Positions 1 through 64,000 of a DNA stretch of 64,000 nucleotides are shown in pieces. Every line of letters begins with the position of its first letter. The first letter of the stretch is position 1. The notes beneath the pieces were generated by a model. It was not told where the DNA came from, ran no database searches, and saw only the letters and a program-made list of their open reading frames with translations. The position numbers and the translations under genes were made by a program. The stretch covers positions 421,064 to 485,063 of the forward strand of contig NZ_SNYW01000007.1 in assembly GCF_004363235.1 (NCBI RefSeq), read 5' to 3'. This DNA is from Dongia mobilis (lineage in GTDB: Bacteria > Pseudomonadota > Alphaproteobacteria > Dongiales > Dongiaceae).

Positions 1-1638
1 GCCAATCTCGATTTGCACGCCCGGCTTTACCAGATCCCGGTATCGGAGCTTGCCGCCCGCCTGGACGAGGCGATGGCGCGCTTCGATCTTGTCGGTTTTG
101 GCGAGCGGACGCCGAAGGATCTGTCGCTGGGCCAGCGCCAGCGCCTGCAGCTGGCGGCCGCCTGCCTGCACAGGCCGAGCGTCCTCATCCTCGACGAGCC
201 GACCTCGGGCGTCGACCCCGAGGCGCGGGATGCCTTCTGGCGCCAGATTGGCCGGCTGGCGCGCGAGGAAGGCGTCACGATCTTTGTCTCGACCCATTTC
301 ATGAGCGAGGCGGCGCGTTGCGACCGCATCTCCTTCATGCATCGCGGCCGCGTCCTCGCAGTCGGCATGCCGGAGGAACTCGCGCAGGCCCATGGCGACG
401 GCGATCTCGACGAGGCCTTTGTGCGCCTGATTATGCGCGAAGAGGTAGAAGCGCCGCCGCCGGCGGTCGCGATCGCGCCTCGCCTGCCGCCGGCCGCAAG
501 GTGGAACCTGCCGGCTCCCCTGCGGCGCATCGGCGTCTTTGCGCGGCGCGAGGCGCTTGAGCTCCGCCGCGATACCGTGCGCCTGACCTTTGCCCTGCTG
601 GCGCCGCTGTTTCTCCTGATCTGCTTCGGCTTCGGCATGTCGTTCGACGTCGAGAACCTGCGTTTCGCCGTGCTCGACCGAGACCGCTCGCTCGACAGTC
701 GCGCCGCCATGGAAGGCTTTAGCGGATCGGCCTATTTCATCGAGGGTGACCCGATCCGGGATTTGAATGATCTTGACAGGCGCCTGCAATCAGGTGACAT
801 CCAGGTGGCGATCGAGATCCCGTCTGATTTCGGCCGTGAGCGCATGCAGGGCCTGCGGCCGCAGATCGGTGTCTTCATCGACGGCAGCTTCCCGTTCCGT
901 GGTGAGACGACGCGCGGCTACGTTCAGGGCATCGCCCAAGTCCATGCCGAGGAACTCGTCCGCCAGACTGTCGGGAGGTACGAGGTGCCGGTCGGTATCG
1001 AGCTGGTGCCGCGCTTCCGCTACAATCAGGATTTCAAGAGTGTCGTCGCCATTGTGCCCGGGATCATGATGCTGCTGCTCATGCTGATTCCGGCGATGCT
1101 GACAGCACTCGGCGTGGTTCGCGAGAAAGAGCTGGGCACGATCGCCAATCTCTATGCCTCACCCGCCGGAATCAGCGAATTCCTGATGGGAAAGCAGTTG
1201 CCCTATATCGCCATCGGCTGCTTCGCCTTCCTGCTGATGAGCCTTATGGCGGTGCCGATCTTCGGCATCTTTCCCAAGGGCAGCCTGCTGGCACTGGCGT
1301 TAGGTGTCGTTCTCTATCAGGCGGCGGCAACCGGGTTCGGCCTCCTGATCTCGGCCTTCTGTTCGTCACAGGTTGCGGCGATCTTTGCCGCCGCCATCCT
1401 GTCGGTCATTCCGGCGGTCAATTTCTCCGGCCTGCTCTACCCGACTGCGACGCTGGAGGGTGCTGCCAAATGGATCGGCCTCGGCTTTCCCGCCTCCTGG
1501 TATCAGACTATCAGCCTCGGCGTCTTCACCAAGGGATTGGAACTTGCCAGCTTCGGCAAGGAGTTCGCCATGCTGGCGGCCTTTGCCGTCGCCTACCTCC
1601 TTCTGGCGCGCCTATTCGTCCGCAAGCAGGAGCGCTGA
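1..1638 (+). CDS. RbbA/YhiH-like ABC ATPase-permease fusion, 5' end outside window
   Basis: The reading frame is open at the left edge, so the true start lies upstream; the TTG at 13 is not a convincing start. The visible part begins inside a nucleotide-binding domain: signature LSLGQRQR at about base 121, Walker B and D-loop DEPTSGVDPEAR at about 193, and H-loop STH near 290. After a linker comes an ABC-2 type membrane domain with one N-terminal helix, a long periplasmic loop and five C-terminal helices. Fusion of ATPase and ABC-2 permease is the RbbA/YhiH arrangement, in which the complete protein has two ATPase domains of about 900 residues in total. It ends one base before the partner permease gene, so the pair should form one exporter of unknown substrate. 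The HlyD-like adaptor usually encoded upstream is not visible. Confidence 0.88.
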   Translation, partial: ANLDLHARLYQIPVSELAARLDEAMARFDLVGFGERTPKDLSLGQRQRLQLAAACLHRPSVLILDEPTSGVDPEARDAFWRQIGRLAREEGVTIFVSTHFMSEAARCDRISFMHRGRVLAVGMPEELAQAHGDGDLDEAFVRLIMREEVEAPPPAVAIAPRLPPAARWNLPAPLRRIGVFARREALELRRDTVRLTFALLAPLFLLICFGFGMSFDVENLRFAVLDRDRSLDSRAAMEGFSGSAYFIEGDPIRDLNDLDRRLQSGDIQVAIEIPSDFGRERMQGLRPQIGVFIDGSFPFRGETTRGYVQGIAQVHAEELVRQTVGRYEVPVGIELVPRFRYNQDFKSVVAIVPGIMMLLLMLIPAMLTALGVVREKELGTIANLYASPAGISEFLMGKQLPYIAIGCFAFLLMSLMAVPIFGIFPKGSLLALALGVVLYQAAATGFGLLISAFCSSQVAAIFAAAILSVIPAVNFSGLLYPTATLEGAAKWIGLGFPASWYQTISLGVFTKGLELASFGKEFAMLAAFAVAYLLLARLFVRKQER

Positions 1639-1639
1639 G

Positions 1640-2767
1640 ATGAGGCTGTGGCTGCGCAACGTATTTCGCCTGGGCCTGAAGGAGATGGCCGCCTTGGCCA
1701 AGGATCCGGTGCTGCTGGGCCTGATGGCCTTCGTCTTTACGGTTTCGGTCTATACCGTGGCGCACGGCGTGCGCACCGAGGTGCGCAATGCGGCAATTGC
1801 CGTGGTGGACGGCGATGGCTCGCAGCTTTCCCGCCGCATCATCGAGGCGCTGCAGCCACCCTACTTCCTGCGCCCGTTGCTGATCGACCGGCATGAGGTG
1901 GACGCCGGGCTTGACCGAGCGCTGTTCACCTTCGCCCTCGACCTGCCGCCCGGCATGGAGGCCGATCTGCTGGCCGGCCGTACCCCAATCGTCGGGCTTG
2001 CCGTCGATGCCACCGCGATGACCCAGGCCGGCATCGGCACGCGCTATATCAGCGAGATCGTCAGCCGTGAAACCGACGTCTTCCTCGGGCGACACAATGT
2101 CGCCGAAAGCCTGCCGGTGGAACTCGTCATCCGCGCCTATTTCAATCCCAATCTCGACTCCGCCTGGTTCATGGCGGTGATGCAGGTGGTGCAGAACATC
2201 ACCATCCTGTCGATCATCCTGGTCGGGGCGGCCGTGATCCGCGAGCGCGAACGCGGCACCATCGAGCACCTGCTGGTAATGCCGGTGACCGCCTCGGAAA
2301 TCGCCGCGGCCAAGATCTGGGCCAATGGCCTTGTCATCCTCTTCGCCGTCGCCCTGTCGCTGCATTTCGTGGTCAATCTCGGCCTCGGCATCCCGGTGGC
2401 GGGCTCCAGGCTGCTGTTCCTCGGCAGCGCTGCCTTCTATCTGTTCGCCACGACGGCGATGGGCATCCTGCTGGCGACCTTCGCCAATTCGATGCCGCAA
2501 TTTGCCCTGATGGCGATTCCCTGCTTCGTGGTGATGAACCTGCTTTCGGGGTCGACCACACCGGTTGAATCCATGCCGCTGTTCTTCCAGATAGTGATGA
2601 AGGGACTGCCCTCGACCCATTTCGTGGCACTGTCGCAGGCGGTGCTATATCGCGGTGCCGGCATCGACGTCATCTGGCCGCAATTGGCGCTGATCGCCTT
2701 CCAGGGAAGCGTCTTCCTCGCCCTGGCGCTCGCCCGCTTCAAGGCGATGCTGGCGCGGCAGGCCTGA
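1640..2767 (+). CDS. ABC-2 type permease, YhhJ-like
   Basis: A 375-residue membrane protein starting at ATG 1640, immediately after the TGA of the ATPase-permease fusion, so the two are translationally linked. It has the ABC2_membrane_3 layout: one N-terminal helix (about residues 25-45), a long extracytoplasmic segment of about 150 residues, then five or six helices in the C-terminal half. The conserved cytoplasmic stretch RERERGTIEHLLVMPV, typical of this family, follows the second helix. It is probably the second permease half of a drug or polysaccharide exporter of the YhiI-YhiH-YhhJ kind. The longer frame extending back to 1373 overlaps the upstream gene and is not used. Confidence 0.87.
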   Translation: MRLWLRNVFRLGLKEMAALAKDPVLLGLMAFVFTVSVYTVAHGVRTEVRNAAIAVVDGDGSQLSRRIIEALQPPYFLRPLLIDRHEVDAGLDRALFTFALDLPPGMEADLLAGRTPIVGLAVDATAMTQAGIGTRYISEIVSRETDVFLGRHNVAESLPVELVIRAYFNPNLDSAWFMAVMQVVQNITILSIILVGAAVIRERERGTIEHLLVMPVTASEIAAAKIWANGLVILFAVALSLHFVVNLGLGIPVAGSRLLFLGSAAFYLFATTAMGILLATFANSMPQFALMAIPCFVVMNLLSGSTTPVESMPLFFQIVMKGLPSTHFVALSQAVLYRGAGIDVIWPQLALIAFQGSVFLALALARFKAMLARQA

Positions 2768-2770
2768 GCA

Positions 2771-4960
<2,190 letters not shown>

Positions 4961-5030
4961 GTCCGGTTTATACCAAGCAAGGGGCGGGAGCGATCAAGGG
5001 CCCGTCCCGCTATATGGGCATGCGCCACGG

Positions 5031-5429
5031 TCAGAGCAATTGCAGGAATATGACAACCAGCCCCGCCATGGAGACCAGCCAGAGACCGGTGCGCAGCCAG
5101 GGAATCCCGATCAAATAGACGATGGCATAGGCCATGCGCGCCCAGAAGAAGAGCTGTGCGCCGAGGGCGGTCATCTCGTTGGCGCGCCCGGTGACATGCG
5201 CCACCAGGACAAGTGCCGCAAACAGCACCAGATTTTCCAGCATGTTGCGATGGGCGCGGCCGGCGCGGCCGGCGAAGCCGGTGGCCGCCGGCAGGTTGTC
5301 GCGATTGCCGGCCAGCGCGGGCAGCCCGACCAGCGGCGCCCTGGCGCTGGCTGCCACCAGCATCTGCACCACGCAAAGGGCGACCGACCAGACGAGCAAG
5401 GTGAGGTCGAGGGAAAGTGGAACCGGCAT
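5031..5429 (-). CDS. MAPEG family membrane protein
   Basis: A 132-residue protein with four hydrophobic helices and the MAPEG-family pattern: [21 protein letters not shown] between helices 1 and 2, where an Arg/Asn-rich loop binds glutathione in the eukaryotic enzymes. Bacterial members are mostly uncharacterised membrane proteins. The start at 5429 is chosen because GGAGG sits seven bases upstream; the frame extends to 5498 but lacks a ribosome site there. It lies 70 bases downstream (on the opposite-strand map) of uvrB and is transcribed in the same direction, but no functional link is evident. Confidence 0.85.
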
Positions 5430-5504
5430 GGCAAGCCTCCTTGAAGCGGGATGCGATACGCTCAGGCTAGGCCCGGCGCCGAGTCGCCGGGAAATCACGC
5501 CTCC

Positions 5505-6275
5505 TCACGCCAGCTCGGTCACGGGGCGGAGATCCGGCGTCGGCCAGTCCCCGAGATCGAATTCTGGATAATAGCGCCGCAGCATCCGGCACACATAAGG
5601 ATAGAGGTTGTCGAAGCCGAGTGCCGCCTCGCGCAAGGGGCCGGCAAAAAAGGGGGTCAGGATCGCGGCAAGGATGCCGCAGGCGGTCGCGTCGGTGCCG
5701 CAGGGCTTCTCGCCCAGCAGGAAGGGCCGGTCTGCCAGCAGGACGGAAAAGCTGTAGAGCGAGCGGGTGGCCAGGAACTGGATGTCTTCCTCGCTGTGAC
5801 GACCGATACCATGGGCGTGCAACTCGCTCGCCACTTCGGCCTGTGCGTGGGCGCGCCGCTCGTCACGCGAGGCGTGCGGTGTTGCTCCGATCATCTGGGC
5901 AGGTCCGCGGGCGAAATTGACGGGATCCAGCCATCGCATGCGCAAGGCGGCCCAGCCGAGATGATCCTCCAGCAGGCGCTCCACGGCCCAGGCCATGGCC
6001 CGGGCGGCAAGGTCGTGGCCGACGTCAAAATCGATTCCGTAGGACCACTCCAGATGCTGCCGGATGAGGGTGGAATCCGCGATCACGGCCTGGCCATCGC
6101 GGATATAGGGCAGCTTGCCTTTCGGCGCCTTGGCAAAACCATGGCAATCCTTCCTGTAGGGCAGTCCGGCCATGCGCAGGTGGATCTCGCTTTTCATGGC
6201 ATAGGAACTGGCTTCGGGCAGGCCGAAACCGGGGCCGGCGGCGTAAAGAATGATGGGCGTTTCCGGGTACAGCAT
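5505..6275 (-). CDS. glutathione S-transferase family protein, FAXC/metaxin-like
   Basis: A 256-residue protein with an N-terminal thioredoxin-like domain and an all-helical C-terminal domain. The segments [27 protein letters not shown]-like [10 protein letters not shown] and IADSTLI match the GST subgroup related to eukaryotic failed-axon-connections and metaxin proteins, rather than classical GSTs. The substrate is unknown. The start at 6275 has a GGAGG-type ribosome site; upstream codons in the same frame run into the divergent regulator gene. The divergent arrangement with a WYL-domain regulator at 6391, 115 bases away, suggests shared control. Confidence 0.85.
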
Positions 6276-6390
6276 ATCTGCCTCCTGACGGCGGGCGCGA
6301 GCCGAAGCTTTACTGCCAACCTGCTGCCAGCCTAGTGTCAGCAGCGAACGAATGGGGAAAATCGCCCCGGAACAATCGTGGGGATCAACC

Positions 6391-7089
6391 ATGCGTCGCG
6401 CGGACCGCCTGTTCCAGATCATCCAAATCCTGCGTCGCCACCGGCAGCCGGTGACGGCCGCCACCATTGCCGCCGAACTGGAGACTTCGCAGCGCTCGGT
6501 CTATCGCGACATCGCCACGCTGATGGCCCAGCGTGTGCCCATCCGGGGCGAGGCGGGGGTCGGCTATGTCCTGGAAGACGGCCATGACATGCCGCCCCTG
6601 ATGCTGACGGCCGACGAGATCGAGGCCGCCGTCCTCGGGGCAAAGCTGGTGGCCGGACGCGGCGATGCGGGCTTGGCGCGCGCGGCGCTGGACCTCATCG
6701 CCAAGATCGCCGGGGTGGTGCCGGAGCACCTGCGACCCATCGCGCTCGACCCGGCCAGCATCGCGCCGCCGGGTCGAGCACTGCCGGCCGACCGGATCGA
6801 TGTCGGCCTAGTGCGGGCCGCCATCCACAATGCGCGTAAGCTGAGGCTCGACTACCGCGACGAAGTGGGGCGGGAAACGGTTCGCACCGTCTGGCCGATC
6901 GCCATCGGCTATCTGGAATCGGTGCGCCTGCTGATTGCCTGGTGCGAACTGCGCAATGACTTCAGGCACTTCCGGACCGACCGCATCGCCAGCCTGACGG
7001 TGCTCGATACGCGCTTCACCGCCCGGCCGGCGGCGCTCAGGGCGCGCTGGCGCAGGACACTGGATGCGACGCATCCGACGTCGCCCTAA
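6391..7089 (+). CDS. YafY-like HTH-WYL transcriptional regulator
   Basis: A 232-residue DNA-binding regulator. Residues 5-55 form the HTH_11 helix-turn-helix (QPVTAATIAAELETSQRSVYRD), followed by GYVLEDG, the wing characteristic of YafY/DeoR-type proteins. The C-terminal part (about 140-215) is a WYL domain, which in other members senses nucleic-acid or small ligands. The start ATG 6391 is chosen because it begins the MRRADRLFQII helix typical of family N-termini. It is divergent from the GST-like gene, its most likely target, and stops 16 bases before the convergent DUF2189 gene. Confidence 0.9.
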   Translation: MRRADRLFQIIQILRRHRQPVTAATIAAELETSQRSVYRDIATLMAQRVPIRGEAGVGYVLEDGHDMPPLMLTADEIEAAVLGAKLVAGRGDAGLARAALDLIAKIAGVVPEHLRPIALDPASIAPPGRALPADRIDVGLVRAAIHNARKLRLDYRDEVGRETVRTVWPIAIGYLESVRLLIAWCELRNDFRHFRTDRIASLTVLDTRFTARPAALRARWRRTLDATHPTSP

Positions 7090-7105
7090 GCGCCGACCCG
7101 GCCCT

Positions 7106-7984
7106 TCAGCTCGCGCCCAGGACCGCGCGATAGAGATGCCAGGTGGCGTGGCCGAGCAGCGGAATCACCACAATGAGCCCGATGAAGAGCGGCAGCGAGC
7201 CCAGCATCAGTCCGACGGCGACAATCAAACCCCAGACCGCCATCGGCAGCGGATTGGCGGCCACGGCCCGTACCGAGGTGCGGATCGCCGTGCCGAGGCC
7301 GATATCGCGGTCGAGGAGCAATGGGAACGAGAACACGCTGATCGCCATGGCGAAAAGCGCAAACAGGAAGCCCGCGCCGATGCCGATGCCGATCATGGCC
7401 CAGCCGGCGGGCGTGGTGAAGACCGCCGCCAGGAAGGCGCCAACGGCGCGCGGCGGCTCGGCTCCCAGGGTCGCCGTCTGGATGCCATAGGCGGTAGCGA
7501 TCCAGACAAGGAACAGGGCGACCAGGATCAAGCCGAGGCCGATGATGGCGCCGAGATTGGGCGCCTTCAGCACCGCCAGAGCATTTACCCAGGTGACCGC
7601 ATCGCCCTTTTCTCGCAGGCGGCTCATTTCATAAAGGCCGATGGCCGCGAACGGGCCCACCAGTGCGAAGCCGGAAGCGAGCGGGAACAGCATCGCCATC
7701 AGCTGATAGCCGAACAGGAAGCGGGCGACGACGATGCCAATCAGGGGATAGATGACGCACAGGAATATGACGTCGGTACGGTAGGCGCCAAAATCAGCCG
7801 CCGCTCTCGCAAAAATGTCGCGGAAACTGGCGATTTCGATCCGGCGCACCGGCAGGGCCCCGGGGATGTCGCGCTCGCGCGCCTCGGCATGCTCCCAGGT
7901 CCTGCCAACCGCGTCCAGCGCCGCGACGGCATGCTTGCACTGGTCCCAGCCCCACTCGATGGGGTTTCTGATGGTCGTTGCCAT
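7106..7984 (-). CDS. DUF2189 domain integral membrane protein
   Basis: A 292-residue protein starting at 7984, with GGGAGGG just upstream. About 45 soluble N-terminal residues (IRRIEIASFRDIFARAAADF-like region) are followed by six hydrophobic helices. The segment YPLIGIVVARFLFGY and the later LLLDRDIGLGTAI are typical of DUF2189, a family of alphaproteobacterial inner-membrane proteins of unknown role that often sit near cytochrome oxidase or regulator genes. Nothing nearby suggests a specific function. It converges with the WYL regulator. Confidence 0.85.
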   Translation of the reverse strand: MATTIRNPIEWGWDQCKHAVAALDAVGRTWEHAEARERDIPGALPVRRIEIASFRDIFARAAADFGAYRTDVIFLCVIYPLIGIVVARFLFGYQLMAMLFPLASGFALVGPFAAIGLYEMSRLREKGDAVTWVNALAVLKAPNLGAIIGLGLILVALFLVWIATAYGIQTATLGAEPPRAVGAFLAAVFTTPAGWAMIGIGIGAGFLFALFAMAISVFSFPLLLDRDIGLGTAIRTSVRAVAANPLPMAVWGLIVAVGLMLGSLPLFIGLIVVIPLLGHATWHLYRAVLGAS

Positions 7985-8264
7985 GGTCACCCTCCCGACA
8001 ATGTGGAAGCGGCGCGGCTCCGTGGCTCGGCCATGTCGCGGTCCGGCGCATTGCCGGCCGGCGACGGGGGAACCGCAGTCCGATACCGATAAGCATACGC
8101 CGGAGCCGCGCCCTTGTCTGCGGGCAGGCCACCGCAAAAGAATTTCGGGGCAGATTGATTGACATTTTCCGCGTCCGGCCCAATTTTCGCGGGCTTGCGC
8201 CGGGCGCCGGGTCGCGCCAGTCAGGCAAATGTCAGCAAATCCCCGGGGGAGCGGGAAATACATC

Positions 8265-9008
8265 ATGTTGGAATTGTTGAGCGATCCGCAGGTGATCCTG
8301 AGTTTTCTGACACTCGCGGCGCTGGAAATCGTGCTTGGCATCGACAACCTCCTATTCGTGCAGATCGTGGCATCACGCTGCGCCCCGGAAAAGCAGATGG
8401 CGGCGCGCCGGATTGGCCTGCTGCTGGCGCTCGGCACGCGGCTGTTGCTGCTGGCCTCGATTGCCTGGGTGGCGGGCCTGACAACGCCAATTCTTACCCT
8501 GGACTGGTTCGGCGCCGAGCATGCCTTCGATCTTTCCTGGCGCGATATCATCCTGCTGGGTGGCGGCCTGTTCCTGCTGGCCAAGGCGACGACCGAGATT
8601 CACCATCATATCGACGGGTCGGGAGAGGGGCCGAACAAGGCCGGGCGTTACCTGACCTTCGGCGCGGCGATCTTTCAGATCGCCATGCTGGACATCGTCT
8701 TTTCGCTGGACAGCGTCATCACCGCGGTCGGCATGGCCCAGCATCTCTCGGTCATGGTGACGGCCGTCGTCGTCGCCATGGTGGTGATGATCCTGGCGGC
8801 GCAGCCGGTCGGCGAGTTCGTCGACAAGCACCCGTCGGTCAAGGTGCTGTGCCTCTCCTTCCTGCTGCTGATCGGCATGGCGCTGGTGGGCGAGGGGCTG
8901 CACTTCCACATCCCGAAAGGCTACCTCTATTTCGCCATTGCGTTTTCGGCGCTGGTGGAGGGCATCAACATGTGGGCGAAAGCTCGTCGGGTGCGCCGGG
9001 GCGTCTAG
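8265..9008 (+). CDS. TerC family membrane protein
   Basis: A 247-residue integral membrane protein with seven predicted helices and the two acidic TerC motifs: LEIVLGIDNLLF in helix 1 and DIVFSLDSVITAVG in helix 4. Asp residues in these motifs are thought to bind metal in TerC/Alx-type exporters, which handle manganese or calcium and protect exoenzymes or tellurite-stressed cells. A His-rich loop HHHID lies between them. The ATG at 8265 is preceded by a GGGGGAGCGGG purine tract. It converges with the sugar-type binding protein gene, leaving three bases between stops. Confidence 0.92.
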   Translation: MLELLSDPQVILSFLTLAALEIVLGIDNLLFVQIVASRCAPEKQMAARRIGLLLALGTRLLLLASIAWVAGLTTPILTLDWFGAEHAFDLSWRDIILLGGGLFLLAKATTEIHHHIDGSGEGPNKAGRYLTFGAAIFQIAMLDIVFSLDSVITAVGMAQHLSVMVTAVVVAMVVMILAAQPVGEFVDKHPSVKVLCLSFLLLIGMALVGEGLHFHIPKGYLYFAIAFSALVEGINMWAKARRVRRGV

Positions 9009-9011
9009 CGG

Positions 9012-10121
9012 CTAGTCGCCCAGCTGATCGAGGATGCGCTCGAGCGAGAAGTCGTAGCCGGCCGCGCCGCGCTTGAAGATGTGGAACGGTATGCGCCGCC
9101 AGTCGCGATCAGCCAGCCGCGACAGGAAGCGCTCGACATTGTCGCCGTCGATCTGGGCCATCTCGAAGCTTGCATCGCCGATCGGCTGGCGCGAGCCGGG
9201 CGGCTTATCCAGATAGTCGCTGATCATCACCATCGCCCAGGCCCCGGCAAGGAAATGGCCGCCATCGGTCGCAACCATCCGGTTCTGCCGGACCAGATCG
9301 ACCGCCTCCGGCGACCAGTTGAGGCCGACAATGCAGATGTCCCTGCCGGGGACGAGGCCGCGTTCCTCGACCACAGCCAGGGCGCCGATTGCCAGGGCAT
9401 CGTTCGCCGCCCAGATGCCGGCCGGCGCGATTGAATGCGCCGCTGCCCAGTCCAGGTAGTTGCGGGTCAGGCGGTCGGCATCCGGCGCCTGCCAATTAGT
9501 CTGATAGTGCCGGTCGACCACGACATCGTGGGTGGCGTTGAGTGCGGCGTGCATGCCCGCTGTCCGCTCGAGCGAGGCCGGGGTGCGGCCGTCGCCGGAG
9601 AGGACCAGAACGTGGTGCTTGCCACCGGCCATGTGCGCCGGCTGATCATTCATGCAGCGCGACAGGGATTGCGCCATGCGCAGTCCGGCGCCGCGATTGC
9701 TGGGGACCAATGAACCGATCCAGTGCGGGTATTTGACCCCGGGTGCACCCATCTCTTGCGCCTGCTGTCCGACAAAGGCGTTGAGCAGCATCAGAACGCT
9801 GATGCCGGCTTCATTCGCTGCCTTGACGATGTCGGGAGCTGCCTGGAACTCGTTCACCAGGATCAGGATATCGGGCCGTTCTTCGCCTTTGATTGCGGCA
9901 AGTCCCAGCCGGATCATGGCCTGGGCGTCGCGTTCGGCGTAGTGGACATCGAGGTCATAGCCGAACTGCTCGGCGGCGGCCCGCATCGTGTCGGTGACCG
10001 CCGGCCAGAAGAATTCGTCCTGCTTACCGGGATTGATGAAGACTATCCGCGTCTCGGCGAGAGCGGTGGCACTCAGAGCAACGAGGAAGATTCCCGTCGC
10101 CAGCAGCAATCGAATGGGCAT
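9012..10121 (-). CDS. periplasmic sugar-type ABC substrate-binding protein (orphan)
   Basis: A 369-residue protein with a Sec signal peptide (MPIRLLLATGIFLVALSATALA, cleavage after ALA). The mature part has a type I periplasmic-binding fold: TRIVFINPGKQDEFFWPAV at the start, ILILVNEF and IWAANDALAIGAL further on. This is the ribose/autoinducer-2 binding-protein family (Peripla_BP_4). No cognate ATPase or permease lies beside it, so it may serve a transporter elsewhere or present a ligand to a sensor. It starts 23 bases downstream of the patatin gene on the same strand and is probably cotranscribed with it. The start at 10121 is set by the signal peptide. Confidence 0.88.
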   Translation of the reverse strand: MPIRLLLATGIFLVALSATALAETRIVFINPGKQDEFFWPAVTDTMRAAAEQFGYDLDVHYAERDAQAMIRLGLAAIKGEERPDILILVNEFQAAPDIVKAANEAGISVLMLLNAFVGQQAQEMGAPGVKYPHWIGSLVPSNRGAGLRMAQSLSRCMNDQPAHMAGGKHHVLVLSGDGRTPASLERTAGMHAALNATHDVVVDRHYQTNWQAPDADRLTRNYLDWAAAHSIAPAGIWAANDALAIGALAVVEERGLVPGRDICIVGLNWSPEAVDLVRQNRMVATDGGHFLAGAWAMVMISDYLDKPPGSRQPIGDASFEMAQIDGDNVERFLSRLADRDWRRIPFHIFKRGAAGYDFSLERILDQLGD

Positions 10122-10144
10122 GAGCGGGTCGAAAAGCCTTAAAA

Positions 10145-11236
10145 TCAGCCGAACTTCTCCGCCAGGTCGATGGTGCTTTCCCAGCCGATGCGTTCGAAAT
10201 TGTCGGTGATCCATTTGTCGGCCGTCTCATACCCCAATTGGTGGAGATGTTCCAGAAAGGCGCGTTCGGTATTCATTTTGCTGAGGGCACCCATCTCGGC
10301 CAGTTCGGCCTCGGCGCTGATTTCATGGAAGCGGACGGCAGTATAGCGGTCGTTCTGCAATTGGCCGCTTTCGATCAGGCGGGTGATGGTGGCGAAGCCC
10401 TCCATCTCGCGGACGAGACTGGAGTTGAAGGTCATCTCGTTGATTCGGTTCAAGATGTCGCGGGCCGAGAGCGGCACGTCCGGACGGTTCATCGGGTTGA
10501 CCTGGACGATGACGACGTCACTGCTGTCGCATTCGTGGATCAGGGGATGGATGGCCGGGTTGCCGAGATAGCCGCCGTCCCAATAGTGCTCGCCGTCGAT
10601 CTCGACCGCTTCGAACAGCAGCGGCAGGCAGGCCGAGGCCAGCAGTGCCTCGGCCGAGATTTCCGGCGTGCGGAAGATTCGCGAGCGGCAGGTACGCACG
10701 TTTGAGGCCGTGACGAACAGCTTGACCTCGGGATGGGCGCGCAGGTTGTCGAAGTCGACCAGGTCGCGCAGCAGAGCACCCAGCGGATCGACCCGCATCG
10801 GGTTGAGTTGCAGCGGCGAAAAGACGCGCGTGACATAATCCAGCCAGACGAAACTGGGATCGCCGTCGACGTTCCAGTCGGACAGGCCGGCCCCCGGCAT
10901 TCCAGGAACACCGCGCGGCAGGGTGCGCGGGAGCGGATTAAGCTGCGAAACGCCCATCCAGAAAGCCTGCAGCGCGTCGATGGCGCCCTGGCGCTTGCCC
11001 TTCAGGAAGCCGTCGGCGAAGACGGCCGCATTCATGCCGCCGGCGCTGGTACCGGAGAGGCCGTCGATATAGATGCGCGGCTCGCTGATCAGGCGATGCA
11101 TCACACCCCAGGTGAAGGCGCCATGGGCGCCGCCGCCCTGCAGGGCCAGGCTGATATGCTTGACGCCGGGCCGGGTCGCGCGGCGCGGCCGTGCCGCAGC
11201 ATCGCCGGAAGGCGTCATCCCGTCGTTTCCATCCAT
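10145..11236 (-). CDS. patatin-like phospholipase
   Basis: A 363-residue serine lipase-like protein. The oxyanion-hole motif GGGAHGAF (34-41), the nucleophile elbow GTSAG (Ser64) and the catalytic Asp motif DGGYLGNP (Asp220) are all present, so the Ser-Asp dyad is complete. Bacterial members cleave acyl chains from membrane lipids; no signal peptide is seen, so a cytoplasmic or membrane-surface role is likely. The start is uncertain: ATG codons at 11281, 11236 and 11218 all precede the domain and none has a strong ribosome site. It lies downstream of the MocR regulator gene and upstream of the orphan binding protein on the same strand. Confidence 0.9.
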   Translation of the reverse strand: MDGNDGMTPSGDAAARPRRATRPGVKHISLALQGGGAHGAFTWGVMHRLISEPRIYIDGLSGTSAGGMNAAVFADGFLKGKRQGAIDALQAFWMGVSQLNPLPRTLPRGVPGMPGAGLSDWNVDGDPSFVWLDYVTRVFSPLQLNPMRVDPLGALLRDLVDFDNLRAHPEVKLFVTASNVRTCRSRIFRTPEISAEALLASACLPLLFEAVEIDGEHYWDGGYLGNPAIHPLIHECDSSDVVIVQVNPMNRPDVPLSARDILNRINEMTFNSSLVREMEGFATITRLIESGQLQNDRYTAVRFHEISAEAELAEMGALSKMNTERAFLEHLHQLGYETADKWITDNFERIGWESTIDLAEKFG

Positions 11237-11340
11237 GGCTTCTACCGATCCGGGCCAGTAATGGCGGATTGCCAGCGGCATTTATGCCGCAAACATGGTT
11301 TAAATTCGATGAAGCGCGGAGGAGGATGCACGACAGAGGC

Positions 11341-12786
11341 TCAGGAAAGTGCTGCCGACAGAAAGCTGGCAAGCTGCGGATCCTGGCTCTGGGCCACATT
11401 GAAGCGCATATAGGTCGACCAGCGCCCGTCAGTTTCGTCGTTCGGGCTGAAAATGGCGCCGGCGGCCAGGATCATGCCTCGCTGCCTGGCCAGGTGTGCG
11501 ACCGGGAGTGCATCTTGGCCCAGCGGCAGTTCCATCCAGAGGAACAGGCCCTCGCCGGTTTCTGCCGCCGCGGGCAGCCAGGGACGAAGGCCGATCCGGG
11601 TGAGGCGTTTCATGACCAGGCCACGGCAGCGCGCGAGGCGGTCCCGCAGGGCCGCGACATGCTTGCGATAGCTCCCATCGGCAAGCAGGCGGTGAATGGC
11701 GCGGGCCGAAACCTCGTTGTTGCCGAAGCTGGCTGCCAGCTTGAGGTCGGCGAGATCGGCCAGCGTGGCCGGATCCGCGCTGATAAAGCCGATGCGCATC
11801 GCGGCCGAAAGGGTTTTCGAGAAGCTGCCGATATGGATGACCCGCTGCAGCGCGTCGAGGGCCGCGAGGCGTATGCCCGGACGCGCCTCGAAGTCGCGGA
11901 AAATGTCGTCCTCGAGGATGCGGAAATCGTGCCGGCGCGCGAGGTCCAGCAGGCGGTGGGCGCAAGCGATGCCGAGCCTGGCGCCTGTCGGGTTCTGCGG
12001 TCCGGCATTGGTGAGATAAAGTTTCGGCCGGTGAACCGCCGCCAGTCGCTCGAGGACATCGAGATCGGGCCCCGTCGGCGTCAGCGGCACTGCTAGGCAG
12101 GTCGCGCGCTGGGCGCGCACCGCGGCATGGAAATTGAAGTAGCCGGGATCGTCGACCAGCACGGTATCGCCGGGCGCCACCAGATAGCGGCAGACAAGGT
12201 CGATCGCCTGGCTGGCGCTGTCGGTCAGCAGCAGCCGATCCGTCTCGGCCGGAATCTCGAGTTCGTTCAAGCGGCGGGCCAGCATCTCGCGCAAGGGGCG
12301 GAAACCGAGCGGCACGCCGTACTCGACGAGATCGGCCGCCTCCGTCGACCGGGTGCCGGTCCGCGCAACAGTGCGGAGTGCCGCGCGCAAGGCGGAATCC
12401 GGCAGCCAGTCCGGGGGCAGCCAGCCGCAGCCGGGTTTCTCGCGGTCTGAGCCGGTGCTCAAGGTCTGCCGCATCATCCAGATCGGGTTGATGCCGGTAC
12501 GGCTGCTGGGCAACGGGTCGAGGCTGAGCGTCGCCCGCGGCGCTGCCGCTGGCGCTGCGACGAAGAAACCGGATTTCGGCCGCGCCATGACCAACCCCTC
12601 GGCCACCAGCCGGTCATAGGCGGCGACGATGGTGAAGGGGCTGACCGCGAGGCGGGCGGCGAGCTTCCGGACCGATGGCAGTTTTTCGCCTGGCCCGGCG
12701 GCGCCGGTGCGGATCTTTCGCCCGATGGCGGCGGCGATCCGGGCGGAAAGGGCGCCGGTTTCCGGCTCAAGAGAAAAGTCCAGCAT
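11341..12786 (-). CDS. MocR/GntR-type PLP-dependent transcriptional regulator
   Basis: A 481-residue fusion of a GntR winged-helix domain (about 12-78, KLPSVRKLAARLAVSP) to a class I aminotransferase-like domain. The PLP lysine is Lys324 in GSFSKTLS, with YGVPLGFRPLREMLARR and NAGPQNPTGARLG as other fold landmarks. MocR proteins usually bind PLP and an amine ligand to control transport or vitamin B6 genes. The start at 12786 follows GAGG. Divergence from an EamA exporter across a 126-base gap carrying three TGTAT(C/T)GG repeats strongly suggests that the exporter is its target. The patatin gene follows it. Confidence 0.93.
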   Translation of the reverse strand: MLDFSLEPETGALSARIAAAIGRKIRTGAAGPGEKLPSVRKLAARLAVSPFTIVAAYDRLVAEGLVMARPKSGFFVAAPAAAPRATLSLDPLPSSRTGINPIWMMRQTLSTGSDREKPGCGWLPPDWLPDSALRAALRTVARTGTRSTEAADLVEYGVPLGFRPLREMLARRLNELEIPAETDRLLLTDSASQAIDLVCRYLVAPGDTVLVDDPGYFNFHAAVRAQRATCLAVPLTPTGPDLDVLERLAAVHRPKLYLTNAGPQNPTGARLGIACAHRLLDLARRHDFRILEDDIFRDFEARPGIRLAALDALQRVIHIGSFSKTLSAAMRIGFISADPATLADLADLKLAASFGNNEVSARAIHRLLADGSYRKHVAALRDRLARCRGLVMKRLTRIGLRPWLPAAAETGEGLFLWMELPLGQDALPVAHLARQRGMILAAGAIFSPNDETDGRWSTYMRFNVAQSQDPQLASFLSAALS

Positions 12787-12912
12787 CCGCCTCACCCATC
12801 TGTATCGGCAATTGTATTGGTATAGTTTGCGGAATTGTATCGGAAGTGTGTCTGGTTGCACCAGTCCCCGCCCGTCAGGGTGGCGGCATTGGCATTCTTC
12901 CGGAGGTGGCAG
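12787..12912. promoter_or_regulatory. divergent promoter region with three MocR-operator-like direct repeats
   Basis: Between the MocR gene and the EamA gene the octamer TGTAT(C/T)GG occurs at 12801, 12813 and 12836, all in the same orientation. The spacings of 12 and 23 bases are near one and two helical turns. Read on the other strand the middle repeat gives CTATACCAATACA, containing the ATACCA core reported for GabR-type MocR operators. The cluster begins only 15 bases upstream of the MocR start and is about 70 bases upstream of the EamA start, so it could serve autoregulation and control of the exporter. Confidence 0.7.
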
Positions 12913-13821
12913 ATGACCGCCGTTTCACTCTCCCGGCCCGCGGTGGCGAAGTCGGTTCGGCCGGGAAGCCCCGCCCGCGGTCTCCTCTATGGCCTCATCG
13001 GCGTGGTGATATTCGCCGGCTCCCTGCCGGCCACCCGCGCCGCCGTGCTGGCATTGGACCCCTGGTTCGTGAGTTCGGCGCGTGCGGTCGGCGCGGCATG
13101 CCTCGGCATCTGCTGGTTGATCGTCCAGCGCGCCGGTTGGCCAAGCTGGGACAAGTGGCGTGACCTTCTCGTCGTCGCCTTCAGTGTCGTGATCGGATTT
13201 CCGGTATTGACGGGCCTTGCCATGACCTGGGTACCAGCCAGCCATGGCATCCTTTTTGTCGGCCTCATTCCGCTTGCCACTTGCCTAGTGGGTGCTGCCA
13301 TCGGCACGGTGCGGCCGCGCTCCGCCTTCTGGTTCTGGGCGGTTTTCGGGGCCGCCAGCGTTGCCACCTATGCGGTCCTGACCGGCGGGGGCGGTTTCGG
13401 CAAGGCCGACCTCTTGATGATCGCCGCCATTCTGGTCTGTGGTGCCGGCTACGCCGTGGGAGCGCGGCTGTCACAAGCGATGGCGCCGGCGGCGGTCATA
13501 TCCTGGGCGCTGGTGGCAAGTTTGCCGCTGGCGCTGCCGGCCATGCTCTGGACCCTGCCCAATGCACCCATGGCGGTACCGGCCGGATCCTGGATCGGGC
13601 TGGGCTATGTCACGGTCTTTTCGATGTTCGTGGGGTTCCTGTTCTGGTACCGGGGCATGGTCCTTGGCGGCACCGCCCGGGTCAGCCAGGTCCAGTTGTT
13701 CCAGCCCTTCATCGGCCTGCTCCTTGCCGCCTTGTTCCTGGGCGAGGCACTCGGGGCCGGCGTCGTCCTGGGCAGTGTCATGGTGACAATTTCGGTTGCC
13801 CAGGCACGTCGTTTCGCCTGA
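12913..13821 (+). CDS. EamA (DMT) family transporter
   Basis: A 302-residue protein with ten predicted transmembrane helices in two EamA repeats. The second repeat ends with QVQLFQPFIGLLLAALFLGE, the typical EamA signature, followed by a last helix. The family exports amino acids and related metabolites. The ATG at 12913 follows CGGAGGTGG by three bases. The divergent MocR regulator and operator repeats suggest induction by an amine or amino-acid ligand; the substrate cannot be read from sequence. Confidence 0.92.
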   Translation: MTAVSLSRPAVAKSVRPGSPARGLLYGLIGVVIFAGSLPATRAAVLALDPWFVSSARAVGAACLGICWLIVQRAGWPSWDKWRDLLVVAFSVVIGFPVLTGLAMTWVPASHGILFVGLIPLATCLVGAAIGTVRPRSAFWFWAVFGAASVATYAVLTGGGGFGKADLLMIAAILVCGAGYAVGARLSQAMAPAAVISWALVASLPLALPAMLWTLPNAPMAVPAGSWIGLGYVTVFSMFVGFLFWYRGMVLGGTARVSQVQLFQPFIGLLLAALFLGEALGAGVVLGSVMVTISVAQARRFA

Positions 13822-15141
<1,320 letters not shown>

Positions 15142-15159
15142 GGATTGGCGTAACCGGCG

Positions 15160-15178
15160 GTCGATCGCATCGATCGAC
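15160..15178. promoter_or_regulatory. perfect 8-bp palindromic stem between aatA and dps
   Basis: GTCGATCG, a three-base loop CAT and CGATCGAC form a perfect inverted repeat 18 bases after the aminotransferase stop. It lacks a following T tract, so it could be a weak transcript end or an operator for the dps promoter, 115 bases upstream of that start. Confidence 0.35.
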
Positions 15179-15291
15179 GGTTGCGACAAAATCACCCCGG
15201 GAAAATGCCGATAAACCCTTGCCAGAGGCGGGGCCAGGTCCCACATTTGAATCTGTCTAATTTTCCTGCCACCAACAATCGGGGCCCCAAG

Positions 15292-15762
15292 ATGGAAATG
15301 GATATCGGCATCTCCAAGAAGGACCGGAAGGCCATCGCCGATGGCCTGTCACGTCTTCTGGCTGACACCTACACGCTCTACCTGAAGACCCACAATTTCC
15401 ACTGGAACGTCGAAGGGCCGATGTTCAACACCCTGCATCTCATGTTCGAGACGCAGTACAACGAATTGGCGCTGGCCGTGGACCTCATCGCCGAGCGCAT
15501 CCGTGCCCTCGGTTACCCGGCCCCCGGTTCCTATGCGGCCTATGCCAAGCTCTCCTCGATCAAGGAAGAGCAGGGCGTTCCCAATGCCACCGAGATGATC
15601 AAGCAGCTGGTGGCGGGGCAGGAAGCGGTGGTGAAGACCGCGCGCAGCGTGTTCCCGGCCGCCGAAAAGGCGGGTGACGAGCCGACCGCCGACCTGCTGA
15701 CCCAGCGCATGCAGATCCACGAAAAGAACGCCTGGATGCTCCGCGCCCTCCTCAGCAAGTAG
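15292..15762 (+). CDS. dps: Dps family DNA-binding ferritin-like protein
   Basis: A 156-residue ferritin-fold protein that stores iron and protects DNA during starvation or peroxide stress. The inter-subunit ferroxidase residues are visible: His37 (HWNV), His49 (TLHLMFE), Glu53, and Asp64/Glu68 in the [10 protein letters not shown] helix. The N-terminus is short and has Lys/Arg (KKDRK), which could contact DNA. The ATG at 15292 gives usual family length; the frame runs further upstream without support. A terminator-like hairpin follows. Confidence 0.95.
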
Positions 15763-15786
15763 AAATCGTTCCAGATCAGTTGCTTG

Positions 15787-15821
15787 GGGTCGGCATTGCG
15801 AAGTGCCGGCCCTTCGCTTTT
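15787..15821 (+). terminator. Rho-independent terminator after dps
   Basis: A 9-bp stem (GGGTCGGCA with TGCCGGCCC, one G-U pair), an eight-base loop and the tail TTCGCTTTT lie 24 bases past the dps stop. It separates dps from the downstream reductase gene. Confidence 0.7.
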
Positions 15822-15919
15822 CAGGGGGCGGCTTTGGAGGGGGCGGACGAAGGTGTAATCTATGCTCCTATACCTGCGTATCAGGCATATCGGACCGGCC
15901 GAAAAAGAGGATTGGCGAT

Positions 15920-16903
15920 ATGTGGATCAGGAAGCGGCGTGGCTGGGAAATCAGCGAGTCTGCAGCAACCCCCGAACACGTCTTCCGCGGCCGGCGGCGG
16001 TTCCTGAGGGGCGCGGCTGGACTGGCACTCGCACCGGCCCTGCTGGCCTGCGAAAAGGAGGCGGGGGCCCAGGGTGACGGCGAGTTGGCGGAGGTCGATC
16101 CCAGTGCCGGCCTCTATCCGTTCGAGCGCAATGCGCGTTATGAACTGGATCGCGAACTGACGCCGGAAGCCGACGCGACCAGCTACAACAACTACTACGA
16201 ATTCGGCACGTCGAAGAACATCGTCAAGGCGGCGCAGAAACTGCCGATCCGCCCTTGGGCGCTCACCATCGAGGGTATGGTCGAGCAGCCACTTACCATC
16301 GATATCGACGACCTCATGAAGCGGATGCCGCTGGAGGAGCGCCTCTACCGCCACCGCTGCGTCGAGGCCTGGGCCATGGCGGTGCCCTGGAGCGGCTTTC
16401 CCCTCGCGGCGCTGGTCGAACTGGCGAAGCCGGCCTCGGACGCAAAATTCCTGCGCTTCGAGAGCTTTCTCATGCCGGAGGTGGCCGACGGGCAGAGCGA
16501 GCCCTGGTATCCCTGGCCCTATGTCGAGGGGCTGACGCTGGCGGAAGCCACCAACGAGCTCGCCTTCATGGTCACCGGCATGTACGGCAAGCCGGCGCCG
16601 AAGCAGAACGGGGCGCCCTTGCGCTTGGCGCTGCCCTGGAAATACGGCTTCAAATCGTCGAAGGGCATCCAGCGCATCGTCTTCACCGCCGAACAGCCGG
16701 TCGGGCTTTGGCAGGCGATCCAGGGTTCGGAATACGGCTTCTATGCCAATGTGAATCCAGCCTTCGCCCATCCGCGCTGGAGCCAGGAATCCGAGCGCCT
16801 GCTGGGTTCGGGTGACCGCGTGCCGACGCAGATCTACAACGGCTATGGCGAATTCGTCGCCCAGCTCTATCCGGACCAGAACGACCGGCGCTATTTCTAC
16901 TGA
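15920..16903 (+). CDS. msrP: protein-methionine-sulfoxide reductase catalytic subunit
   Basis: A 327-residue molybdopterin enzyme of the YedY/MsrP type, which repairs oxidised methionines in periplasmic proteins. A twin-arginine export signal (RRRFLRGAAGLALAPALLAC) spans about 25-44; the Cys at its end resembles a lipobox but LLAC is also consistent with ordinary Tat cleavage. The molybdenum-ligating cysteine is Cys147 in RHRCVEAWAM, with VPWSGFPL after it, and the C-terminus YFY is near family length. The haem-bearing membrane partner MsrQ, usually adjacent, is not in the window. The start at 15920 preserves the Tat signal. Confidence 0.94.
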   Translation: MWIRKRRGWEISESAATPEHVFRGRRRFLRGAAGLALAPALLACEKEAGAQGDGELAEVDPSAGLYPFERNARYELDRELTPEADATSYNNYYEFGTSKNIVKAAQKLPIRPWALTIEGMVEQPLTIDIDDLMKRMPLEERLYRHRCVEAWAMAVPWSGFPLAALVELAKPASDAKFLRFESFLMPEVADGQSEPWYPWPYVEGLTLAEATNELAFMVTGMYGKPAPKQNGAPLRLALPWKYGFKSSKGIQRIVFTAEQPVGLWQAIQGSEYGFYANVNPAFAHPRWSQESERLLGSGDRVPTQIYNGYGEFVAQLYPDQNDRRYFY

Positions 16904-16912
16904 GGGCCGGCT

Positions 16913-18142
16913 CTATTGACCGGAGGCTGCCGCCGCCTCGGCGGCGGCGATACCGGAGAACCAGGCGCCGTGCACATCGCCCATGAACTCCGGCGACGTC
17001 GCCTCGCCGGCGAAGAACAGGCGATCTGCAACCGGCTGCGCCAGCACGGCACGCATGTCGGCCCGGCCGGGCCGGGCCACCGCATAGCAGCCGCCAAAAA
17101 AGGGATCCGCATCCCAATTGACGAAGACGGATTCCGGCGCTGCAGCGCGGCGCAGGTCGGAGCCGAACATCTCGACCAGGCATTCCAGGACATAGTCCCG
17201 CATCGCCCCGGCGCCCGCCGCCGCGAGTTCGCGCGCGAAGGGGCCGTTGACCATGCAGACCGCGCTGTCACGGCAGTCCTCGCGCAGTACAAACTCGACC
17301 GACTCCCTCGCACCACGCAGTGGCATGACAAGGCAAGGGGCGAGGTCGCCGAATACGGGGCGTTCGAAGCGCAATGCCAGCTTGTTGCAATGGCCCATCG
17401 GCAGGGCGGCGACGGCGTCCCGTTTCCAGTCCGGCAGTGGTGGGTCGAAACGGATGCCACTCCCGAGGACATGGGGCGAGACCGTCAGGATAACGGCCCG
17501 CGCGGCTATGTCGCCCTGGTCCGTTGCGATGCGCAGCCGCCCTCGTTCCGACCAGTCGACACGCCGAACCGGCGTCGCGAGGTGCAGGTTGAGGCCACTG
17601 GCGAGGCCCGCTAGCAGTGTGCCGAAGCCGTCCGGCACCGGCAGATCGTCGCCTTCCCAGGGATAGCGTGCGAAATCCAGGATCGAGGACTGTTCCGGCG
17701 CCAATCCCTGTTTGGCGGCGAATTCGGCCAGGAATGCGGCATGCCAGGGCGAGGTTGCGTCGGCAAAGAGGTCGGCCACCGCGCCGTCCTGCGTCGCCGC
17801 CGCGATCCGGTCGAAACAATGGTCGACATGGGCGACGCAGGCAGCCGCGTCCTCGTCCGAGAGCCAGCTGCCGTTGGCCGAATAGCGCGTCTCCAGCGGC
17901 TGGCCGATGCGGGCGCCGGTCGCGGCGGCGAGGCCAATGAGGGGATTGCGGCGCGGTGAGTGCAGCCAATGCGCACCGAGATCCACCGGAATGCCGAGCG
18001 TCCCGTGATCGGTGCGGCAGCGGCCGCCGGCGACAGCCGCCGCTTCCAGTACTAGGCAGGTCGCCCGCAATTCGCCGAGGCGCCGCGCCGCGGCGATTCC
18101 GGCGGCGCCGGCACCGATGACGACGATGTCGATCTCGGTCAT
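16913..18142 (-). CDS. FAD-dependent amine oxidase family protein
   Basis: A 409-residue flavoprotein. The N-terminal Rossmann motif is VVIGAGAAGIAAARRL, followed by the GGRCRTD FAD-binding segment and LGAHWLH, and it ends with a second FAD contact FFAGEATSPEFMGDVHGA. This is the flavin amine oxidase/monoamine oxidase fold; substrates of bacterial members include polyamines and amines. Its start codon overlaps the stop of the upstream glycosyltransferase (ATGA at 18139-18142), so the two are translationally coupled. It converges with msrP ten bases away. Substrate is not predictable. Confidence 0.9.
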   Translation of the reverse strand: MTEIDIVVIGAGAAGIAAARRLGELRATCLVLEAAAVAGGRCRTDHGTLGIPVDLGAHWLHSPRRNPLIGLAAATGARIGQPLETRYSANGSWLSDEDAAACVAHVDHCFDRIAAATQDGAVADLFADATSPWHAAFLAEFAAKQGLAPEQSSILDFARYPWEGDDLPVPDGFGTLLAGLASGLNLHLATPVRRVDWSERGRLRIATDQGDIAARAVILTVSPHVLGSGIRFDPPLPDWKRDAVAALPMGHCNKLALRFERPVFGDLAPCLVMPLRGARESVEFVLREDCRDSAVCMVNGPFARELAAAGAGAMRDYVLECLVEMFGSDLRRAAAPESVFVNWDADPFFGGCYAVARPGRADMRAVLAQPVADRLFFAGEATSPEFMGDVHGAWFSGIAAAEAAAASGQ

Positions 18143-19860
18143 GGCGGGCCAAAGCCGTCCTTGCCGGGCCGGATGGAGACCAGCCCCAGTTTCGCCAGCC
18201 AGACCAGGCCGCGTTCCAGGCGCTGGCGCCGGGCTTCCGGAACAGCGGCCAGCACATCGGCGACGCGCTGCGGCCCCTGGCGCTGCAGGGCGGCGAGCAG
18301 CCGGGCGCAATCATCGGCATCTGGCGCCATCGGCTTTACGTATGAGATCAGCGGCGATTGCATCAGCGCGTTGAGGCGCGCGCCGTCGGCGCCCGGCATC
18401 GGCGCGACCACATGATCGGCGCCAAGGACCGCACTGGCATAGCCGGCAAAGGCATGGAACGGATCGGCGCGGGCCGGATGGGCCGGTCCGGTGCGGCGGG
18501 TGGCACTTTCAGAATCCGTCCTGCGCCGCTCGGCGAGCTCGCGCCAGAGCATCTGGTAGCTGGCGATGATGCGCGACCAGTCGAAGCTGTCCAGGGCGCG
18601 CTGCCTTGCCGCCGCACCCATGCGTCGGCGCAGATCGCGGTCTTCGGCAAGGGTCATGCAAGCGCGCGTGACGGCATTAACGTCAACCGAAACGAACTGG
18701 CTGGTGAGGCCGCAATAGACGTCATAACTGTCGAGCCCGGCTGCATGGCGGTCAGCCAGCTCGCTGCCGAGCCCGTCGCGGGGCATGAGGGTCGGTACGC
18801 GAATGCCATCGATGCCGTCGCGGACCGTGTCCCGATAGCCGTTCCAGTCACTGACGATACCGGGAAGCCCCGCCGCCATGGCCTCGATCGGCGTGAGGCC
18901 GAAAGTCTCCTGGAAGTTGTCGGATAGCGACGTGAAGATGTCGGCGGCGCGCCAGGCGCGGTCGCGCAACTCCGCCTTGCGGCCGTCGAGAAAATGGCAA
19001 ACGACACCGGGACAGAATTGTGCCGCACCATCGCGGAACGACCTCTCGATGAAGTCGTTGGCGAACCAGCCTGCCTGAATCAGATGCAGTCGCCTGCCGC
19101 CCTGTCGTGCCAGGGCCTGGGCCACGCGCTCCAGGGCCAGGTACATCGGCAGGGGGTGCGCCTTGGCATGGAAGGAAAGCCGCCCGACGAAAAGGAAGGC
19201 GATGTCCTCGACGCCGATGCCGAGGGCGGCGCGAGCTGCATCGCGCCGCGATTCATCGGGGGCGAACTGGGCGCAATCGACGCCGAGCGGAATGACCGGC
19301 AGTTGCGGCAGGACCCAGGTCGCGGCACCGAGGCGCGAGGCCAGAAATTCCTGTTGCGCGGCGACCAGGCGACCGACCGTCTCCAGCACGGCCGACGAGG
19401 TGCAGATCAGTGCGTCCCAGGACTGGATCGGCGCCGTCAGCAGGCCGGTGATCATGTCCATGGCGCCGGCCGATGCCGTGGTGTGGGTGATGCCGCAAAT
19501 CGAATAGAGCCGCTGGTCATGGGCGCGCCGGCGCCAGGCGGCGGGGGCCATATTGGGATCCGACAGGTAGAGGGTGCCGACGCTGCCTGGTTGTGCCGCA
19601 TCGTTCTCGTCGAGCCACTTTACCTGTCGCGGCGGACCAGACCCGTCGACCACCATCTTGAAATGGGCGGCCATTTCCCTGGTGGGCGTATAGCAATAGA
19701 AGGCATCGACCCCGGCATGGGTAACGAAGCCCCTCAGAAAACCGGCCCCGGCGGCATGGCGGCCCATCAATTTCTGCCGGTTCGTATCGAACGCTTCCGC
19801 GCGGTAGTGGATCGCGGCATTGGCCGGCGCTGCGGTCGCGCTATGAGGTGGCTCTGTCAT
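18139..19860 (-). CDS. GT4-like glycosyltransferase with C-terminal winged-helix-like extension
   Basis: A 573-residue protein. The central part has the GT-B nucleotide-sugar domain: AFLFVGRLSFHAKAHP and the family E-x7-E motif in ETFGLTPIEAMAAGLPGIVSDWNGYRDTV. The last 100 or so residues, after a Pro/Ala-rich linker, look like a separate small helical domain (DCARLLAALQRQGPQRVAD followed by LVWLAKLGLVSI), resembling a winged helix and not usual for GT4 enzymes. The start at 19860 is a MTEPPHS N-terminus. It overlaps the downstream amine oxidase by four bases. Acceptor and sugar are unknown. Confidence 0.85.
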   Translation of the reverse strand: MTEPPHSATAAPANAAIHYRAEAFDTNRQKLMGRHAAGAGFLRGFVTHAGVDAFYCYTPTREMAAHFKMVVDGSGPPRQVKWLDENDAAQPGSVGTLYLSDPNMAPAAWRRRAHDQRLYSICGITHTTASAGAMDMITGLLTAPIQSWDALICTSSAVLETVGRLVAAQQEFLASRLGAATWVLPQLPVIPLGVDCAQFAPDESRRDAARAALGIGVEDIAFLFVGRLSFHAKAHPLPMYLALERVAQALARQGGRRLHLIQAGWFANDFIERSFRDGAAQFCPGVVCHFLDGRKAELRDRAWRAADIFTSLSDNFQETFGLTPIEAMAAGLPGIVSDWNGYRDTVRDGIDGIRVPTLMPRDGLGSELADRHAAGLDSYDVYCGLTSQFVSVDVNAVTRACMTLAEDRDLRRRMGAAARQRALDSFDWSRIIASYQMLWRELAERRRTDSESATRRTGPAHPARADPFHAFAGYASAVLGADHVVAPMPGADGARLNALMQSPLISYVKPMAPDADDCARLLAALQRQGPQRVADVLAAVPEARRQRLERGLVWLAKLGLVSIRPGKDGFGPP

Positions 19861-19922
19861 GGCCGCAGCATAGCGATGCCATGGCGGCCTGCAATTCCAA
19901 TATCGGCGGATGACGCGCGGGT

Positions 19923-21101
19923 TCAGGCGGCGGCGAGACGTTCCGCGAGCCAGCGATGGAAGCAATGAGTGGGGCCGTCCATGGCGGGCGAGAACACGCC
20001 GCCGTCATAGCCCGGCGAGGCGCGGCCCCGCTGCATCCGTTCCACGACCTCGACATCCTCGGCGAAGACGGCGCGCCAGGCGGCGAGATTGGCGGCCTTG
20101 GTCGCATCGAAGGCGGGTGCCGCCGATTCCTCGCCGACATAGTAGATTTCCAGATGCTCCACGGTCCGGTCGTTGCCGATCGGCTCCAGGCGGATGGCGA
20201 AATAGTGGTCGCGATGAATGCCGAGCAGGACATTGGGGTAAAGCGAGGCATACTCCGCCGCCTTGTCCCATTTTGGGGGCAGGTCCGGGAATTGCGGCAG
20301 GCCCGGCCCGTCCTTCACCAGCAGCGGCGTATAGGCATGGCTGCCCTGGCCGGAGAAGTGGCCGGGTACCTCGATATTGTAGTGGTCTTCCAGCTTCGAA
20401 TACGAGTTGAGACCGGGATGGATCGAGGGCAGGTGATAGGCCTCGCAGTAGTTTTCGACCGCCAGCTTCCAGTTGCAGTTCACGGTCAGCTTCAGGCTGC
20501 CGACCTCGCCCGGGTGGTGGATGCGGTTCATGTCGAAATCCGCCCAGCGCGTGGCGAGGGGGGCGATGAAGTCCTCGAAGGGCTCAGCGTCGCCGCTCAG
20601 ATTGACGAACACCATGTCCCAGAAATGCGCGCTGCGGACGGGCTTCAGGCCATGTTCGGCCTTGTCGAATCCCGCTGCCTCGTTGATGCGCGGGCCGCCG
20701 ATATGCGGCGTCGCCAGCAGATTGCCGTCGAGGTCGTAAACCCATGAATGATAGGGGCAGCGGATGCGGCGCTTGACGCTGCAGGGTTCCGTCACGATCT
20801 GCGCACCGCGATGAGAGCAGACATTGTGGAAAACGGCGATGCTGCCGTCATAGCGACGCAGCATGAGCAGCGGGATGCCCTGGATCTGGGCGGGATAGGC
20901 ATCGCCGGGATTGGCCACGTCGCGGCCGAAGCCGATGCAGAACCAGGTCCGGGCCAGCACCCGGTCGCGTTCCCACTCGCGGAAGGCCGGACTCACATAG
21001 GCCTCGTTGGGCAGGCCCCTTGCCGTGGCAATAGGCTCGAGGACCCGCGCCATGGCGGCGGGATCGAAAGGCAGGCAGCTGAGATCGGCGTGTGGCTGCA
21101 C
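19923..21101 (-). CDS. Rieske non-haem iron oxygenase alpha subunit, quaternary-amine type
   Basis: A 392-residue oxygenase. The Rieske [2Fe-2S] ligands are Cys95, His97, Cys115 and His118 (CSHRGA and CPYHSW). The mononuclear iron site is in ENYCEAYHLPSIHP, with His223 and His228. The residue bridging the two metal sites is Glu220 where aromatic-ring dioxygenases have Asp; from memory, Glu is a hallmark of the carnitine/betaine group. A quaternary or N-methyl amine substrate is therefore inferred, supported by the neighbouring methylamine genes. No reductase gene is adjacent. It is divergent from a LysR gene, with an inverted repeat between. Confidence 0.85.
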   Translation of the reverse strand: MQPHADLSCLPFDPAAMARVLEPIATARGLPNEAYVSPAFREWERDRVLARTWFCIGFGRDVANPGDAYPAQIQGIPLLMLRRYDGSIAVFHNVCSHRGAQIVTEPCSVKRRIRCPYHSWVYDLDGNLLATPHIGGPRINEAAGFDKAEHGLKPVRSAHFWDMVFVNLSGDAEPFEDFIAPLATRWADFDMNRIHHPGEVGSLKLTVNCNWKLAVENYCEAYHLPSIHPGLNSYSKLEDHYNIEVPGHFSGQGSHAYTPLLVKDGPGLPQFPDLPPKWDKAAEYASLYPNVLLGIHRDHYFAIRLEPIGNDRTVEHLEIYYVGEESAAPAFDATKAANLAAWRAVFAEDVEVVERMQRGRASPGYDGGVFSPAMDGPTHCFHRWLAERLAAA

Positions 21102-21124
21102 GGCGGCGGGTTTCCGATAGTGGC

Positions 21125-21166
21125 TTTACATTTTTGCAGTGTCGGAGAGCAGCGTAGCGATGTAAA
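21125..21166. promoter_or_regulatory. inverted repeat TTTACAT-N28-ATGTAAA in Rieske/LysR intergenic region
   Basis: Two perfect 7-base half-sites lie 24-65 bases upstream of the oxygenase start, in the 204-base gap shared with the LysR gene. The half-sites are AT-rich in a GC-rich genome. LysR regulators commonly bind such divergent intergenic dyads, so this is a candidate operator; the long spacing would suit two dimer half-contacts. Confidence 0.45.
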
Positions 21167-21305
21167 TCCGGTGTTGCGTGATGACGACATGCAGCCCGAT
21201 CATGATGCGGCTCCGGCATGCCAGCGCAACAGATCGTCATGATCCCACGGAGTCCCTCACGATTTCTCCGGAAAATCCCGGATATCAAGGAGATCAGGAA
21301 CCCAG

Positions 21306-22238
21306 ATGGCCCGCCCGACTCTGCGCCGCGCCCTGCCACCGCTCAATGCCCTGGTCGCCTTCGAATCGGCCGGCCGGCTCGAGAGTTTCACGGCTGCCGG
21401 GCGGGAACTCGGCCTCACCCAGGCAGCGATCAGCCGGCAGATCCAGCAATTGGAGGCCGATCTCGGCGTGCTGCTGTTCTCGCGTTCGCGGCGCGGCATG
21501 CGCCTGACGCCGGAGGGCGACATCCTGCATCGCTCGGTCACCAACAGCCTGACCGCCATCGCCGACACGGCCAGTTCGCTGCGCCAGAGCCAGGGCCGGC
21601 GCAATGTCACGATTGGCGCGACGCTGGGCTTTGCCACGTTCTGGCTGATGCCGCGCCTGCCGAAATTCCGCTCCGCCAACCCGTCGATCGACCTGCGCGT
21701 GGTGGCTTCGGATGCCCTGGGCGACCCCGCCATCGAGCGCATCGACATGGCCGTCCGCTATGGCGATGGTCACTGGCCCGCGGTCAACGCCACCCGTATG
21801 TTCGGCGGCGAGGTTTTCCCGGTGGTGAGCCCCAAACTGCTCAAGGGACGGAAGCTGCCGCTGGCATCGGCCGATCTGCGCACCCTGCCGCTGCTCGAAC
21901 TGGAATCGCCGGATCCGCGGTGGCTGGGCTGGGAAGAATGGATGCAGGCGCATTCCGAAAAGGGTCGCCTGCCGTCTGCGCGGATCCGCTTCAATTCGTA
22001 TCCGTTGCTGGTCCAGGCGGCCGTGGCAGGCGAGGGAGTGGGGCTCGGCTGGCGCTATTTCGTCGACGATTACCTGGCTGACGGCAGCCTGGTGCGCCCG
22101 GTCGAGGAGGTCATCGTCACCAATCTCGGTTTCTATTTGGTCGAGCCGATCGGCGCCCGGCCACGCCCGGCCACGACGCTGCTGCGCGACTGGATGCTGG
22201 CGGAAGCGCGCAAGAGCGAGGCGGCCGGCCTGCCTTAG
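21306..22238 (+). CDS. LysR family regulator, GcvA-like
   Basis: A 310-residue LysR-type activator. The N-terminal winged HTH (residues 10-65) contains ALVAFESAGRLESFTAAGRELGLTQ, and the effector domain contains DLRVVASD and DMAVRYGDGHWPAV, a pattern seen in GcvA-type members that control glycine and C1 genes. It is divergent from the Rieske oxygenase gene and lies 125 bases upstream of the mgd operon in the same direction, so it may regulate either or both. The effector is not identifiable; methylated amines are an inference from context. Confidence 0.9.
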   Translation: MARPTLRRALPPLNALVAFESAGRLESFTAAGRELGLTQAAISRQIQQLEADLGVLLFSRSRRGMRLTPEGDILHRSVTNSLTAIADTASSLRQSQGRRNVTIGATLGFATFWLMPRLPKFRSANPSIDLRVVASDALGDPAIERIDMAVRYGDGHWPAVNATRMFGGEVFPVVSPKLLKGRKLPLASADLRTLPLLELESPDPRWLGWEEWMQAHSEKGRLPSARIRFNSYPLLVQAAVAGEGVGLGWRYFVDDYLADGSLVRPVEEVIVTNLGFYLVEPIGARPRPATTLLRDWMLAEARKSEAAGLP

Positions 22239-22264
22239 CGGGAAAATCCACCTGGTCGATTTTT

Positions 22265-22314
22265 CGTCACCGTCTGTCGATTATTGACAATGCGCCGGAA
22301 ACGGCTGAGATAGC
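22265..22314 (+). promoter_or_regulatory. candidate promoter of the mgd operon
   Basis: A perfect TTGACA lies at 22284-22289. The -10 is ambiguous: TGAGAT at 16 bases spacing or GATAGC at 19. Eight bases upstream of the -35 is CGTCACCGTCT (22265-22275), which recurs exactly in the mgsA promoter region at 29479-29489. The predicted leader is about 45 bases before the ATG at 22364. Confidence 0.5.
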
Positions 22315-22363
22315 CTTGCCGCCATCGACCTGAAGGCGATGCATCGAGCGAGGCTTCCCGATC

Positions 22364-23620
22364 ATGATCCCGGCTTTTGTCCCCCTGAAGATCCTTCGCT
22401 ACGGCTTCCGCAAGAAGTACCCGGCCGAACGCTTCATTCCGCCGGCCAAGGACCTCAAGAAGAGCTATGACGTGGTGATCATCGGCGGCGGCGGGCATGC
22501 GCTCGCCTGCGCCTATTACCTTGCCCATACCCACGGCATCACCAATGTCTGCGTGCTGGAGCGGGGCTATCTCGCCGGCGGCAACACGGCCCGCAACACG
22601 GCGATCATCCGCTCCAACTACCTGACGCCGGAAGGTGTGCGCTTCTACGAGCAGTCGCTAAAACTCTACCGCGAGTTCAGCCAGGAACTTGATTTCAACA
22701 TCCTCTATTCCGAACGCGGGCATTTCACCCTCGCCCATACCGATGCCGCCGTGCGCACCAGCCGCTGGCGCGCCGAGGTGAACAAGCAATTGGGGGTCAA
22801 CTCGGAACTGATCTATCCGGACGAGATCGCGCGGCTCTGCCCGCATCTCAACATGTCGGACAAGGTGCGCTACCCGATCATGGGGGCGCTCTATCATCCG
22901 CCGGGATCGATCGCGCGCCATGACGCTGTCGCCTGGGCCTATGCCCGCGGGGCGGCGAAACTGGGCGTCGAAATCCACCAGCAGACCCCGGTCACGAAGA
23001 TCCTGGTCGAGAACGGCACGGTGAAGGGCGTCGAGACGCCGCGCGGAACGGTCTACGCCAACCGGGTAATGCAGGCGGTCGCCGGCAATACCTCGATGGT
23101 CGCCAAGATGGCGGGTTTCCGCCTGCCGATCCGCACCATCCCGCTGCAGGCCTGCGTCAGCGTGCCGCTGAAGCCATTCCTGGACCAGATCGTCGTCTCC
23201 GGCTCGCTCCACGTCTATGTCAGCCAGAGTTCTCGCGGCGAACTGGTGATGGGCGGCTCGACCGATCCCTATGGTCTCTATTCGACCCGCTCGACGCTCG
23301 ATTTCAAGGAAGGCCTGCTCGGACACATGCTGGAATTGCTGCCCATGCTGGGCGAGGTGAAGGTCCTGCGGCAATGGGCCGGCATGACCGATATGACGCC
23401 GGATTTCAGCCCCATCATGGGTCTCACTCCGGTGAAGAACTACTACATCGACAGCGGCTGGGGCACCTGGGGCTTCAAGGCGACGCCGGTCTGCGGCATG
23501 ACCATGGCGCACACCATCGCCAACGATTCGCCGCACGACCTCATCAAGCCGTTCTATCTCGACCGCTTCGTCGAATATGCCCAGGTCGGCGAAAAGGGCG
23601 CCGCCTCGGTCGGCCATTGA
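22364..23620 (+). CDS. mgdA: N-methylglutamate dehydrogenase subunit A (sarcosine oxidase beta-like)
   Basis: A 418-residue FAD-dependent DAO-family subunit. The dinucleotide motif is VVIIGGGGHALACAYYLA (from residue 37). The sequence IARHDAVAWAYARG places His186 where heterotetrameric sarcosine oxidase beta carries covalent FMN. In the N-methylglutamate pathway this complex oxidises N-methylglutamate and releases glutamate, with the methyl group captured on tetrahydrofolate. By homology alone it could be named soxB. The mgs and gmaS genes in the same direction make MgdA the better call. It begins the four-subunit operon. Confidence 0.87.
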   Translation: MIPAFVPLKILRYGFRKKYPAERFIPPAKDLKKSYDVVIIGGGGHALACAYYLAHTHGITNVCVLERGYLAGGNTARNTAIIRSNYLTPEGVRFYEQSLKLYREFSQELDFNILYSERGHFTLAHTDAAVRTSRWRAEVNKQLGVNSELIYPDEIARLCPHLNMSDKVRYPIMGALYHPPGSIARHDAVAWAYARGAAKLGVEIHQQTPVTKILVENGTVKGVETPRGTVYANRVMQAVAGNTSMVAKMAGFRLPIRTIPLQACVSVPLKPFLDQIVVSGSLHVYVSQSSRGELVMGGSTDPYGLYSTRSTLDFKEGLLGHMLELLPMLGEVKVLRQWAGMTDMTPDFSPIMGLTPVKNYYIDSGWGTWGFKATPVCGMTMAHTIANDSPHDLIKPFYLDRFVEYAQVGEKGAASVGH

Positions 23621-23633
23621 GGAGGGAAGAACC

Positions 23634-23933
23634 ATGAAGATCATGAACTGCCCGCTCAACGGCCCCAGGAACATCAGCGAATTCGTCTGGGGCGGCGAGG
23701 TCAAGCCGATGCCGGACCCCGCCGCGACCAGCGACCAGGATTGGGCCGAATGGCTGTTCCTGGAGAACAACGAGGCCGGAATCGTGCGCGAATGGTGGTG
23801 CCACGTGCCGACCTCGTTCTGGTTCATCGCCGAGCGCAACACCGTGACCGACGAAATCCTGAAGACCTATCCGGCCGGCGACGTTTTCAAGTCGCGGGTC
23901 GATTTTGCCGCAAAGGCGGAGAAGCAGTCATGA
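23634..23933 (+). CDS. mgdB: N-methylglutamate dehydrogenase subunit B (sarcosine oxidase delta-like)
   Basis: A 99-residue SoxD-like subunit starting at ATG 23634, after GGAGGGAAGAACC. In reference sarcosine oxidases the delta subunit binds zinc through Cys6, Cys9, His59 and Cys63. Here Cys6 and the His (His57) remain, but the second Cys is Asn9 (NCPLNG) and the last is Ser61 (HVPTS), so the site looks lost or altered. A Cys just before the His (WWCH) could partly replace a ligand. The stop overlaps the start of mgdC (ATGA), indicating coupled translation. Confidence 0.87.
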   Translation: MKIMNCPLNGPRNISEFVWGGEVKPMPDPAATSDQDWAEWLFLENNEAGIVREWWCHVPTSFWFIAERNTVTDEILKTYPAGDVFKSRVDFAAKAEKQS

Positions 23934-26848
23934 GTCAGTTGAACCGCCTGCCGGCGCCCTTCGGCCGCCTCATCGACCGCGCGAAGCCGCTGACCTTCGA
24001 GTTCGAGGGCCGCGCCATCGAGGGTTTCGCCGGCGATACCATCGCCTCGGCGCTGGCTGCCAATGAACAATGGATGCTGTCGCGCTCGTTCAAGTATCAC
24101 CGCCCGCGCGGCATCCTCACCCTGGCCGGCCAGGACGCCAATACCCTGGTGCAGCTGCCCGATGAGCCGAGCTGCCTTGCCGACAGGTATCCCGCCAGGC
24201 ACGGGCTCAAGGTCATGGCCCAGAACTATTTCGGTTCGTTCGACAACGACATGGCGCGGCTGGTCGAACTGGCGCACCGCTTCCTGCCGGTCGGCTTCTA
24301 CTACAAGACCTTCAACGAGAAGAAGTCGTCCTGGAAGTTCTGGGAGCCGGTGGTGCGCGCCATGGCGGGCCTCGGCAAGATCGATCCCAAGGCCGATTTC
24401 CACCACAGCTACTATGACAAGAAGTATCTCTTCGCCGACGTGGCGGTGATCGGCGGCGGCCCGGCCGGCCTCGCTGCCGCCAGGGCTGCCGCGGATGCCG
24501 GTGCCGAGGTGATCCTGGTCGAGGAAAACGAGGCGCTCGGCGGCTCGCTCGGCTATGCGCGCTTCGATGCGAAGGGCGAACGCGGCAATCAGGTGCTGGA
24601 TGATCTCGTCAAGGGCGTAGAGGGACGTGGCAATCTCAGCGTGATGACCGGCGCCATCTGCTCCGGCTATTTCGCCGACCACTGGCTGCCGGTGATCCAG
24701 GGAAACCGCTTCTACAAGCTGCGCGCCAAATCGGTCGTCATCGCTACGGGCTCGCTGGAGCAGCCGGCGGTGTTCCGCAACAACGACCTGCCTGGCGTGA
24801 TGATGGCGAGTGCGGCGCAGCGGCTGATCCGGCTTTATGGCGTCCGGCCGGGCCGCAAGGCCGTGATCCTCGCCGCCAATGACGACGCCTATGGTGCGGC
24901 GCTCGACCTCCTGGATGCCGGCACCGAGGTCGTGGCAATCGCCGATCTGCGTGCCACGGCGTCGAACTCGCCGCTGGTGGCGGCAGTAAAGGCGCGCGGC
25001 ATCGCCATCCATCAGGGCCATGGCATCAGCGAAGCCCTTTATGCCAAGAAGAGCCATATCTCCGGTGCCGTGCTGGCGCCGGTCGCGGGCGAGGGAACTT
25101 TCGGCAGGGGCGGTACGCAGGTGGCCTGCGACCTCATCCTGATGTCGGTCGGCTTCAGCCCGGCGGGGCAGATCCTGCACCATGCCGGGGCGAAGTTCGG
25201 CTATTGCCATGCCTCCAACATGTTCCAGCCGGTAGAGACGCCGACGGGTGTCCATGCGGCAGGCTCGGTCAACAACACCTATGATCTCGATGCCGTGCTG
25301 GCCGATGGCCGCCGCGCCGGCCTCGCCGCCGCCAGGGATGCCGGCCTCGGCGTGGCCGAGATCCCGGCTGCACCCGCCGAAAAGGGCAATGTGGGGCGCA
25401 CCCATCCCTGGCCGATCTTCCCGCATGAACGCGGCTTCGATTTCGTCGATTTCGACGAGGATCTCAAATACCACGACCTCGTCAACGGCATCGCCGACGG
25501 CTATGACAATGTCGAATTGCTAAAGCGCTATTCCACCGTCGGCATGGGGCCCAGCCAGGGCAAGCATTCGGCGGTGGCGGCGGTGCGCATCGTGGCGCGC
25601 GAAACCGGCGGTGATATCGCCAGGATGAGCGTCACCACCCAGCGCCCGCCCTATGCGCCGGAGAAGTTCGGCCACCTCGCCGGGCGCGTCTTCGATCCCG
25701 AGCGGCGGACGGCGATGCATCACCGCCATCTGGAACTGGGTGCGCAGATGATGCCGGCCGGTATCTGGTGGCGGCCCGCCTATTACGGTGCCAAATCCGA
25801 GCGTAGCGCGCTCATCAATGCCGAAGTGCGCGCCGTGCGCGAGAATGTAGGCCTGATCGACGTCTCGACCCTGGGCGGTCTCGACGTGCGTGGTCCGGAT
25901 GCGGCCGAGTTCCTCAACCGCATGTATACCTTTGCCTATGTCAAGCAGCCGGTCGGCCGATCGCGCTATGTGCTGATGACCGACAATGCCGGCGTCATCA
26001 CCGATGACGGCGTCGCCTGCCGCTTCCACGACGAGCATTTCTATGTGACGGCGACCACCAGCGGCGTCGATGCGGTCTATCGCCAGATGCTGTTCTGGAA
26101 CGCGCAATGGCGCCTGGATGTCGACGTGGCCAACGTCACCGCCGCCTATGCCGGCGTGAATATCGCCGGGCCGAAATCCCGCGCCGTGCTGCAGAAGGTC
26201 TGCAGCGATATCGACCTGTCGGCGGAAAGCTTTCCTTATATGGGCGTCAGGCTGGGCACTGTCGCCGGCATTCCGGCGCGCCTCATGCGCGTCGGCTTCG
26301 TCGGCGAGCTTGGCTATGAAATCCATGTGCCGGCCGGCTATGGCGAGGCGCTGTGGGACGCCCTGATGGAGGCCGGCAAGGCGGAAGGCATCCGACCCTT
26401 CGGCGTCGAGGCGCAGCGTGTCCTGCGCCTCGAGAAGGGGCATATCATCGTCAGCCAGGATACCGACGGCCTCACCAATATCTGGGAAGCCGACATGGCC
26501 TGGGCGGTTGCTAAGTCCAAGCCCTTCTTCATCGGCGGCCGCTCGACCGAGATCATGGGCGCCAAGAAGCAGCTCAGGAAACTGGTCGGCTTCACGCTGA
26601 AAAACGATGCCGATCCCTGTCCGGAGGAATGCCATCTGGTGCTGAAGGGCGAGGAAATCGTCGGCCGCGTCACCTCGGCCGTGCGCTCGCCCAGCCTCGG
26701 CAAGGTCTTGGGGCTGGCCTATGTGCATGCCGATGACGCCGCGCCGGGCACGTCGTTCGAGATCAAGATCGACGGCGGCCGGCGCATCACCGGTATCGTC
26801 ACGAAATATCCCTTCTATGATCCCGACAACAAGCGGCAGGAGATGTGA
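23930..26848 (+). CDS. mgdC: N-methylglutamate dehydrogenase subunit C (sarcosine oxidase alpha-like)
   Basis: A 972-residue subunit. The N-terminal 95 residues form a ferredoxin-like domain without the cluster cysteines, with SFKYHRPRGI as in sarcosine oxidase alpha. Next comes an NAD/FAD-binding domain (AVIGGGPAGLAAARAAADAG, Gly175-Gly180) and a reductase-like middle. From about residue 585 on is a GcvT/aminomethyltransferase-type tetrahydrofolate domain (LGELGYEIHVPAGYGEALWD-like segment), which would capture the oxidised methyl carbon as methylene-THF. The start ATG at 23930 overlaps the mgdB stop. It is followed one base after its stop by mgdD. Confidence 0.88.
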   Translation: MSQLNRLPAPFGRLIDRAKPLTFEFEGRAIEGFAGDTIASALAANEQWMLSRSFKYHRPRGILTLAGQDANTLVQLPDEPSCLADRYPARHGLKVMAQNYFGSFDNDMARLVELAHRFLPVGFYYKTFNEKKSSWKFWEPVVRAMAGLGKIDPKADFHHSYYDKKYLFADVAVIGGGPAGLAAARAAADAGAEVILVEENEALGGSLGYARFDAKGERGNQVLDDLVKGVEGRGNLSVMTGAICSGYFADHWLPVIQGNRFYKLRAKSVVIATGSLEQPAVFRNNDLPGVMMASAAQRLIRLYGVRPGRKAVILAANDDAYGAALDLLDAGTEVVAIADLRATASNSPLVAAVKARGIAIHQGHGISEALYAKKSHISGAVLAPVAGEGTFGRGGTQVACDLILMSVGFSPAGQILHHAGAKFGYCHASNMFQPVETPTGVHAAGSVNNTYDLDAVLADGRRAGLAAARDAGLGVAEIPAAPAEKGNVGRTHPWPIFPHERGFDFVDFDEDLKYHDLVNGIADGYDNVELLKRYSTVGMGPSQGKHSAVAAVRIVARETGGDIARMSVTTQRPPYAPEKFGHLAGRVFDPERRTAMHHRHLELGAQMMPAGIWWRPAYYGAKSERSALINAEVRAVRENVGLIDVSTLGGLDVRGPDAAEFLNRMYTFAYVKQPVGRSRYVLMTDNAGVITDDGVACRFHDEHFYVTATTSGVDAVYRQMLFWNAQWRLDVDVANVTAAYAGVNIAGPKSRAVLQKVCSDIDLSAESFPYMGVRLGTVAGIPARLMRVGFVGELGYEIHVPAGYGEALWDALMEAGKAEGIRPFGVEAQRVLRLEKGHIIVSQDTDGLTNIWEADMAWAVAKSKPFFIGGRSTEIMGAKKQLRKLVGFTLKNDADPCPEECHLVLKGEEIVGRVTSAVRSPSLGKVLGLAYVHADDAAPGTSFEIKIDGGRRITGIVTKYPFYDPDNKRQEM

Positions 26849-26849
26849 G

Positions 26850-27584
26850 ATGAACGCGATCGCACCGGCATCCCATCTGCGCCGCAGCTTCATCTATCGC
26901 CTGCTGGCCGCTTCCGGCGCCGAGTTCGGCGAGGTGAATGGCGGCGCCGTGGCGCTGCATTACGGCGGCAGCCGCGAGGCGGAACTGGCGACCGCGCGGC
27001 GCCTGGGTCTCGCCGATCTTTCGGTCCTGCCGCATGGCGGGTTCAAGGGGAAGGGCACGGTCGAATGGCTAACGGCCCAGGGACTTGCCATCGGCCCCGA
27101 CAGCAATGTCGCCTACAAGCAGGCCGGCGGTGAATGGGCGGCGCGCTTGGCGCCGACCGAGATCTTCCTGCTGGATTCGCTGGCTGGCACGGGCGCGCTG
27201 CTGCAGCGCCTCAATGCCGCCTGGCAATGGGCGGCGGCCGCGCCACGCCCTGCGCAGGGCTATCCCATGCCGCGCCAGGACAGCCACGCCTGGTTCATGG
27301 CGACCGGCGCGTTCGTGCCGGAAATGTTCGCCAAGATCTGCGGCGTCGATCTCCGGCGCGAGCATTTCGCCGAAGGTGCCATCGCCCAGACCTCGGTCGC
27401 CAAGATGAGCGCCATCATTATCCGCGCCGATCGCCCGGCGAAGGACGGGCGCGTGACGCCGGCCTATCATGTGCTGGCCGATATCGCCTCGGCGGAGTAT
27501 CTCTGGACCTGTCTCATGGATGCAGCGGCGGAATTCGACGGCAAGCCGGTCGGGCTGCGCGCCTTGCGCGACCTGGAGGCATGA
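26850..27584 (+). CDS. mgdD: N-methylglutamate dehydrogenase subunit D (sarcosine oxidase gamma-like)
   Basis: A 244-residue SoxG-like subunit starting one base after the mgdC stop. It shows the GcvT-related fold of gamma subunits (LRLLDSLAG-like FLLDSLAGTGALLQRLNAAW, then DSHAWFMATG) and the ending ADIASAEYLWTCLMDAA. It has no known catalytic residue and probably stabilises the alpha subunit. The stop overlaps the AraC regulator start (ATGA at 27581-27584), so regulator and enzyme are made from one message. It completes the B-D-A-G gene order of heterotetrameric oxidases. Confidence 0.86.
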   Translation: MNAIAPASHLRRSFIYRLLAASGAEFGEVNGGAVALHYGGSREAELATARRLGLADLSVLPHGGFKGKGTVEWLTAQGLAIGPDSNVAYKQAGGEWAARLAPTEIFLLDSLAGTGALLQRLNAAWQWAAAAPRPAQGYPMPRQDSHAWFMATGAFVPEMFAKICGVDLRREHFAEGAIAQTSVAKMSAIIIRADRPAKDGRVTPAYHVLADIASAEYLWTCLMDAAAEFDGKPVGLRALRDLEA

Positions 27585-28573
27585 GCGACCGCGACATCGC
27601 CGACTTCGCGGCGGCGCGGACCATCGGCGCGCCGCCCTTCCGCCTTGCCATCATCCTGGCACCCGGCTTCGCGCTCATGTCCTTTGCCTCGGTGGTGGAG
27701 CCGGCGCGAGGCGCCAACCGCCTGTCCGGGCGCAAGCTCTATGAATGGGAGCTGTTCGGCCCCAGCGCCGGCAATGTCGAATCCAACAGCGGCATCGAGG
27801 TCGCCGCCCGCGCCATCGCCGAGGTCGACGCCGCGGCGTTCGACATGGTGATCGTCTGTGCGGCCACCCATGCCGAGGCAAAGAAGTTCACGACGCTGGA
27901 ATCCGCCCTGCGCCGGCTACATCGCAGCGGGCTGGCGGTGGCGGCGGTCAGCACAGGCAGCTTCCTGCTGGCACGCGCCGGCCTGCTCGCCGGGCGCCGC
28001 TGCACCGTGCACTGGGACTACGCCGATTCGTTCCGCGAGGCCTTTCCCGAGGTCGAACTCCTGAACGACCTCTTCGTGGTCGACGGCCGCATCCTGACCT
28101 GCGCCGGTGCGACAGCCGCCCTCGACATGATGCTGGAACTGGTGCAGTGCCATCACGGCCGCGAACTGGCGCGGCAGATCTCCGACCAGTTCCTGCATGG
28201 CGGCATCCGGGGTGCAGCCGAGGGACAGCGCCAGGTCCTGCTGGGAGCGGCCGTGCGCAATACCATGATCCAACGTGCCGTGCAGCGCATGGAGGCGACG
28301 GTCGAGGAACCGGTCTCCCCGGCCCGGCTCGCCCGCGAATTGGGCGTCTCCCAGCGCCAGCTGGAACGGCTCTCGAAACGCTATCTCGGCTGCACCCCGG
28401 CCAAGTTCCATGCCCAGCTCCGCCTGCAGCGGGCGCGGCGCATGCTGCGCCAGACCGAGCTCAGCGTTGCCGAGATCGCCATCGCCTGCGGCTTCGTCTC
28501 GCTATCGCACTTTGCCAAGGCCTATCGCCGCCAATTCGCCATGAGCCCCCGCCAGGACCGGCAGACCGCCTGA
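27581..28573 (+). CDS. glxA: GlxA-type AraC family regulator
   Basis: A 330-residue regulator. The N-terminal domain has the DJ-1/PfpI fold (FRLAIILAPGFALMSFASVVEPARGAN, later VSTGSFLLARAGLL), and the C-terminal 100 residues hold two AraC helix-turn-helices (LARELGVSQRQLERL and IAIACGFVSLSHFAKAYR). GlxA-like regulators accompany glxBCD, sarcosine oxidase and betaine catabolic genes in rhizobia and pseudomonads, where N-methylated amino acids act as inducers. Its ATG overlaps the mgdD stop, which ties its expression to the mgd operon. Whether it activates the mgd and mgs operons is inferred from position. Confidence 0.9.
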   Translation: MSDRDIADFAAARTIGAPPFRLAIILAPGFALMSFASVVEPARGANRLSGRKLYEWELFGPSAGNVESNSGIEVAARAIAEVDAAAFDMVIVCAATHAEAKKFTTLESALRRLHRSGLAVAAVSTGSFLLARAGLLAGRRCTVHWDYADSFREAFPEVELLNDLFVVDGRILTCAGATAALDMMLELVQCHHGRELARQISDQFLHGGIRGAAEGQRQVLLGAAVRNTMIQRAVQRMEATVEEPVSPARLARELGVSQRQLERLSKRYLGCTPAKFHAQLRLQRARRMLRQTELSVAEIAIACGFVSLSHFAKAYRRQFAMSPRQDRQTA

Positions 28574-28652
28574 TTCGGCCATATTCGACTAGGGTCTGGC
28601 ATGACGCAGGGCCCGCGAGCGGTTATGCTCCAGGATCGACATCCGGAGTCGA
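28574..28652. other. intergenic gap between glxA and the XRE regulator
   Basis: Seventy-nine bases without a gene. No convincing terminator or promoter is visible; CCGGAG shortly before 28653 could be a ribosome site for the next gene. Confidence 0.4.
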
Positions 28653-29390
28653 ATGGAGAAAAGCAGGATGGCAGGAAAAAAGTCGGTGGCGGGGCGCGGC
28701 ACGGTTCCCCGACGGTCGGCGGTCGAGAAGGCGCCGGCCGGCAGGGGCAAGGGCGCGCCGCGTACCGGCCGGTCCTCGCAGCTCGAGCAGGACCCGCATC
28801 AGGTCACCGGCAAGCGCCGCTCGCTCGAATCCGCGATCGGGCGCGAGGTGCGCAATTTCCGCCACCAGCTCAACATGACCGTGGCACAGCTTTCCCAGAC
28901 ATCGGGCATGTCCGCCGGCATGCTGTCCAAGATCGAAAATGGCCAGACATCCCCCTCGCTGGCGACGCTCCAGGAACTGTCGCGCGCCCTGCAGGTACCG
29001 GTCACCGCATTCTTCCGCAGCTTCGAGGAAGAGCGTTCCGCGACCTTCGTCTTGGCCGGGCAGGGCCTGCCGATCGAGCGGCGCGGCACCCGCGCCGGAC
29101 ACCAATACCAGCTTCTCGGGCACGGTTTCAGCCGGGGCCTGGCGGTCGAACCCTATCTCGTCACGCTGACCGAGAATTCCGACGTTTTCCCGATCTTCCA
29201 GCATGACGGCGTCGAGTTCCTGTTCATGCTGGAGGGCGAGGTCGGCTATCGCCATGGCGACAAGCTCTACCACATGCGCCCGGGCGACAGCCTCTATTTC
29301 GATTCCGATGTGCCGCACGGGCCCGAACAGCTGCTCAAGCTGCCGGCCCGGTTCCTCTCGATCATCACCTATACCCGCGACAACGAGTGA
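28653..29390 (+). CDS. XRE-family HTH regulator with C-terminal cupin
   Basis: A 245-residue regulator. A basic, low-complexity N-terminus of about 50 residues precedes an HTH_XRE domain (GREVRNFRHQLNMTVAQLSQ, SKIENGQTSPSLATL). The C-terminal 75 residues form a cupin_2 barrel (QHDGVEFLFMLEGEVGYRHG, RPGDSLYFDSDVPHG), the arrangement of PuuR-like regulators that respond to amine or amino-acid ligands. Two starts are possible, 28653 and 28668; both have a nearby GGAG. It sits between glxA and mgsA and probably helps control this gene region. Confidence 0.9.
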   Translation: MEKSRMAGKKSVAGRGTVPRRSAVEKAPAGRGKGAPRTGRSSQLEQDPHQVTGKRRSLESAIGREVRNFRHQLNMTVAQLSQTSGMSAGMLSKIENGQTSPSLATLQELSRALQVPVTAFFRSFEEERSATFVLAGQGLPIERRGTRAGHQYQLLGHGFSRGLAVEPYLVTLTENSDVFPIFQHDGVEFLFMLEGEVGYRHGDKLYHMRPGDSLYFDSDVPHGPEQLLKLPARFLSIITYTRDNE

Positions 29391-29417
29391 TGCCGACCGG
29401 CGGTTGCTCGGCCGGCA
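29391..29417 (+). terminator. imperfect stem-loop after the XRE-cupin gene
   Basis: TGCCGACCG and CGGCCGGCA pair over eight of nine positions around a nine-base loop, immediately after the stop. There is only a loose T-rich stretch further on, so termination would be partial. Confidence 0.35.
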
Positions 29418-29466
29418 GCGCCAGTTCGCGTTTCTGTTTCCTGTAGGTAAAAAAAGTTTCACTGTC

Positions 29467-29494
29467 TTGACAACGCCCCGTCACCGTCTAAGCT
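29467..29494 (+). promoter_or_regulatory. candidate sigma-70 promoter of mgsABC
   Basis: A perfect TTGACA at 29467-29472 is followed after 16 bases by TAAGCT (29489-29494). The 11-mer CGTCACCGTCT, also found upstream of mgdA, overlaps the spacer and the first base of the -10 here (29479-29489), where a bound repressor would block polymerase. The leader before mgsA would be about 75 bases. Confidence 0.55.
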
Positions 29495-29576
29495 GGGGCT
29501 GATCCGGTGGCGGGACCTCGTTCGCCCGGTATCGGTTCAGCCCGTCAACGCCTCATCTGCCCGGGAGCGGATCGTC

Positions 29577-30476
29577 ATGTGCGGCATCGTTGGCCTTTTT
29601 CTGAAAAACCCGGCCTTGCAGGCCGAACTCGGCAAGCATCTCGAGACCATGCTGATCGGCATGACCGATCGTGGTCCGGACAGCGCCGGCATCGCCGTCT
29701 ATCACAGCCCAGTGGCGGACAAGCGTTGCAAGCTGACCCTGTTCAACGCCGATACCAGCTACCCCTGGCGGGCGCTCGCCGGCGATCTGGGGACCGCGCT
29801 CAATGCCGAAATCGACGTCGAGCAGCGCGGCAACCACGTCCTGTTGACTGCGACGGCGACCGAGACCGAGGTCATTCGCTGGCTGAAGGCGAAGCATGCG
29901 GATGTGCGCATCATGGGCTACGGCAAGCTGATGGAAGTCTACAAGGACATGGGCCTGCCGGCCGAGGTGGCGAAGAAGTACGGCCTGGCCGGCATGCGGG
30001 GCAGCCACGCCATCGGCCACACCCGCATGGCGACGGAGAGTGCGGTTACCACCGAGCACTCGCACCCGTTCACGCCGGCGCCCGACATGTGCCTCGTGCA
30101 CAACGGCTCGCTTTCCAATCACAACAATCTCCGGAAATGGCTGCGCCGGCACGGTCAGGAGTTCGAGACCGACAACGATTCCGAGGTGGCGGCACGCTAT
30201 TTCGCCCATCGCCTCGCCGAGGGTGCGACCCTCAACGAGGCGCTGGAGGCCGGCCTGGCCGATCTCGATGGCTTCTTCACCTTCACCATGGGCACCAAGG
30301 ACGGCTTTGCCGTGCTGCGCGACGGCATCGCCTGCAAGCCGGCGGTCCTGGCCGAGAATGACGACTGGGTGGCAATGGCCTCCGAGTTCCGCAGCCTTGC
30401 CTATCTGCCCAATGTCGAAAAGGCCAAGATCTGGGAGCCGGCACCGGCGACCGTCTACAGCTGGAGCCTGCACTGA
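29577..30476 (+). CDS. mgsA: N-methylglutamate synthase subunit A (glutamine amidotransferase, GlxB-like)
   Basis: A 299-residue class II (Ntn) glutamine amidotransferase. The nucleophile is Cys2 after Met removal (MCGIVGLFLKN), with the family contacts DRGPDSAGIA and GHTRMATESAVT. It matches the amidotransferase domain of glutamate synthase, present here as a separate polypeptide. In N-methylglutamate synthase this subunit is thought to bind gamma-glutamylmethylamide and release methylamine for transfer to 2-oxoglutarate. The older name from rhizobia is glxB. It is the first gene of a tight three-gene set, two bases before mgsB. Confidence 0.88.
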   Translation: MCGIVGLFLKNPALQAELGKHLETMLIGMTDRGPDSAGIAVYHSPVADKRCKLTLFNADTSYPWRALAGDLGTALNAEIDVEQRGNHVLLTATATETEVIRWLKAKHADVRIMGYGKLMEVYKDMGLPAEVAKKYGLAGMRGSHAIGHTRMATESAVTTEHSHPFTPAPDMCLVHNGSLSNHNNLRKWLRRHGQEFETDNDSEVAARYFAHRLAEGATLNEALEAGLADLDGFFTFTMGTKDGFAVLRDGIACKPAVLAENDDWVAMASEFRSLAYLPNVEKAKIWEPAPATVYSWSLH

Positions 30477-30478
30477 CC

Positions 30479-31162
30479 ATGAACGCGTTTGATCTCACCA
30501 AGACGCCGCTGCGCGAGGCCAATGCCAAGCTGCAGAGCCTGCCGGCCGACACCAACGAGAAGGTCTGGCACCTTAACAACCTGCATGGCGAACATGCCTG
30601 TGCGGTCGGCCTCACCCAGCCGATCGAAGTCCATGTCAACGGCCATATCGGCTATTACTGCGCCGGCATGAACCAGAACGCGACCGTGATCATCCACGGC
30701 CAGTGCGGTGTGGGCGTGGCCGAGAACATGATGTCGGGCGAAGTCCGCGTGAAGGGCACCGCCAGCTCCGCCGCAGGTGCGACGGGGCAGGGCGGCCTCC
30801 TCGTCATTGAGGGCGACGCAGGTACCCGCTGCGGCATCTCGATGAAGGGCATCGACATCGTGGTCAAGGGATCGGTCGGCGCCATGAGTGCCTTCATGGC
30901 GCAGTCCGGCAGCCTTGTCGTCTGCGGCGATGCGGGTGCCAGCCTCGGCGATTCGATCTACGAGGCGCGCCTCTATGTCCAGGGCAAGGTCGAGAGCCTC
31001 GGCTCCGATTGCGTCGAGAAAAAGATGACGCCGCATCACCTGGCCAAGCTCGAGCGCCTGTTGAAGAAGGCCGGAATCGAGGCCGACCCCAAGAAATTCC
31101 GCCGCTTCGGTTCGAAGCGCAATCTCTACAATTTCCATGTCGACAATGTCGACGCCTATTGA
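30479..31162 (+). CDS. mgsB: N-methylglutamate synthase subunit B (GXGXG domain, GlxC-like)
   Basis: A 227-residue protein made almost entirely of the GXGXG beta-helix domain that forms the C-terminal part of glutamate synthase. Repeated Gly-rich turns (HVNGHIGYYCAGMN, VMVKGTASSAAGATGQGG-like and VVKGSVGAMSAFMA) mark the coils. This domain is structural and is expected to link the amidotransferase and FMN domains. It starts two bases after the mgsA stop and is followed by mgsC after 15 bases. Homologs are called glxC in Sinorhizobium. Confidence 0.88.
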   Translation: MNAFDLTKTPLREANAKLQSLPADTNEKVWHLNNLHGEHACAVGLTQPIEVHVNGHIGYYCAGMNQNATVIIHGQCGVGVAENMMSGEVRVKGTASSAAGATGQGGLLVIEGDAGTRCGISMKGIDIVVKGSVGAMSAFMAQSGSLVVCGDAGASLGDSIYEARLYVQGKVESLGSDCVEKKMTPHHLAKLERLLKKAGIEADPKKFRRFGSKRNLYNFHVDNVDAY

Positions 31163-31177
31163 GGAAGCGGGACGATC

Positions 31178-32509
31178 ATGAGCGACCATAGCCCCTTTCA
31201 TACCCCGCCCCGTTTCTCGGCAACCTTCGACGAGCATTCGATCGCGCAGATCCAGCGCGCGGCGGCGACCGGCATCTATGACATCCGCGGTGGCGGCGCC
31301 AAGCGCAGGATGCCGCATTTCGACGACCTGCTTTTCCTGGGTGCGTCGATCTCGCGCTATCCGCTGGAAGGCTATCGCGAGAAATGCGGCACCGATGTTG
31401 TGCTGGGCACCCGCTTTGCGAAGAAGCCGATCGAGCTCAAGATTCCGGTGACCATCGCCGGCATGAGTTTCGGTGCCCTCTCCGGCCAGGCCAAGGAGGC
31501 CTTGGGTCGCGGCGCCACGGCAATGGGCACCAGCACGACGACCGGCGACGGCGGCATGACGCCGGAAGAACGCGGCCATTCGACCAAGCTGGTCTACCAG
31601 CTGCTGCCCTCGCGCTATGGCATGAACCCGGACGATCTGCGCAAGGCCGATGCCATCGAGGTGGTGGTCGGCCAGGGTGCCAAGCCGGGCGGCGGCGGCA
31701 TGCTGCTCGGCCAGAAGATCACTGAACGCGTCGCGAAGATGCGCAACCTGCCGGTCGGTATCGACCAGCGCTCGGCCTGCCGGCACCCGGACTGGACCGG
31801 TCCCGACGACCTCGCCATCAAGATCACGGAACTGCGCGAGATCACCAATTGGGAGAAGCCGATCTATGTCAAGGTCGGCGCCACGCGACCCTATTACGAC
31901 ACGGCACTGGCGGTGAAATCGGGCGCCGATGTGGTGGTGCTGGACGGAATGCAGGGCGGCACGGCAGCGACGCAGGAAGTCTTCATCGAGCATGTCGGCA
32001 TCCCGATCCTGGCCGCCCTTCGCCCGGCGGTGCAGGCGCTGCAGGACCTCGACATGCACCGCAAGGTGCAGCTGGTCGTCTCTGGCGGCATTCGCAACGG
32101 CGCCGACGTGGCGAAATGCCTGGCGCTGGGTGCCGATGCGGTCGCCATCGGCACGGCTGCGCTGATCGCGCTCGGCGACAATGCGCCCGCCCTCGAGGAG
32201 GAATACCGCAAGATCGGCTCCACCGCGGGCGCCTATGACGATTGGCACGAGGGCCGGGATCCCGCCGGCATCACGACGCAGGATCCGGCGCTGGCGGCCC
32301 GGCTCGATCCGGTGAAGGCCGGCAAGCGGCTTGCCAATTACCTCGCCGTTCTTACCATGGAAACGCAGATCATCGCCCGTGCCTGCGGCAAGAGCCACGT
32401 GCACAATCTCGAACCGGATGATCTTGTTGCTCTGACGGTCGAGGCGGCGGCCATGGCGCGGGTGCCGCTGGCGGGAACCAGCTGGATCCCGGGTCAGGGC
32501 GGCTACTGA
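31178..32509 (+). CDS. mgsC: N-methylglutamate synthase subunit C (FMN synthase domain, GlxD-like)
   Basis: A 443-residue protein matching the FMN-binding synthase domain of glutamate synthase: PVTIAGMSFGALSGQAKEAL, the GAKPGGGGMLLGQKIT loop, DGMQGGTAAT, and SGGIRNGADVAKCLALGADAVAIGTAAL. The three Cys that bind the 3Fe-4S cluster in GltB normally follow GTAALIALG; here the segment from Asp334 to Pro362 has no cysteine, though the following GITTQDP is kept. Loss of the cluster means electrons must reach FMN by another path. Likely reaction: reductive formation of N-methylglutamate from 2-oxoglutarate and methylamine. Confidence 0.88.
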   Translation: MSDHSPFHTPPRFSATFDEHSIAQIQRAAATGIYDIRGGGAKRRMPHFDDLLFLGASISRYPLEGYREKCGTDVVLGTRFAKKPIELKIPVTIAGMSFGALSGQAKEALGRGATAMGTSTTTGDGGMTPEERGHSTKLVYQLLPSRYGMNPDDLRKADAIEVVVGQGAKPGGGGMLLGQKITERVAKMRNLPVGIDQRSACRHPDWTGPDDLAIKITELREITNWEKPIYVKVGATRPYYDTALAVKSGADVVVLDGMQGGTAATQEVFIEHVGIPILAALRPAVQALQDLDMHRKVQLVVSGGIRNGADVAKCLALGADAVAIGTAALIALGDNAPALEEEYRKIGSTAGAYDDWHEGRDPAGITTQDPALAARLDPVKAGKRLANYLAVLTMETQIIARACGKSHVHNLEPDDLVALTVEAAAMARVPLAGTSWIPGQGGY

Positions 32510-32513
32510 GATA

Positions 32514-32553
32514 CCGTCGCCGGTCGCGTAAATTGTCGCTGGTCCGGCGACGG
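32514..32553 (+). promoter_or_regulatory. 10-bp stem-loop between mgsC and gmaS
   Basis: CCGTCGCCGG (32514-32523) and CCGGCGACGG (32544-32553) are perfect complements around a 20-base loop, starting four bases after the mgsC stop. No T tract follows, so it is more likely an RNA stability or partial-termination element than a full terminator. The remaining 58 bases to gmaS are AT-richer and could hold a promoter. Confidence 0.5.
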
Positions 32554-32611
32554 CAAGAACAACAATAACGCGATTACATTGAATTGAGGCTTTACACATA
32601 GGGGGCTTTCG

Positions 32612-33919
32612 ATGGCTACCGACCTCGCCAAGGTCGCTAAGGAACGCAAGATCAAGTATTTCCTGATCTCCTACACCGACCTGTTCGGCGCGCTGCGCGC
32701 CAAGCTGGTGCCTGCTGCCGCGATCGGCGACATGCAGCGCGACGGTGCCGGCTTCGCCGGCTTCGCGACCTGGCTCGACATGACGCCGGCCCATCCGGAC
32801 CTGTTCGCACGGCCGGATCCCGACAGCCTCATCCAGTTGCCGTGGAAGCCGGAGGTGGGCTGGCTCGCCTCCGATCTCTGGATGGACGGCAAGCCGGTGG
32901 CGGATGCGCCTCGCAACCTGCTCAAGCGCAAGATCGCCGAGGCGGACAAGAAGGGGTTGCGCGCCAAGGCTGGCGTCGAATGCGAATTCTTCCTGGTGAC
33001 GCCCGATGGCAAGGCCATCGCCGATACCGCCGACACGGCCGAGAAGCCGTGTTACGACCAGCTCGCCCTGATGCGCCGCTATGACGTCATCACCGAGATC
33101 TGCGACGCCATGCAGACGCTGGGCTGGAAGCCCTACCAGAACGACCACGAGGACGCCAACGGCCAGTTCGAGATGAACTGGCATTACGACGATGTGCTGC
33201 TGACGGCCGACCGCCATGTCTTCTTCAAGTACATGACCAAGGCGATCGCCGAGAAGCATGGCCTGCGCGCCACCTTCATGCCCAAGCCGTTTACCAACCT
33301 GACCGGCAACGGGGCGCATGCGCATATCTCGTTCTGGGACAGGACCGGCAAGAAGAACCTGTTCGGCGACGCCAAGGGCGAACTCGGCCTTTCGAAGCTT
33401 GCCTATCAGGTCCTTGGCGGGATCCAGCACAACGCATCGGCGCTGTGCGCGATCTTCAACCCGACGGTCAACTCCTACAAGCGCATCAACGCGCCGCGCA
33501 CCACTTCGGGTGCCACTTGGTCGCCGAATACCATCACCTGGTCCGGCAACAACCGCACGCACATGATCCGCGTGCCCGATGCCGGCCGCTTCGAACTGCG
33601 ACTCGCCGACGGCGCAACCAACCCCTATCTGCTCCAGGCTGGCATTGTCGGCGCCGGGCTTGACGGCATTGCCAACAACCGCGATCCCGGCAAGCGCCTC
33701 GATATCAACATGTATACCGAGGGGCATACGGTGAAGGGCGCCAGGAAGCTGCCGCTCAACCTCCTCGACGCACTGCGCCTGCTCGACGGCAGCAAGGCGG
33801 TGCGCGAACAGCTCGGCGATTCCTTCGTCGATTCCTATGTGCGGATGAAGACCGGGGAGTGGAACAGTTTCACCAAGCATCTGACCGAGTGGGAACGGCA
33901 GAACACGCTGGATTGCTGA
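32612..33919 (+). CDS. gmaS: gamma-glutamylmethylamide synthetase (glutamine synthetase family)
   Basis: A 435-residue glutamine-synthetase-fold ligase. ATP-dependent joining of methylamine to the gamma-carboxyl of glutamate is expected. Catalytic-site landmarks are VECEFFLVTPDG (metal Glu), ANGQFEMNWHYDDVL, GNGAHAHISFWD (metal His), and NRTHMIRVPDAGRFELRLADG. The adenylylation-site region of GlnA is not recognisable. By sequence it could be annotated glutamine synthetase type III or glnT. Position directly after mgsABC argues strongly for GmaS, the first enzyme of the pathway. A terminator follows closely. Confidence 0.9.
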   Translation: MATDLAKVAKERKIKYFLISYTDLFGALRAKLVPAAAIGDMQRDGAGFAGFATWLDMTPAHPDLFARPDPDSLIQLPWKPEVGWLASDLWMDGKPVADAPRNLLKRKIAEADKKGLRAKAGVECEFFLVTPDGKAIADTADTAEKPCYDQLALMRRYDVITEICDAMQTLGWKPYQNDHEDANGQFEMNWHYDDVLLTADRHVFFKYMTKAIAEKHGLRATFMPKPFTNLTGNGAHAHISFWDRTGKKNLFGDAKGELGLSKLAYQVLGGIQHNASALCAIFNPTVNSYKRINAPRTTSGATWSPNTITWSGNNRTHMIRVPDAGRFELRLADGATNPYLLQAGIVGAGLDGIANNRDPGKRLDINMYTEGHTVKGARKLPLNLLDALRLLDGSKAVREQLGDSFVDSYVRMKTGEWNSFTKHLTEWERQNTLDC

Positions 33920-33925
33920 CCAGGG

Positions 33926-33962
33926 AAGGGCCGTCCGGCAGACCAGCCGGCGGCCCTTTTTT
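33926..33962 (+). terminator. strong Rho-independent terminator after gmaS
   Basis: A 13-bp stem with one bulged T (AAGGGCCG-T-CCGGC pairing GCCGGCGGCCCTT), a six-base loop and a run of six T form a textbook terminator seven bases after the gmaS stop. It ends the mgsABC-gmaS unit. Confidence 0.9.
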
Positions 33963-34082
33963 CGGGATTCTGATGTTTCCGACGGGGAAAATTAATTTAA
34001 GAGTAGTGAATGCACGGCCGTTGTGCTACAAGGGCTGAGGGTCGAACGAGGCCCGCCGAATCTGATGTAACAGTCTGATCGG

Positions 34083-34124
34083 AAAAAGAAAAACCCCGAA
34101 AAAGGGGCGCGCCGAAAAAGGCGC
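34083..34124 (+). promoter_or_regulatory. tandem mini-hairpins with identical GAAAAA loops
   Basis: Three GAAAAA elements lie in a row, two of them as hairpin loops. CCCC-GAAAAA-GGGG (34094-34107) is followed directly by GCGCC-GAAAAA-GGCGC (34109-34124); an unpaired GAAAAAGAAAAA run precedes them. They are in the 286-base gap between the gmaS terminator and the small-membrane-protein genes, about 80 bases upstream of the first start, so probably in its leader RNA. Their role is unknown. Confidence 0.5.
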
Positions 34125-34205
34125 ACCGGGAGTGGGCCCCGGGGAGGGGCAAAGTCGGATGACGCGGCCTTGCTGGCTATGGCCGCCATCTTAGGGGAGA
34201 GTGGC

Positions 34206-34484
34206 ATGCCGAGTGATATGCAGTCGCGCGTGGATTCCATGTTCCGGATGGATCGCACCTGGGCCTGGGGCTTCGTCATCGTGCTCTGGGCCGTCTTGCT
34301 GTTCGTCTATTTCTCTGTCAGCGGCTACATCGAGGACGACACGGCGCGGATCGTCCTTGGCATTGCCGGCCTTCTGGTCGGCATTTTCAACACGGCCGCC
34401 ATCGGGGCGATGATTTCGCATTACGCCCACGACAAGAACTTCATCTACGAACTCGACATCAAGCATCTGGACGCCAATCGCTAG
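34206..34484 (+). CDS. small two-helix membrane protein
   Basis: A 92-residue protein of unknown function with predicted helices at about 19-40 and 48-71, a soluble N-terminus and a charged C-terminal tail of about 20 residues (YELDIKHLDANR). The start ATG 34206 is preceded by AGGGGAGAGTGGC, a good ribosome site. It is the first of four closely spaced genes ending in an APC permease, and is followed by a 66-base gap. It may be an accessory subunit of that transporter, by position only. Confidence 0.75.
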   Translation: MPSDMQSRVDSMFRMDRTWAWGFVIVLWAVLLFVYFSVSGYIEDDTARIVLGIAGLLVGIFNTAAIGAMISHYAHDKNFIYELDIKHLDANR

Positions 34485-34550
34485 GCCGTTGCGCACGGGC
34501 AGCAAGACCCGTCGCAACCCGGTCCTGTGATCGATCAGGGGAGGATTGTT

Positions 34551-35033
34551 ATGGCGAAACGATACCAACCGCCGCAGCAGAGCGGCGTAGGACAGGCGCG
34601 CGACGCGCTGTTCATCCTGGTACTGACCTTTCTGGCGCTCTGGATCCCGCTGGAACTGGAACTTGCCGGTGCCGAGAAGGTCGATTGGCTGCCGGGGACA
34701 GTCACCGTTGCCGAGGCCCCCGAGGGCGGTTCGATCGTGCGCAGCGACAGCGGACTGGCCAAGATCACGGCCGCCGATGGTTCCGTCACCTACGAGAATC
34801 TGACCTGGGAGAATCTCGGTCAGAACGAAGCCATGCAGGCGCAATGGGAGAAGCTCGGCGTCGGCATCGAGGACGCCGCCGGTCTGGTTACCAAGCGCTA
34901 TGACTATTCCTTCTCCTGGATCGGGTTGCTTGCGACCTTGGCCGCGATCGCGGGCTATTTCATTTTCCTCGTCCGCCAGTCCGATCGTGAGTATCGCGAA
35001 GTCATCGCCGAGAAGTTCGGCAACGGTTCTTAA
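34551..35033 (+). CDS. bitopic/two-helix membrane protein with extracytoplasmic domain
   Basis: A 160-residue protein of unknown function. A hydrophobic helix at about 17-39 is followed by roughly 80 polar, acidic residues and a second helix at about 122-141, then a charged C-terminus (RQSDREYREVIAEKF). With both termini cytoplasmic, the central acidic part would face the periplasm. The start at 34551 follows GGGGAGGATTGTT. It lies between two other small membrane proteins just before the APC permease, suggesting a shared complex. Confidence 0.75.
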   Translation: MAKRYQPPQQSGVGQARDALFILVLTFLALWIPLELELAGAEKVDWLPGTVTVAEAPEGGSIVRSDSGLAKITAADGSVTYENLTWENLGQNEAMQAQWEKLGVGIEDAAGLVTKRYDYSFSWIGLLATLAAIAGYFIFLVRQSDREYREVIAEKFGNGS

Positions 35034-35050
35034 CGGGCGAGGTTCGTATC

Positions 35051-35248
35051 ATGCTTGATTTTCTGCAATTCCGCGGCCCGTGGGACGTGGTTCAGCTGGC
35101 CGCCTGGGTGGTGTCGATCGCGCTGCTGCTGTGGATGCTGTGGGACGCGATCCGGGTCAGCAAGCAGTACAGCGAAGACGTGCTGACCAGTTCCCAGGAA
35201 GGTGTCGACGAGCTTGCCTTGCAGCAAGACGCGCACAAGAAGAGCTGA
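35051..35248 (+). CDS. 65-residue single-helix membrane protein
   Basis: A very small protein with one strong helix (about 12-31, DVVQLAAWVVSIALLLWML) and a polar C-terminal half rich in Ser, Gln and Lys. It starts 17 bases after the preceding gene and ends 13 bases before the permease start. Conserved position within a tight gene row is the main reason to accept it. Function unknown; small single-helix proteins often act as transporter subunits. Confidence 0.7.
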   Translation: MLDFLQFRGPWDVVQLAAWVVSIALLLWMLWDAIRVSKQYSEDVLTSSQEGVDELALQQDAHKKS

Positions 35249-35261
35249 GGGGGAAAGCCAG

Positions 35262-36683
35262 ATGACCGATATCACCGCAAGCGGCGCCAAGGCAGATAGT
35301 GCCGGCAAGCCGTCCATCAACCTTGCCAAGGTCCTCGGCCCGATCCACGTCTGGGCGCTGGGCGTCGGCATCGTTCTGGTCGGCGAATTTATGGGCTGGA
35401 ACCTGTCGATCGAGAAAGGCGGTGCGCTCGGCTCTATCATCGCCTGCTGGATCGTCGGGTTGCTCTATACCTGCGTCGCCATGATCGATTCGGAAGTCAC
35501 CTCGACGGTGGCCGCCGCTGGCGGCCAGTACACCCAGGCCAAGCATACCACCGGCCCGCTGATGGCCTTTAATGTTGGCCTCTATCTGGTGCTGGCCTAT
35601 ACCATGCTGGAAGCCGCCGACATCTTCGTGTTCGGCGATCTGGTCCGAATCGCTGCAGAGAACCTCGGGGCGGAACCCGGCTCCGTCGATGCGCGTCCGT
35701 TCGTGCTGCTGGCCGTCTCGGTCCTCGCCTGGCTCAACTATCGCGGCGTGTTCATGGCGCTCAGCGTCAACTTCCTGATCACGGCCGTCGCCTTCGCGTC
35801 GATCGTCATCCTGTTCGTGGCCTATCAGTTCGGCATCGGCACCGGGCAGGACCTGCAGCACCAGGAACTCGGCATGGGCTCGCTGCCCTATGGCTGGATG
35901 GGCGTCCTCGCCGCTTTCCAGTTTGCGATCTGGTACTATCTCGGCATCGAGGGCACCTGCCAGGCAGCCGAGGAAGTGCGCTCCTGCGGTCGTTCCCTGC
36001 CGCTCGGTACCATGACCGGCATGATCACGCTGCTTATCGCGGCGGCATTGACCTGGTATGTGTGCTCGGGCGTCATGCCTTGGGAGTATCTGGGCCTTAC
36101 GCTGGCGCCGCTCTATGACGCTTCACTGATGACCGGCAACACGGTGCTGATCGTCCTGCTGTGGACTGGTACGGTCTTCTCCGCCCTTGCCTCGGCCAAT
36201 GGCTGCATCAACGATGCCGCCCGCGCCTGGTTCTCGATGGGGCGCGACCGTTACCTGCCGCAGTTCTTCGCGGCCGTGCATCCGAAGTACCGGACACCCT
36301 ATCGTGCAATCCTGTTCCTGATCCCGATTGCCGCGTCGTTCGGCTTCCTGCAGCTGCTTGGGCCCGTCATCACCTTCTCGATCTTGTCGGGGCTCCTCGG
36401 CTATACCTTCATGCCGATCAACATGTTCCGCTTCCGCAGCAAGTGGCCGCTGGACACGATCAAGCGCGGCTATATCCACCCCTTCCATCCGCTGCCGTCG
36501 ATCGTGCTGATCACCTTGTGCGCGGCCACCTATGTCGCCGTCTATCTCGGTTTCGGCACGCAGCTCCTGGCCATGATGGTGTTCTATGTCGTGGCTTCGG
36601 TCTGGTTCGTGCTGTTCCGCTACAAGTTTGTCCGTCGCGGCGACCAGTTCACCATGGCATGGCCGCGACCGAGGGGCTATTGA
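35262..36683 (+). CDS. APC superfamily amine/amino-acid permease
   Basis: A 473-residue permease with about twelve helices. The N-terminal region (LGPIHVWALGVGIVLVGEFMGWNLSIEKGG) resembles the ethanolamine-transporter (EAT) branch, where GxxxGWNxxxxxGG lies in helix 1, and SGVMPWEYLGL and FSALASANGCINDAARAWFSMGRDRYLP are typical APC loops. The start ATG 35262 follows GAGGGGGAAAGCC. It forms a unit with three small membrane proteins and follows the methylamine genes, so uptake of methylamine or a related amine is inferred. A stem-loop lies after it. Confidence 0.88.
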   Translation: MTDITASGAKADSAGKPSINLAKVLGPIHVWALGVGIVLVGEFMGWNLSIEKGGALGSIIACWIVGLLYTCVAMIDSEVTSTVAAAGGQYTQAKHTTGPLMAFNVGLYLVLAYTMLEAADIFVFGDLVRIAAENLGAEPGSVDARPFVLLAVSVLAWLNYRGVFMALSVNFLITAVAFASIVILFVAYQFGIGTGQDLQHQELGMGSLPYGWMGVLAAFQFAIWYYLGIEGTCQAAEEVRSCGRSLPLGTMTGMITLLIAAALTWYVCSGVMPWEYLGLTLAPLYDASLMTGNTVLIVLLWTGTVFSALASANGCINDAARAWFSMGRDRYLPQFFAAVHPKYRTPYRAILFLIPIAASFGFLQLLGPVITFSILSGLLGYTFMPINMFRFRSKWPLDTIKRGYIHPFHPLPSIVLITLCAATYVAVYLGFGTQLLAMMVFYVVASVWFVLFRYKFVRRGDQFTMAWPRPRGY

Positions 36684-36718
36684 TAGTACGATATCACCTG
36701 TCTTTCAGGGTATTCCTC

Positions 36719-36744
36719 GGGCCGGCGGGTCACACCGCCGGCCC
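36719..36744 (+). terminator. 10-bp GC stem-loop after the APC permease
   Basis: GGGCCGGCGG and CCGCCGGCCC pair perfectly around a six-base loop, 35 bases after the permease stop. Without a T tract it may attenuate rather than stop transcription into the next gene, which starts 24 bases later. Confidence 0.5.
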
Positions 36745-36767
36745 ATTGCTGCCGTGACGCCAACGGA

Positions 36768-37451
36768 ATGATTGCCAATTCCTTCGCCCTTACACTAGCC
36801 GCGCTGGTGGCGCTCGCACTGACGGGCCTTATCCTGATCTATCGCCGTGAGAGCAGGCAGCGACGCCAGCTACGCGCCGCCTTGTTCGAGCCCGCCTACC
36901 CCTTGTTCCAGTCCTATCGCGTCGAACAGGCCGGCCAGGATTACCCATCGTTGCGGGGGCGATATCGCGAGCGGGACTTCCATATAGATCTGGTGGTCGA
37001 CACGCTGACATTTCGCAAGATCCCGGTCCTGTGGCTGCGTGTCTCGCTGTTGCAGCCGCTGCCGGGGCTGGCGATGACGGATCTTCTGGTCAGAGCGCAG
37101 AACAACGAGTTCTACGCGCCAGCCAACGACCTGCCCTACCACCTGCCGAGCGCATCGCACTGGCCGCCGGGCCTCAATGTGAAGACCGAGGATCCAGCCC
37201 GCGCGCCATCCCGGGACTTGCTGGATGCGCATATGGACTTCTTCGCCTCCCCCGAAGCCAAGGAAGTACTGCTGACGCCAAAGGGCGTGCGCCTTGTTCG
37301 GATGCTGGGCCAGGGCAAGCGGGCGGATTACATGGTGCTGCGGATCGCCGATTTCCCGGACGCCGCTCTTGATGCAACCACGCTCGCGGACATCATGGAT
37401 AGATGCATCGCCCTGGCGGCGGATACAGCACGGGAGTTGGAGCAGAGATGA
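36768..37451 (+). CDS. membrane-anchored protein of unknown function
   Basis: A 227-residue protein I do not recognise. One N-terminal helix (5-25, ALTLAALVALALTGLILIY) is followed by Arg-rich residues and a soluble domain of about 190 residues containing YPSLRGRYRERDFHIDLVVDTLTFRKIPVLW, which has a beta-rich look, and a helical C-terminus. It is probably anchored with the domain in the cytoplasm. Its stop overlaps the next gene's start (ATGA), so the two are coupled. Location between the permease and Amt genes suggests, but does not prove, a role in transport or its regulation. Confidence 0.75.
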   Translation: MIANSFALTLAALVALALTGLILIYRRESRQRRQLRAALFEPAYPLFQSYRVEQAGQDYPSLRGRYRERDFHIDLVVDTLTFRKIPVLWLRVSLLQPLPGLAMTDLLVRAQNNEFYAPANDLPYHLPSASHWPPGLNVKTEDPARAPSRDLLDAHMDFFASPEAKEVLLTPKGVRLVRMLGQGKRADYMVLRIADFPDAALDATTLADIMDRCIALAADTARELEQR

Positions 37452-37762
37452 CACAGGAAAAGCCACTGAAGCCGCCACTGCATCCGCTGTTGGTCCTCGT
37501 CATTGCCGTCCTGCTGCCCGGCATGGGGCAGATTGCCAACGGACAGGCGACGCGCGGATTGCTGTTTGCCTTCACCACCGTGGCGCTCGGCTATGTCACC
37601 GCGAAATATGCCGGGCCGGACGTGTCGCTGGTCGGTCGTTATGCCGGCGGTTTCTTCATTTATGCCGTCGCCATCATGGACGCCTATCGCTGGGCCAAGG
37701 TGCGCTTCGAGATTTTTCGCCATGCCCATCCGACGGCCGGCCGTGTCGGCAATTCCACATGA
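37448..37762 (+). CDS. small membrane protein with PGMGQxxNGQ motif
   Basis: A 104-residue protein with two or three helices. The segment LLPGMGQIANGQATRGLLF resembles the PGxGQxxNGQxxKG loop of TM2-like and related small membrane families. It is translationally coupled to the preceding unknown gene by a four-base overlap. Function unknown. Confidence 0.75.
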   Translation: MTQEKPLKPPLHPLLVLVIAVLLPGMGQIANGQATRGLLFAFTTVALGYVTAKYAGPDVSLVGRYAGGFFIYAVAIMDAYRWAKVRFEIFRHAHPTAGRVGNST

Positions 37763-38178
37763 TCGCTCGATTTCGTGCGACATCCCTGTTCGAATCAAGC
37801 AAAGCATGCTAGGAATAGTTATTAACTGACAGGCAACACAGGCAACAGAGTGCCTGTTTGCAGTGCGGCATTATTGCTGCGTCGCAAGGAAACCTTGCAG
37901 GCGCGGCAACGCTGGTTCTGGCCAGGTGGCGGCCGGCATGGACGTGCAGATGGCCGGGCACTTTCCCGGTCCGACAATTACCAAGAAAAAGATTGGTCGG
38001 CAGAGCCGACAGGATCACCAGGAGGAAGTTGAAGGCCCGGGCAGGACCGGGCCGAGCATTGGCATTGTCGGGGGCGGATCGCGCCGAGGACGCGAGCGGG
38101 ACGTCTCTTTCCCTGGTGACATGATTGCACAGTCAAATGGTGCCCTTGCGGGTACGACCTTGGGGAGGGGAGTCTACC
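37763..38178 (+). promoter_or_regulatory. 416-base gene-free leader upstream of amt
   Basis: No convincing gene lies here. It contains a 7-bp stem-loop ACAGGCA-ACAGAG-TGCCTGT (37838-37857) with a short TTT after it; a weak sigma-54-like element GG-N10-GC (GG at 37867-37868, GC at 37879-37880); and a perfect 7-bp stem GGCCCGG-GCAGGA-CCGGGCC (38034-38053). A strong purine ribosome site (GGGGAGGGG) precedes the amt ATG at 38179. The long structured leader suggests regulated expression of the ammonium transporter, but the sigma-54 match is poor. Confidence 0.45.
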
Positions 38179-39582
38179 ATGGACAATGAAGTGACCGCTC
38201 TGACGATCATCTTCACCGAGTTCTATTACTGGGTGACGGTGGTCTTCATGTTCCTGATTCACGTCGGCTTCTGCATGTACGAGGTCGGCGCCTCGCGGCG
38301 CAAGAACCACATGCATACGTTGATGAAGAACACGATGGTGATTCCGCTTGTCACCGTCACGTTCTTCTTCTTTGGCTGGTGGATCTATTTTGCTTTCCCC
38401 AACGGACCGGGAATCATCGGACCGCTCCTTTCGGCCCCCTGGGCGGAGCCCTGGAGCGAACTGATGGGCGCCCATATGGGTGGCGCGCCGGCCGATACGG
38501 CAACCTTCACCGCCGAAGACACGGCCTACTGGGCGCGCATCAACGGCGTCTTCTGGGCGGCCTTCCTGCTGTTCTCCTGGACTGCAGCCTCGATCATCTC
38601 GGGTTCGGTGATCGAGCGTATCCGCTCCAGCGCCTTCTGGGTGGTTGCGGTGGTGATCGGGTCCTTTGCCTGGATCATCGACGCGGCCTGGGGTTGGCAT
38701 CCGGATGGCTGGATGATCCAGGTCCTCGGCTATCATGACGCCTATGCCTCGGGCGTGATCCATGCCATCGCTGGCGGTGCGGCCCTTGCCGTGCTCATCC
38801 ACCTCGGGCCGCGCATTGGCAAGTTTGCACCGGACGGAACTCCGCGCAACATCGTGCCGCACAACCCTTGGCTGATCACGGTCGGCCTGTTCCTGATCTA
38901 TACCGGCTTCTGGGGCTTCTATGTCGCCTGCAACATCCCGATCATCGACGTGCAGGATGGCGACGGAGTGTTCTTCTCGGCGACGAACATCTATCTGACG
39001 CCGACTACACTCTCCGCCATCACGCTCAACTTCCTGATGTCGCTGGCGGGCGGTCTCATGGGCGGTTACCTCATTTCGCGGGGTGACGCGTTCTGGACCT
39101 ATTCGGCGGGTCTGTGCGGTGTCATCGGCGCCTCTGCCGGCAACGACCTCTACAACCCGTTGCAGGCCATGGTGATCGGCGCGATCGTGCCGATGATCTG
39201 CTACAAGCTGCACTTCTGGGTCGAGCGCCGCTTCAAGATCGACGATGCGGTGGGCGCCGTGGCGGTGCATGGCTATGGCGGCTTCCTCGGCGTCGTGGTC
39301 GCCGGCTTCATGCTGTGGGGCTACCCTGCTTCGCAGAAGTATGACGCCATCATCACGCCGTGGGGCAATTTCGCCGGTGCCGTGATCATGTTCTTCGTTC
39401 TCGGCTTCCTGCCGGCCTATATCGTCGCCGGCATCCTGAAGGCGTTTAACAAGCTGCGTGTGCCGCGCGAGATCGAGCTGGTAGGCCTTGACCTATCGGA
39501 ATATGCGGCGCGCTACGAAGACGAGGATCAGATGTTGGCGGCGGAAATTGCCGAGGCTCGCGCCGCCGGCACTCTGCGCTGA
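38179..39582 (+). CDS. amt: ammonium/methylammonium transporter, Amt family
   Basis: A 467-residue channel with eleven predicted helices. The pore His pair is present: VIHAIAGG and AVHGYGGFLG, corresponding to His168 and His318 of E. coli AmtB, and the Asp near the first (YHDAYASG) matches the structural and recruitment residue Asp160. It lacks the signal peptide of typical AmtB, starting MDNEVTALTIIFTEFYYW, and has a hydrophilic C-terminal tail of about 45 residues. Methylammonium is a known Amt substrate, fitting the pathway upstream. A small membrane gene follows, 23 bases on; no glnK is present. Confidence 0.93.
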   Translation: MDNEVTALTIIFTEFYYWVTVVFMFLIHVGFCMYEVGASRRKNHMHTLMKNTMVIPLVTVTFFFFGWWIYFAFPNGPGIIGPLLSAPWAEPWSELMGAHMGGAPADTATFTAEDTAYWARINGVFWAAFLLFSWTAASIISGSVIERIRSSAFWVVAVVIGSFAWIIDAAWGWHPDGWMIQVLGYHDAYASGVIHAIAGGAALAVLIHLGPRIGKFAPDGTPRNIVPHNPWLITVGLFLIYTGFWGFYVACNIPIIDVQDGDGVFFSATNIYLTPTTLSAITLNFLMSLAGGLMGGYLISRGDAFWTYSAGLCGVIGASAGNDLYNPLQAMVIGAIVPMICYKLHFWVERRFKIDDAVGAVAVHGYGGFLGVVVAGFMLWGYPASQKYDAIITPWGNFAGAVIMFFVLGFLPAYIVAGILKAFNKLRVPREIELVGLDLSEYAARYEDEDQMLAAEIAEARAAGTLR

Positions 39583-39605
39583 CCAATCGATAGGAGAACG
39601 GAAAC

Positions 39606-39842
39606 ATGTCGACAGGTTCATTCGAGAACTGGAACGGGAACGTTCTTGATATCGGTCCGCTGTATCCCTTTGTCGGGACCGAGATGGTCTGGTTCATCAT
39701 CTGTGTCGCGTTCTGGCTTGCCTGGCACGTCCTGCAGTGGCGCATGGAGGAGGCAAACTACAACGATGACATGGAAGTCCTGAAGAAGGGCGACAACATG
39801 GAGCGAGCCCTCAAGGGAGAAAAGGTCCTGCGTTCCATGTAG
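39606..39842 (+). CDS. 78-residue membrane protein, Amt partner
   Basis: A small protein with one helix (about 26-44, EMVWFIICVAFWLAWHVLQW) and a charged cytoplasmic-type tail rich in Glu, Asp and Lys. It begins 23 bases after amt with AGGAGA just upstream and is followed by a terminator, so it is in the amt transcript. No family is recognised. An auxiliary or regulatory subunit is a reasonable guess. Confidence 0.72.
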   Translation: MSTGSFENWNGNVLDIGPLYPFVGTEMVWFIICVAFWLAWHVLQWRMEEANYNDDMEVLKKGDNMERALKGEKVLRSM

Positions 39843-39866
39843 CATCTGTTGCCGGCAGGCAAGGTG

Positions 39867-39898
39867 AAGCGGCGGCCATTGGCCGCCGCTTCCGTTTT
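39867..39898. terminator. terminator between amt unit and fkbM
   Basis: AAGCGGCGGCC and GGCCGCCGCTT form a perfect 11-bp stem with a three-base loop ATT, followed by CCGTTTT. It lies between convergent genes and could serve both strands. Confidence 0.8.
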
Positions 39899-39919
39899 CA
39901 TCCGCCTTCCGCCCTTGCT

Positions 39920-40552
39920 TCAGGAGAGGCGATAGATGGACGTGTAGTGGAGGTGCGAGACGAGGCGATAGCCGAGCGGGCGCAAAAAGCGGAAAATGGG
40001 GCTCTCCGTGACCCTCTCCAGATCGAGGTCGAGATCCTCGACGGCCAGAAGGAAGGGATGGAAGCGCGCCCAGTCGTTAGAGCGCAGCACGTCGAGATCG
40101 GCGCCCTCGCAATCGATGTTCATGAAGCCGACCTCCGTGCTGGCGGGTACCGATTGCGCCAGAACGGAGGCCAGCGTTCGACGTTCGACCTCGATGTCGC
40201 CGAGATGCCGCTTGCGCGAATTGCTGCGGAAGCGCGCGAAACTGACAGGGTCGATCGTGTTCATCGACCGGTCGTTGAAGAGGTGAAGCGTTACCCGGCC
40301 GGGGAGGGTGCCGATCGCCAATTGCTGCGTGCTATCCCGCGGTCGCACCTGCCGGAAAGCGGCGATCGCCTCCGGATCCGGGTCAATGGCGATTCCCCGC
40401 CAGCCCGCCAGATAGAGTGCGTAGGTGTTCGAATAGTCGACCGGCTGGTGCGCGCCGACATCGACGTAGAAGCCGCCCGGCCGCCCGGCGAGGTATTTGA
40501 GGATCAGCCGATCCTCGCCGAAGGACGAGTAACTCGCGATGGGAAAGGTCAT
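39920..40552 (-). CDS. FkbM family methyltransferase
   Basis: A 210-residue SAM-dependent methyltransferase. The SAM-binding motif is YVDVGAHQPVDYSNTYAL with the following GIAIDPDPEA, and GFMNIDCEGADLDVLRSNDW is the FkbM signature containing the Asp-Cys-Glu-Gly turn. Such enzymes methylate hydroxyls of polysaccharides or other secondary products. It is divergent from the LOG-like gene across 89 bases and converges with the amt unit. The acceptor is unknown. Confidence 0.9.
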   Translation of the reverse strand: MTFPIASYSSFGEDRLILKYLAGRPGGFYVDVGAHQPVDYSNTYALYLAGWRGIAIDPDPEAIAAFRQVRPRDSTQQLAIGTLPGRVTLHLFNDRSMNTIDPVSFARFRSNSRKRHLGDIEVERRTLASVLAQSVPASTEVGFMNIDCEGADLDVLRSNDWARFHPFLLAVEDLDLDLERVTESPIFRFLRPLGYRLVSHLHYTSIYRLS

Positions 40553-40641
40553 GCCCGCCTCCCTGCTTGGCCCGCCATTGCAAATCCCATTCCCGGCGGC
40601 TAGATGAGAATTCGATCGAATCGCCCCGGAAGGTAACCGAG

Positions 40642-41493
40642 ATGACCAGCCCCGCCAAGCCGAGCAACAAGCAGCAGAAAGAGGCGCCGAGCTATGTCCT
40701 GCCGGTGGAGGATGTCGACTTCCTGGTCAATCGGGACGAATTGCGCGGCCTGCGCTTTGCGGTCGAGTATTACAAGGCCGAACTGATCCTGCGCGATTGG
40801 GGAGTCCGCTCGACGGTCATCGTATTCGGCTCGGCGCGCATTCCGGCACCGGAACAGGTCGAGGCAAAGCTGCAGGCGGCGTCCAACGGCGAGGCGCGGG
40901 AGAAGATCGAGCGGGCGGCCAGGTGGGGGCGCTACTACGAGGAGGCGAGGGCCTTCGGCCGTCTCGTTTCGGAGGAAGGCGGCGCACTGAAGCCGGTCGA
41001 GGGCCAGCGCGACAACGTCATCGCCACCGGCGGCGGCCCCGGCATCATGGAGGCCGCCAATAGAGGCGCGCACGAGGCTGGCGCGCCGTCGATCGGTTTC
41101 AACATAACGCTGCCCGGCGAGCAGGAGCCCAATGCCTATTCGACCCCGGACCTTACATTCCAGTTCCACTACTTCGCCATGCGCAAGATGCATCTGGCCA
41201 TGCGCGCGGCGGCACTGGCCGTATTTCCCGGTGGCTTTGGCACCATGGACGAATTGTTCGAGATCCTGACCCTGCAGCAGACCCAGAAAGTGACGGCGAC
41301 GCCGGTCGTACTGGTGGGGCGCGACTACTGGAACAGGATTCTCAATCTCGAGGCCCTGACCGAGAGTGGCCTGATCGACCCCGCCGATCTCGGCATTTTC
41401 GACATTGTGGATTCCGGCGTGGAGGCCTGGGCGGCCCTGCAGGCGCGCGGCTTGAAGCCGGTCAGCCGGAAGCGCCGCCACGCCGGTTCGTAG
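40642..41493 (+). CDS. LOG family Rossmann-fold protein (cytokinin-activating-like)
   Basis: A 283-residue member of the TIGR00730/LOG family, some of which are phosphoribohydrolases that release free bases from nucleotides. Motifs PGGFGTMDELFE and GGGPGIMEAANRGA carry the catalytic Arg/Glu and nucleotide-binding residues. It has an N-terminal extension of about 80 residues relative to short LOG proteins, as in many proteobacteria. The start at 40642 begins MTSPAKPSN. It converges with the ABC ATPase gene, leaving three bases between stops. Confidence 0.9.
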   Translation: MTSPAKPSNKQQKEAPSYVLPVEDVDFLVNRDELRGLRFAVEYYKAELILRDWGVRSTVIVFGSARIPAPEQVEAKLQAASNGEAREKIERAARWGRYYEEARAFGRLVSEEGGALKPVEGQRDNVIATGGGPGIMEAANRGAHEAGAPSIGFNITLPGEQEPNAYSTPDLTFQFHYFAMRKMHLAMRAAALAVFPGGFGTMDELFEILTLQQTQKVTATPVVLVGRDYWNRILNLEALTESGLIDPADLGIFDIVDSGVEAWAALQARGLKPVSRKRRHAGS

Positions 41494-41496
41494 GGT

Positions 41497-42270
41497 CTAT
41501 TCGTCGGCGAAGGCGTCAATCACGGCGCGGTCGTAGCCACGGCTGGCCAGCAGCAATTGGCGTGAATAGGCGTGGCTGAGGGAACCTGTCGCCAGATCGC
41601 CCCGCGTTGCGACCTCGACCACTTTTCCCTGGCGCATCACCGCGAAGCGGTCGCACATATGGGCGACGACGCCGAGATCGTGACTGACCAGCAGATAGGT
41701 GACGCCGGATTGCTGGCGGATGTCGCTGAGGAGGTTGAGGATTTCCGCCTGGATCGAGACGTCGAGCGCCGAGGTCGGCTCGTCCAGCAGGATGAGGCGC
41801 GGCCCCAGGATCAGAGCGCGGGCAATGGCGACGCGCTGGCGCTGGCCGCCCGACAATTGATGCGGATAACGGAAACGGAAGCGGGCGCCAAGCTGAACCT
41901 GGTCCAGCGCCGCGCGCACGCGGTTCTCGATATCGGCAATCCTGTGCACGATGAGCGGCTCGCTGAGGATGCGGTCGATCGTGTGCTTGGGATGCAGCGA
42001 CCCGAACGGATCCTGGAACACCATCTGGACCAGCCGGTAGAAGGCGCGGTCGCGCCGACGGGTGACCGGACGACCGTCCACTGAAATGGCGCCGGTCCAG
42101 TTGTCGATGAGACCGGCGACGGCGCGCAGGATGGTGGACTTGCCCGATCCGGACTCGCCAACCAGGCCGAAGCTCTCGCCGGCGGCCACATCAAGACTGA
42201 CCCCGTCGACCGCGGTCACCTGCTGCCGGACCTCGCCGAAGCGGACAGTAAGGTCCTGGATTGAAATCAC
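41497..42270 (-). CDS. dppF: peptide/nickel-type ABC transporter ATPase, DppF-like
   Basis: A 257-residue ABC ATPase. Walker A GESGSGKST, signature LSGGQRQRVAIARA, Walker B LILLDEPTSALD and the H-loop SHD are intact. It is the shorter ATPase of the pair, lacking the full C-terminal oligopeptide extension of DppD. Its ATG at 42270 overlaps the stop of the companion ATPase, and it is the last gene of a five-gene importer. Substrate specificity is set by the binding protein, not this subunit. Confidence 0.92.
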   Translation of the reverse strand: MISIQDLTVRFGEVRQQVTAVDGVSLDVAAGESFGLVGESGSGKSTILRAVAGLIDNWTGAISVDGRPVTRRRDRAFYRLVQMVFQDPFGSLHPKHTIDRILSEPLIVHRIADIENRVRAALDQVQLGARFRFRYPHQLSGGQRQRVAIARALILGPRLILLDEPTSALDVSIQAEILNLLSDIRQQSGVTYLLVSHDLGVVAHMCDRFAVMRQGKVVEVATRGDLATGSLSHAYSRQLLLASRGYDRAVIDAFADE

Positions 42271-43106
42271 GGAGTCACCTCTGCCCAGGCGGAGTCGCGC
42301 TGCAGCGTCGCAAGCCGCGGCACCGGTCGGTCGATCTCCGGCGCGCAGGCAAGAAGGCCGCGCGTATAGGGATGCGTCGCCGATTGCAGGTCGCGCGCCG
42401 CCCGCTCCTCGACGACGCGACCGCCATACATGATGAGAACGCGGTCGCAGAAGGTGCGCACCAGGTTGAGATCATGGCTGATGAAGATCAGGCCCATATC
42501 CCTTGTCTTCACCAGGTCATCGAGGATGGCGAGCACCTGCAGGCGGACGGTAACGTCGAGCGCCGAGGTTGGCTCATCGGCGATCAGCAATTCCGGTTCG
42601 GCCATCAGCATCATGGCGATCATCGCCCGCTGGCCCATGCCGCCGGAGAGTTCATGCGGCCAGGCGCGGAACACGCGCAGGGGATCGCGAATCTTGACCG
42701 CCGCCAGCATATCGAGCGCCATGCCGCGTGCCTTCTCCGGCGAACGGCCGTGACGCCCCGCCTCCACCAACTGGTCGCCGATCGACATGACCGGGTTGAG
42801 CGAATACTTGGGGTCCTGCATCACCATGGAGATGCGCCGGCCGCGAATGCCGCGCCAGCCGCCCGCGTCCAGCCCGAGCAGATCGATGTCATGGAAGCGC
42901 AGGCGCTCGGCGCTGACACGCCCCTGGGTAAGGCCCAATATGGCGCGGCCGGTCTGGGTCTTGCCGGAACCGGATTCGCCGACGATGGCGAGCTTCTCGC
43001 GACACATGCGGAAGCTGACATCCTTCACGGCGTGGAATTCGCCCTTGGGCGTATCGAACCGCACATTGAGGCCGGCTACGTCGAGAATCGGTTCATTCAT
43101 CGCCAT
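42267..43106 (-). CDS. dppD: peptide/nickel-type ABC transporter ATPase, DppD-like
   Basis: A 279-residue ATPase with Walker A GESGSGKTQ, signature LSGGMGQRAMIA, Walker B LLIADEPTSALD and a C-terminal oligopeptide-type segment (HPYTRGLLACAPEID). The start is chosen at ATG 43106, one base after the permease stop; a GTG at 43118 or ATG at 43100 are alternatives. It energises the dipeptide/nickel-type importer together with DppF. Confidence 0.92.
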   Translation of the reverse strand: MAMNEPILDVAGLNVRFDTPKGEFHAVKDVSFRMCREKLAIVGESGSGKTQTGRAILGLTQGRVSAERLRFHDIDLLGLDAGGWRGIRGRRISMVMQDPKYSLNPVMSIGDQLVEAGRHGRSPEKARGMALDMLAAVKIRDPLRVFRAWPHELSGGMGQRAMIAMMLMAEPELLIADEPTSALDVTVRLQVLAILDDLVKTRDMGLIFISHDLNLVRTFCDRVLIMYGGRVVEERAARDLQSATHPYTRGLLACAPEIDRPVPRLATLQRDSAWAEVTP

Positions 43107-43107
43107 T

Positions 43108-44016
43108 TCAAGCCCCACGTGGATCGAGCACGTCGCGCAGACCGTCGCCGATCAGGTTGAAGCCCAGGCTGACAATGCAGATGGCGATGCCGGGATAGGT
43201 GCAGATCCACCACTGCTCCAGGATCTGGGCGCGCCCTTCCGAAACCATCGAACCCCATTCCGGCTGTGGCGGCGCGACACCGAGGCCGAGGAAGCCAAGC
43301 CCGGCGGCGATCAGGATAATTCCGGCCATGTCGAGCGAAACGCGCACGACGAGAGAGGGGACGCACATCGGCATGATATGCCCGAATAGTATACGCGCCG
43401 GGCCGGCGCCGGTCATGCGCGCCGCTGCCATGTAGTCGCTGTTGCGCACGCTCAGGGTCTCGGCGCGCGCGATGCGGGCGTAGGGCGGCCATGCGGTGAG
43501 GGCGATGGCCAGCACGGCATTCTCGAGGCCGGCGCCGAGTGCGGCGGCGAAGGCCAACGCTAGGATCAGCTTGGGAAATGCCAGGAAGGCATCGGTGAGG
43601 CGCATCAGCACGGTCTCGACCCAGCCGCCGACATATCCGGCGGTGGCGCCAATGATGAGACCCACCGGCGCCGCGGTGATCGCCACCAGACAGACGATGT
43701 AGAGGGTGGTCCGGGCACCGTAGACGATGCGGGAGAAGATGTCGCGGCCTTGTTCGTCGGTGCCGAGCAGGAACTCGCCGCTGGGTGGCAGCAGGCGGTC
43801 CTCCAAAGCGCCGAAAAGCGGATTGTGCGGGGCGATCCACGGGGCGAAGATCGCCATCACAATCAGCAGCAGCAGGATAAGGAGACCGAGCAGGGCCAGC
43901 GGATTGCGGGCGAAGGCCAGCCAGCCGAGATAGAGACGACCCGCCCGCGCCTGCCAGCGGGAATGTGGTGTATCGGACAGAAGCCAGTCGCGCATGGCTG
44001 CGGAAAGCATCGACAT
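43108..44016 (-). CDS. dppC: ABC transporter permease, DppC-like
   Basis: A 302-residue permease with six helices and the N-terminal OppC_N segment. FLLGTDEQGRDIFSRIVYGAR before the core and the EAA loop AARMTGAGPARILFGHIMP, which docks onto the ATPases, are both clear. The C-terminus WWICTYPGIAICIVSLGFN is typical. Start ATG 44016 (or 44010) lies eight bases after the stop of the second permease. It pairs with DppB in the membrane. Confidence 0.92.
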   Translation of the reverse strand: MSMLSAAMRDWLLSDTPHSRWQARAGRLYLGWLAFARNPLALLGLLILLLLIVMAIFAPWIAPHNPLFGALEDRLLPPSGEFLLGTDEQGRDIFSRIVYGARTTLYIVCLVAITAAPVGLIIGATAGYVGGWVETVLMRLTDAFLAFPKLILALAFAAALGAGLENAVLAIALTAWPPYARIARAETLSVRNSDYMAAARMTGAGPARILFGHIMPMCVPSLVVRVSLDMAGIILIAAGLGFLGLGVAPPQPEWGSMVSEGRAQILEQWWICTYPGIAICIVSLGFNLIGDGLRDVLDPRGA

Positions 44017-44023
44017 CCTTCGC

Positions 44024-45040
44024 TTACTTGGCGCGCGGATCGAGCACGCGATAGGCAAGATCCGTCAGCATGTTGATGATGATGAATATGGCGCCGACCA
44101 CGATCGTGCCTCCCATCACGGCCGGCATATCCTGGCCGAAGATCGAATCGGTAATGTAGAGGCCGAGGCCGCGCCAGGCGAAGACGGTTTCGGTCAGGAC
44201 CGACCCCTCCAGCAGATTGCCATAGGAGAGGGCAATGACCGTGAGCAGCGGCACCATGATGTTGCCCATGGCATGTTTCCAGATGATGCGGGTCTCGCTG
44301 ACACCCTTGACGCGGGCGGTCAGGATATATTCCTGGGAGAGCTGGCCCAGCATCAGTGATCGGGTCATGCGGCTGATATAGGCGAGGCTGAAATAGCCGA
44401 GCAGACCCGCCGGGAGGATCAGGTGGCCGACCGCATTCCAGAACAGGTCGGTATCGCCGGCGATCAGCGTATCGACGGTCATCAGGCCGGTAACCGGCGT
44501 CACGATGTCCTCATAGCCGAAATCGAGCCGGCCCGGTCCGGGCAGCCAGTCTAGCTTGGCATAAAAGACCAGCAGGCCCATCAGGCCCAGCCAGAAGATC
44601 GGCACGGAATAGCCGATGAGGCCGACGAAGCGCACGACATGGTCGATCAGGGTGTCCTTGCGCACGGCCGACCAGACACCCAGCGGTATGCCGAAAACGA
44701 CGCCGATCAGCGTGCCCAGGGTTGCCAGCTCAAGCGTCGCGGGGAATACGTTCGCCAGTTCCTCGATGATCGGCGTGCCGTTGCGGATGGACTGCCCGAG
44801 ATCACCTTGCAACACGTTGGTAAGGTAGATCCAGAACTGCACCAGGATGGGCTTGTTGAGGCCCAGTTCCTCGCGCACGCGTTCGACATATTCGTCCGTC
44901 GCGTGATCGCCGACGATGGCGAGGACCGGGTCAGCCGGCAACAGGCGGCTGATGACGAATGTCACCAGCAACAGGCCGAACAGCGTGATCGCCATCGAAG
45001 CGAGGGCGCCGGCCACTAACCGGATGCGTTGCTGGGTCAT
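44024..45040 (-). CDS. dppB: ABC transporter permease, DppB-like
   Basis: A 338-residue permease with six helices. The OppB-type N-terminus LLVTFVISRLLPADP and the EAA loop RVKGVSETRIIWKHAMGN are present, and it ends DLAYRVLDPRAK, as usual for DppB. It lies 90 bases downstream of the binding-protein gene and is first of the membrane and ATPase genes. Confidence 0.92.
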   Translation of the reverse strand: MTQQRIRLVAGALASMAITLFGLLLVTFVISRLLPADPVLAIVGDHATDEYVERVREELGLNKPILVQFWIYLTNVLQGDLGQSIRNGTPIIEELANVFPATLELATLGTLIGVVFGIPLGVWSAVRKDTLIDHVVRFVGLIGYSVPIFWLGLMGLLVFYAKLDWLPGPGRLDFGYEDIVTPVTGLMTVDTLIAGDTDLFWNAVGHLILPAGLLGYFSLAYISRMTRSLMLGQLSQEYILTARVKGVSETRIIWKHAMGNIMVPLLTVIALSYGNLLEGSVLTETVFAWRGLGLYITDSIFGQDMPAVMGGTIVVGAIFIIINMLTDLAYRVLDPRAK

Positions 45041-45130
45041 GGAAATTGACGGCCAAGGGCCATTCCGGGACTACTTCCCGGAATGGCCGCTGCGACAGGC
45101 ACGAAGGTCGTCAACCGCATCTGCGGCGGA

Positions 45131-46690
45131 CTATTCCTTCACGACGTTGGCATAAAGGTTGAGGTCGAAGGTCGGGCCGATGACGAAGCCCTTGACGTTG
45201 TTGAGGATGGCAGCCGTCTCGACCTGCTGGAACATGATGATGTAGGGGCTGTCTTCCATCGCCTTCTTCTGCAGATCCATGTACATCTGCGCGCGCTTGG
45301 CTCCGTCCTTCTCGTCGCGGGCGGCAAGGACGGCGGCCTCGTTCTCCGGCAGCTGCCACTGGTTGCGCTTGGCCAGGGGAGCGATCAGGTAACCCTCTGC
45401 ATTCGAATGCGGATCCTGATAGTCGGAACCCCACTGCCCGATATAGATGTCGTGCTCGCTGGCGCGGTACTTGGTCAGCGTGGTCTTGTTGTCCGCCAGC
45501 TTGATGATCAGGTTGACGCCCGCCTGGGCCATCGTGTTCTGGATCGAGGCCGAGAGGAGGCGGGTCTCGGTCTTGTTGGTCGTATCCATGGTTACGTTGA
45601 ATCCGTCCGGCAGGCCGGCGGCAGCCAGCAATTCCTTGGCCTTGGCAACGTCCAGCTTGAAGGGTGTGGCGGTGTCGGCACCAAGCTGGCCCTGCGGCAG
45701 GAAGCTCTGGTGCTTGATGCCGATCCCCTTGAACGAGGTGTTGGCGAGACCGTCGTAATCGACCAGGTACTTCATCGCCTGGCGAACTTCCGGCTTGGCC
45801 AGATTCGGGTTCTTGGTGTTGAGGCCCATGTACCAGAGCGTCGCCTTGGGCGTTGCCGCGATGGTGATGTTGCTGTCCGAGGCAATCGCCGCCAACTGGT
45901 CATTGGTCAGGTTGCGCGCCATGTCGACGTCACCCTTCTGCAGCAGCAATTGCTGGGTGGCGCTTTCGGTCACGTTGCGGGCCAGTACGCGCTTGATCTT
46001 CGGCGCGCCACCCCAGTAACCCTCGTTGGCTTCGAGAATCAGCGATTCATTGGGTTTCCATCCCTTCAGGACGAAGGGTCCGGAACCGGCCGAATTCGTG
46101 CGCAGCCAGTCATAGCCCATATCGCCGTCAACCTCGTGCGATAGGACCTCCTTCTTGTCGACGATGGCCGAGGTGAAGGAAAGGCAATTGAGGAAGAAGC
46201 TGGGCGCATAGACATTGTCCAGTTCAACCTCCAGGGTCGACGCGTCCACGACCCGGACCATGTCCTTGACGGTCTCTTTGGTGAGGCCGAACTGGTTCAT
46301 GATGAAGGCCGGGCTCTTGTCCATCAGGACATAGCGTTCGATCGAAAATTCGGCATCCTCGGCGGTGAGTTCGTTGCCGGATGAGAACTTGATGCCCGGG
46401 CGCATCTTGAAGGTAAAGGTCTTGCCGTCGTCCGAAACCGAATAGCTCTCGGCGGCCTGCATCTTGACGGCGCCGGCATTGTCGAGGTCCTGCACGACCA
46501 GGCGGTCATAGGTGTTGGCCATATACTCGGAACTGGAGAACTCGTAGATCTCGGCCGGGTCCAGCGAAATGATGTCGTCGAACACCCAAGCCATCACCAG
46601 CGTGTCCTTCGGCGTGTCGGCGGCGGCGGTGAAGCTGCCCGCGGCGAGCAGGGCGATGCCGGCGACGCCAGCCTTCAGAATCATGTTCAT
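45131..46690 (-). CDS. dppA: periplasmic dipeptide/nickel-type ABC substrate-binding protein
   Basis: A 519-residue SBP_bac_5 protein. A Sec signal peptide (MNMILKAGVAGIALLAAGSFTAAA) precedes a mature domain with the family pattern MAWVFDDIISLDPAEIYE and DDGKTFTFKMRPGIKFSSG. It is the first gene of a five-gene importer transcribed leftward. The ligand cannot be told from sequence: peptides, opines, glycosides and nickel are all possible for this family. A GGAGG-like site precedes the ATG at 46690. Confidence 0.92.
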   Translation of the reverse strand: MNMILKAGVAGIALLAAGSFTAAADTPKDTLVMAWVFDDIISLDPAEIYEFSSSEYMANTYDRLVVQDLDNAGAVKMQAAESYSVSDDGKTFTFKMRPGIKFSSGNELTAEDAEFSIERYVLMDKSPAFIMNQFGLTKETVKDMVRVVDASTLEVELDNVYAPSFFLNCLSFTSAIVDKKEVLSHEVDGDMGYDWLRTNSAGSGPFVLKGWKPNESLILEANEGYWGGAPKIKRVLARNVTESATQQLLLQKGDVDMARNLTNDQLAAIASDSNITIAATPKATLWYMGLNTKNPNLAKPEVRQAMKYLVDYDGLANTSFKGIGIKHQSFLPQGQLGADTATPFKLDVAKAKELLAAAGLPDGFNVTMDTTNKTETRLLSASIQNTMAQAGVNLIIKLADNKTTLTKYRASEHDIYIGQWGSDYQDPHSNAEGYLIAPLAKRNQWQLPENEAAVLAARDEKDGAKRAQMYMDLQKKAMEDSPYIIMFQQVETAAILNNVKGFVIGPTFDLNLYANVVKE

Positions 46691-46885
46691 GCGATGCCTC
46701 CTGTCAGTTTTCTGATTCTACCCCCGGGCTTCGCGGTCGCGCGCCGCCATCCCGTTTGTGACAGTTAGGCTATACCGCGCGCACAAATGTGCAACGGAAT
46801 TTTGTCCGGTCGGCCAGAAGGGGGCGCCAAGTTCGCGTGGGGCCACTCCGATTGCCAGATTGTTCCGTCTGGCCAGAGCGTATGT
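46691..46885 (-). promoter_or_regulatory. promoter region of the dpp-like operon
   Basis: A 195-base gap between rimO and the binding-protein gene, both on the minus strand. It should hold the importer's promoter, but no clear -35/-10 pair or terminator is seen. Confidence 0.35.
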
Positions 46886-48214
46886 TCAGCCGACCAGGTC
46901 GCCCCAGAGGTCGTAATCCTCGGCGCGGGTGATCTTGACCTTGACCATGTCGCCGGCCTTGAGGCGCTTGCGGCCGAGGTTGCCGACGAAGACCTGCCCG
47001 TCGATTTCGGGCGCGTCGGCCGATGACCGGCCGATGGCCTGCGACTTGTCGGCCTCGTCGATCAGCACGTCGAGGGTGCGGCCCACCTTGCGCTGCATGC
47101 GCTGTTCGCTGATCGCGCGCTGGGTCTCCATGAAGCGATCCCAACGGTCGTGCTTCTCGTCCTCGTCGACCTGCTCGAGGCCCAGATCATTGGCCCTGGC
47201 GCCGTCGACCGGTTCGTATTTGAAGCAGCCCACCCGGTCGAGCTCAGCCTCCTCCAGCCAGTCCAGCATGTAGTTGAAGTCATCCTCGGTTTCGCCGGGA
47301 AAGCCGACGATGAAGGTCGAGCGGATGGTGAGGTCTGGGCAGATGTTGCGCCATTTCTTGATGCGCTCCAGCACCTTCTCCTGGTTGCCCGGGCGCTTCA
47401 TGGCTTTCAGGATCTTCGGGCTGGCATGCTGGAAGGGGATATCGAGATAAGGGAGGACGAGCCCTTCCGCCATCAGCGGGATGACGTCGTCGACATGCGG
47501 ATAGGGATAGACGTAATGGAGGCGGGTCCAGGCGCCGAGCTGGCCCAGTTCCCGGGCGAGATCCAGGAATTTCGCCTTCACCATGCGGCCCTGATATTTG
47601 CTCTCGGCATATTTGATGTCGACGCCGTAGGCCGAGGTATCCTGGCTGATCACCAGCAGTTCCCGGACGCCTGACTTCACGAGGTTCTCGGCCTCGATCA
47701 GCACGTCGCGGGCGGGCCGCGAGGCAAGGTCACCGCGCAATGACGGGATGATGCAGAAGGTGCAGCGGTTGTTGCAGCCCTCCGAGATCTTCAGATACGC
47801 ATAGTGACGCGGCGTCAACTTGAGGCCCGCAGGGGGTACCAAGTCCATGAACGGATCATGCTTCGGCGGCACCACATTGTGCACGGCATCGACCACGGTC
47901 TCGTATTGCTGCGGCCCGGTGATGGCGAGAACATTGGGATGCTCGCCGCGGATCAATTCCGGCGTCGCCCCGAGGCAGCCCGTGACGATGACCTTGCCGT
48001 TTTTGTTCAGCGCCTCGCCGATCGCTTCCAGGCTCTCGGTGCGTGCTGAATCCAGGAAGCCGCAGGTGTTGACGATGACGACATCGGCCCCGGCATAGGA
48101 ATCGGAAATGGCGTAGCCTTCCGCCCGCAGTTGGGTAAGGATGCGCTCGGAATCGACCAGGGCCTTGGGGCAGCCCAGGCTGACAATACCGACGCGCGGC
48201 TGGCTCTTGCTCAT
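46886..48214 (-). CDS. rimO: ribosomal protein uS12 methylthiotransferase
   Basis: A 442-residue radical-SAM enzyme that methylthiolates Asp88 of ribosomal protein uS12. The N-terminal UPF0004 domain has cluster cysteines Cys15, Cys51 and Cys80. The radical-SAM motif is CNNRCTFC (Cys147, Cys151, Cys154), and a C-terminal TRAM domain ends the protein ([19 protein letters not shown]). The start at 48214 ([15 protein letters not shown]) matches the family; a longer frame upstream is not supported. Confidence 0.96.
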
Positions 48215-48337
48215 GACAGATTCGGTCCGAAAAAATGCCGGCGCGGCGCCACTGCCGGCCACCTTCCCGCCGGCTGGCGGATAAGGTGCCGCATCGATCC
48301 AATTAACCGCTATGGCCGGCTGTTCTGGCGGCATCAC

Positions 48338-48830
48338 CTAGCCGGATTTGCCCGGACTCGCAAGCAACCTCGTAACTATCTGATAATATGAATGTTTTGT
48401 TCGGTCACAACCTTGTCACCGAAGTCACCGCCTTGTCGGGGGTGCAAGGCCGTTCCGCTTCCTAACTTAAACCTGACCGGGACGGGTGCGGGGTCTGGTT
48501 GAGTTGCGGACCAGTGCTGTTTTGGAACTGCCCCGCGATGATTGTGTTTCTTCCGCCAAGGCTACTGCTCCGGGACGTTCGCCGGTCAGCCCGCCGATCA
48601 GGCGGACAAGGCGGCCCGGAGCGCGAAGCAGACGAGACGGGACCTGGAAGATGACGGTTTGGAGTGCGATGGCAGCGGCCGGGATGTTGGTGTGGGCCAT
48701 CTCGCTCGCCTTGGCGATGGCGCCGCTGGTGCCTTCCGCGAAAGCCGCACGTCTGTCGAGGCACAATTCCTGGCTCGTCTGACCCATCGGATCGACATTA
48801 CCACGTATCAACAACCAAGGAGATGACGTC
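48338..48830. other. 493-base region without an assured gene
   Basis: Between rimO and the glycine-zipper lipoprotein gene. It contains an AT-rich stretch near 48370-48400 that may hold promoters for one or both flanks. The only coding possibility noted is a 43-codon frame at 48651-48782. No terminator hairpin or RNA gene is recognised. Confidence 0.4.
48651..48782 (+). CDS. possible 43-residue exported peptide
   Basis: A short frame whose product is almost entirely a signal-peptide-like sequence (MAAAGMLVWAISLALAMAPL, then PSAKA) and a short basic tail. GGAAG abuts the ATG, which is too close for a good ribosome site. It lies 48 bases upstream of the lipoprotein gene in the same direction. 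It may be non-coding; recorded as uncertain. Confidence 0.25.
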   Translation: MTVWSAMAAAGMLVWAISLALAMAPLVPSAKAARLSRHNSWLV

Positions 48831-49082
48831 ATGTTTCGATCGACAACCAGCGTTCTGTGCAGCGCGACCGGCATTGGCAGGCTTGCCGGTGCGGCCTTGC
48901 TGCTGGCTGCGCTCGGTGCCTGCTCGAATATGACACCCACCCAGCAGCGCGCCCTCTCGGGTGGTGCCATCGGCGCCGCCGGCGGTGCGGCGCTGACCGC
49001 CATTACCGGCGGCAGCGTCGGCTTGGGTGCGGCCATCGGTGGCGCTGCCGGTGTCGGTGCGGGTCTCCTGCTGCCGGATTGA
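48831..49082 (+). CDS. small glycine-zipper lipoprotein
   Basis: An 83-residue protein with a lipoprotein signal (LLLAALGAC, lipidated Cys at about 31) followed by a Gly-rich domain (GGAIGAAGGAALTAITGG, then GLGAAIGGAAGVGAG) with the GxxxG spacing of YMGG-like/OsmB-like glycine-zipper proteins. These are outer-membrane-attached stress proteins of unclear role. An AAGGAG site precedes the ATG at 48831. Confidence 0.82.
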   Translation: MFRSTTSVLCSATGIGRLAGAALLLAALGACSNMTPTQQRALSGGAIGAAGGAALTAITGGSVGLGAAIGGAAGVGAGLLLPD

Positions 49083-49442
49083 TCTGGCGGCGCGCCAGAA
49101 CGATTGCCCGGATTGATTGCCCGGTATGATTACGTTGCACTGAACTGACCGGCGACACGGGAGCAACCCCAGGACCTACCCCCCGAACGGTCATCCCGTG
49201 ATCGCCCCTTCCGCCCGGCCATCTCTTCCCGATGGCCGGGCGCTTTCTTTCCGCTACCCTCGACAACTCGAAAAAGCACGGCATTTGCCGCGATTGCACG
49301 TCATGCTGCAGGCGCGATGGCCGCATTGCAATCGGGCCGAAAAGCCAATAAACCCATTGGCTAATTCGTTGCCACATGGTCGGGCCTGGAGACAGCCCGA
49401 ACCAGGCAGCATTCAGCCGATACTGCATTGCCGAGACCAGAG
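49083..49442. other. 360-base intergenic region with direct repeat
   Basis: After the lipoprotein gene comes a near-tandem repeat GATTGCCCGG at 49102 and 49115, then a strong terminator at 49212-49250, and about 190 bases leading to the hisD-like gene. That last part is expected to contain its promoter, but no clear boxes are visible. Confidence 0.45.
49212..49250 (+). terminator. Rho-independent terminator after lipoprotein gene
   Basis: CGCCCGGCCATC and GATGGCCGGGCG form a perfect 12-bp stem around a seven-base loop, followed by CTTTCTTT. This is a strong forward-strand terminator about 130 bases after the lipoprotein stop. Confidence 0.88.
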
Positions 49443-50789
49443 ATGACCGACCGCAGGGTGCGACTTTACGATTTGGCCAGGATGGATGACGCCGCCCGGG
49501 CGCGACTCCTGGTGCGCTCGGAGGAAAATCTCGACCAGTTTGTCGAGGCGGTGAAGCCGATCGTGGCCGATGTGGCCGCACGCGGCGATGCGGCGCTGGC
49601 CGATTGCGCCCGGCGCTTCGACGGCGCCCCGGCGGAGTTTTCGCAGATCCTTACGCCGCCGGAAGATTTCGCCTGGGCCGACCGCCAGGTATCGGACGAG
49701 GTAAAGGCAGCACTCGCCTTTGCGGCCGACAACATCCGGCGCTTTCACCTGGCGCAGATGCCCGAGGATATGTGGCTGAAGGAGATGCGGCCGGGTGTCT
49801 TTGCCGGCGAGCGCTGGACGCCGATCGATTCCGTCGCCTGTTACGTGCCGCGCGGCAAGGGCTCGTTCCCGTCGGTGGCACTGATGACCGCGATTCCTGC
49901 CGTGGTGGCCGGGGTGCCGCGTGTGGTCATGCTGACGCCGCCAGGCGCCGATGGCCGCGCCGATGCGGCCACACTGGTGGCGGCCCGCCTTGCCGGGGTC
50001 AGCGAAGTCTATCGCGTCGGCGGCGCCCAGGCCGTCGCTGCGGTCGCCTATGGCACGGCATCGGTGCCGCATTGCCTCAAGATCGTGGGTCCGGGTGCAC
50101 CCTATCTGATCGCCGCCAAGAAGCTGCTGGCCGACCGTATCGATCCCGGCATGCTGGCCGGCCCCTCCGAGGCGCTGGTGCTGGCTGACGAGACCGCCGA
50201 TGGCAAACTCGCCGCCCTCGATCTACTGGTAGAAGTCGAGCACGGGCCCGATTCCTCGGGCTTCCTGGTCACCAATTCGCGCGACGTGGCGGAGGCCGCC
50301 ATTGCCGCCATTCCGGGCTTCTTTGGAAACATGAGTGCAACACGGATCGATTACACGATGACGGTGTTGTCATCCGAGCGCGGCGGCATCGTGCTGACGC
50401 CGGATCTGACATCGGCCTATGACTTCGTCAACGACTACGCCCCGGAACACCTGATGATCCACGCCAGGGAGCCCTATCAGCATCTCGGCCATATCCGCAA
50501 TGCGGGCGAGATCCTGCTGGGCGAGAACACCTCCAACACCCTCGCCAATTTCGTGATCGGTCCCAACAACGTGCTGCCGACCAGCGGCTGGGCCAAGACC
50601 ATGTCGCCGCTCTCGGTGTTCGACTACATGAAGCGCGCGACCGTGGCCCATGTGACGCCCAAGGGTTATCACGAGCTTGCCGGCGCCGCGGAGTGTCTCG
50701 CCCGCTATGAAGGGTTCGACGCCCATGCCAATGCGGTCTCAGCGACCCGCGCCGCGATCATGAAGGAACGCGACGGCAAGACCGGATAA
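49443..50789 (+). CDS. histidinol-dehydrogenase-family protein, divergent paralog
   Basis: A 448-residue HisD-fold dehydrogenase. The NAD segment (YVPRGKGSFPSVALMT) and catalytic Glu335-His336 (YAPEHL) are kept, and His428 matches the last zinc ligand. Other zinc-site residues differ from E. coli HisD: Gln259 is Glu264, Asp360 is Asn369, and His367 is Asn376 (GPNN). The gene stands with pgm and pgi, not with his genes. Oxidation of another alcohol is therefore more likely than histidine synthesis; HpsN is a known HisD homolog acting on dihydroxypropanesulfonate. Seven bases separate it from pgm. Confidence 0.85.
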   Translation: MTDRRVRLYDLARMDDAARARLLVRSEENLDQFVEAVKPIVADVAARGDAALADCARRFDGAPAEFSQILTPPEDFAWADRQVSDEVKAALAFAADNIRRFHLAQMPEDMWLKEMRPGVFAGERWTPIDSVACYVPRGKGSFPSVALMTAIPAVVAGVPRVVMLTPPGADGRADAATLVAARLAGVSEVYRVGGAQAVAAVAYGTASVPHCLKIVGPGAPYLIAAKKLLADRIDPGMLAGPSEALVLADETADGKLAALDLLVEVEHGPDSSGFLVTNSRDVAEAAIAAIPGFFGNMSATRIDYTMTVLSSERGGIVLTPDLTSAYDFVNDYAPEHLMIHAREPYQHLGHIRNAGEILLGENTSNTLANFVIGPNNVLPTSGWAKTMSPLSVFDYMKRATVAHVTPKGYHELAGAAECLARYEGFDAHANAVSATRAAIMKERDGKTG

Positions 50790-50796
50790 GGAGATC

Positions 50797-52437
50797 ATGA
50801 CCGACGCCATCCAGCGCATCGCGTGCCACGCGTTCAGGGATCAACGACCGGGAACCTCCGGCCTGCGCAAGCGGGTGCTGCAATTCCAGACGCCGCATTA
50901 CCTCGCCATGTTCGTCCAGGCGATCTTCGAGGGCGTCGGCGATCTCCGCGGCGCCGCCATCGCCCTCGGTGGCGACGGACGTTTCTTCAATCGCGAGGCA
51001 AGCGAGATCATCCTGCGCATGGCAGCTGCCCATGGCGTCGCCCGCGTGGTGGTCGGGCGGGGCGGCCTGATGTCGACGCCCGCGGTCAGCAACCTCATCC
51101 GCCAGCGCGGACTCAAAGGCGGGATCATCCTCTCTGCCAGCCACAATCCCGGCGGTCCCGACGGCGATTTCGGCATCAAGTACAATGTCGCCAATGGCGG
51201 CCCGGCACCGGAATCGGTGACCGAGGCGATCTTCCGTCATTCCCAGAGCCTCGCTGGCTACGACATTCTGGGTGAAGCGGCGGGGAAGGTGGATCTCGAC
51301 CGGACGGGCGAGCAGCGCCTCGGCCAACTGGTGGTCGAGGTGGTGGACTGCGTTGCCGATTATGCGCGCCTGATGGAGCAGCTGTTCGATTTCGAGCGCA
51401 TGCGCCGCTGGCTGAAATCCAACCGCCTGGTCTTCGACGCGATGCATGCGGTGACCGGGCCCTATGCCGAGGAGATCCTGGTGAAGCGCCTCGGCGCGCC
51501 CGCGTCGGCGCTGCTCAATGCCGTGCCGAAGCCGGATTTCGGCAATCACCACCCCGATCCCAACCCGGCCCATGCCGAGGAATTGATGGCAAGGATGTGG
51601 GCCGCCGACGCGCCGGCATTGGGCGCCGCTTCGGACGGTGACGGCGACCGCAACATGATCGTCGGACCCCGCATGGCGGTCTCGCCCAGCGACAGCCTCG
51701 CCGTCATGCTGGCCAATGCCGCCCTAATTCCAGGCTATTCGAAAGGGGTCAGCGGCGTGGCGCGCTCGATGCCGACCAGTCGCGCCGCCGATGTCGTCGC
51801 CAGGGAACTCGGGCTTGAAGCGTTCGAAACGCCGACGGGGTGGAAGTTCTTCGGCAATTTGCTGGATGCCGGCCGGGTGACGCTCTGCGGAGAAGAGAGC
51901 TACGGCACCGGCTCCGACCATGTGCGCGAGAAGGACGGGCTTTGGGCCGTGCTGTTCTGGCTCAATCTGGTCGCCGTCAGCGGCCGGTCGGTGCCCGATC
52001 TGCTCGGCGACCACTGGCGGCGCTTCGGGCGACACTACTATTCCCGCCATGATTACGAGGCGGTCGACAGCGACCTTGCCGATGACATCGTTGCGCGGTT
52101 GCGTGGCCGTCTCGGCGACCTCTCCGGACGCAGCCATGATGGCCGGCGCATCGAACTGACCGACGATTTCCGCTATGTCGACCCGGTCGACCATTCGGTC
52201 AGCGAAAGGCAGGGCCTGCGCCTGGTCTTCGCCGATGGCAGCCGCATCATCCTGCGTCTGTCCGGTACCGGCACGGTAGGCGCCACGCTCCGGCTCTACC
52301 TAGAGCAGTTCGAGCCGCGGACGGGGAGGCTGGACCGCGAGCCGGCCGAGGCCCTCGGCACCCTTGCGGAACTGGCCGAGGAAATTGTCGGCATCAGGCG
52401 TATCTCGGGACGAACCCGACCGGATGTGGTGACATGA
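50797..52437 (+). CDS. pgm: phosphoglucomutase, alpha-D-glucose phosphate-specific
   Basis: A 546-residue phosphohexomutase interconverting glucose-1- and glucose-6-phosphate. The phosphoserine loop is SASHNPGG (Ser115) with the extended NPGGPDGDFGIKYN typical of the eukaryote-like Pgm group, the metal loop is SDGDGDRN, the sugar loop GEESYGTGSDH, and the phosphate-binding loop RLSGTGT. Its stop overlaps the pgi start (ATGA). With pgi it links glucose-1-phosphate, glucose-6-phosphate and fructose-6-phosphate pools. Confidence 0.94.
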   Translation: MTDAIQRIACHAFRDQRPGTSGLRKRVLQFQTPHYLAMFVQAIFEGVGDLRGAAIALGGDGRFFNREASEIILRMAAAHGVARVVVGRGGLMSTPAVSNLIRQRGLKGGIILSASHNPGGPDGDFGIKYNVANGGPAPESVTEAIFRHSQSLAGYDILGEAAGKVDLDRTGEQRLGQLVVEVVDCVADYARLMEQLFDFERMRRWLKSNRLVFDAMHAVTGPYAEEILVKRLGAPASALLNAVPKPDFGNHHPDPNPAHAEELMARMWAADAPALGAASDGDGDRNMIVGPRMAVSPSDSLAVMLANAALIPGYSKGVSGVARSMPTSRAADVVARELGLEAFETPTGWKFFGNLLDAGRVTLCGEESYGTGSDHVREKDGLWAVLFWLNLVAVSGRSVPDLLGDHWRRFGRHYYSRHDYEAVDSDLADDIVARLRGRLGDLSGRSHDGRRIELTDDFRYVDPVDHSVSERQGLRLVFADGSRIILRLSGTGTVGATLRLYLEQFEPRTGRLDREPAEALGTLAELAEEIVGIRRISGRTRPDVVT

Positions 52438-54080
52438 GCGATCCGACGCGACTTCCTGCCTGGCAGTCCCTCGGTCAGCATCATGCCCAGCTCGGCGCGA
52501 CCACGATCGCGGAGCTGTTCGCTGCCGACCCGGATCGCTTCCGCAACTTCTCGGCGCGGTTCGGCGATCTGGTGCTGGACTATTCCAAGAACCGGATCAG
52601 CGACGTGACGCTCTCGCTGCTCTTCGACCTTGCCCGCGAGGCAGGGCTTGACCAGGCGCGTGCCGATCTCTTTGCCGGCAAGCCGGTGAACAACACGGAG
52701 AACCGGCCCGCCCTGCACATGGCGCTCCGCGCCCAGGCGGCAATGCGCGACAAGCCGCTGGTCTTCGCCGCCGCGGGTGTCGCCGTGGCACCGGATGTCA
52801 CCCAGGAACTCGACCACATGTTCGGCTTCGCGCAGGAAGTGCGCCTCGGGGCCTTTCTCGGGGCCACCGGCAAGCGCCTGCAGCATGTGGTCAATATCGG
52901 CATCGGCGGCTCCGATCTCGGCCCCGCTCTGGTGGTCGATGCCCTGCGTCCGGATATCGACGGCCGCATGGTGCTCGATTTCGTTTCCAACGTCGACGGC
53001 GCCCATCTCGACGCGGTGCTGGCACGCACCGATCCTGAAACCACGCTTTTCATCATTGCCTCGAAAACCTTCACCACGGCCGAGACCATGGCGAATGCGC
53101 GCGCGGCGCGAAAATGGCTCGCGGCAAAGCTGGGTGAAGCCGCGGTCGATCGCCACTTCGTCGCGGTCTCGACCAATATCGAGGCAGTCCGGGCCTTCGG
53201 CATCGATCCCCAGCGCATGTTCCGGTTCTGGGATTGGGTTGGCGGGCGCTATTCGCTCTGGTCGGCGATCGGCCTTTCGATTGTGCTGGCGATCGGTCCG
53301 GCGAAGTTCCGTGACCTGCTGGCCGGCGCTGCCGATATGGACCGGCACTTCCTTGAGGCGCCGCTCCAGGAAAACCTGCCGGTCATCCTTGGCCTACTGC
53401 AGGTCTGGCACCGCAATTTCTGCGGCCATGCCACTCAGGCTATCCTGCCCTACGCGCAGGACCTCTGGCGCCTGCCGGCCTATCTGCAGCAACTGGAGAT
53501 GGAGAGCAACGGGAAGTCGGTGACCCGTGACGGCGGGCCCGTCACCTGGGAGACGTCGCCGGTGATCTGGGGGCAGGCCGGCACCAACGGCCAGCACGCC
53601 TTTCACCAGATGCTGCATCAGGGCACCGAGCCGGTGCCCTGCGATTTCATCCTTGCGGCACGCGACCGTTCCAGCCTGCCCGCGCAGCACCAGATGCTGT
53701 TCGCCAATGGTCTTGCACAATCGGCCGCACTGGCCTTCGGGCGCTCCGCCGCGGACGTCGCCGCCGCCATGCGCGCCGCCGGCCAGGACGGGGCCGTGAT
53801 CGAGCGCCTGGTCCCGCACCGCAGCTTTGCCGGCAACCGGCCCTCGACCACAATCGTACTGCCCGTGCTGGATGCCTATCATCTGGGCGCTCTCATCGCG
53901 CTCTACGAGCACAAGGTGTTCGTCGCCGCCACCATCTGGGGCATTAATCCCTTCGATCAATGGGGCGTCGAACTCGGCAAGGAACTCGCCAATGCGCTGC
54001 TGGCGGGCAGTGATGCGCCGGCCGATTCCTCGACAGCGGGCCTGATGGCCCTATATGATGCTGCCGCCCGGCGCCGGTAG
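52434..54080 (+). CDS. pgi: glucose-6-phosphate isomerase
   Basis: A 548-residue isomerase of normal length, interconverting glucose-6-phosphate and fructose-6-phosphate. Family signatures are NIGIGGSDLGPAL, the SKTFTTAET phosphate-binding segment, MESNGKSVT, and GTNGQHAFHQMLHQG with the catalytic His, followed by NPFDQWGVELGK. It overlaps pgm by four bases and ends the hisD-like/pgm/pgi unit. A formamidase-like gene pair follows after 58 bases and could be read through. Confidence 0.96.
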   Translation: MSDPTRLPAWQSLGQHHAQLGATTIAELFAADPDRFRNFSARFGDLVLDYSKNRISDVTLSLLFDLAREAGLDQARADLFAGKPVNNTENRPALHMALRAQAAMRDKPLVFAAAGVAVAPDVTQELDHMFGFAQEVRLGAFLGATGKRLQHVVNIGIGGSDLGPALVVDALRPDIDGRMVLDFVSNVDGAHLDAVLARTDPETTLFIIASKTFTTAETMANARAARKWLAAKLGEAAVDRHFVAVSTNIEAVRAFGIDPQRMFRFWDWVGGRYSLWSAIGLSIVLAIGPAKFRDLLAGAADMDRHFLEAPLQENLPVILGLLQVWHRNFCGHATQAILPYAQDLWRLPAYLQQLEMESNGKSVTRDGGPVTWETSPVIWGQAGTNGQHAFHQMLHQGTEPVPCDFILAARDRSSLPAQHQMLFANGLAQSAALAFGRSAADVAAAMRAAGQDGAVIERLVPHRSFAGNRPSTTIVLPVLDAYHLGALIALYEHKVFVAATIWGINPFDQWGVELGKELANALLAGSDAPADSSTAGLMALYDAAARRR

Positions 54081-54138
54081 TGGCGCTGCAGCCAGCCGGA
54101 ATTCCACCTCGAATGCCGGTAAGTGAGACGGGGGAATC

Positions 54139-54453
54139 ATGCTCAGGATCGATGCCGACGGGCCGCGTGGCGCGGCTATTGCCCAGGAATTCAAGGCGGC
54201 GCCATTCGGCCCCTACAGTGCGGATCTGCAGAAAACCCTGCAATTGCTGCGCTGGGGTTACGCGCGCGGCCGCACCATCATTGTCTGCACCAGGCCCTAT
54301 TGCGAATGGCGCCTCGGCCGCATGGGCCCGCAGCGCGGCATGAAGGTTGAAATCGACGACAGCGCGGTGTTCACCGATTACGGCGCTGCCGTCTGGGCCT
54401 GCTTCCGCGCCCGCTGGCAGGAAGTGACCGGCAAGCCTTGCCCCGTCGCCTGA
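54139..54453 (+). CDS. N,N-dimethylformamidase alpha-subunit-like small protein
   Basis: A 104-residue protein immediately upstream of the large formamidase subunit, 48 bases away, with GGGGG just before its ATG. The region APFGPYSADLQKTLQLLRW and the later RPYCEWRLGRMG followed by VFTDYGAAVWACFRARW resemble, from memory, the small alpha subunit of bacterial N,N-dimethylformamidase, which is of about 130 residues. It has three cysteines and no signal peptide. Identity rests on this resemblance and position; an unrelated small protein is possible. Confidence 0.6.
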   Translation: MLRIDADGPRGAAIAQEFKAAPFGPYSADLQKTLQLLRWGYARGRTIIVCTRPYCEWRLGRMGPQRGMKVEIDDSAVFTDYGAAVWACFRARWQEVTGKPCPVA

Positions 54454-54501
54454 CCCCCTGCCGCTGCTGCATCTCAGTTCGATTTTCCAGGATTTGACGC
54501 C

Positions 54502-56709
54502 GTGATCAATGAACGCATTCTCGGATACACCGACCGCCTCAGTGCAGCGCCGGGCGACAGCATCGCATTCAAGGTCAGCGCGCCGCTGCCTGGAAAATAC
54601 GACGCCCGCCTGGTCCGCCTCATCTGCGGCGACGATTCACCGGAAGGCCCTGGCCTGAAGGTCGAGGATGTGGCGAGCGAATTCGCCGGCAGCCACAAGG
54701 CGCGGCAGCAGCCGATGCAGCCCGGCTCCTTTGTCTGGGTGACGGCGCGCCATCCCTTTGAACTCGCCAATTTCACGTTGCAGGTGATGATCTGGCCGAC
54801 CCTCCCCGGCAACGGCAAGGCACAGGGCATCCTCGGCAATTTCGATGCGGCGACCGGCAGCGGCTATGCCCTCTATCTTGATGAAGATGGCTGCCTGGCC
54901 TTCCGCGCCGGCGGCAACGCGCCGGTTTCAACCGGCGTCAAGCTGCTGGCCCGCCACTGGTACGAGGTTCATGCCAGCTTCGATTCGGGTACCGGCCGGG
55001 TCATCCTCGGACACAAGGCGATGCTGCCCTATCATGGCCAGGCCAATACCGTGTCGCATACCGGGGCGGTGCCAGCCCCCTCCGGCGAAGGCGGGCGCTT
55101 CCTGATCGCCGCCTGGAACGACGGCAAGGCCGCCGCCGCCCATTTCAACGGCAAGATCGACTCGCCGCGCGTCTCGGCGCGCGCCCTGCAGCCGGAACAG
55201 GTTGCGCGCTTGCGGGGCTTGCCGCTCGACGTCGAACTGGCGCCTTATGTCGTGGCCGCCTGGGATTTCTCGCGCGGCATCGGCACGGTCAAGGTAACCG
55301 ACGTCTCCGGCAACCGGCATCACGGGCGCACCATCAACCTGCCGACCCGTGCCATGACCGGCTGGAACTGGGACGGCAGTGAGTTCAACTGGCAGAAGAA
55401 GCCGGCACATTACGGTGCCATCCATTTCCACGACGACGACCTTTACGATTGCGGCTGGCGTACCGATTTCACCTTCACCGTCCCCGACGGGATGAAAAGC
55501 GGCATCTATTGCGCCCATGTCAGCCAGAAATCGGCTGACGGCAGTCTGACCGAGGACTACATCCCGTTCTTCGTCCGGCCTCGGCGCGGCACGGCGACGG
55601 CGCCGCTGGCACTCCTCATCCCGACTGCCAGCTACCTTGCCTATGCCAATCACCAGATGCCGTCCTCCTGGTGGTTCGAGGAATTGTCGAGTTGCAAGTT
55701 CACCACCCTCAACGAATACGACCGCTACCTCGAGGAGCATGAGTGTTTCGGCCTATCGGTCTATGACGATCACACCGACGGCAGCGGCGTGTGCCATTCG
55801 TCCTTCCTCCGGCCGATCCTCAACATGCGGCCGAAGACCGATCTTTGGCAGTTCAATGCCGACACGCATCTGACCGACTGGCTGGAGAAGAAGGGAATTC
55901 CCTATGACGTCATCACCGATGACGACCTCCATGCCGAGGGGATCGAGTGCCTGCGCCCCTATCGCTGCGTCATGACCGGCACGCATCCGGAATACTATTC
56001 CAAGCAGATGCTGGACGCGCTGCAATCCTATACCAATGGCGGTGGCCGCCTCATGTATATGGGGGCCAACGGGTTCTACTGGCGCATCGCCTATCACCCG
56101 GGCCTGCCGGGCGTCATCGAGCATCGCCGTTCCGAGGACGGCATGCGCGCCTGGTTCTCGGAAGTGGGCGAGTACCATATGAGCTTCACCGGCGAATTGT
56201 CCGGCCTTTGGGCGCGCAACGGTCGCCCGCCCAACATGCTGGTCGGCAATGCATTCGCAGCCCAGGGCTTCATCAACGCGGTGCCCTACCACCGCACGCC
56301 GGATAGCCGCGATCCGCGGGTCGCCTTCATGTTCGAGGGCCTGGGTGACGAGCCGATCGGCGATTTCGGCATTGTCGGCGGCGGTGCCGCGGGCTGGGAG
56401 ATCGACCGCGCCGATACGCGCCTTGGCACGCCGCCGCATGCCCTGATGGTGGCGACGGCGACCGATTTCCCTGACTCGTATCACTGGGTGAACGAGGAGA
56501 TGAACCACACCCACTCCGCGGTCAACGGCGATACCTGCCCGCGTGTGCGCTGCGACATGATGTTTTTCGAGACGCTCAACGGTGGAGCCGTGTTCTCGAC
56601 CGGTTCGATCTCCTATGCCGGCTCGCTGTCGCACAACAACTATGACAACAATGTCAGCCGCCTCACCGAGAATGTAATCCGTCGTTTCATCGATCCGGCG
56701 GCGTTCTGA
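54502..56709 (+). CDS. N,N-dimethylformamidase beta-subunit-like protein
   Basis: A 735-residue protein of the DMFase large-subunit family; the reference enzyme hydrolyses dimethylformamide to dimethylamine and formate. The N-terminal part includes a LamG/concanavalin-like domain (about 85-230, ILGNFDAATGSGYALYL), and the C-terminal half has a glutamine-amidotransferase-like fold (GGGRLMYMGANGFYWRI). The reference enzyme's iron is held by two Tyr and one Glu. Tyr381, Tyr421 and Glu497 here have about the right spacing, but this needs alignment. Substrate may differ. It begins with GTG-independent ATC-GTG context at 54502, used as annotated start GTG. Confidence 0.82.
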   Translation: MINERILGYTDRLSAAPGDSIAFKVSAPLPGKYDARLVRLICGDDSPEGPGLKVEDVASEFAGSHKARQQPMQPGSFVWVTARHPFELANFTLQVMIWPTLPGNGKAQGILGNFDAATGSGYALYLDEDGCLAFRAGGNAPVSTGVKLLARHWYEVHASFDSGTGRVILGHKAMLPYHGQANTVSHTGAVPAPSGEGGRFLIAAWNDGKAAAAHFNGKIDSPRVSARALQPEQVARLRGLPLDVELAPYVVAAWDFSRGIGTVKVTDVSGNRHHGRTINLPTRAMTGWNWDGSEFNWQKKPAHYGAIHFHDDDLYDCGWRTDFTFTVPDGMKSGIYCAHVSQKSADGSLTEDYIPFFVRPRRGTATAPLALLIPTASYLAYANHQMPSSWWFEELSSCKFTTLNEYDRYLEEHECFGLSVYDDHTDGSGVCHSSFLRPILNMRPKTDLWQFNADTHLTDWLEKKGIPYDVITDDDLHAEGIECLRPYRCVMTGTHPEYYSKQMLDALQSYTNGGGRLMYMGANGFYWRIAYHPGLPGVIEHRRSEDGMRAWFSEVGEYHMSFTGELSGLWARNGRPPNMLVGNAFAAQGFINAVPYHRTPDSRDPRVAFMFEGLGDEPIGDFGIVGGGAAGWEIDRADTRLGTPPHALMVATATDFPDSYHWVNEEMNHTHSAVNGDTCPRVRCDMMFFETLNGGAVFSTGSISYAGSLSHNNYDNNVSRLTENVIRRFIDPAAF

Positions 56710-56714
56710 CGCAA

Positions 56715-56744
56715 TCCCCGCTCCGCCTCAAGAGCGAGCGGGGA
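56715..56744. terminator. stem-loop between convergent genes
   Basis: TCCCCGCTC and GAGCGGGGA form a perfect 9-bp stem with a 12-base loop, starting six bases after the formamidase stop and ending six before the end of the hydrolase gene. It could terminate both strands, though T tracts are weak. Confidence 0.55.
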
Positions 56745-56749
56745 GTACT

Positions 56750-58321
56750 TCATTCCGCGGCTGTCGCTTTTCGTTCCCGATTCTCCACGCCATCGGGTCC
56801 AAGATGCAGGTTGCTCAACACATGTTCCTGGTGCCTGAGTCGCCAGGAGAGCATCTTCTGCGCCATTTCCAGCATGACGCCGGCATGAGCGGGATCGCCG
56901 GCCAGGTTATTGAGTTCAGCCGGATCGTTCTCCATGTCGTAGAGCAGCGGCGGCAGCGCCGCGAAATGCACGTATTTCCACCTGCGGCCGCGGATGATGG
57001 CGAGTTGGCAGTCGTTTGAAGCGATTCCGAATGCCTGTTCGCCGTCGATACCGCCATTGGGTCCGCCGCGGAAGTCCAGTTCTATATGCGCTTCCTGCCG
57101 CCAGTCTGCCGGTGTCGCCCCTTCCAGGAACGGCAACAGCGAACATCCGTCGACCTGCGCCGGAATGTCGAGGCCCAGCCAGTCGAGAATGGTCGGCATG
57201 ACGTCAACCGATTCGGTGAAGGCATCGACATGGCGGCCGCGCGCAGCGTCGGCAGCCTTGCGCGGATCGCGGATGATGAGCGGAATGTAGAAGCTGGGAT
57301 CGAAGGGCAATTCCTTGCCCCAGGTGTAATGGTCGCCGCCCATTTCGCCGTGGTCACAGGTGAAGACGATAAGGGTATTCTCGTACTGTCCGGTATCCTT
57401 GAGAGTCTGGACAATGCGGCCCACGGCGTCGTCCACCTCGTTCATCATTCCGTAATAGCAGGCGCGCATCTGCCTGAGCTCCAGTTCCGGCATGGTGACG
57501 AGGTTCAGCGGATTGTGCTCGTCATAGGAACTGGGCTTCGACAGCTTGTCGATCCATTCGGCGATATGGGGGTGCGTTGCCGCTTCCTCTTCCGGCGTTG
57601 CCCGGCGGGCGGGAAGAGCGATCCGGGCCGGGTCATAGAGCGCGTTATAGGGTTCGGGCGTGATCACGGGGGGATGCGGGCGGAGGAACACGCAATGCAT
57701 GAACCAGTCCTGGTTGCTGTGGTCGCCAATCCAGTCGACCACTTCATTGGCCATGAAGCTGGTATCGCTGTCCTCGGCCGAGAACAGGGTGGGAATAAAG
57801 CGGTAGCCGCGATCCGCCGGCTTCTGGAAGCCGGGCTTCGGCTGATAGACGTCGTGCCGTCCTTCGAACCTGTAACCCTTGCGCCTGAGGTCGCTCATCC
57901 AGCGGCGCATGTATTCAGGAAACAGCAGGCCCACGGTATAGCCCGGCAGCGGCCCCTCATATGTGCGGAGCGCCGGATCGCTGCTTTCGCGGCCGCGCGG
58001 ATCGGCACTGGTATCCGTATATCCGTAGAGCATCGGGTCGAAGCCGATCTTGCGGACTTCATGGGCGATGTTGGTGTGGCGCGAATCGAGCGGCGTGCCG
58101 TTGCGCCCGGAGCGATGGTTCATCAGATAGAGACCGGTCTGCAGGCTGGCCCGCGCCGGTCCGCAGGGGGCGACCACGGTGTAGTGGCGCTTGAACAGGA
58201 CCCCGTCGGCAGCAAGCGCATCGAGATGCGGGGTTTTCACGACGGGATGGCCGAGGGCGGAGAGGCATTCCCCGCGCCACTGATCGGCGGAAATGAACAG
58301 GATTTTGCGCGGTGATGTCAT
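56750..58321 (-). CDS. pehA: phosphonate monoester hydrolase/phosphodiesterase, arylsulfatase superfamily
   Basis: A 523-residue alkaline-phosphatase-superfamily hydrolase. The motif CGPARASL (Cys53, in C-x-P-x-R context) is the site of formylglycine formation, and the following QTGLYLMNHRSGRNGTPLD closely resembles the rhizobial phosphonate monoester hydrolase. CDHGEMGGDHYTWGK supplies metal ligands and FAALPPLLYDMENDPAEL the family C-terminal strand. Members also cleave phosphodiesters and sulfate esters. A formylglycine-generating or anaerobic maturase gene is not in the window. It is divergent from the PotD-like gene. Confidence 0.9.
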   Translation of the reverse strand: MTSPRKILFISADQWRGECLSALGHPVVKTPHLDALAADGVLFKRHYTVVAPCGPARASLQTGLYLMNHRSGRNGTPLDSRHTNIAHEVRKIGFDPMLYGYTDTSADPRGRESSDPALRTYEGPLPGYTVGLLFPEYMRRWMSDLRRKGYRFEGRHDVYQPKPGFQKPADRGYRFIPTLFSAEDSDTSFMANEVVDWIGDHSNQDWFMHCVFLRPHPPVITPEPYNALYDPARIALPARRATPEEEAATHPHIAEWIDKLSKPSSYDEHNPLNLVTMPELELRQMRACYYGMMNEVDDAVGRIVQTLKDTGQYENTLIVFTCDHGEMGGDHYTWGKELPFDPSFYIPLIIRDPRKAADAARGRHVDAFTESVDVMPTILDWLGLDIPAQVDGCSLLPFLEGATPADWRQEAHIELDFRGGPNGGIDGEQAFGIASNDCQLAIIRGRRWKYVHFAALPPLLYDMENDPAELNNLAGDPAHAGVMLEMAQKMLSWRLRHQEHVLSNLHLGPDGVENRERKATAAE

Positions 58322-58527
58322 CTTGATGGGTCCCGGCTGGTTTACCGTGCCGGGACGGCATCCCGGCGATCGGCGGGCATCCTATCCTGCCACTCCCACC
58401 TCTGGAAGATGTCTCGTCGACATGGAAGGTCCACGCTCCCGTCATTGAACTGACACTGGCGGCGACTAGCTTGGCGCCGGTTTTTGACACCCACACCCTT
58501 TTCGGGCCCATCTCAGGGAGATACATC

Positions 58528-59685
58528 ATGACGCGGTCACTTCCGACCCCATTGCAGGCGCGCAACGTCACGCGCCGGACCCTTCTGAAAACCGCCGGAT
58601 TCATGGGCGCCGCCGCAATCGGTGCGCCGATGATCGTGCGCAACGCGTTTTCTTCCTCCGGCGAGCTCAACCTCTTCAGCTGGGGCGACTACATCTATCC
58701 CGAGATGATCGAGGGGTTCGAGAAGTCGACCGGCATCAAGGTCAACCTCGCCACCTATGGCACCAATGACGAGGTCTTCAATACCATCCGCGCCTCCGGC
58801 GGTGCCGGCTACGACGTCATCAATCCGTCGGTCACGCGGACACAGCAATACATTGAATTCGACCTGCTGCAGCCGATCGACGAATCGAAGGTCAACATGG
58901 ACAAGATCCTCCAGCCGATCCTGGAGTCCTCTAGGTCCCTGGGTGGCGAGATCGGCGGCAAGCGCTACAACCTGCCGTTCAACTGGGGTACCGAGTCGAT
59001 CTGCGTCGACAAGACCGCCGTCAAGGGCGGCTATGGCGAGCTTTCCTACGGCACCCTGTGGCAGCCGGAATATGCCGGCAAGGTCACCTGTCGTGCCAAC
59101 TCCATCATGACCGGCATCGGCCTCTATCTCGATGCTACCGGCAAGGTGCCGTCGGGCCGCATGGTCGACACCTACAAGGACGAGGCCAGTCTGCGCCGCG
59201 TCTATGACGAGATCGTCAAGTTCGCGCTCGAGAACAAGGCCGCCGTCGGCCAGTTCTGGACCAACGCCCAGGAGACCGAGGCGGCCTTCAAGCAGAACGG
59301 CTGCGTCATCGGCCAGATCTGGGACGGCCCCGGCATGCGCATGATGACCGACGAGCCGGAGCGCTTCGCCTATGTCGCCGCCAAGGAGGGTGCCATCACC
59401 TGGCTCGACGGCATCGCCCTGCCCAAACAGGCCGAGAACGTCGAACAGGCCTATGCCTGGATCAACTGGTACTACACGCCGGAGAATGCGGCGATCCATG
59501 TCATGAAGTCCGGCTACAATTCATGCACGGCTGATGCCGACAAGTTCGCCGGCGAGACCTATGCCAGGAATTTCGCTGCCGCCTATCCCGACAACGCCAT
59601 TGCCAATCTGTGGTGGTGGCCGCCCGAGGATACGGCGCTCGCCAACATCCGCAACGAATACCGCGACAAGCTGCTGGCGTCGTAA
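58528..59685 (+). CDS. spermidine/putrescine-type ABC substrate-binding protein, Tat-exported
   Basis: A 385-residue PotD/PotF-like protein. A twin-arginine signal (TRRTLLKTAGFMGAAAIGAP) precedes the mature ELNLFSWGDYIYPEMIEGFE, the usual start of polyamine-binding proteins. The ending NIRNEYRDKLLAS fits family length. It is the first gene of an SBP-permease-permease-ATPase operon, with a strong hairpin after it. The ligand may be a polyamine or another amine; the closest well-known substrates in this family also include mannopine and other opines. Confidence 0.9.
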   Translation: MTRSLPTPLQARNVTRRTLLKTAGFMGAAAIGAPMIVRNAFSSSGELNLFSWGDYIYPEMIEGFEKSTGIKVNLATYGTNDEVFNTIRASGGAGYDVINPSVTRTQQYIEFDLLQPIDESKVNMDKILQPILESSRSLGGEIGGKRYNLPFNWGTESICVDKTAVKGGYGELSYGTLWQPEYAGKVTCRANSIMTGIGLYLDATGKVPSGRMVDTYKDEASLRRVYDEIVKFALENKAAVGQFWTNAQETEAAFKQNGCVIGQIWDGPGMRMMTDEPERFAYVAAKEGAITWLDGIALPKQAENVEQAYAWINWYYTPENAAIHVMKSGYNSCTADADKFAGETYARNFAAAYPDNAIANLWWWPPEDTALANIRNEYRDKLLAS

Positions 59686-59701
59686 CAGGCCGGCAAAGGT
59701 A

Positions 59702-59731
59702 GCGGCCCGCCGTTCCTGTACGGCGGGCCGC
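59702..59731 (+). promoter_or_regulatory. 12-bp perfect stem-loop after the binding-protein gene
   Basis: GCGGCCCGCCGT and ACGGCGGGCCGC pair completely around a six-base loop, 16 bases after the binding-protein stop. No T tract follows, so transcription can continue into the permease genes. Such structures commonly raise expression of the binding protein above the membrane subunits. Confidence 0.75.
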
Positions 59732-59766
59732 CCATCCCTTCGGAAACCGGGCAGACGGAACGCGTG

Positions 59767-60651
59767 ATGCAGGCTCTGGTGGCGCGATATGGCGGGCCGA
59801 TCACCGCCTTGATGATCTTCACCTCGCTGGTCTGGGTGCTGGGGCTCCTGCTGCTGCCGCAACTCACCATGATCGACTACTCCTTCCGTCCCGCCCTGCC
59901 GCTGGCAGAAATTGGCGGCCCGAAGGATGTCTATACCCTCGAAAACTACACATTCCTCTTCGGCAATGCCGGTTTCCTGACCATCTTCGCCAAGACCATC
60001 TGGTCCAGCATCCTGGTGACGATCGCCGCCTTCGCGATCTGCTATCCGCTCGCCTACTATCTTGCGCGGGGCACCAGCATCGGCCGCGCGCGCCTGCTGA
60101 TTGTCGCCCTGATCATTCCCTACTGGATCAACGAGATCCTGCGCACCTTCGCCTGGATGCTGATCCTGGCCCGCGGCGGCCTGATCAACATGGCGCTGAT
60201 GGAACTCGGCGTCATCGACCAGCCGATCGTCTTTCTGGGGCAGACGCCGACCATCGTCCTCGGCATGGTCTACGCCTATGTGCTCTTCATGGTGTTCCCG
60301 ATCTACAACGTGCTCGACACGCTGGACAAGGCGCAGGTCGAGGCGGCGCGGGATCTGGGTGCCCCCTGGTGGTGCATCCACTGGCGCATCGCCCTGCCGC
60401 ATGCCAAGCCCGGAATCGCGGTCGGCTGCATCTCGACTTTCATGCTGGCGGCCGGCAGCTACGCCGTTCCCACCATCCTTGGCGGCCCGCAGTCGCGCTG
60501 GTTCACCGAGGTTATCTATTCGCAGTTCTTCGAGGGCATGAACTGGAATCGCGGCGCCGCTTTCGCCTTCCTGCTGCTTCTGGTCTGCGTCACTTTCATC
60601 GTCATAATGATGCGACTGTTCCGCGTCAGCCTGGGCGAGGTGGCGAAATGA
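59767..60651 (+). CDS. polyamine-type ABC permease, PotB-like
   Basis: A 294-residue permease with six helices. The core loop is EAARDLGAPWWCIHWRIALP, matching the EAA motif that contacts the ATPase, and LPHAKPGIAVGCISTFMLAAGSYAVP after it is the typical next helix. GTG 59764 directly before ATG 59767 is an alternative start. Its stop overlaps the second permease start (ATGA at 60648-60651). Confidence 0.92.
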   Translation: MQALVARYGGPITALMIFTSLVWVLGLLLLPQLTMIDYSFRPALPLAEIGGPKDVYTLENYTFLFGNAGFLTIFAKTIWSSILVTIAAFAICYPLAYYLARGTSIGRARLLIVALIIPYWINEILRTFAWMLILARGGLINMALMELGVIDQPIVFLGQTPTIVLGMVYAYVLFMVFPIYNVLDTLDKAQVEAARDLGAPWWCIHWRIALPHAKPGIAVGCISTFMLAAGSYAVPTILGGPQSRWFTEVIYSQFFEGMNWNRGAAFAFLLLLVCVTFIVIMMRLFRVSLGEVAK

Positions 60652-61508
60652 ACCGGTTGTCGTCGCGCGTTATCCTGCGCTCCTTCATCCTCCTTTATCT
60701 GGTAGCCTTCTTCGCCTACCTGTTCCTACCGCTGCTCTACATGTCGGCGGCCGCCTTCAACCAGAGCCGGTTCCCCGCGACGGTGCCATGGCAGGGTTTC
60801 ACGCTGGAATGGTTCGACGCGCTGCTGAACGATTCCATGCTGTGGTCCAGCCTTGGGAACAGCCTGTTGGTTGGCGCTGGGGTCGTGGCACTCTCGGTGC
60901 CGATCGGCCTCAATGCGGCGCTGCTGCTGCATCTCCTGCAGAAGCGGGTGCGCACGCTGGCCTATGGGGTGATGGTCTCGCCGATCCTGATGCCCGGCGT
61001 CATCCTGGGTATTTCAACCCTGGTCTTCTGGCGCGGCTTCGATGTCGGCGGTGGATGGCATCTTGCCGTTCTTGCCCAGACCACCTTCATCGCCTCCTAT
61101 TGCATGATGATGTTCCAGGCGCGGCTGCAACGCCTGGACCCGACCTGGGAGGAGGCGGCGCTGGATCTTGGCGCCAGCCATTTCCAGGTCATGCGCCGCA
61201 TCATGCTGCCCTTTCTGGCGCCGACGGCGATCGGAGCGGCGGTCATCGCCTTCCTGCAATCATTCGAGAACTACAACACCACGCTGTTCGTCTATGGCAG
61301 CGACCGGACCCTCACCATCTATCTGGCCGGCAAGGTGCGCGTCGGCCTCACCCCGGCGGTCAATGCGCTATCGGTCATCTTCATCCTGCTGACCGTGGCG
61401 GCCGCCGTGCTCTTTGAATGGCGCCGCCGGGCCGAGGCCAGGCCGGCGGCCAGACCGGTACCAGCCAAGGCATCGCTCGGCCGGGCGGCGCCGGTTCCCG
61501 CGGAATAG
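60648..61508 (+). CDS. polyamine-type ABC permease, PotC-like
   Basis: A 286-residue permease with six helices and EAA loop EEAALDLGASHFQVMRRIMLP, overlapping the PotB-like gene by four bases. The C-terminus is an Ala/Arg/Pro-rich tail. It forms a heterodimer with PotB-like protein in the inner membrane and is followed ten bases later by the ATPase gene. Confidence 0.92.
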   Translation: MNRLSSRVILRSFILLYLVAFFAYLFLPLLYMSAAAFNQSRFPATVPWQGFTLEWFDALLNDSMLWSSLGNSLLVGAGVVALSVPIGLNAALLLHLLQKRVRTLAYGVMVSPILMPGVILGISTLVFWRGFDVGGGWHLAVLAQTTFIASYCMMMFQARLQRLDPTWEEAALDLGASHFQVMRRIMLPFLAPTAIGAAVIAFLQSFENYNTTLFVYGSDRTLTIYLAGKVRVGLTPAVNALSVIFILLTVAAAVLFEWRRRAEARPAARPVPAKASLGRAAPVPAE

Positions 61509-61518
61509 GAGATCTGGA

Positions 61519-62610
61519 ATGAGCATCGGCGAAAGCGTTCACCTCGAGAACGTCACCATGCGCTTCGGCGATTTCACCGCCGTCGACGATGTCAGCCTCG
61601 AGATCGAGGCGGGCGAATTCTTCAGTTTCCTGGGGCCCTCCGGCTGCGGCAAGACCACTATTCTGCGCATGATCTCGGGCTTCAACGAACCGAGCGCCGG
61701 CCGGGTGCTGATCGGCGGCCGCGACATGCGGGGGTCTGGCCCCAACAGGCGGCCGACGGCGCTCATCTTCCAGAACTTGGCACTTTTCCCCCTGATGCCG
61801 GTCTGGGAGAACGTGGCCTTCGGTCTCGAGATGCGCGGAATGGCGCGATCCGCGCGCCGGCGCCGGGCCGAGGAGTTGCTGGACCTGGTGGCCCTCGGCA
61901 ATGCCGGCGACAAGCGCGTCGCCGATCTTTCCGGCGGACAGCGCCAGCGCGTCGCCATTGCCCGGGCACTCGCCGTCGAGCCCAAGGTGATGCTGCTGGA
62001 CGAGCCGCTGTCAGCCCTCGACCTCAAACTGCGCCAGCACATGCGGGCGGAACTTCGCGCCATCCAGAAGCGGACCGGCGTCACCTTCATCTACATCACC
62101 CACGACCAGGGCGAGGCCCTCACCATGTCCGACCGCATCGCCGTGATGAGCCGCGGCCGCCTGGAGCAGGTGGCGCGACCGGATGCGGTCTACAACGAAC
62201 CGGCAACGCCCTTTGCCGCCAGTTTCGTTGGCGAGGCCAACATCTTCCAGGGGCGCGTCGTCGGGCTGTCGGCGGAGGAGGTGGAGATCGAGACCGATCT
62301 GGGCCGCATGCGGGCGCGCAACGGCGGCGATCTGCGCCAGGGCGACCGCGCCATGCTGTTCGTGCGGCCGGAGCGCTCCAGCATCGCCCTCGGCGGCGAT
62401 GGCGGTCGCATCGAGGCCGAACTTGTTGAAATGGAGTTCGAGGGCAGTTTCATTAACCTGCGCCTGCGGGCGCCCAACCGCCAGCCGATCATGGTGCAAA
62501 TGGCCAATGACGGCGGCCTCGGCGAGATGGCGCGGATGGCCAGCGTTCCGGTCAGTTTCGCCGCCCGCGCCGCGATTGCGCTGCCGGAGGGTGAACTCGC
62601 CCATCAGTGA
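61519..62610 (+). CDS. polyamine-type ABC transporter ATPase, PotA-like
   Basis: A 363-residue ATPase. Walker A LGPSGCGKTT, signature LSGGQRQRVAIARAL, Walker B MLLDEPLSALD and H-loop THDQGEALTMSD are intact, followed by a C-terminal TOBE_2 regulatory domain (about 280-355, RGDRAMLFVRPERSSIAL-like). It completes the SBP-B-C-A transport operon. ATG 61519 is preceded by AGGAGAT. Confidence 0.93.
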   Translation: MSIGESVHLENVTMRFGDFTAVDDVSLEIEAGEFFSFLGPSGCGKTTILRMISGFNEPSAGRVLIGGRDMRGSGPNRRPTALIFQNLALFPLMPVWENVAFGLEMRGMARSARRRRAEELLDLVALGNAGDKRVADLSGGQRQRVAIARALAVEPKVMLLDEPLSALDLKLRQHMRAELRAIQKRTGVTFIYITHDQGEALTMSDRIAVMSRGRLEQVARPDAVYNEPATPFAASFVGEANIFQGRVVGLSAEEVEIETDLGRMRARNGGDLRQGDRAMLFVRPERSSIALGGDGGRIEAELVEMEFEGSFINLRLRAPNRQPIMVQMANDGGLGEMARMASVPVSFAARAAIALPEGELAHQ

Positions 62611-62619
62611 ATGCAAGAA

Positions 62620-62643
62620 GGGCGCCGCGTCGCCACGGCGCCC
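62620..62643. terminator. stem-loop between convergent transport units
   Basis: GGGCGCCG and CGGCGCCC pair perfectly around an eight-base loop between the PotA-like gene and the convergent PotF-like gene. The minus-strand side is followed by CTTCTTG, so it may stop leftward transcripts better than rightward ones. Confidence 0.6.
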
Positions 62644-62670
62644 TGTCCGGCAGCAGAATTTGCCGGGAGG

Positions 62671-63714
62671 CTACTTCAGCAAATTGGTCCAGATCTTGTC
62701 ATACATCTGCACCACGTTTTCGGGGCAGGGCGGCACGAATTCAGCCTTCGGTGCGTCGGCCGGCGGGTTCACTTCCGGCGCCTCGACCAGGGCCTTGTCG
62801 AGGAACGGCTCGACACCCTTCACGCCGGCGGAATAGCGGGCGAAGTTGGTAAGGGCGGCCGCGTTCTCCGGGTCCATCATGAAGTTCATGAAGAGCTTCG
62901 CGTTCTCGATGTTGGGCGCCCCCTTGATGACGACGATGTTGTCGGACCAGCCGGTATAGCCTTCCTTCGGATAGGCGTATTTCAGCGTGGCGCGTTCCTC
63001 GCGGGCGCGCATGCCGAAGCCGTTATAGATCTGCCCCGCCGCGGCATCGCCCGTCACCAGCACCTCCTTGGCGCCGTCCGAGTTGAACGAGAGCCAGTCT
63101 GCCTTGGCCTTCAGCAGCAGGTCGTTGAGTTCCTTCAGCTGCTCCGGGTTGTCGTTGCAGCGGGGATGGCCGAGGTAGCGCAGGCCCGCATTGAGGACCT
63201 CGTTCACCTCCTTCAGCATGTTGATCTTGCCCTTGAGTTCGGCAGGCGGGTCGAAGATCACCTGCCAGGTATTGATGTCGCCGCCATAGACCGCGCTATC
63301 CACCATGAAGGCGGTCGAGCCCCACTGATAGGGCACCGAATACTCGCGCTTGGGATCCCAATACACGCCCAGCATGTCCTCGCGGACGTTCTTGAAGTTC
63401 GGCAGTGCGAAGGCATCGACCTTTTCCAGCAAGCCTTCCTGGAGCAGGATCGCCACCATGTACTCGCCCGGCACCGCCACGTCATAGCCGGTGACACCGG
63501 CCTTGAGGCGCGCCAGCAGGTCCTCGTTCGAGTTGTAGGTGTCCATCGTCACCTTGACGTCGTGTTCCTTGGCGAACTTGTCGAGCAGGTCCTGCGGGAT
63601 ATAGTCGAACCAGTTGTAGATCTTGAGCTCGCCCGCAGCCTCGGCCCCGCTGCTCAGCCCCAAAGTGATGATTGCGGCCGATGCGGCGGCCAGCAGCCTG
63701 ATCTTGGTAGTCAT
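62671..63714 (-). CDS. spermidine/putrescine-type ABC substrate-binding protein, Sec-exported
   Basis: A 347-residue PotD/PotF-like protein with a Sec signal (MTTKIRLLAAASAAIITLGLSSGAEA), then ELKIYNWFDYIPQDLLDKF, the classic start of this family. GYTGWSDNIVVIKGAPNIENAK is in the C-terminal lobe. It lies 37 bases downstream of a PotC-like permease gene on the same strand and belongs to a second transport unit extending beyond the window, transcribed toward the first. Confidence 0.91.
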   Translation of the reverse strand: MTTKIRLLAAASAAIITLGLSSGAEAAGELKIYNWFDYIPQDLLDKFAKEHDVKVTMDTYNSNEDLLARLKAGVTGYDVAVPGEYMVAILLQEGLLEKVDAFALPNFKNVREDMLGVYWDPKREYSVPYQWGSTAFMVDSAVYGGDINTWQVIFDPPAELKGKINMLKEVNEVLNAGLRYLGHPRCNDNPEQLKELNDLLLKAKADWLSFNSDGAKEVLVTGDAAAGQIYNGFGMRAREERATLKYAYPKEGYTGWSDNIVVIKGAPNIENAKLFMNFMMDPENAAALTNFARYSAGVKGVEPFLDKALVEAPEVNPPADAPKAEFVPPCPENVVQMYDKIWTNLLK

Positions 63715-63751
63715 GTCCCTCTCCCTGTTGGTTGTTGCAATGGGTCGTCGT

Positions 63752-64000
63752 TCAGCTGCTGGCGCCGCGCCGGCTTATCAGATAGGACGCCGAGACGAAC
63801 AGCGCCGATACCAGCAGCATCATGGTCGAAATCGCGTTGATCTCCGGGGTGAAGCCAGTCCGCACCATGCCATAGATCGCCATCGGCAGGGTGGTGGCGC
63901 CGGGGCCTGCCACCATGTTGGTGATGATGAAATCGTCGAGCGAGACGATGAAGGCCAGCATGTAGCCGGAAATGATGCCGGGCATGGTCAGCGGCAGGGT
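63752..64000 (-). CDS. polyamine-type ABC permease, PotC/PotI-like, 3' part
   Basis: The last 82 or so codons of a permease cut by the window's right edge. MPGIISGYMLAFIVSLDDFIIT and the following LPMAIYGMVRTGFTPEINAIST are the conserved C-terminal region of PotC/PotI proteins, with LISRRGASS as the tail. An ATG at 63985 is internal to the family, so the gene continues to the right. It belongs with the downstream Sec-exported binding protein in a second polyamine-type importer. Confidence 0.88.
   Translation of the reverse strand, partial: TLPLTMPGIISGYMLAFIVSLDDFIITNMVAGPGATTLPMAIYGMVRTGFTPEINAISTMMLLVSALFVSASYLISRRGASS

Follow-up and report, generated by a model that had tools for sequence, protein, structure and literature searches.

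Does the APC permease encoded between the methylamine genes and amtB of Dongia mobilis act together with dedicated small membrane proteins, and what might such an assembly carry? The locus lies in a window of 64,000 nucleotides, the whole stretch of DNA analyzed here, in which a first-pass annotation had described three proteins of 92, 160, and 65 residues, with one or two helices each, in a tight row directly before an EAT-like permease and just after the methylamine genes.

A block of six genes between gmaS and amtB

The block comprises six genes, here called A to F, all on the forward strand, with gmaS on one side and amtB on the other, in a candidate N-methylglutamate (NMG) cluster. Gene A (34206-34484) encodes 92 aa with two transmembrane (TM) segments by hydropathy and a conserved C-terminal motif, HYxEDKxFIYGLDIxHLD; B (34551-35033) encodes 160 aa arranged as a TM segment, an outer segment, and a second TM segment; and C (35051-35248) encodes 65 aa, with one TM segment and a tail carrying an SSxEG motif. 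They are followed by D (35262-36683), the APC permease of 473 aa, by E (36768-37451), a protein of 227 aa with one N-terminal TM helix and a domain of predicted TtfA-like fold, and by F (37448-37762), a small multi-span membrane protein of 104 aa whose start overlaps the stop of E. The boundaries of A, B, C, and D were checked by translation, and the coordinates leave gaps of 66 bases between A and B, 17 between B and C, and 13 between C and D. Coordinates and hydropathy thus agree with the sizes, helices, and tight spacing first described for the three small proteins. The placement directly after the methylamine genes also stands, with GmaS ending at 33919, 286 bases before A. The first reading had recognized no family for A, B, and C and, in the window, none of A, B, C, E, and F exceeds a Pfam or NCBIfam cut-off, F giving just weak matches to DUF5683 and DUF6677 below it. 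That small partners accompany the permease was borne out, with their number corrected from three to five, as E and F belong to the same block. The region from 29000 to 41000 holds no Rfam family, and a promoter search found no sigma-70-like promoter in 33850-39950.

Upstream of A, on the same strand, are mgsABC and gmaS of the NMG route (29577..33919), GmaS being identified by TIGR03105 (667 bits, cut-off 469.6) and MgsABC by gene order and similarity to annotated copies. Further upstream, tblastn with the Paracoccus aminophilus pAMI6 genes located sarcosine-oxidase-like beta, delta, and alpha genes on the forward strand (22457..26842, the boundaries being those of the matches), with 44%, 36%, and 35% identity, respectively. 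These candidate mgdABC genes could encode N-methylglutamate dehydrogenase; the pAMI6 queries gave no match for gamma/MgdD by these genes in the window. Trimethylamine genes were rejected for the window, as tmm, dmmA, dmmB, dmmD, and a TmoP-like query found no match, and the matches of tdm and dmmC were confined to the sarcosine-oxidase-like region at 25.7 to 26.8 kb (26 to 30% identity). Just 5' of mgsA, an XRE-type regulator (28779-29372) is 53% identical to the methylamine-island regulator of P. aminophilus. An open frame of 1,141 aa on the minus strand (30455-33880), opposite mgsBC-gmaS, is probably a by-product of high G+C.

On the other side, the ammonium transporter gene amtB (38179..39582, forward strand, start taken from the open-reading-frame list; Ammonium_transp, 194.8 bits) is located 3' of F. 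Directly 3' of amtB is a 78-aa one-helix protein, G (39606-39842). Relatives of G were found in 13 of 61 near genomes, and four of these (G011, G023, G032, and G050) lack B, so that G is not tied to the A-F block but accompanies amtB or occurs on its own; it is possibly a small partner of an ammonium transporter.

Conservation and distribution of the block

For relatives of D, one genome per species was scanned, giving 357, of which the best 80 were kept as loci; together with 12 plasmid loci they make up a set of 92, many from related species. The order A-B-C-D-E-F on one strand was found in 87 of these 92 D-containing loci by profile searches, with profiles built mostly from the loci searched, which favors detection, though not order or strand. 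Such an arrangement is more than chance. Four of the exceptions lie by contig ends, which cut the 3' side (L072 and L074) or the 5' side (L078 and L093), and the remaining locus (L085) has no E or F detectable by profile search. C is present in 92 of 92 loci and A in 90, the other two being cut by contig ends.

In a sample of 385 alphaproteobacterial genomes, B was found in six and D (E-value ≤1e-60) in the same six, five of them from the window's own genus, while the sixth (G135) has a B with one stop. The E protein appeared in the same six genomes, plus two weak partial matches (E-value ca. 3e-4). Among 61 near relatives, B was present in 15. The recurrence of the small genes with the permease, which the first-pass annotation had proposed as a check, is therefore a conserved one, and inheritance of partner genes with the permease, as expected if A to D form a heteromeric APC transporter, is seen in both the co-occurrence of B with D and the gene order. 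The block A-F is a co-inherited unit.

The distances among the proteins were then compared over the 40 loci that also hold MgsC, where pairs are not independent. D correlated with C at 0.85, B at 0.82, F at 0.73, E at 0.66, and A at 0.62 (0.616), against 0.39 with MgsC; in a wider locus set the values were lower (D-B 0.79, D-C 0.75, and D-A 0.50). D thus tracks B and C better than it tracks MgsC, which supports a B-C-D core. No such support comes from the distance correlations for a specific tie of A or E to D, since the best correlate of A over the 40 loci is E (0.845), its value with MgsC (0.665) is slightly above that with D, and E correlates with MgsC (0.633) nearly as well as with D.

It could be argued that the small genes are merely carried along with a mobile permease operon, as the module is patchy, being found, besides the six genomes of 385, in two of 200 genomes from the family of a Paraburkholderia genome (this center genome being one of the two), and D occurs in 22 plasmid records. 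However, the order is kept while the flanking genes change, and B and C follow D better than MgsC does, so we regard this as very improbable. It is also quite improbable, in our view, that AmtB is the methylamine importer and that the block has another role, for example, in sensing (as a transceptor) or homeostasis. The gene amtB is found 3' of F in the window and on the other side of the block, 5' of A, in several relatives, and in the gmas-mgsABC-amt operon of Pseudomonas sp. C5pp amt is named a methylamine transporter (PMC8292978), but just a few of the 80 loci have amtB close to the block, whereas A-F stays whole.

In pSymB of Sinorhizobium meliloti Ak57, C and D are joined in a single open frame of 524 aa (L099, 8824-10395). 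This fusion is absent from Sinorhizobium K101, S. americanum, and RAC02, and Ak57 also has an altered B frame; the fusion may thus be a peculiarity of the strain or of the sequencing and was not used as proof of contact.

The permease

D exceeds the Pfam cut-offs of AA_permease_2 (103.4 bits, cut-off 27) and AA_permease (101 bits, cut-off 24.6), which places it in the APC superfamily. Its best NCBIfam match is the EAT model TIGR00908, with 174.1 bits against a cut-off of 381.75. "EAT-like", as first annotated, is thus a fitting label, while "EAT" itself would not be justified, and an assignment as ethanolamine permease was rejected on this score. D shares GxFxGWN in TM1 with the EAT family, unlike which it falls short of the family cut-off, and EAT-like relatives, which read ISGHFSGWN at the TM1 site, have 26 to 28% identity to it. 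The PDB sequence matches (E-value ca. 1e-14 to 1e-15) comprise vacuolar CAT4, an engineered xCT, and two further chains that we take to be GkApcT, presumably from the GkApcT-MgtS entries 5oqt and 6f34; the GkApcT chains are among the best matches of D (E-value ca. 2e-14).

At the position of the TM1 G-T-G of the GkApcT chain, D has V-G followed by Glu. This Glu is present in 83 of 83 relatives counted, a count that excludes D of the window, which also has it, and two D proteins fused to a universal stress protein. A TM1 without G-T-G and with an invariant Glu would point to a substrate without a carboxylate, such as a small amine, as far as a motif can indicate.

A universal stress protein gene is found in 31 of the 80 loci, in several between D and E, and in two Methyloceanibacter genomes the domain of such a universal stress protein is fused to the C terminus of D, which then has 611 aa (L079, 5986-7818; L091, 5998-7830). 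D thus accepts extra parts.

TmoP is an APC-type permease of methylated-amine gene islands, reportedly described by Zhu in 2014 as a TMAO permease. The S. meliloti permease beside tdm was taken for TmoP from its position, so that our comparison is with this protein and not with the tested TmoP itself. Labels in PMC5520151 and PMC4543880 give a further basis for this naming. The S. meliloti permease has no significant BLASTP similarity to D (E-value 0.21), and no A-C genes are listed before it in what is an incomplete annotation. In the trimethylamine islands (pAMI6 and pSymB), a separate, dissimilar APC permease sits by tdm or tmm, for which reason D was rejected as the TMAO permease; the presence of this other permease by the trimethylamine genes would leave D for the methylamine step.

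Association with the NMG route

MgsC with at least 69% identity was found in 45 of the 49 D-bearing genomes searched, which were taken from 50 of the best 80 loci. The four without a close MgsC are G074 (42%), G096 (41%), G099 (53%, cut by a contig end), and G102 (54%). An association with the NMG route, as an importer for it would show, is thus found, but the reverse is not true: in the class sample, MgsC (E-value ≤1e-150) is present in 50 of the 385 genomes, and 45 of these 50 lack B, so the module is dispensable for the pathway. The connection to methylamine first drawn from adjacency holds for the set as a whole, even when the genes are not adjacent. In P. aminophilus pAMI6, the block is divergent from mgsABC-gmaS; in a S. 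meliloti pSymB, it faces mgsABC-glnT; and in Aminobacter pAA01, it is ca. 17 kb from the mgsABC genes. Paracoccus sp. MA has no annotated NMG genes within 8 kb of the block, and one locus (L067) has a glutamine-synthetase-like gene before A, yet its genome lacks a close MgsC.

Among the best 80 of the 357 relatives, purU is near the block in 5 loci and a soxB-like gene in 12. Pseudomonas sp. C5pp has a purU-folD-mgdABCD operon (PMC8292978), by analogy with which these neighbors of the block may be mgd genes. Plasmid copies of Aminobacter and Pseudohalocynthiibacter (L100, L102, and L112) lie near homogentisate-pathway genes.

Alternatively, the substrate of D could be some other member of this metabolism (N-methylglutamate, sarcosine, gamma-glutamylmethylamide, or a larger amine), or D could export an intermediate. 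The sarcosine-oxidase-like genes found with the soxB query could act on sarcosine and not just on NMG, some copies have homogentisate genes nearby, and most PDB relatives of the APC type carry amino acids. Against this, D lacks the G-T-G of GkApcT in TM1, and the frequency of MgsC in D-bearing genomes points to methylamine; we therefore consider another substrate rather unlikely and methylammonium the preferred one.

A metagenome-assembled genome titled Candidatus Methylopumilus universalis carries mgsABC-like genes and the A-F block (L084, 357-8405), at odds with the statement in PMC6794327 that pelagic forms (Methylophilaceae) encode no N-methylglutamate pathway. Among methylotrophs, the module is present in P. 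aminophilus JCM 7686 (L098) and in strain EHg5 of Methyloversatilis universalis (L049). In M. universalis growing on methylamine, NMG genes and "co-clustered conserved proteins" are up 6- to 10-fold (PMC5023235). The abstract of that paper names urea/ammonium transporter homologues and amino-acid permeases among the responding functions; its table does not include D, and the q-values given there for most NMG genes are ca. 0.65 to 0.75. In the open PMC literature, we recognized no description of the A-F module, and our search of the open literature found no biochemical or genetic data on D and its partners.

The small partner proteins

Scans of the family members gave weak, scattered matches to Pfam for A, B, and E and to NCBIfam for A and B, the curated cut-offs being compared for the window members of A and B. 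The most widespread Pfam match was FA_desaturase for A (18 of 57 members, best E-value 0.0022) and Ac76 for B (3 of 71 members), and E members had no widespread Pfam match. Matches of B to BCCT (2 of 71 members in Pfam and 3 of 71 in NCBIfam) were weak and taken as chance. The alignments of A, B, and E contain invariant positions.

The predicted model of B (pLDDT 87.9, pTM 0.55) consists of a helix, an outer segment, and a helix, and had no match of Z ≥5 among solved structures. That of E (pLDDT 93.5, pTM 0.89) has one helix and a domain, and VIA-align, a tool that cautions against reading function from a common fold and notes that Z can be inflated by long helices, gave TtfA with Z 11.9 over 155 residues, followed by three translocon chains (11.7, 10.8, and 9.7), which we take to be CCDC47, and by unrelated rows from 7.1 downward; type III secretion chaperones come next for this fold, with Z of ca. 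7. TtfA, a partner of MmpL3, and the presumed CCDC47 of the translocon, which E may resemble in its predicted fold, are single-helix proteins with multi-span partners. E shows no sequence relation to them (a profile of 72 E proteins found no PDB chain at E-values up to 10) and no significant Foldseek match (none in the PDB at an E-value of 0.001 or better), and their partners are of other families.

The likeness of E to TtfA and the translocon chains, together with the type III secretion chaperones, could also suggest that A, B, C, E, and F help to assemble D or control its quality rather than being lasting subunits, with E as a membrane-protein chaperone. A shared fold shows no function, though, and it is B and C that D tracks most closely, as lasting partners would; we consider this unlikely and keep B and C as partners that stay with D. 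TtfA has been pulled down with the transporter MmpL3, their direct contact being debated (PMC7458404), and the likeness of the E model to it fits a partner protein but does not prove one.

A candidate methylammonium importer with dedicated partners

Import of methylammonium with B and C as lasting partners is the most likely reading of the locus. D would be a secondary carrier that brings methylammonium to the cytoplasm for GmaS and MgsABC, and its TM1, without G-T-G and with the invariant Glu nearby, would fit a small amine that has no carboxylate. The membrane proteins B and C would remain with D as its partners, and A and the E-F pair would add further parts to the complex. E, a single-helix protein whose domain is probably cytoplasmic, might steady, assemble, or gate the permease. 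Ammonium set free during growth on methylamine competes at Amt channels and closes them via GlnK, and a carrier apart from Amt would thus make sense. Whether the whole inherited unit A-F forms a dedicated multi-protein methylammonium importer complex of the NMG route, with D as the transport subunit, seems to us evenly poised. Only tentatively can a more specific version be put forward, namely, an energy-driven methylammonium importer of methylotrophs that is an obligate APC complex of up to six proteins, with a B-C-D core and, around it, a second layer of A and the E-F pair; E, a bacterial protein of TtfA/CCDC47-like fold, would have F as its small membrane partner, and the whole would be built for one permease.

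That APC permeases normally work alone, as first assumed, does not hold without qualification. In animals, LAT-type carriers form pairs with SLC3 heavy chains, and GkApcT, a bacterial APC permease, was crystallized with the single-TM MgtS of Escherichia coli packed on TM5 (PMC5803215). The SLC7 light chain with its SLC3 heavy chain resembles the putative A-F complex as an APC carrier with an obligate membrane partner (PMC5803215); however, that partner is one large glycoprotein, whereas those of A-F would be several small proteins with no large outer domain. GkApcT-MgtS is similar in joining an APC permease to a one-helix protein, but MgtS came from the E. coli host, the G-T-G of GkApcT is not shared by D, and the passages of PMC5803215 on this pair report no conserved gene set.

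Many soil and marine bacteria use methylamine as a source of carbon and nitrogen, and how it is taken up is described as still unclear for pelagic Methylophilaceae strains that lack known oxidation genes (PMC6794327). The conserved block of six genes, linked as it is to the NMG route, offers a direct genetic target for methylamine uptake. Should the small proteins prove necessary, the heteromeric APC transporters of animals would have bacterial counterparts with different partners, and a function could be assigned to five unnamed protein families.
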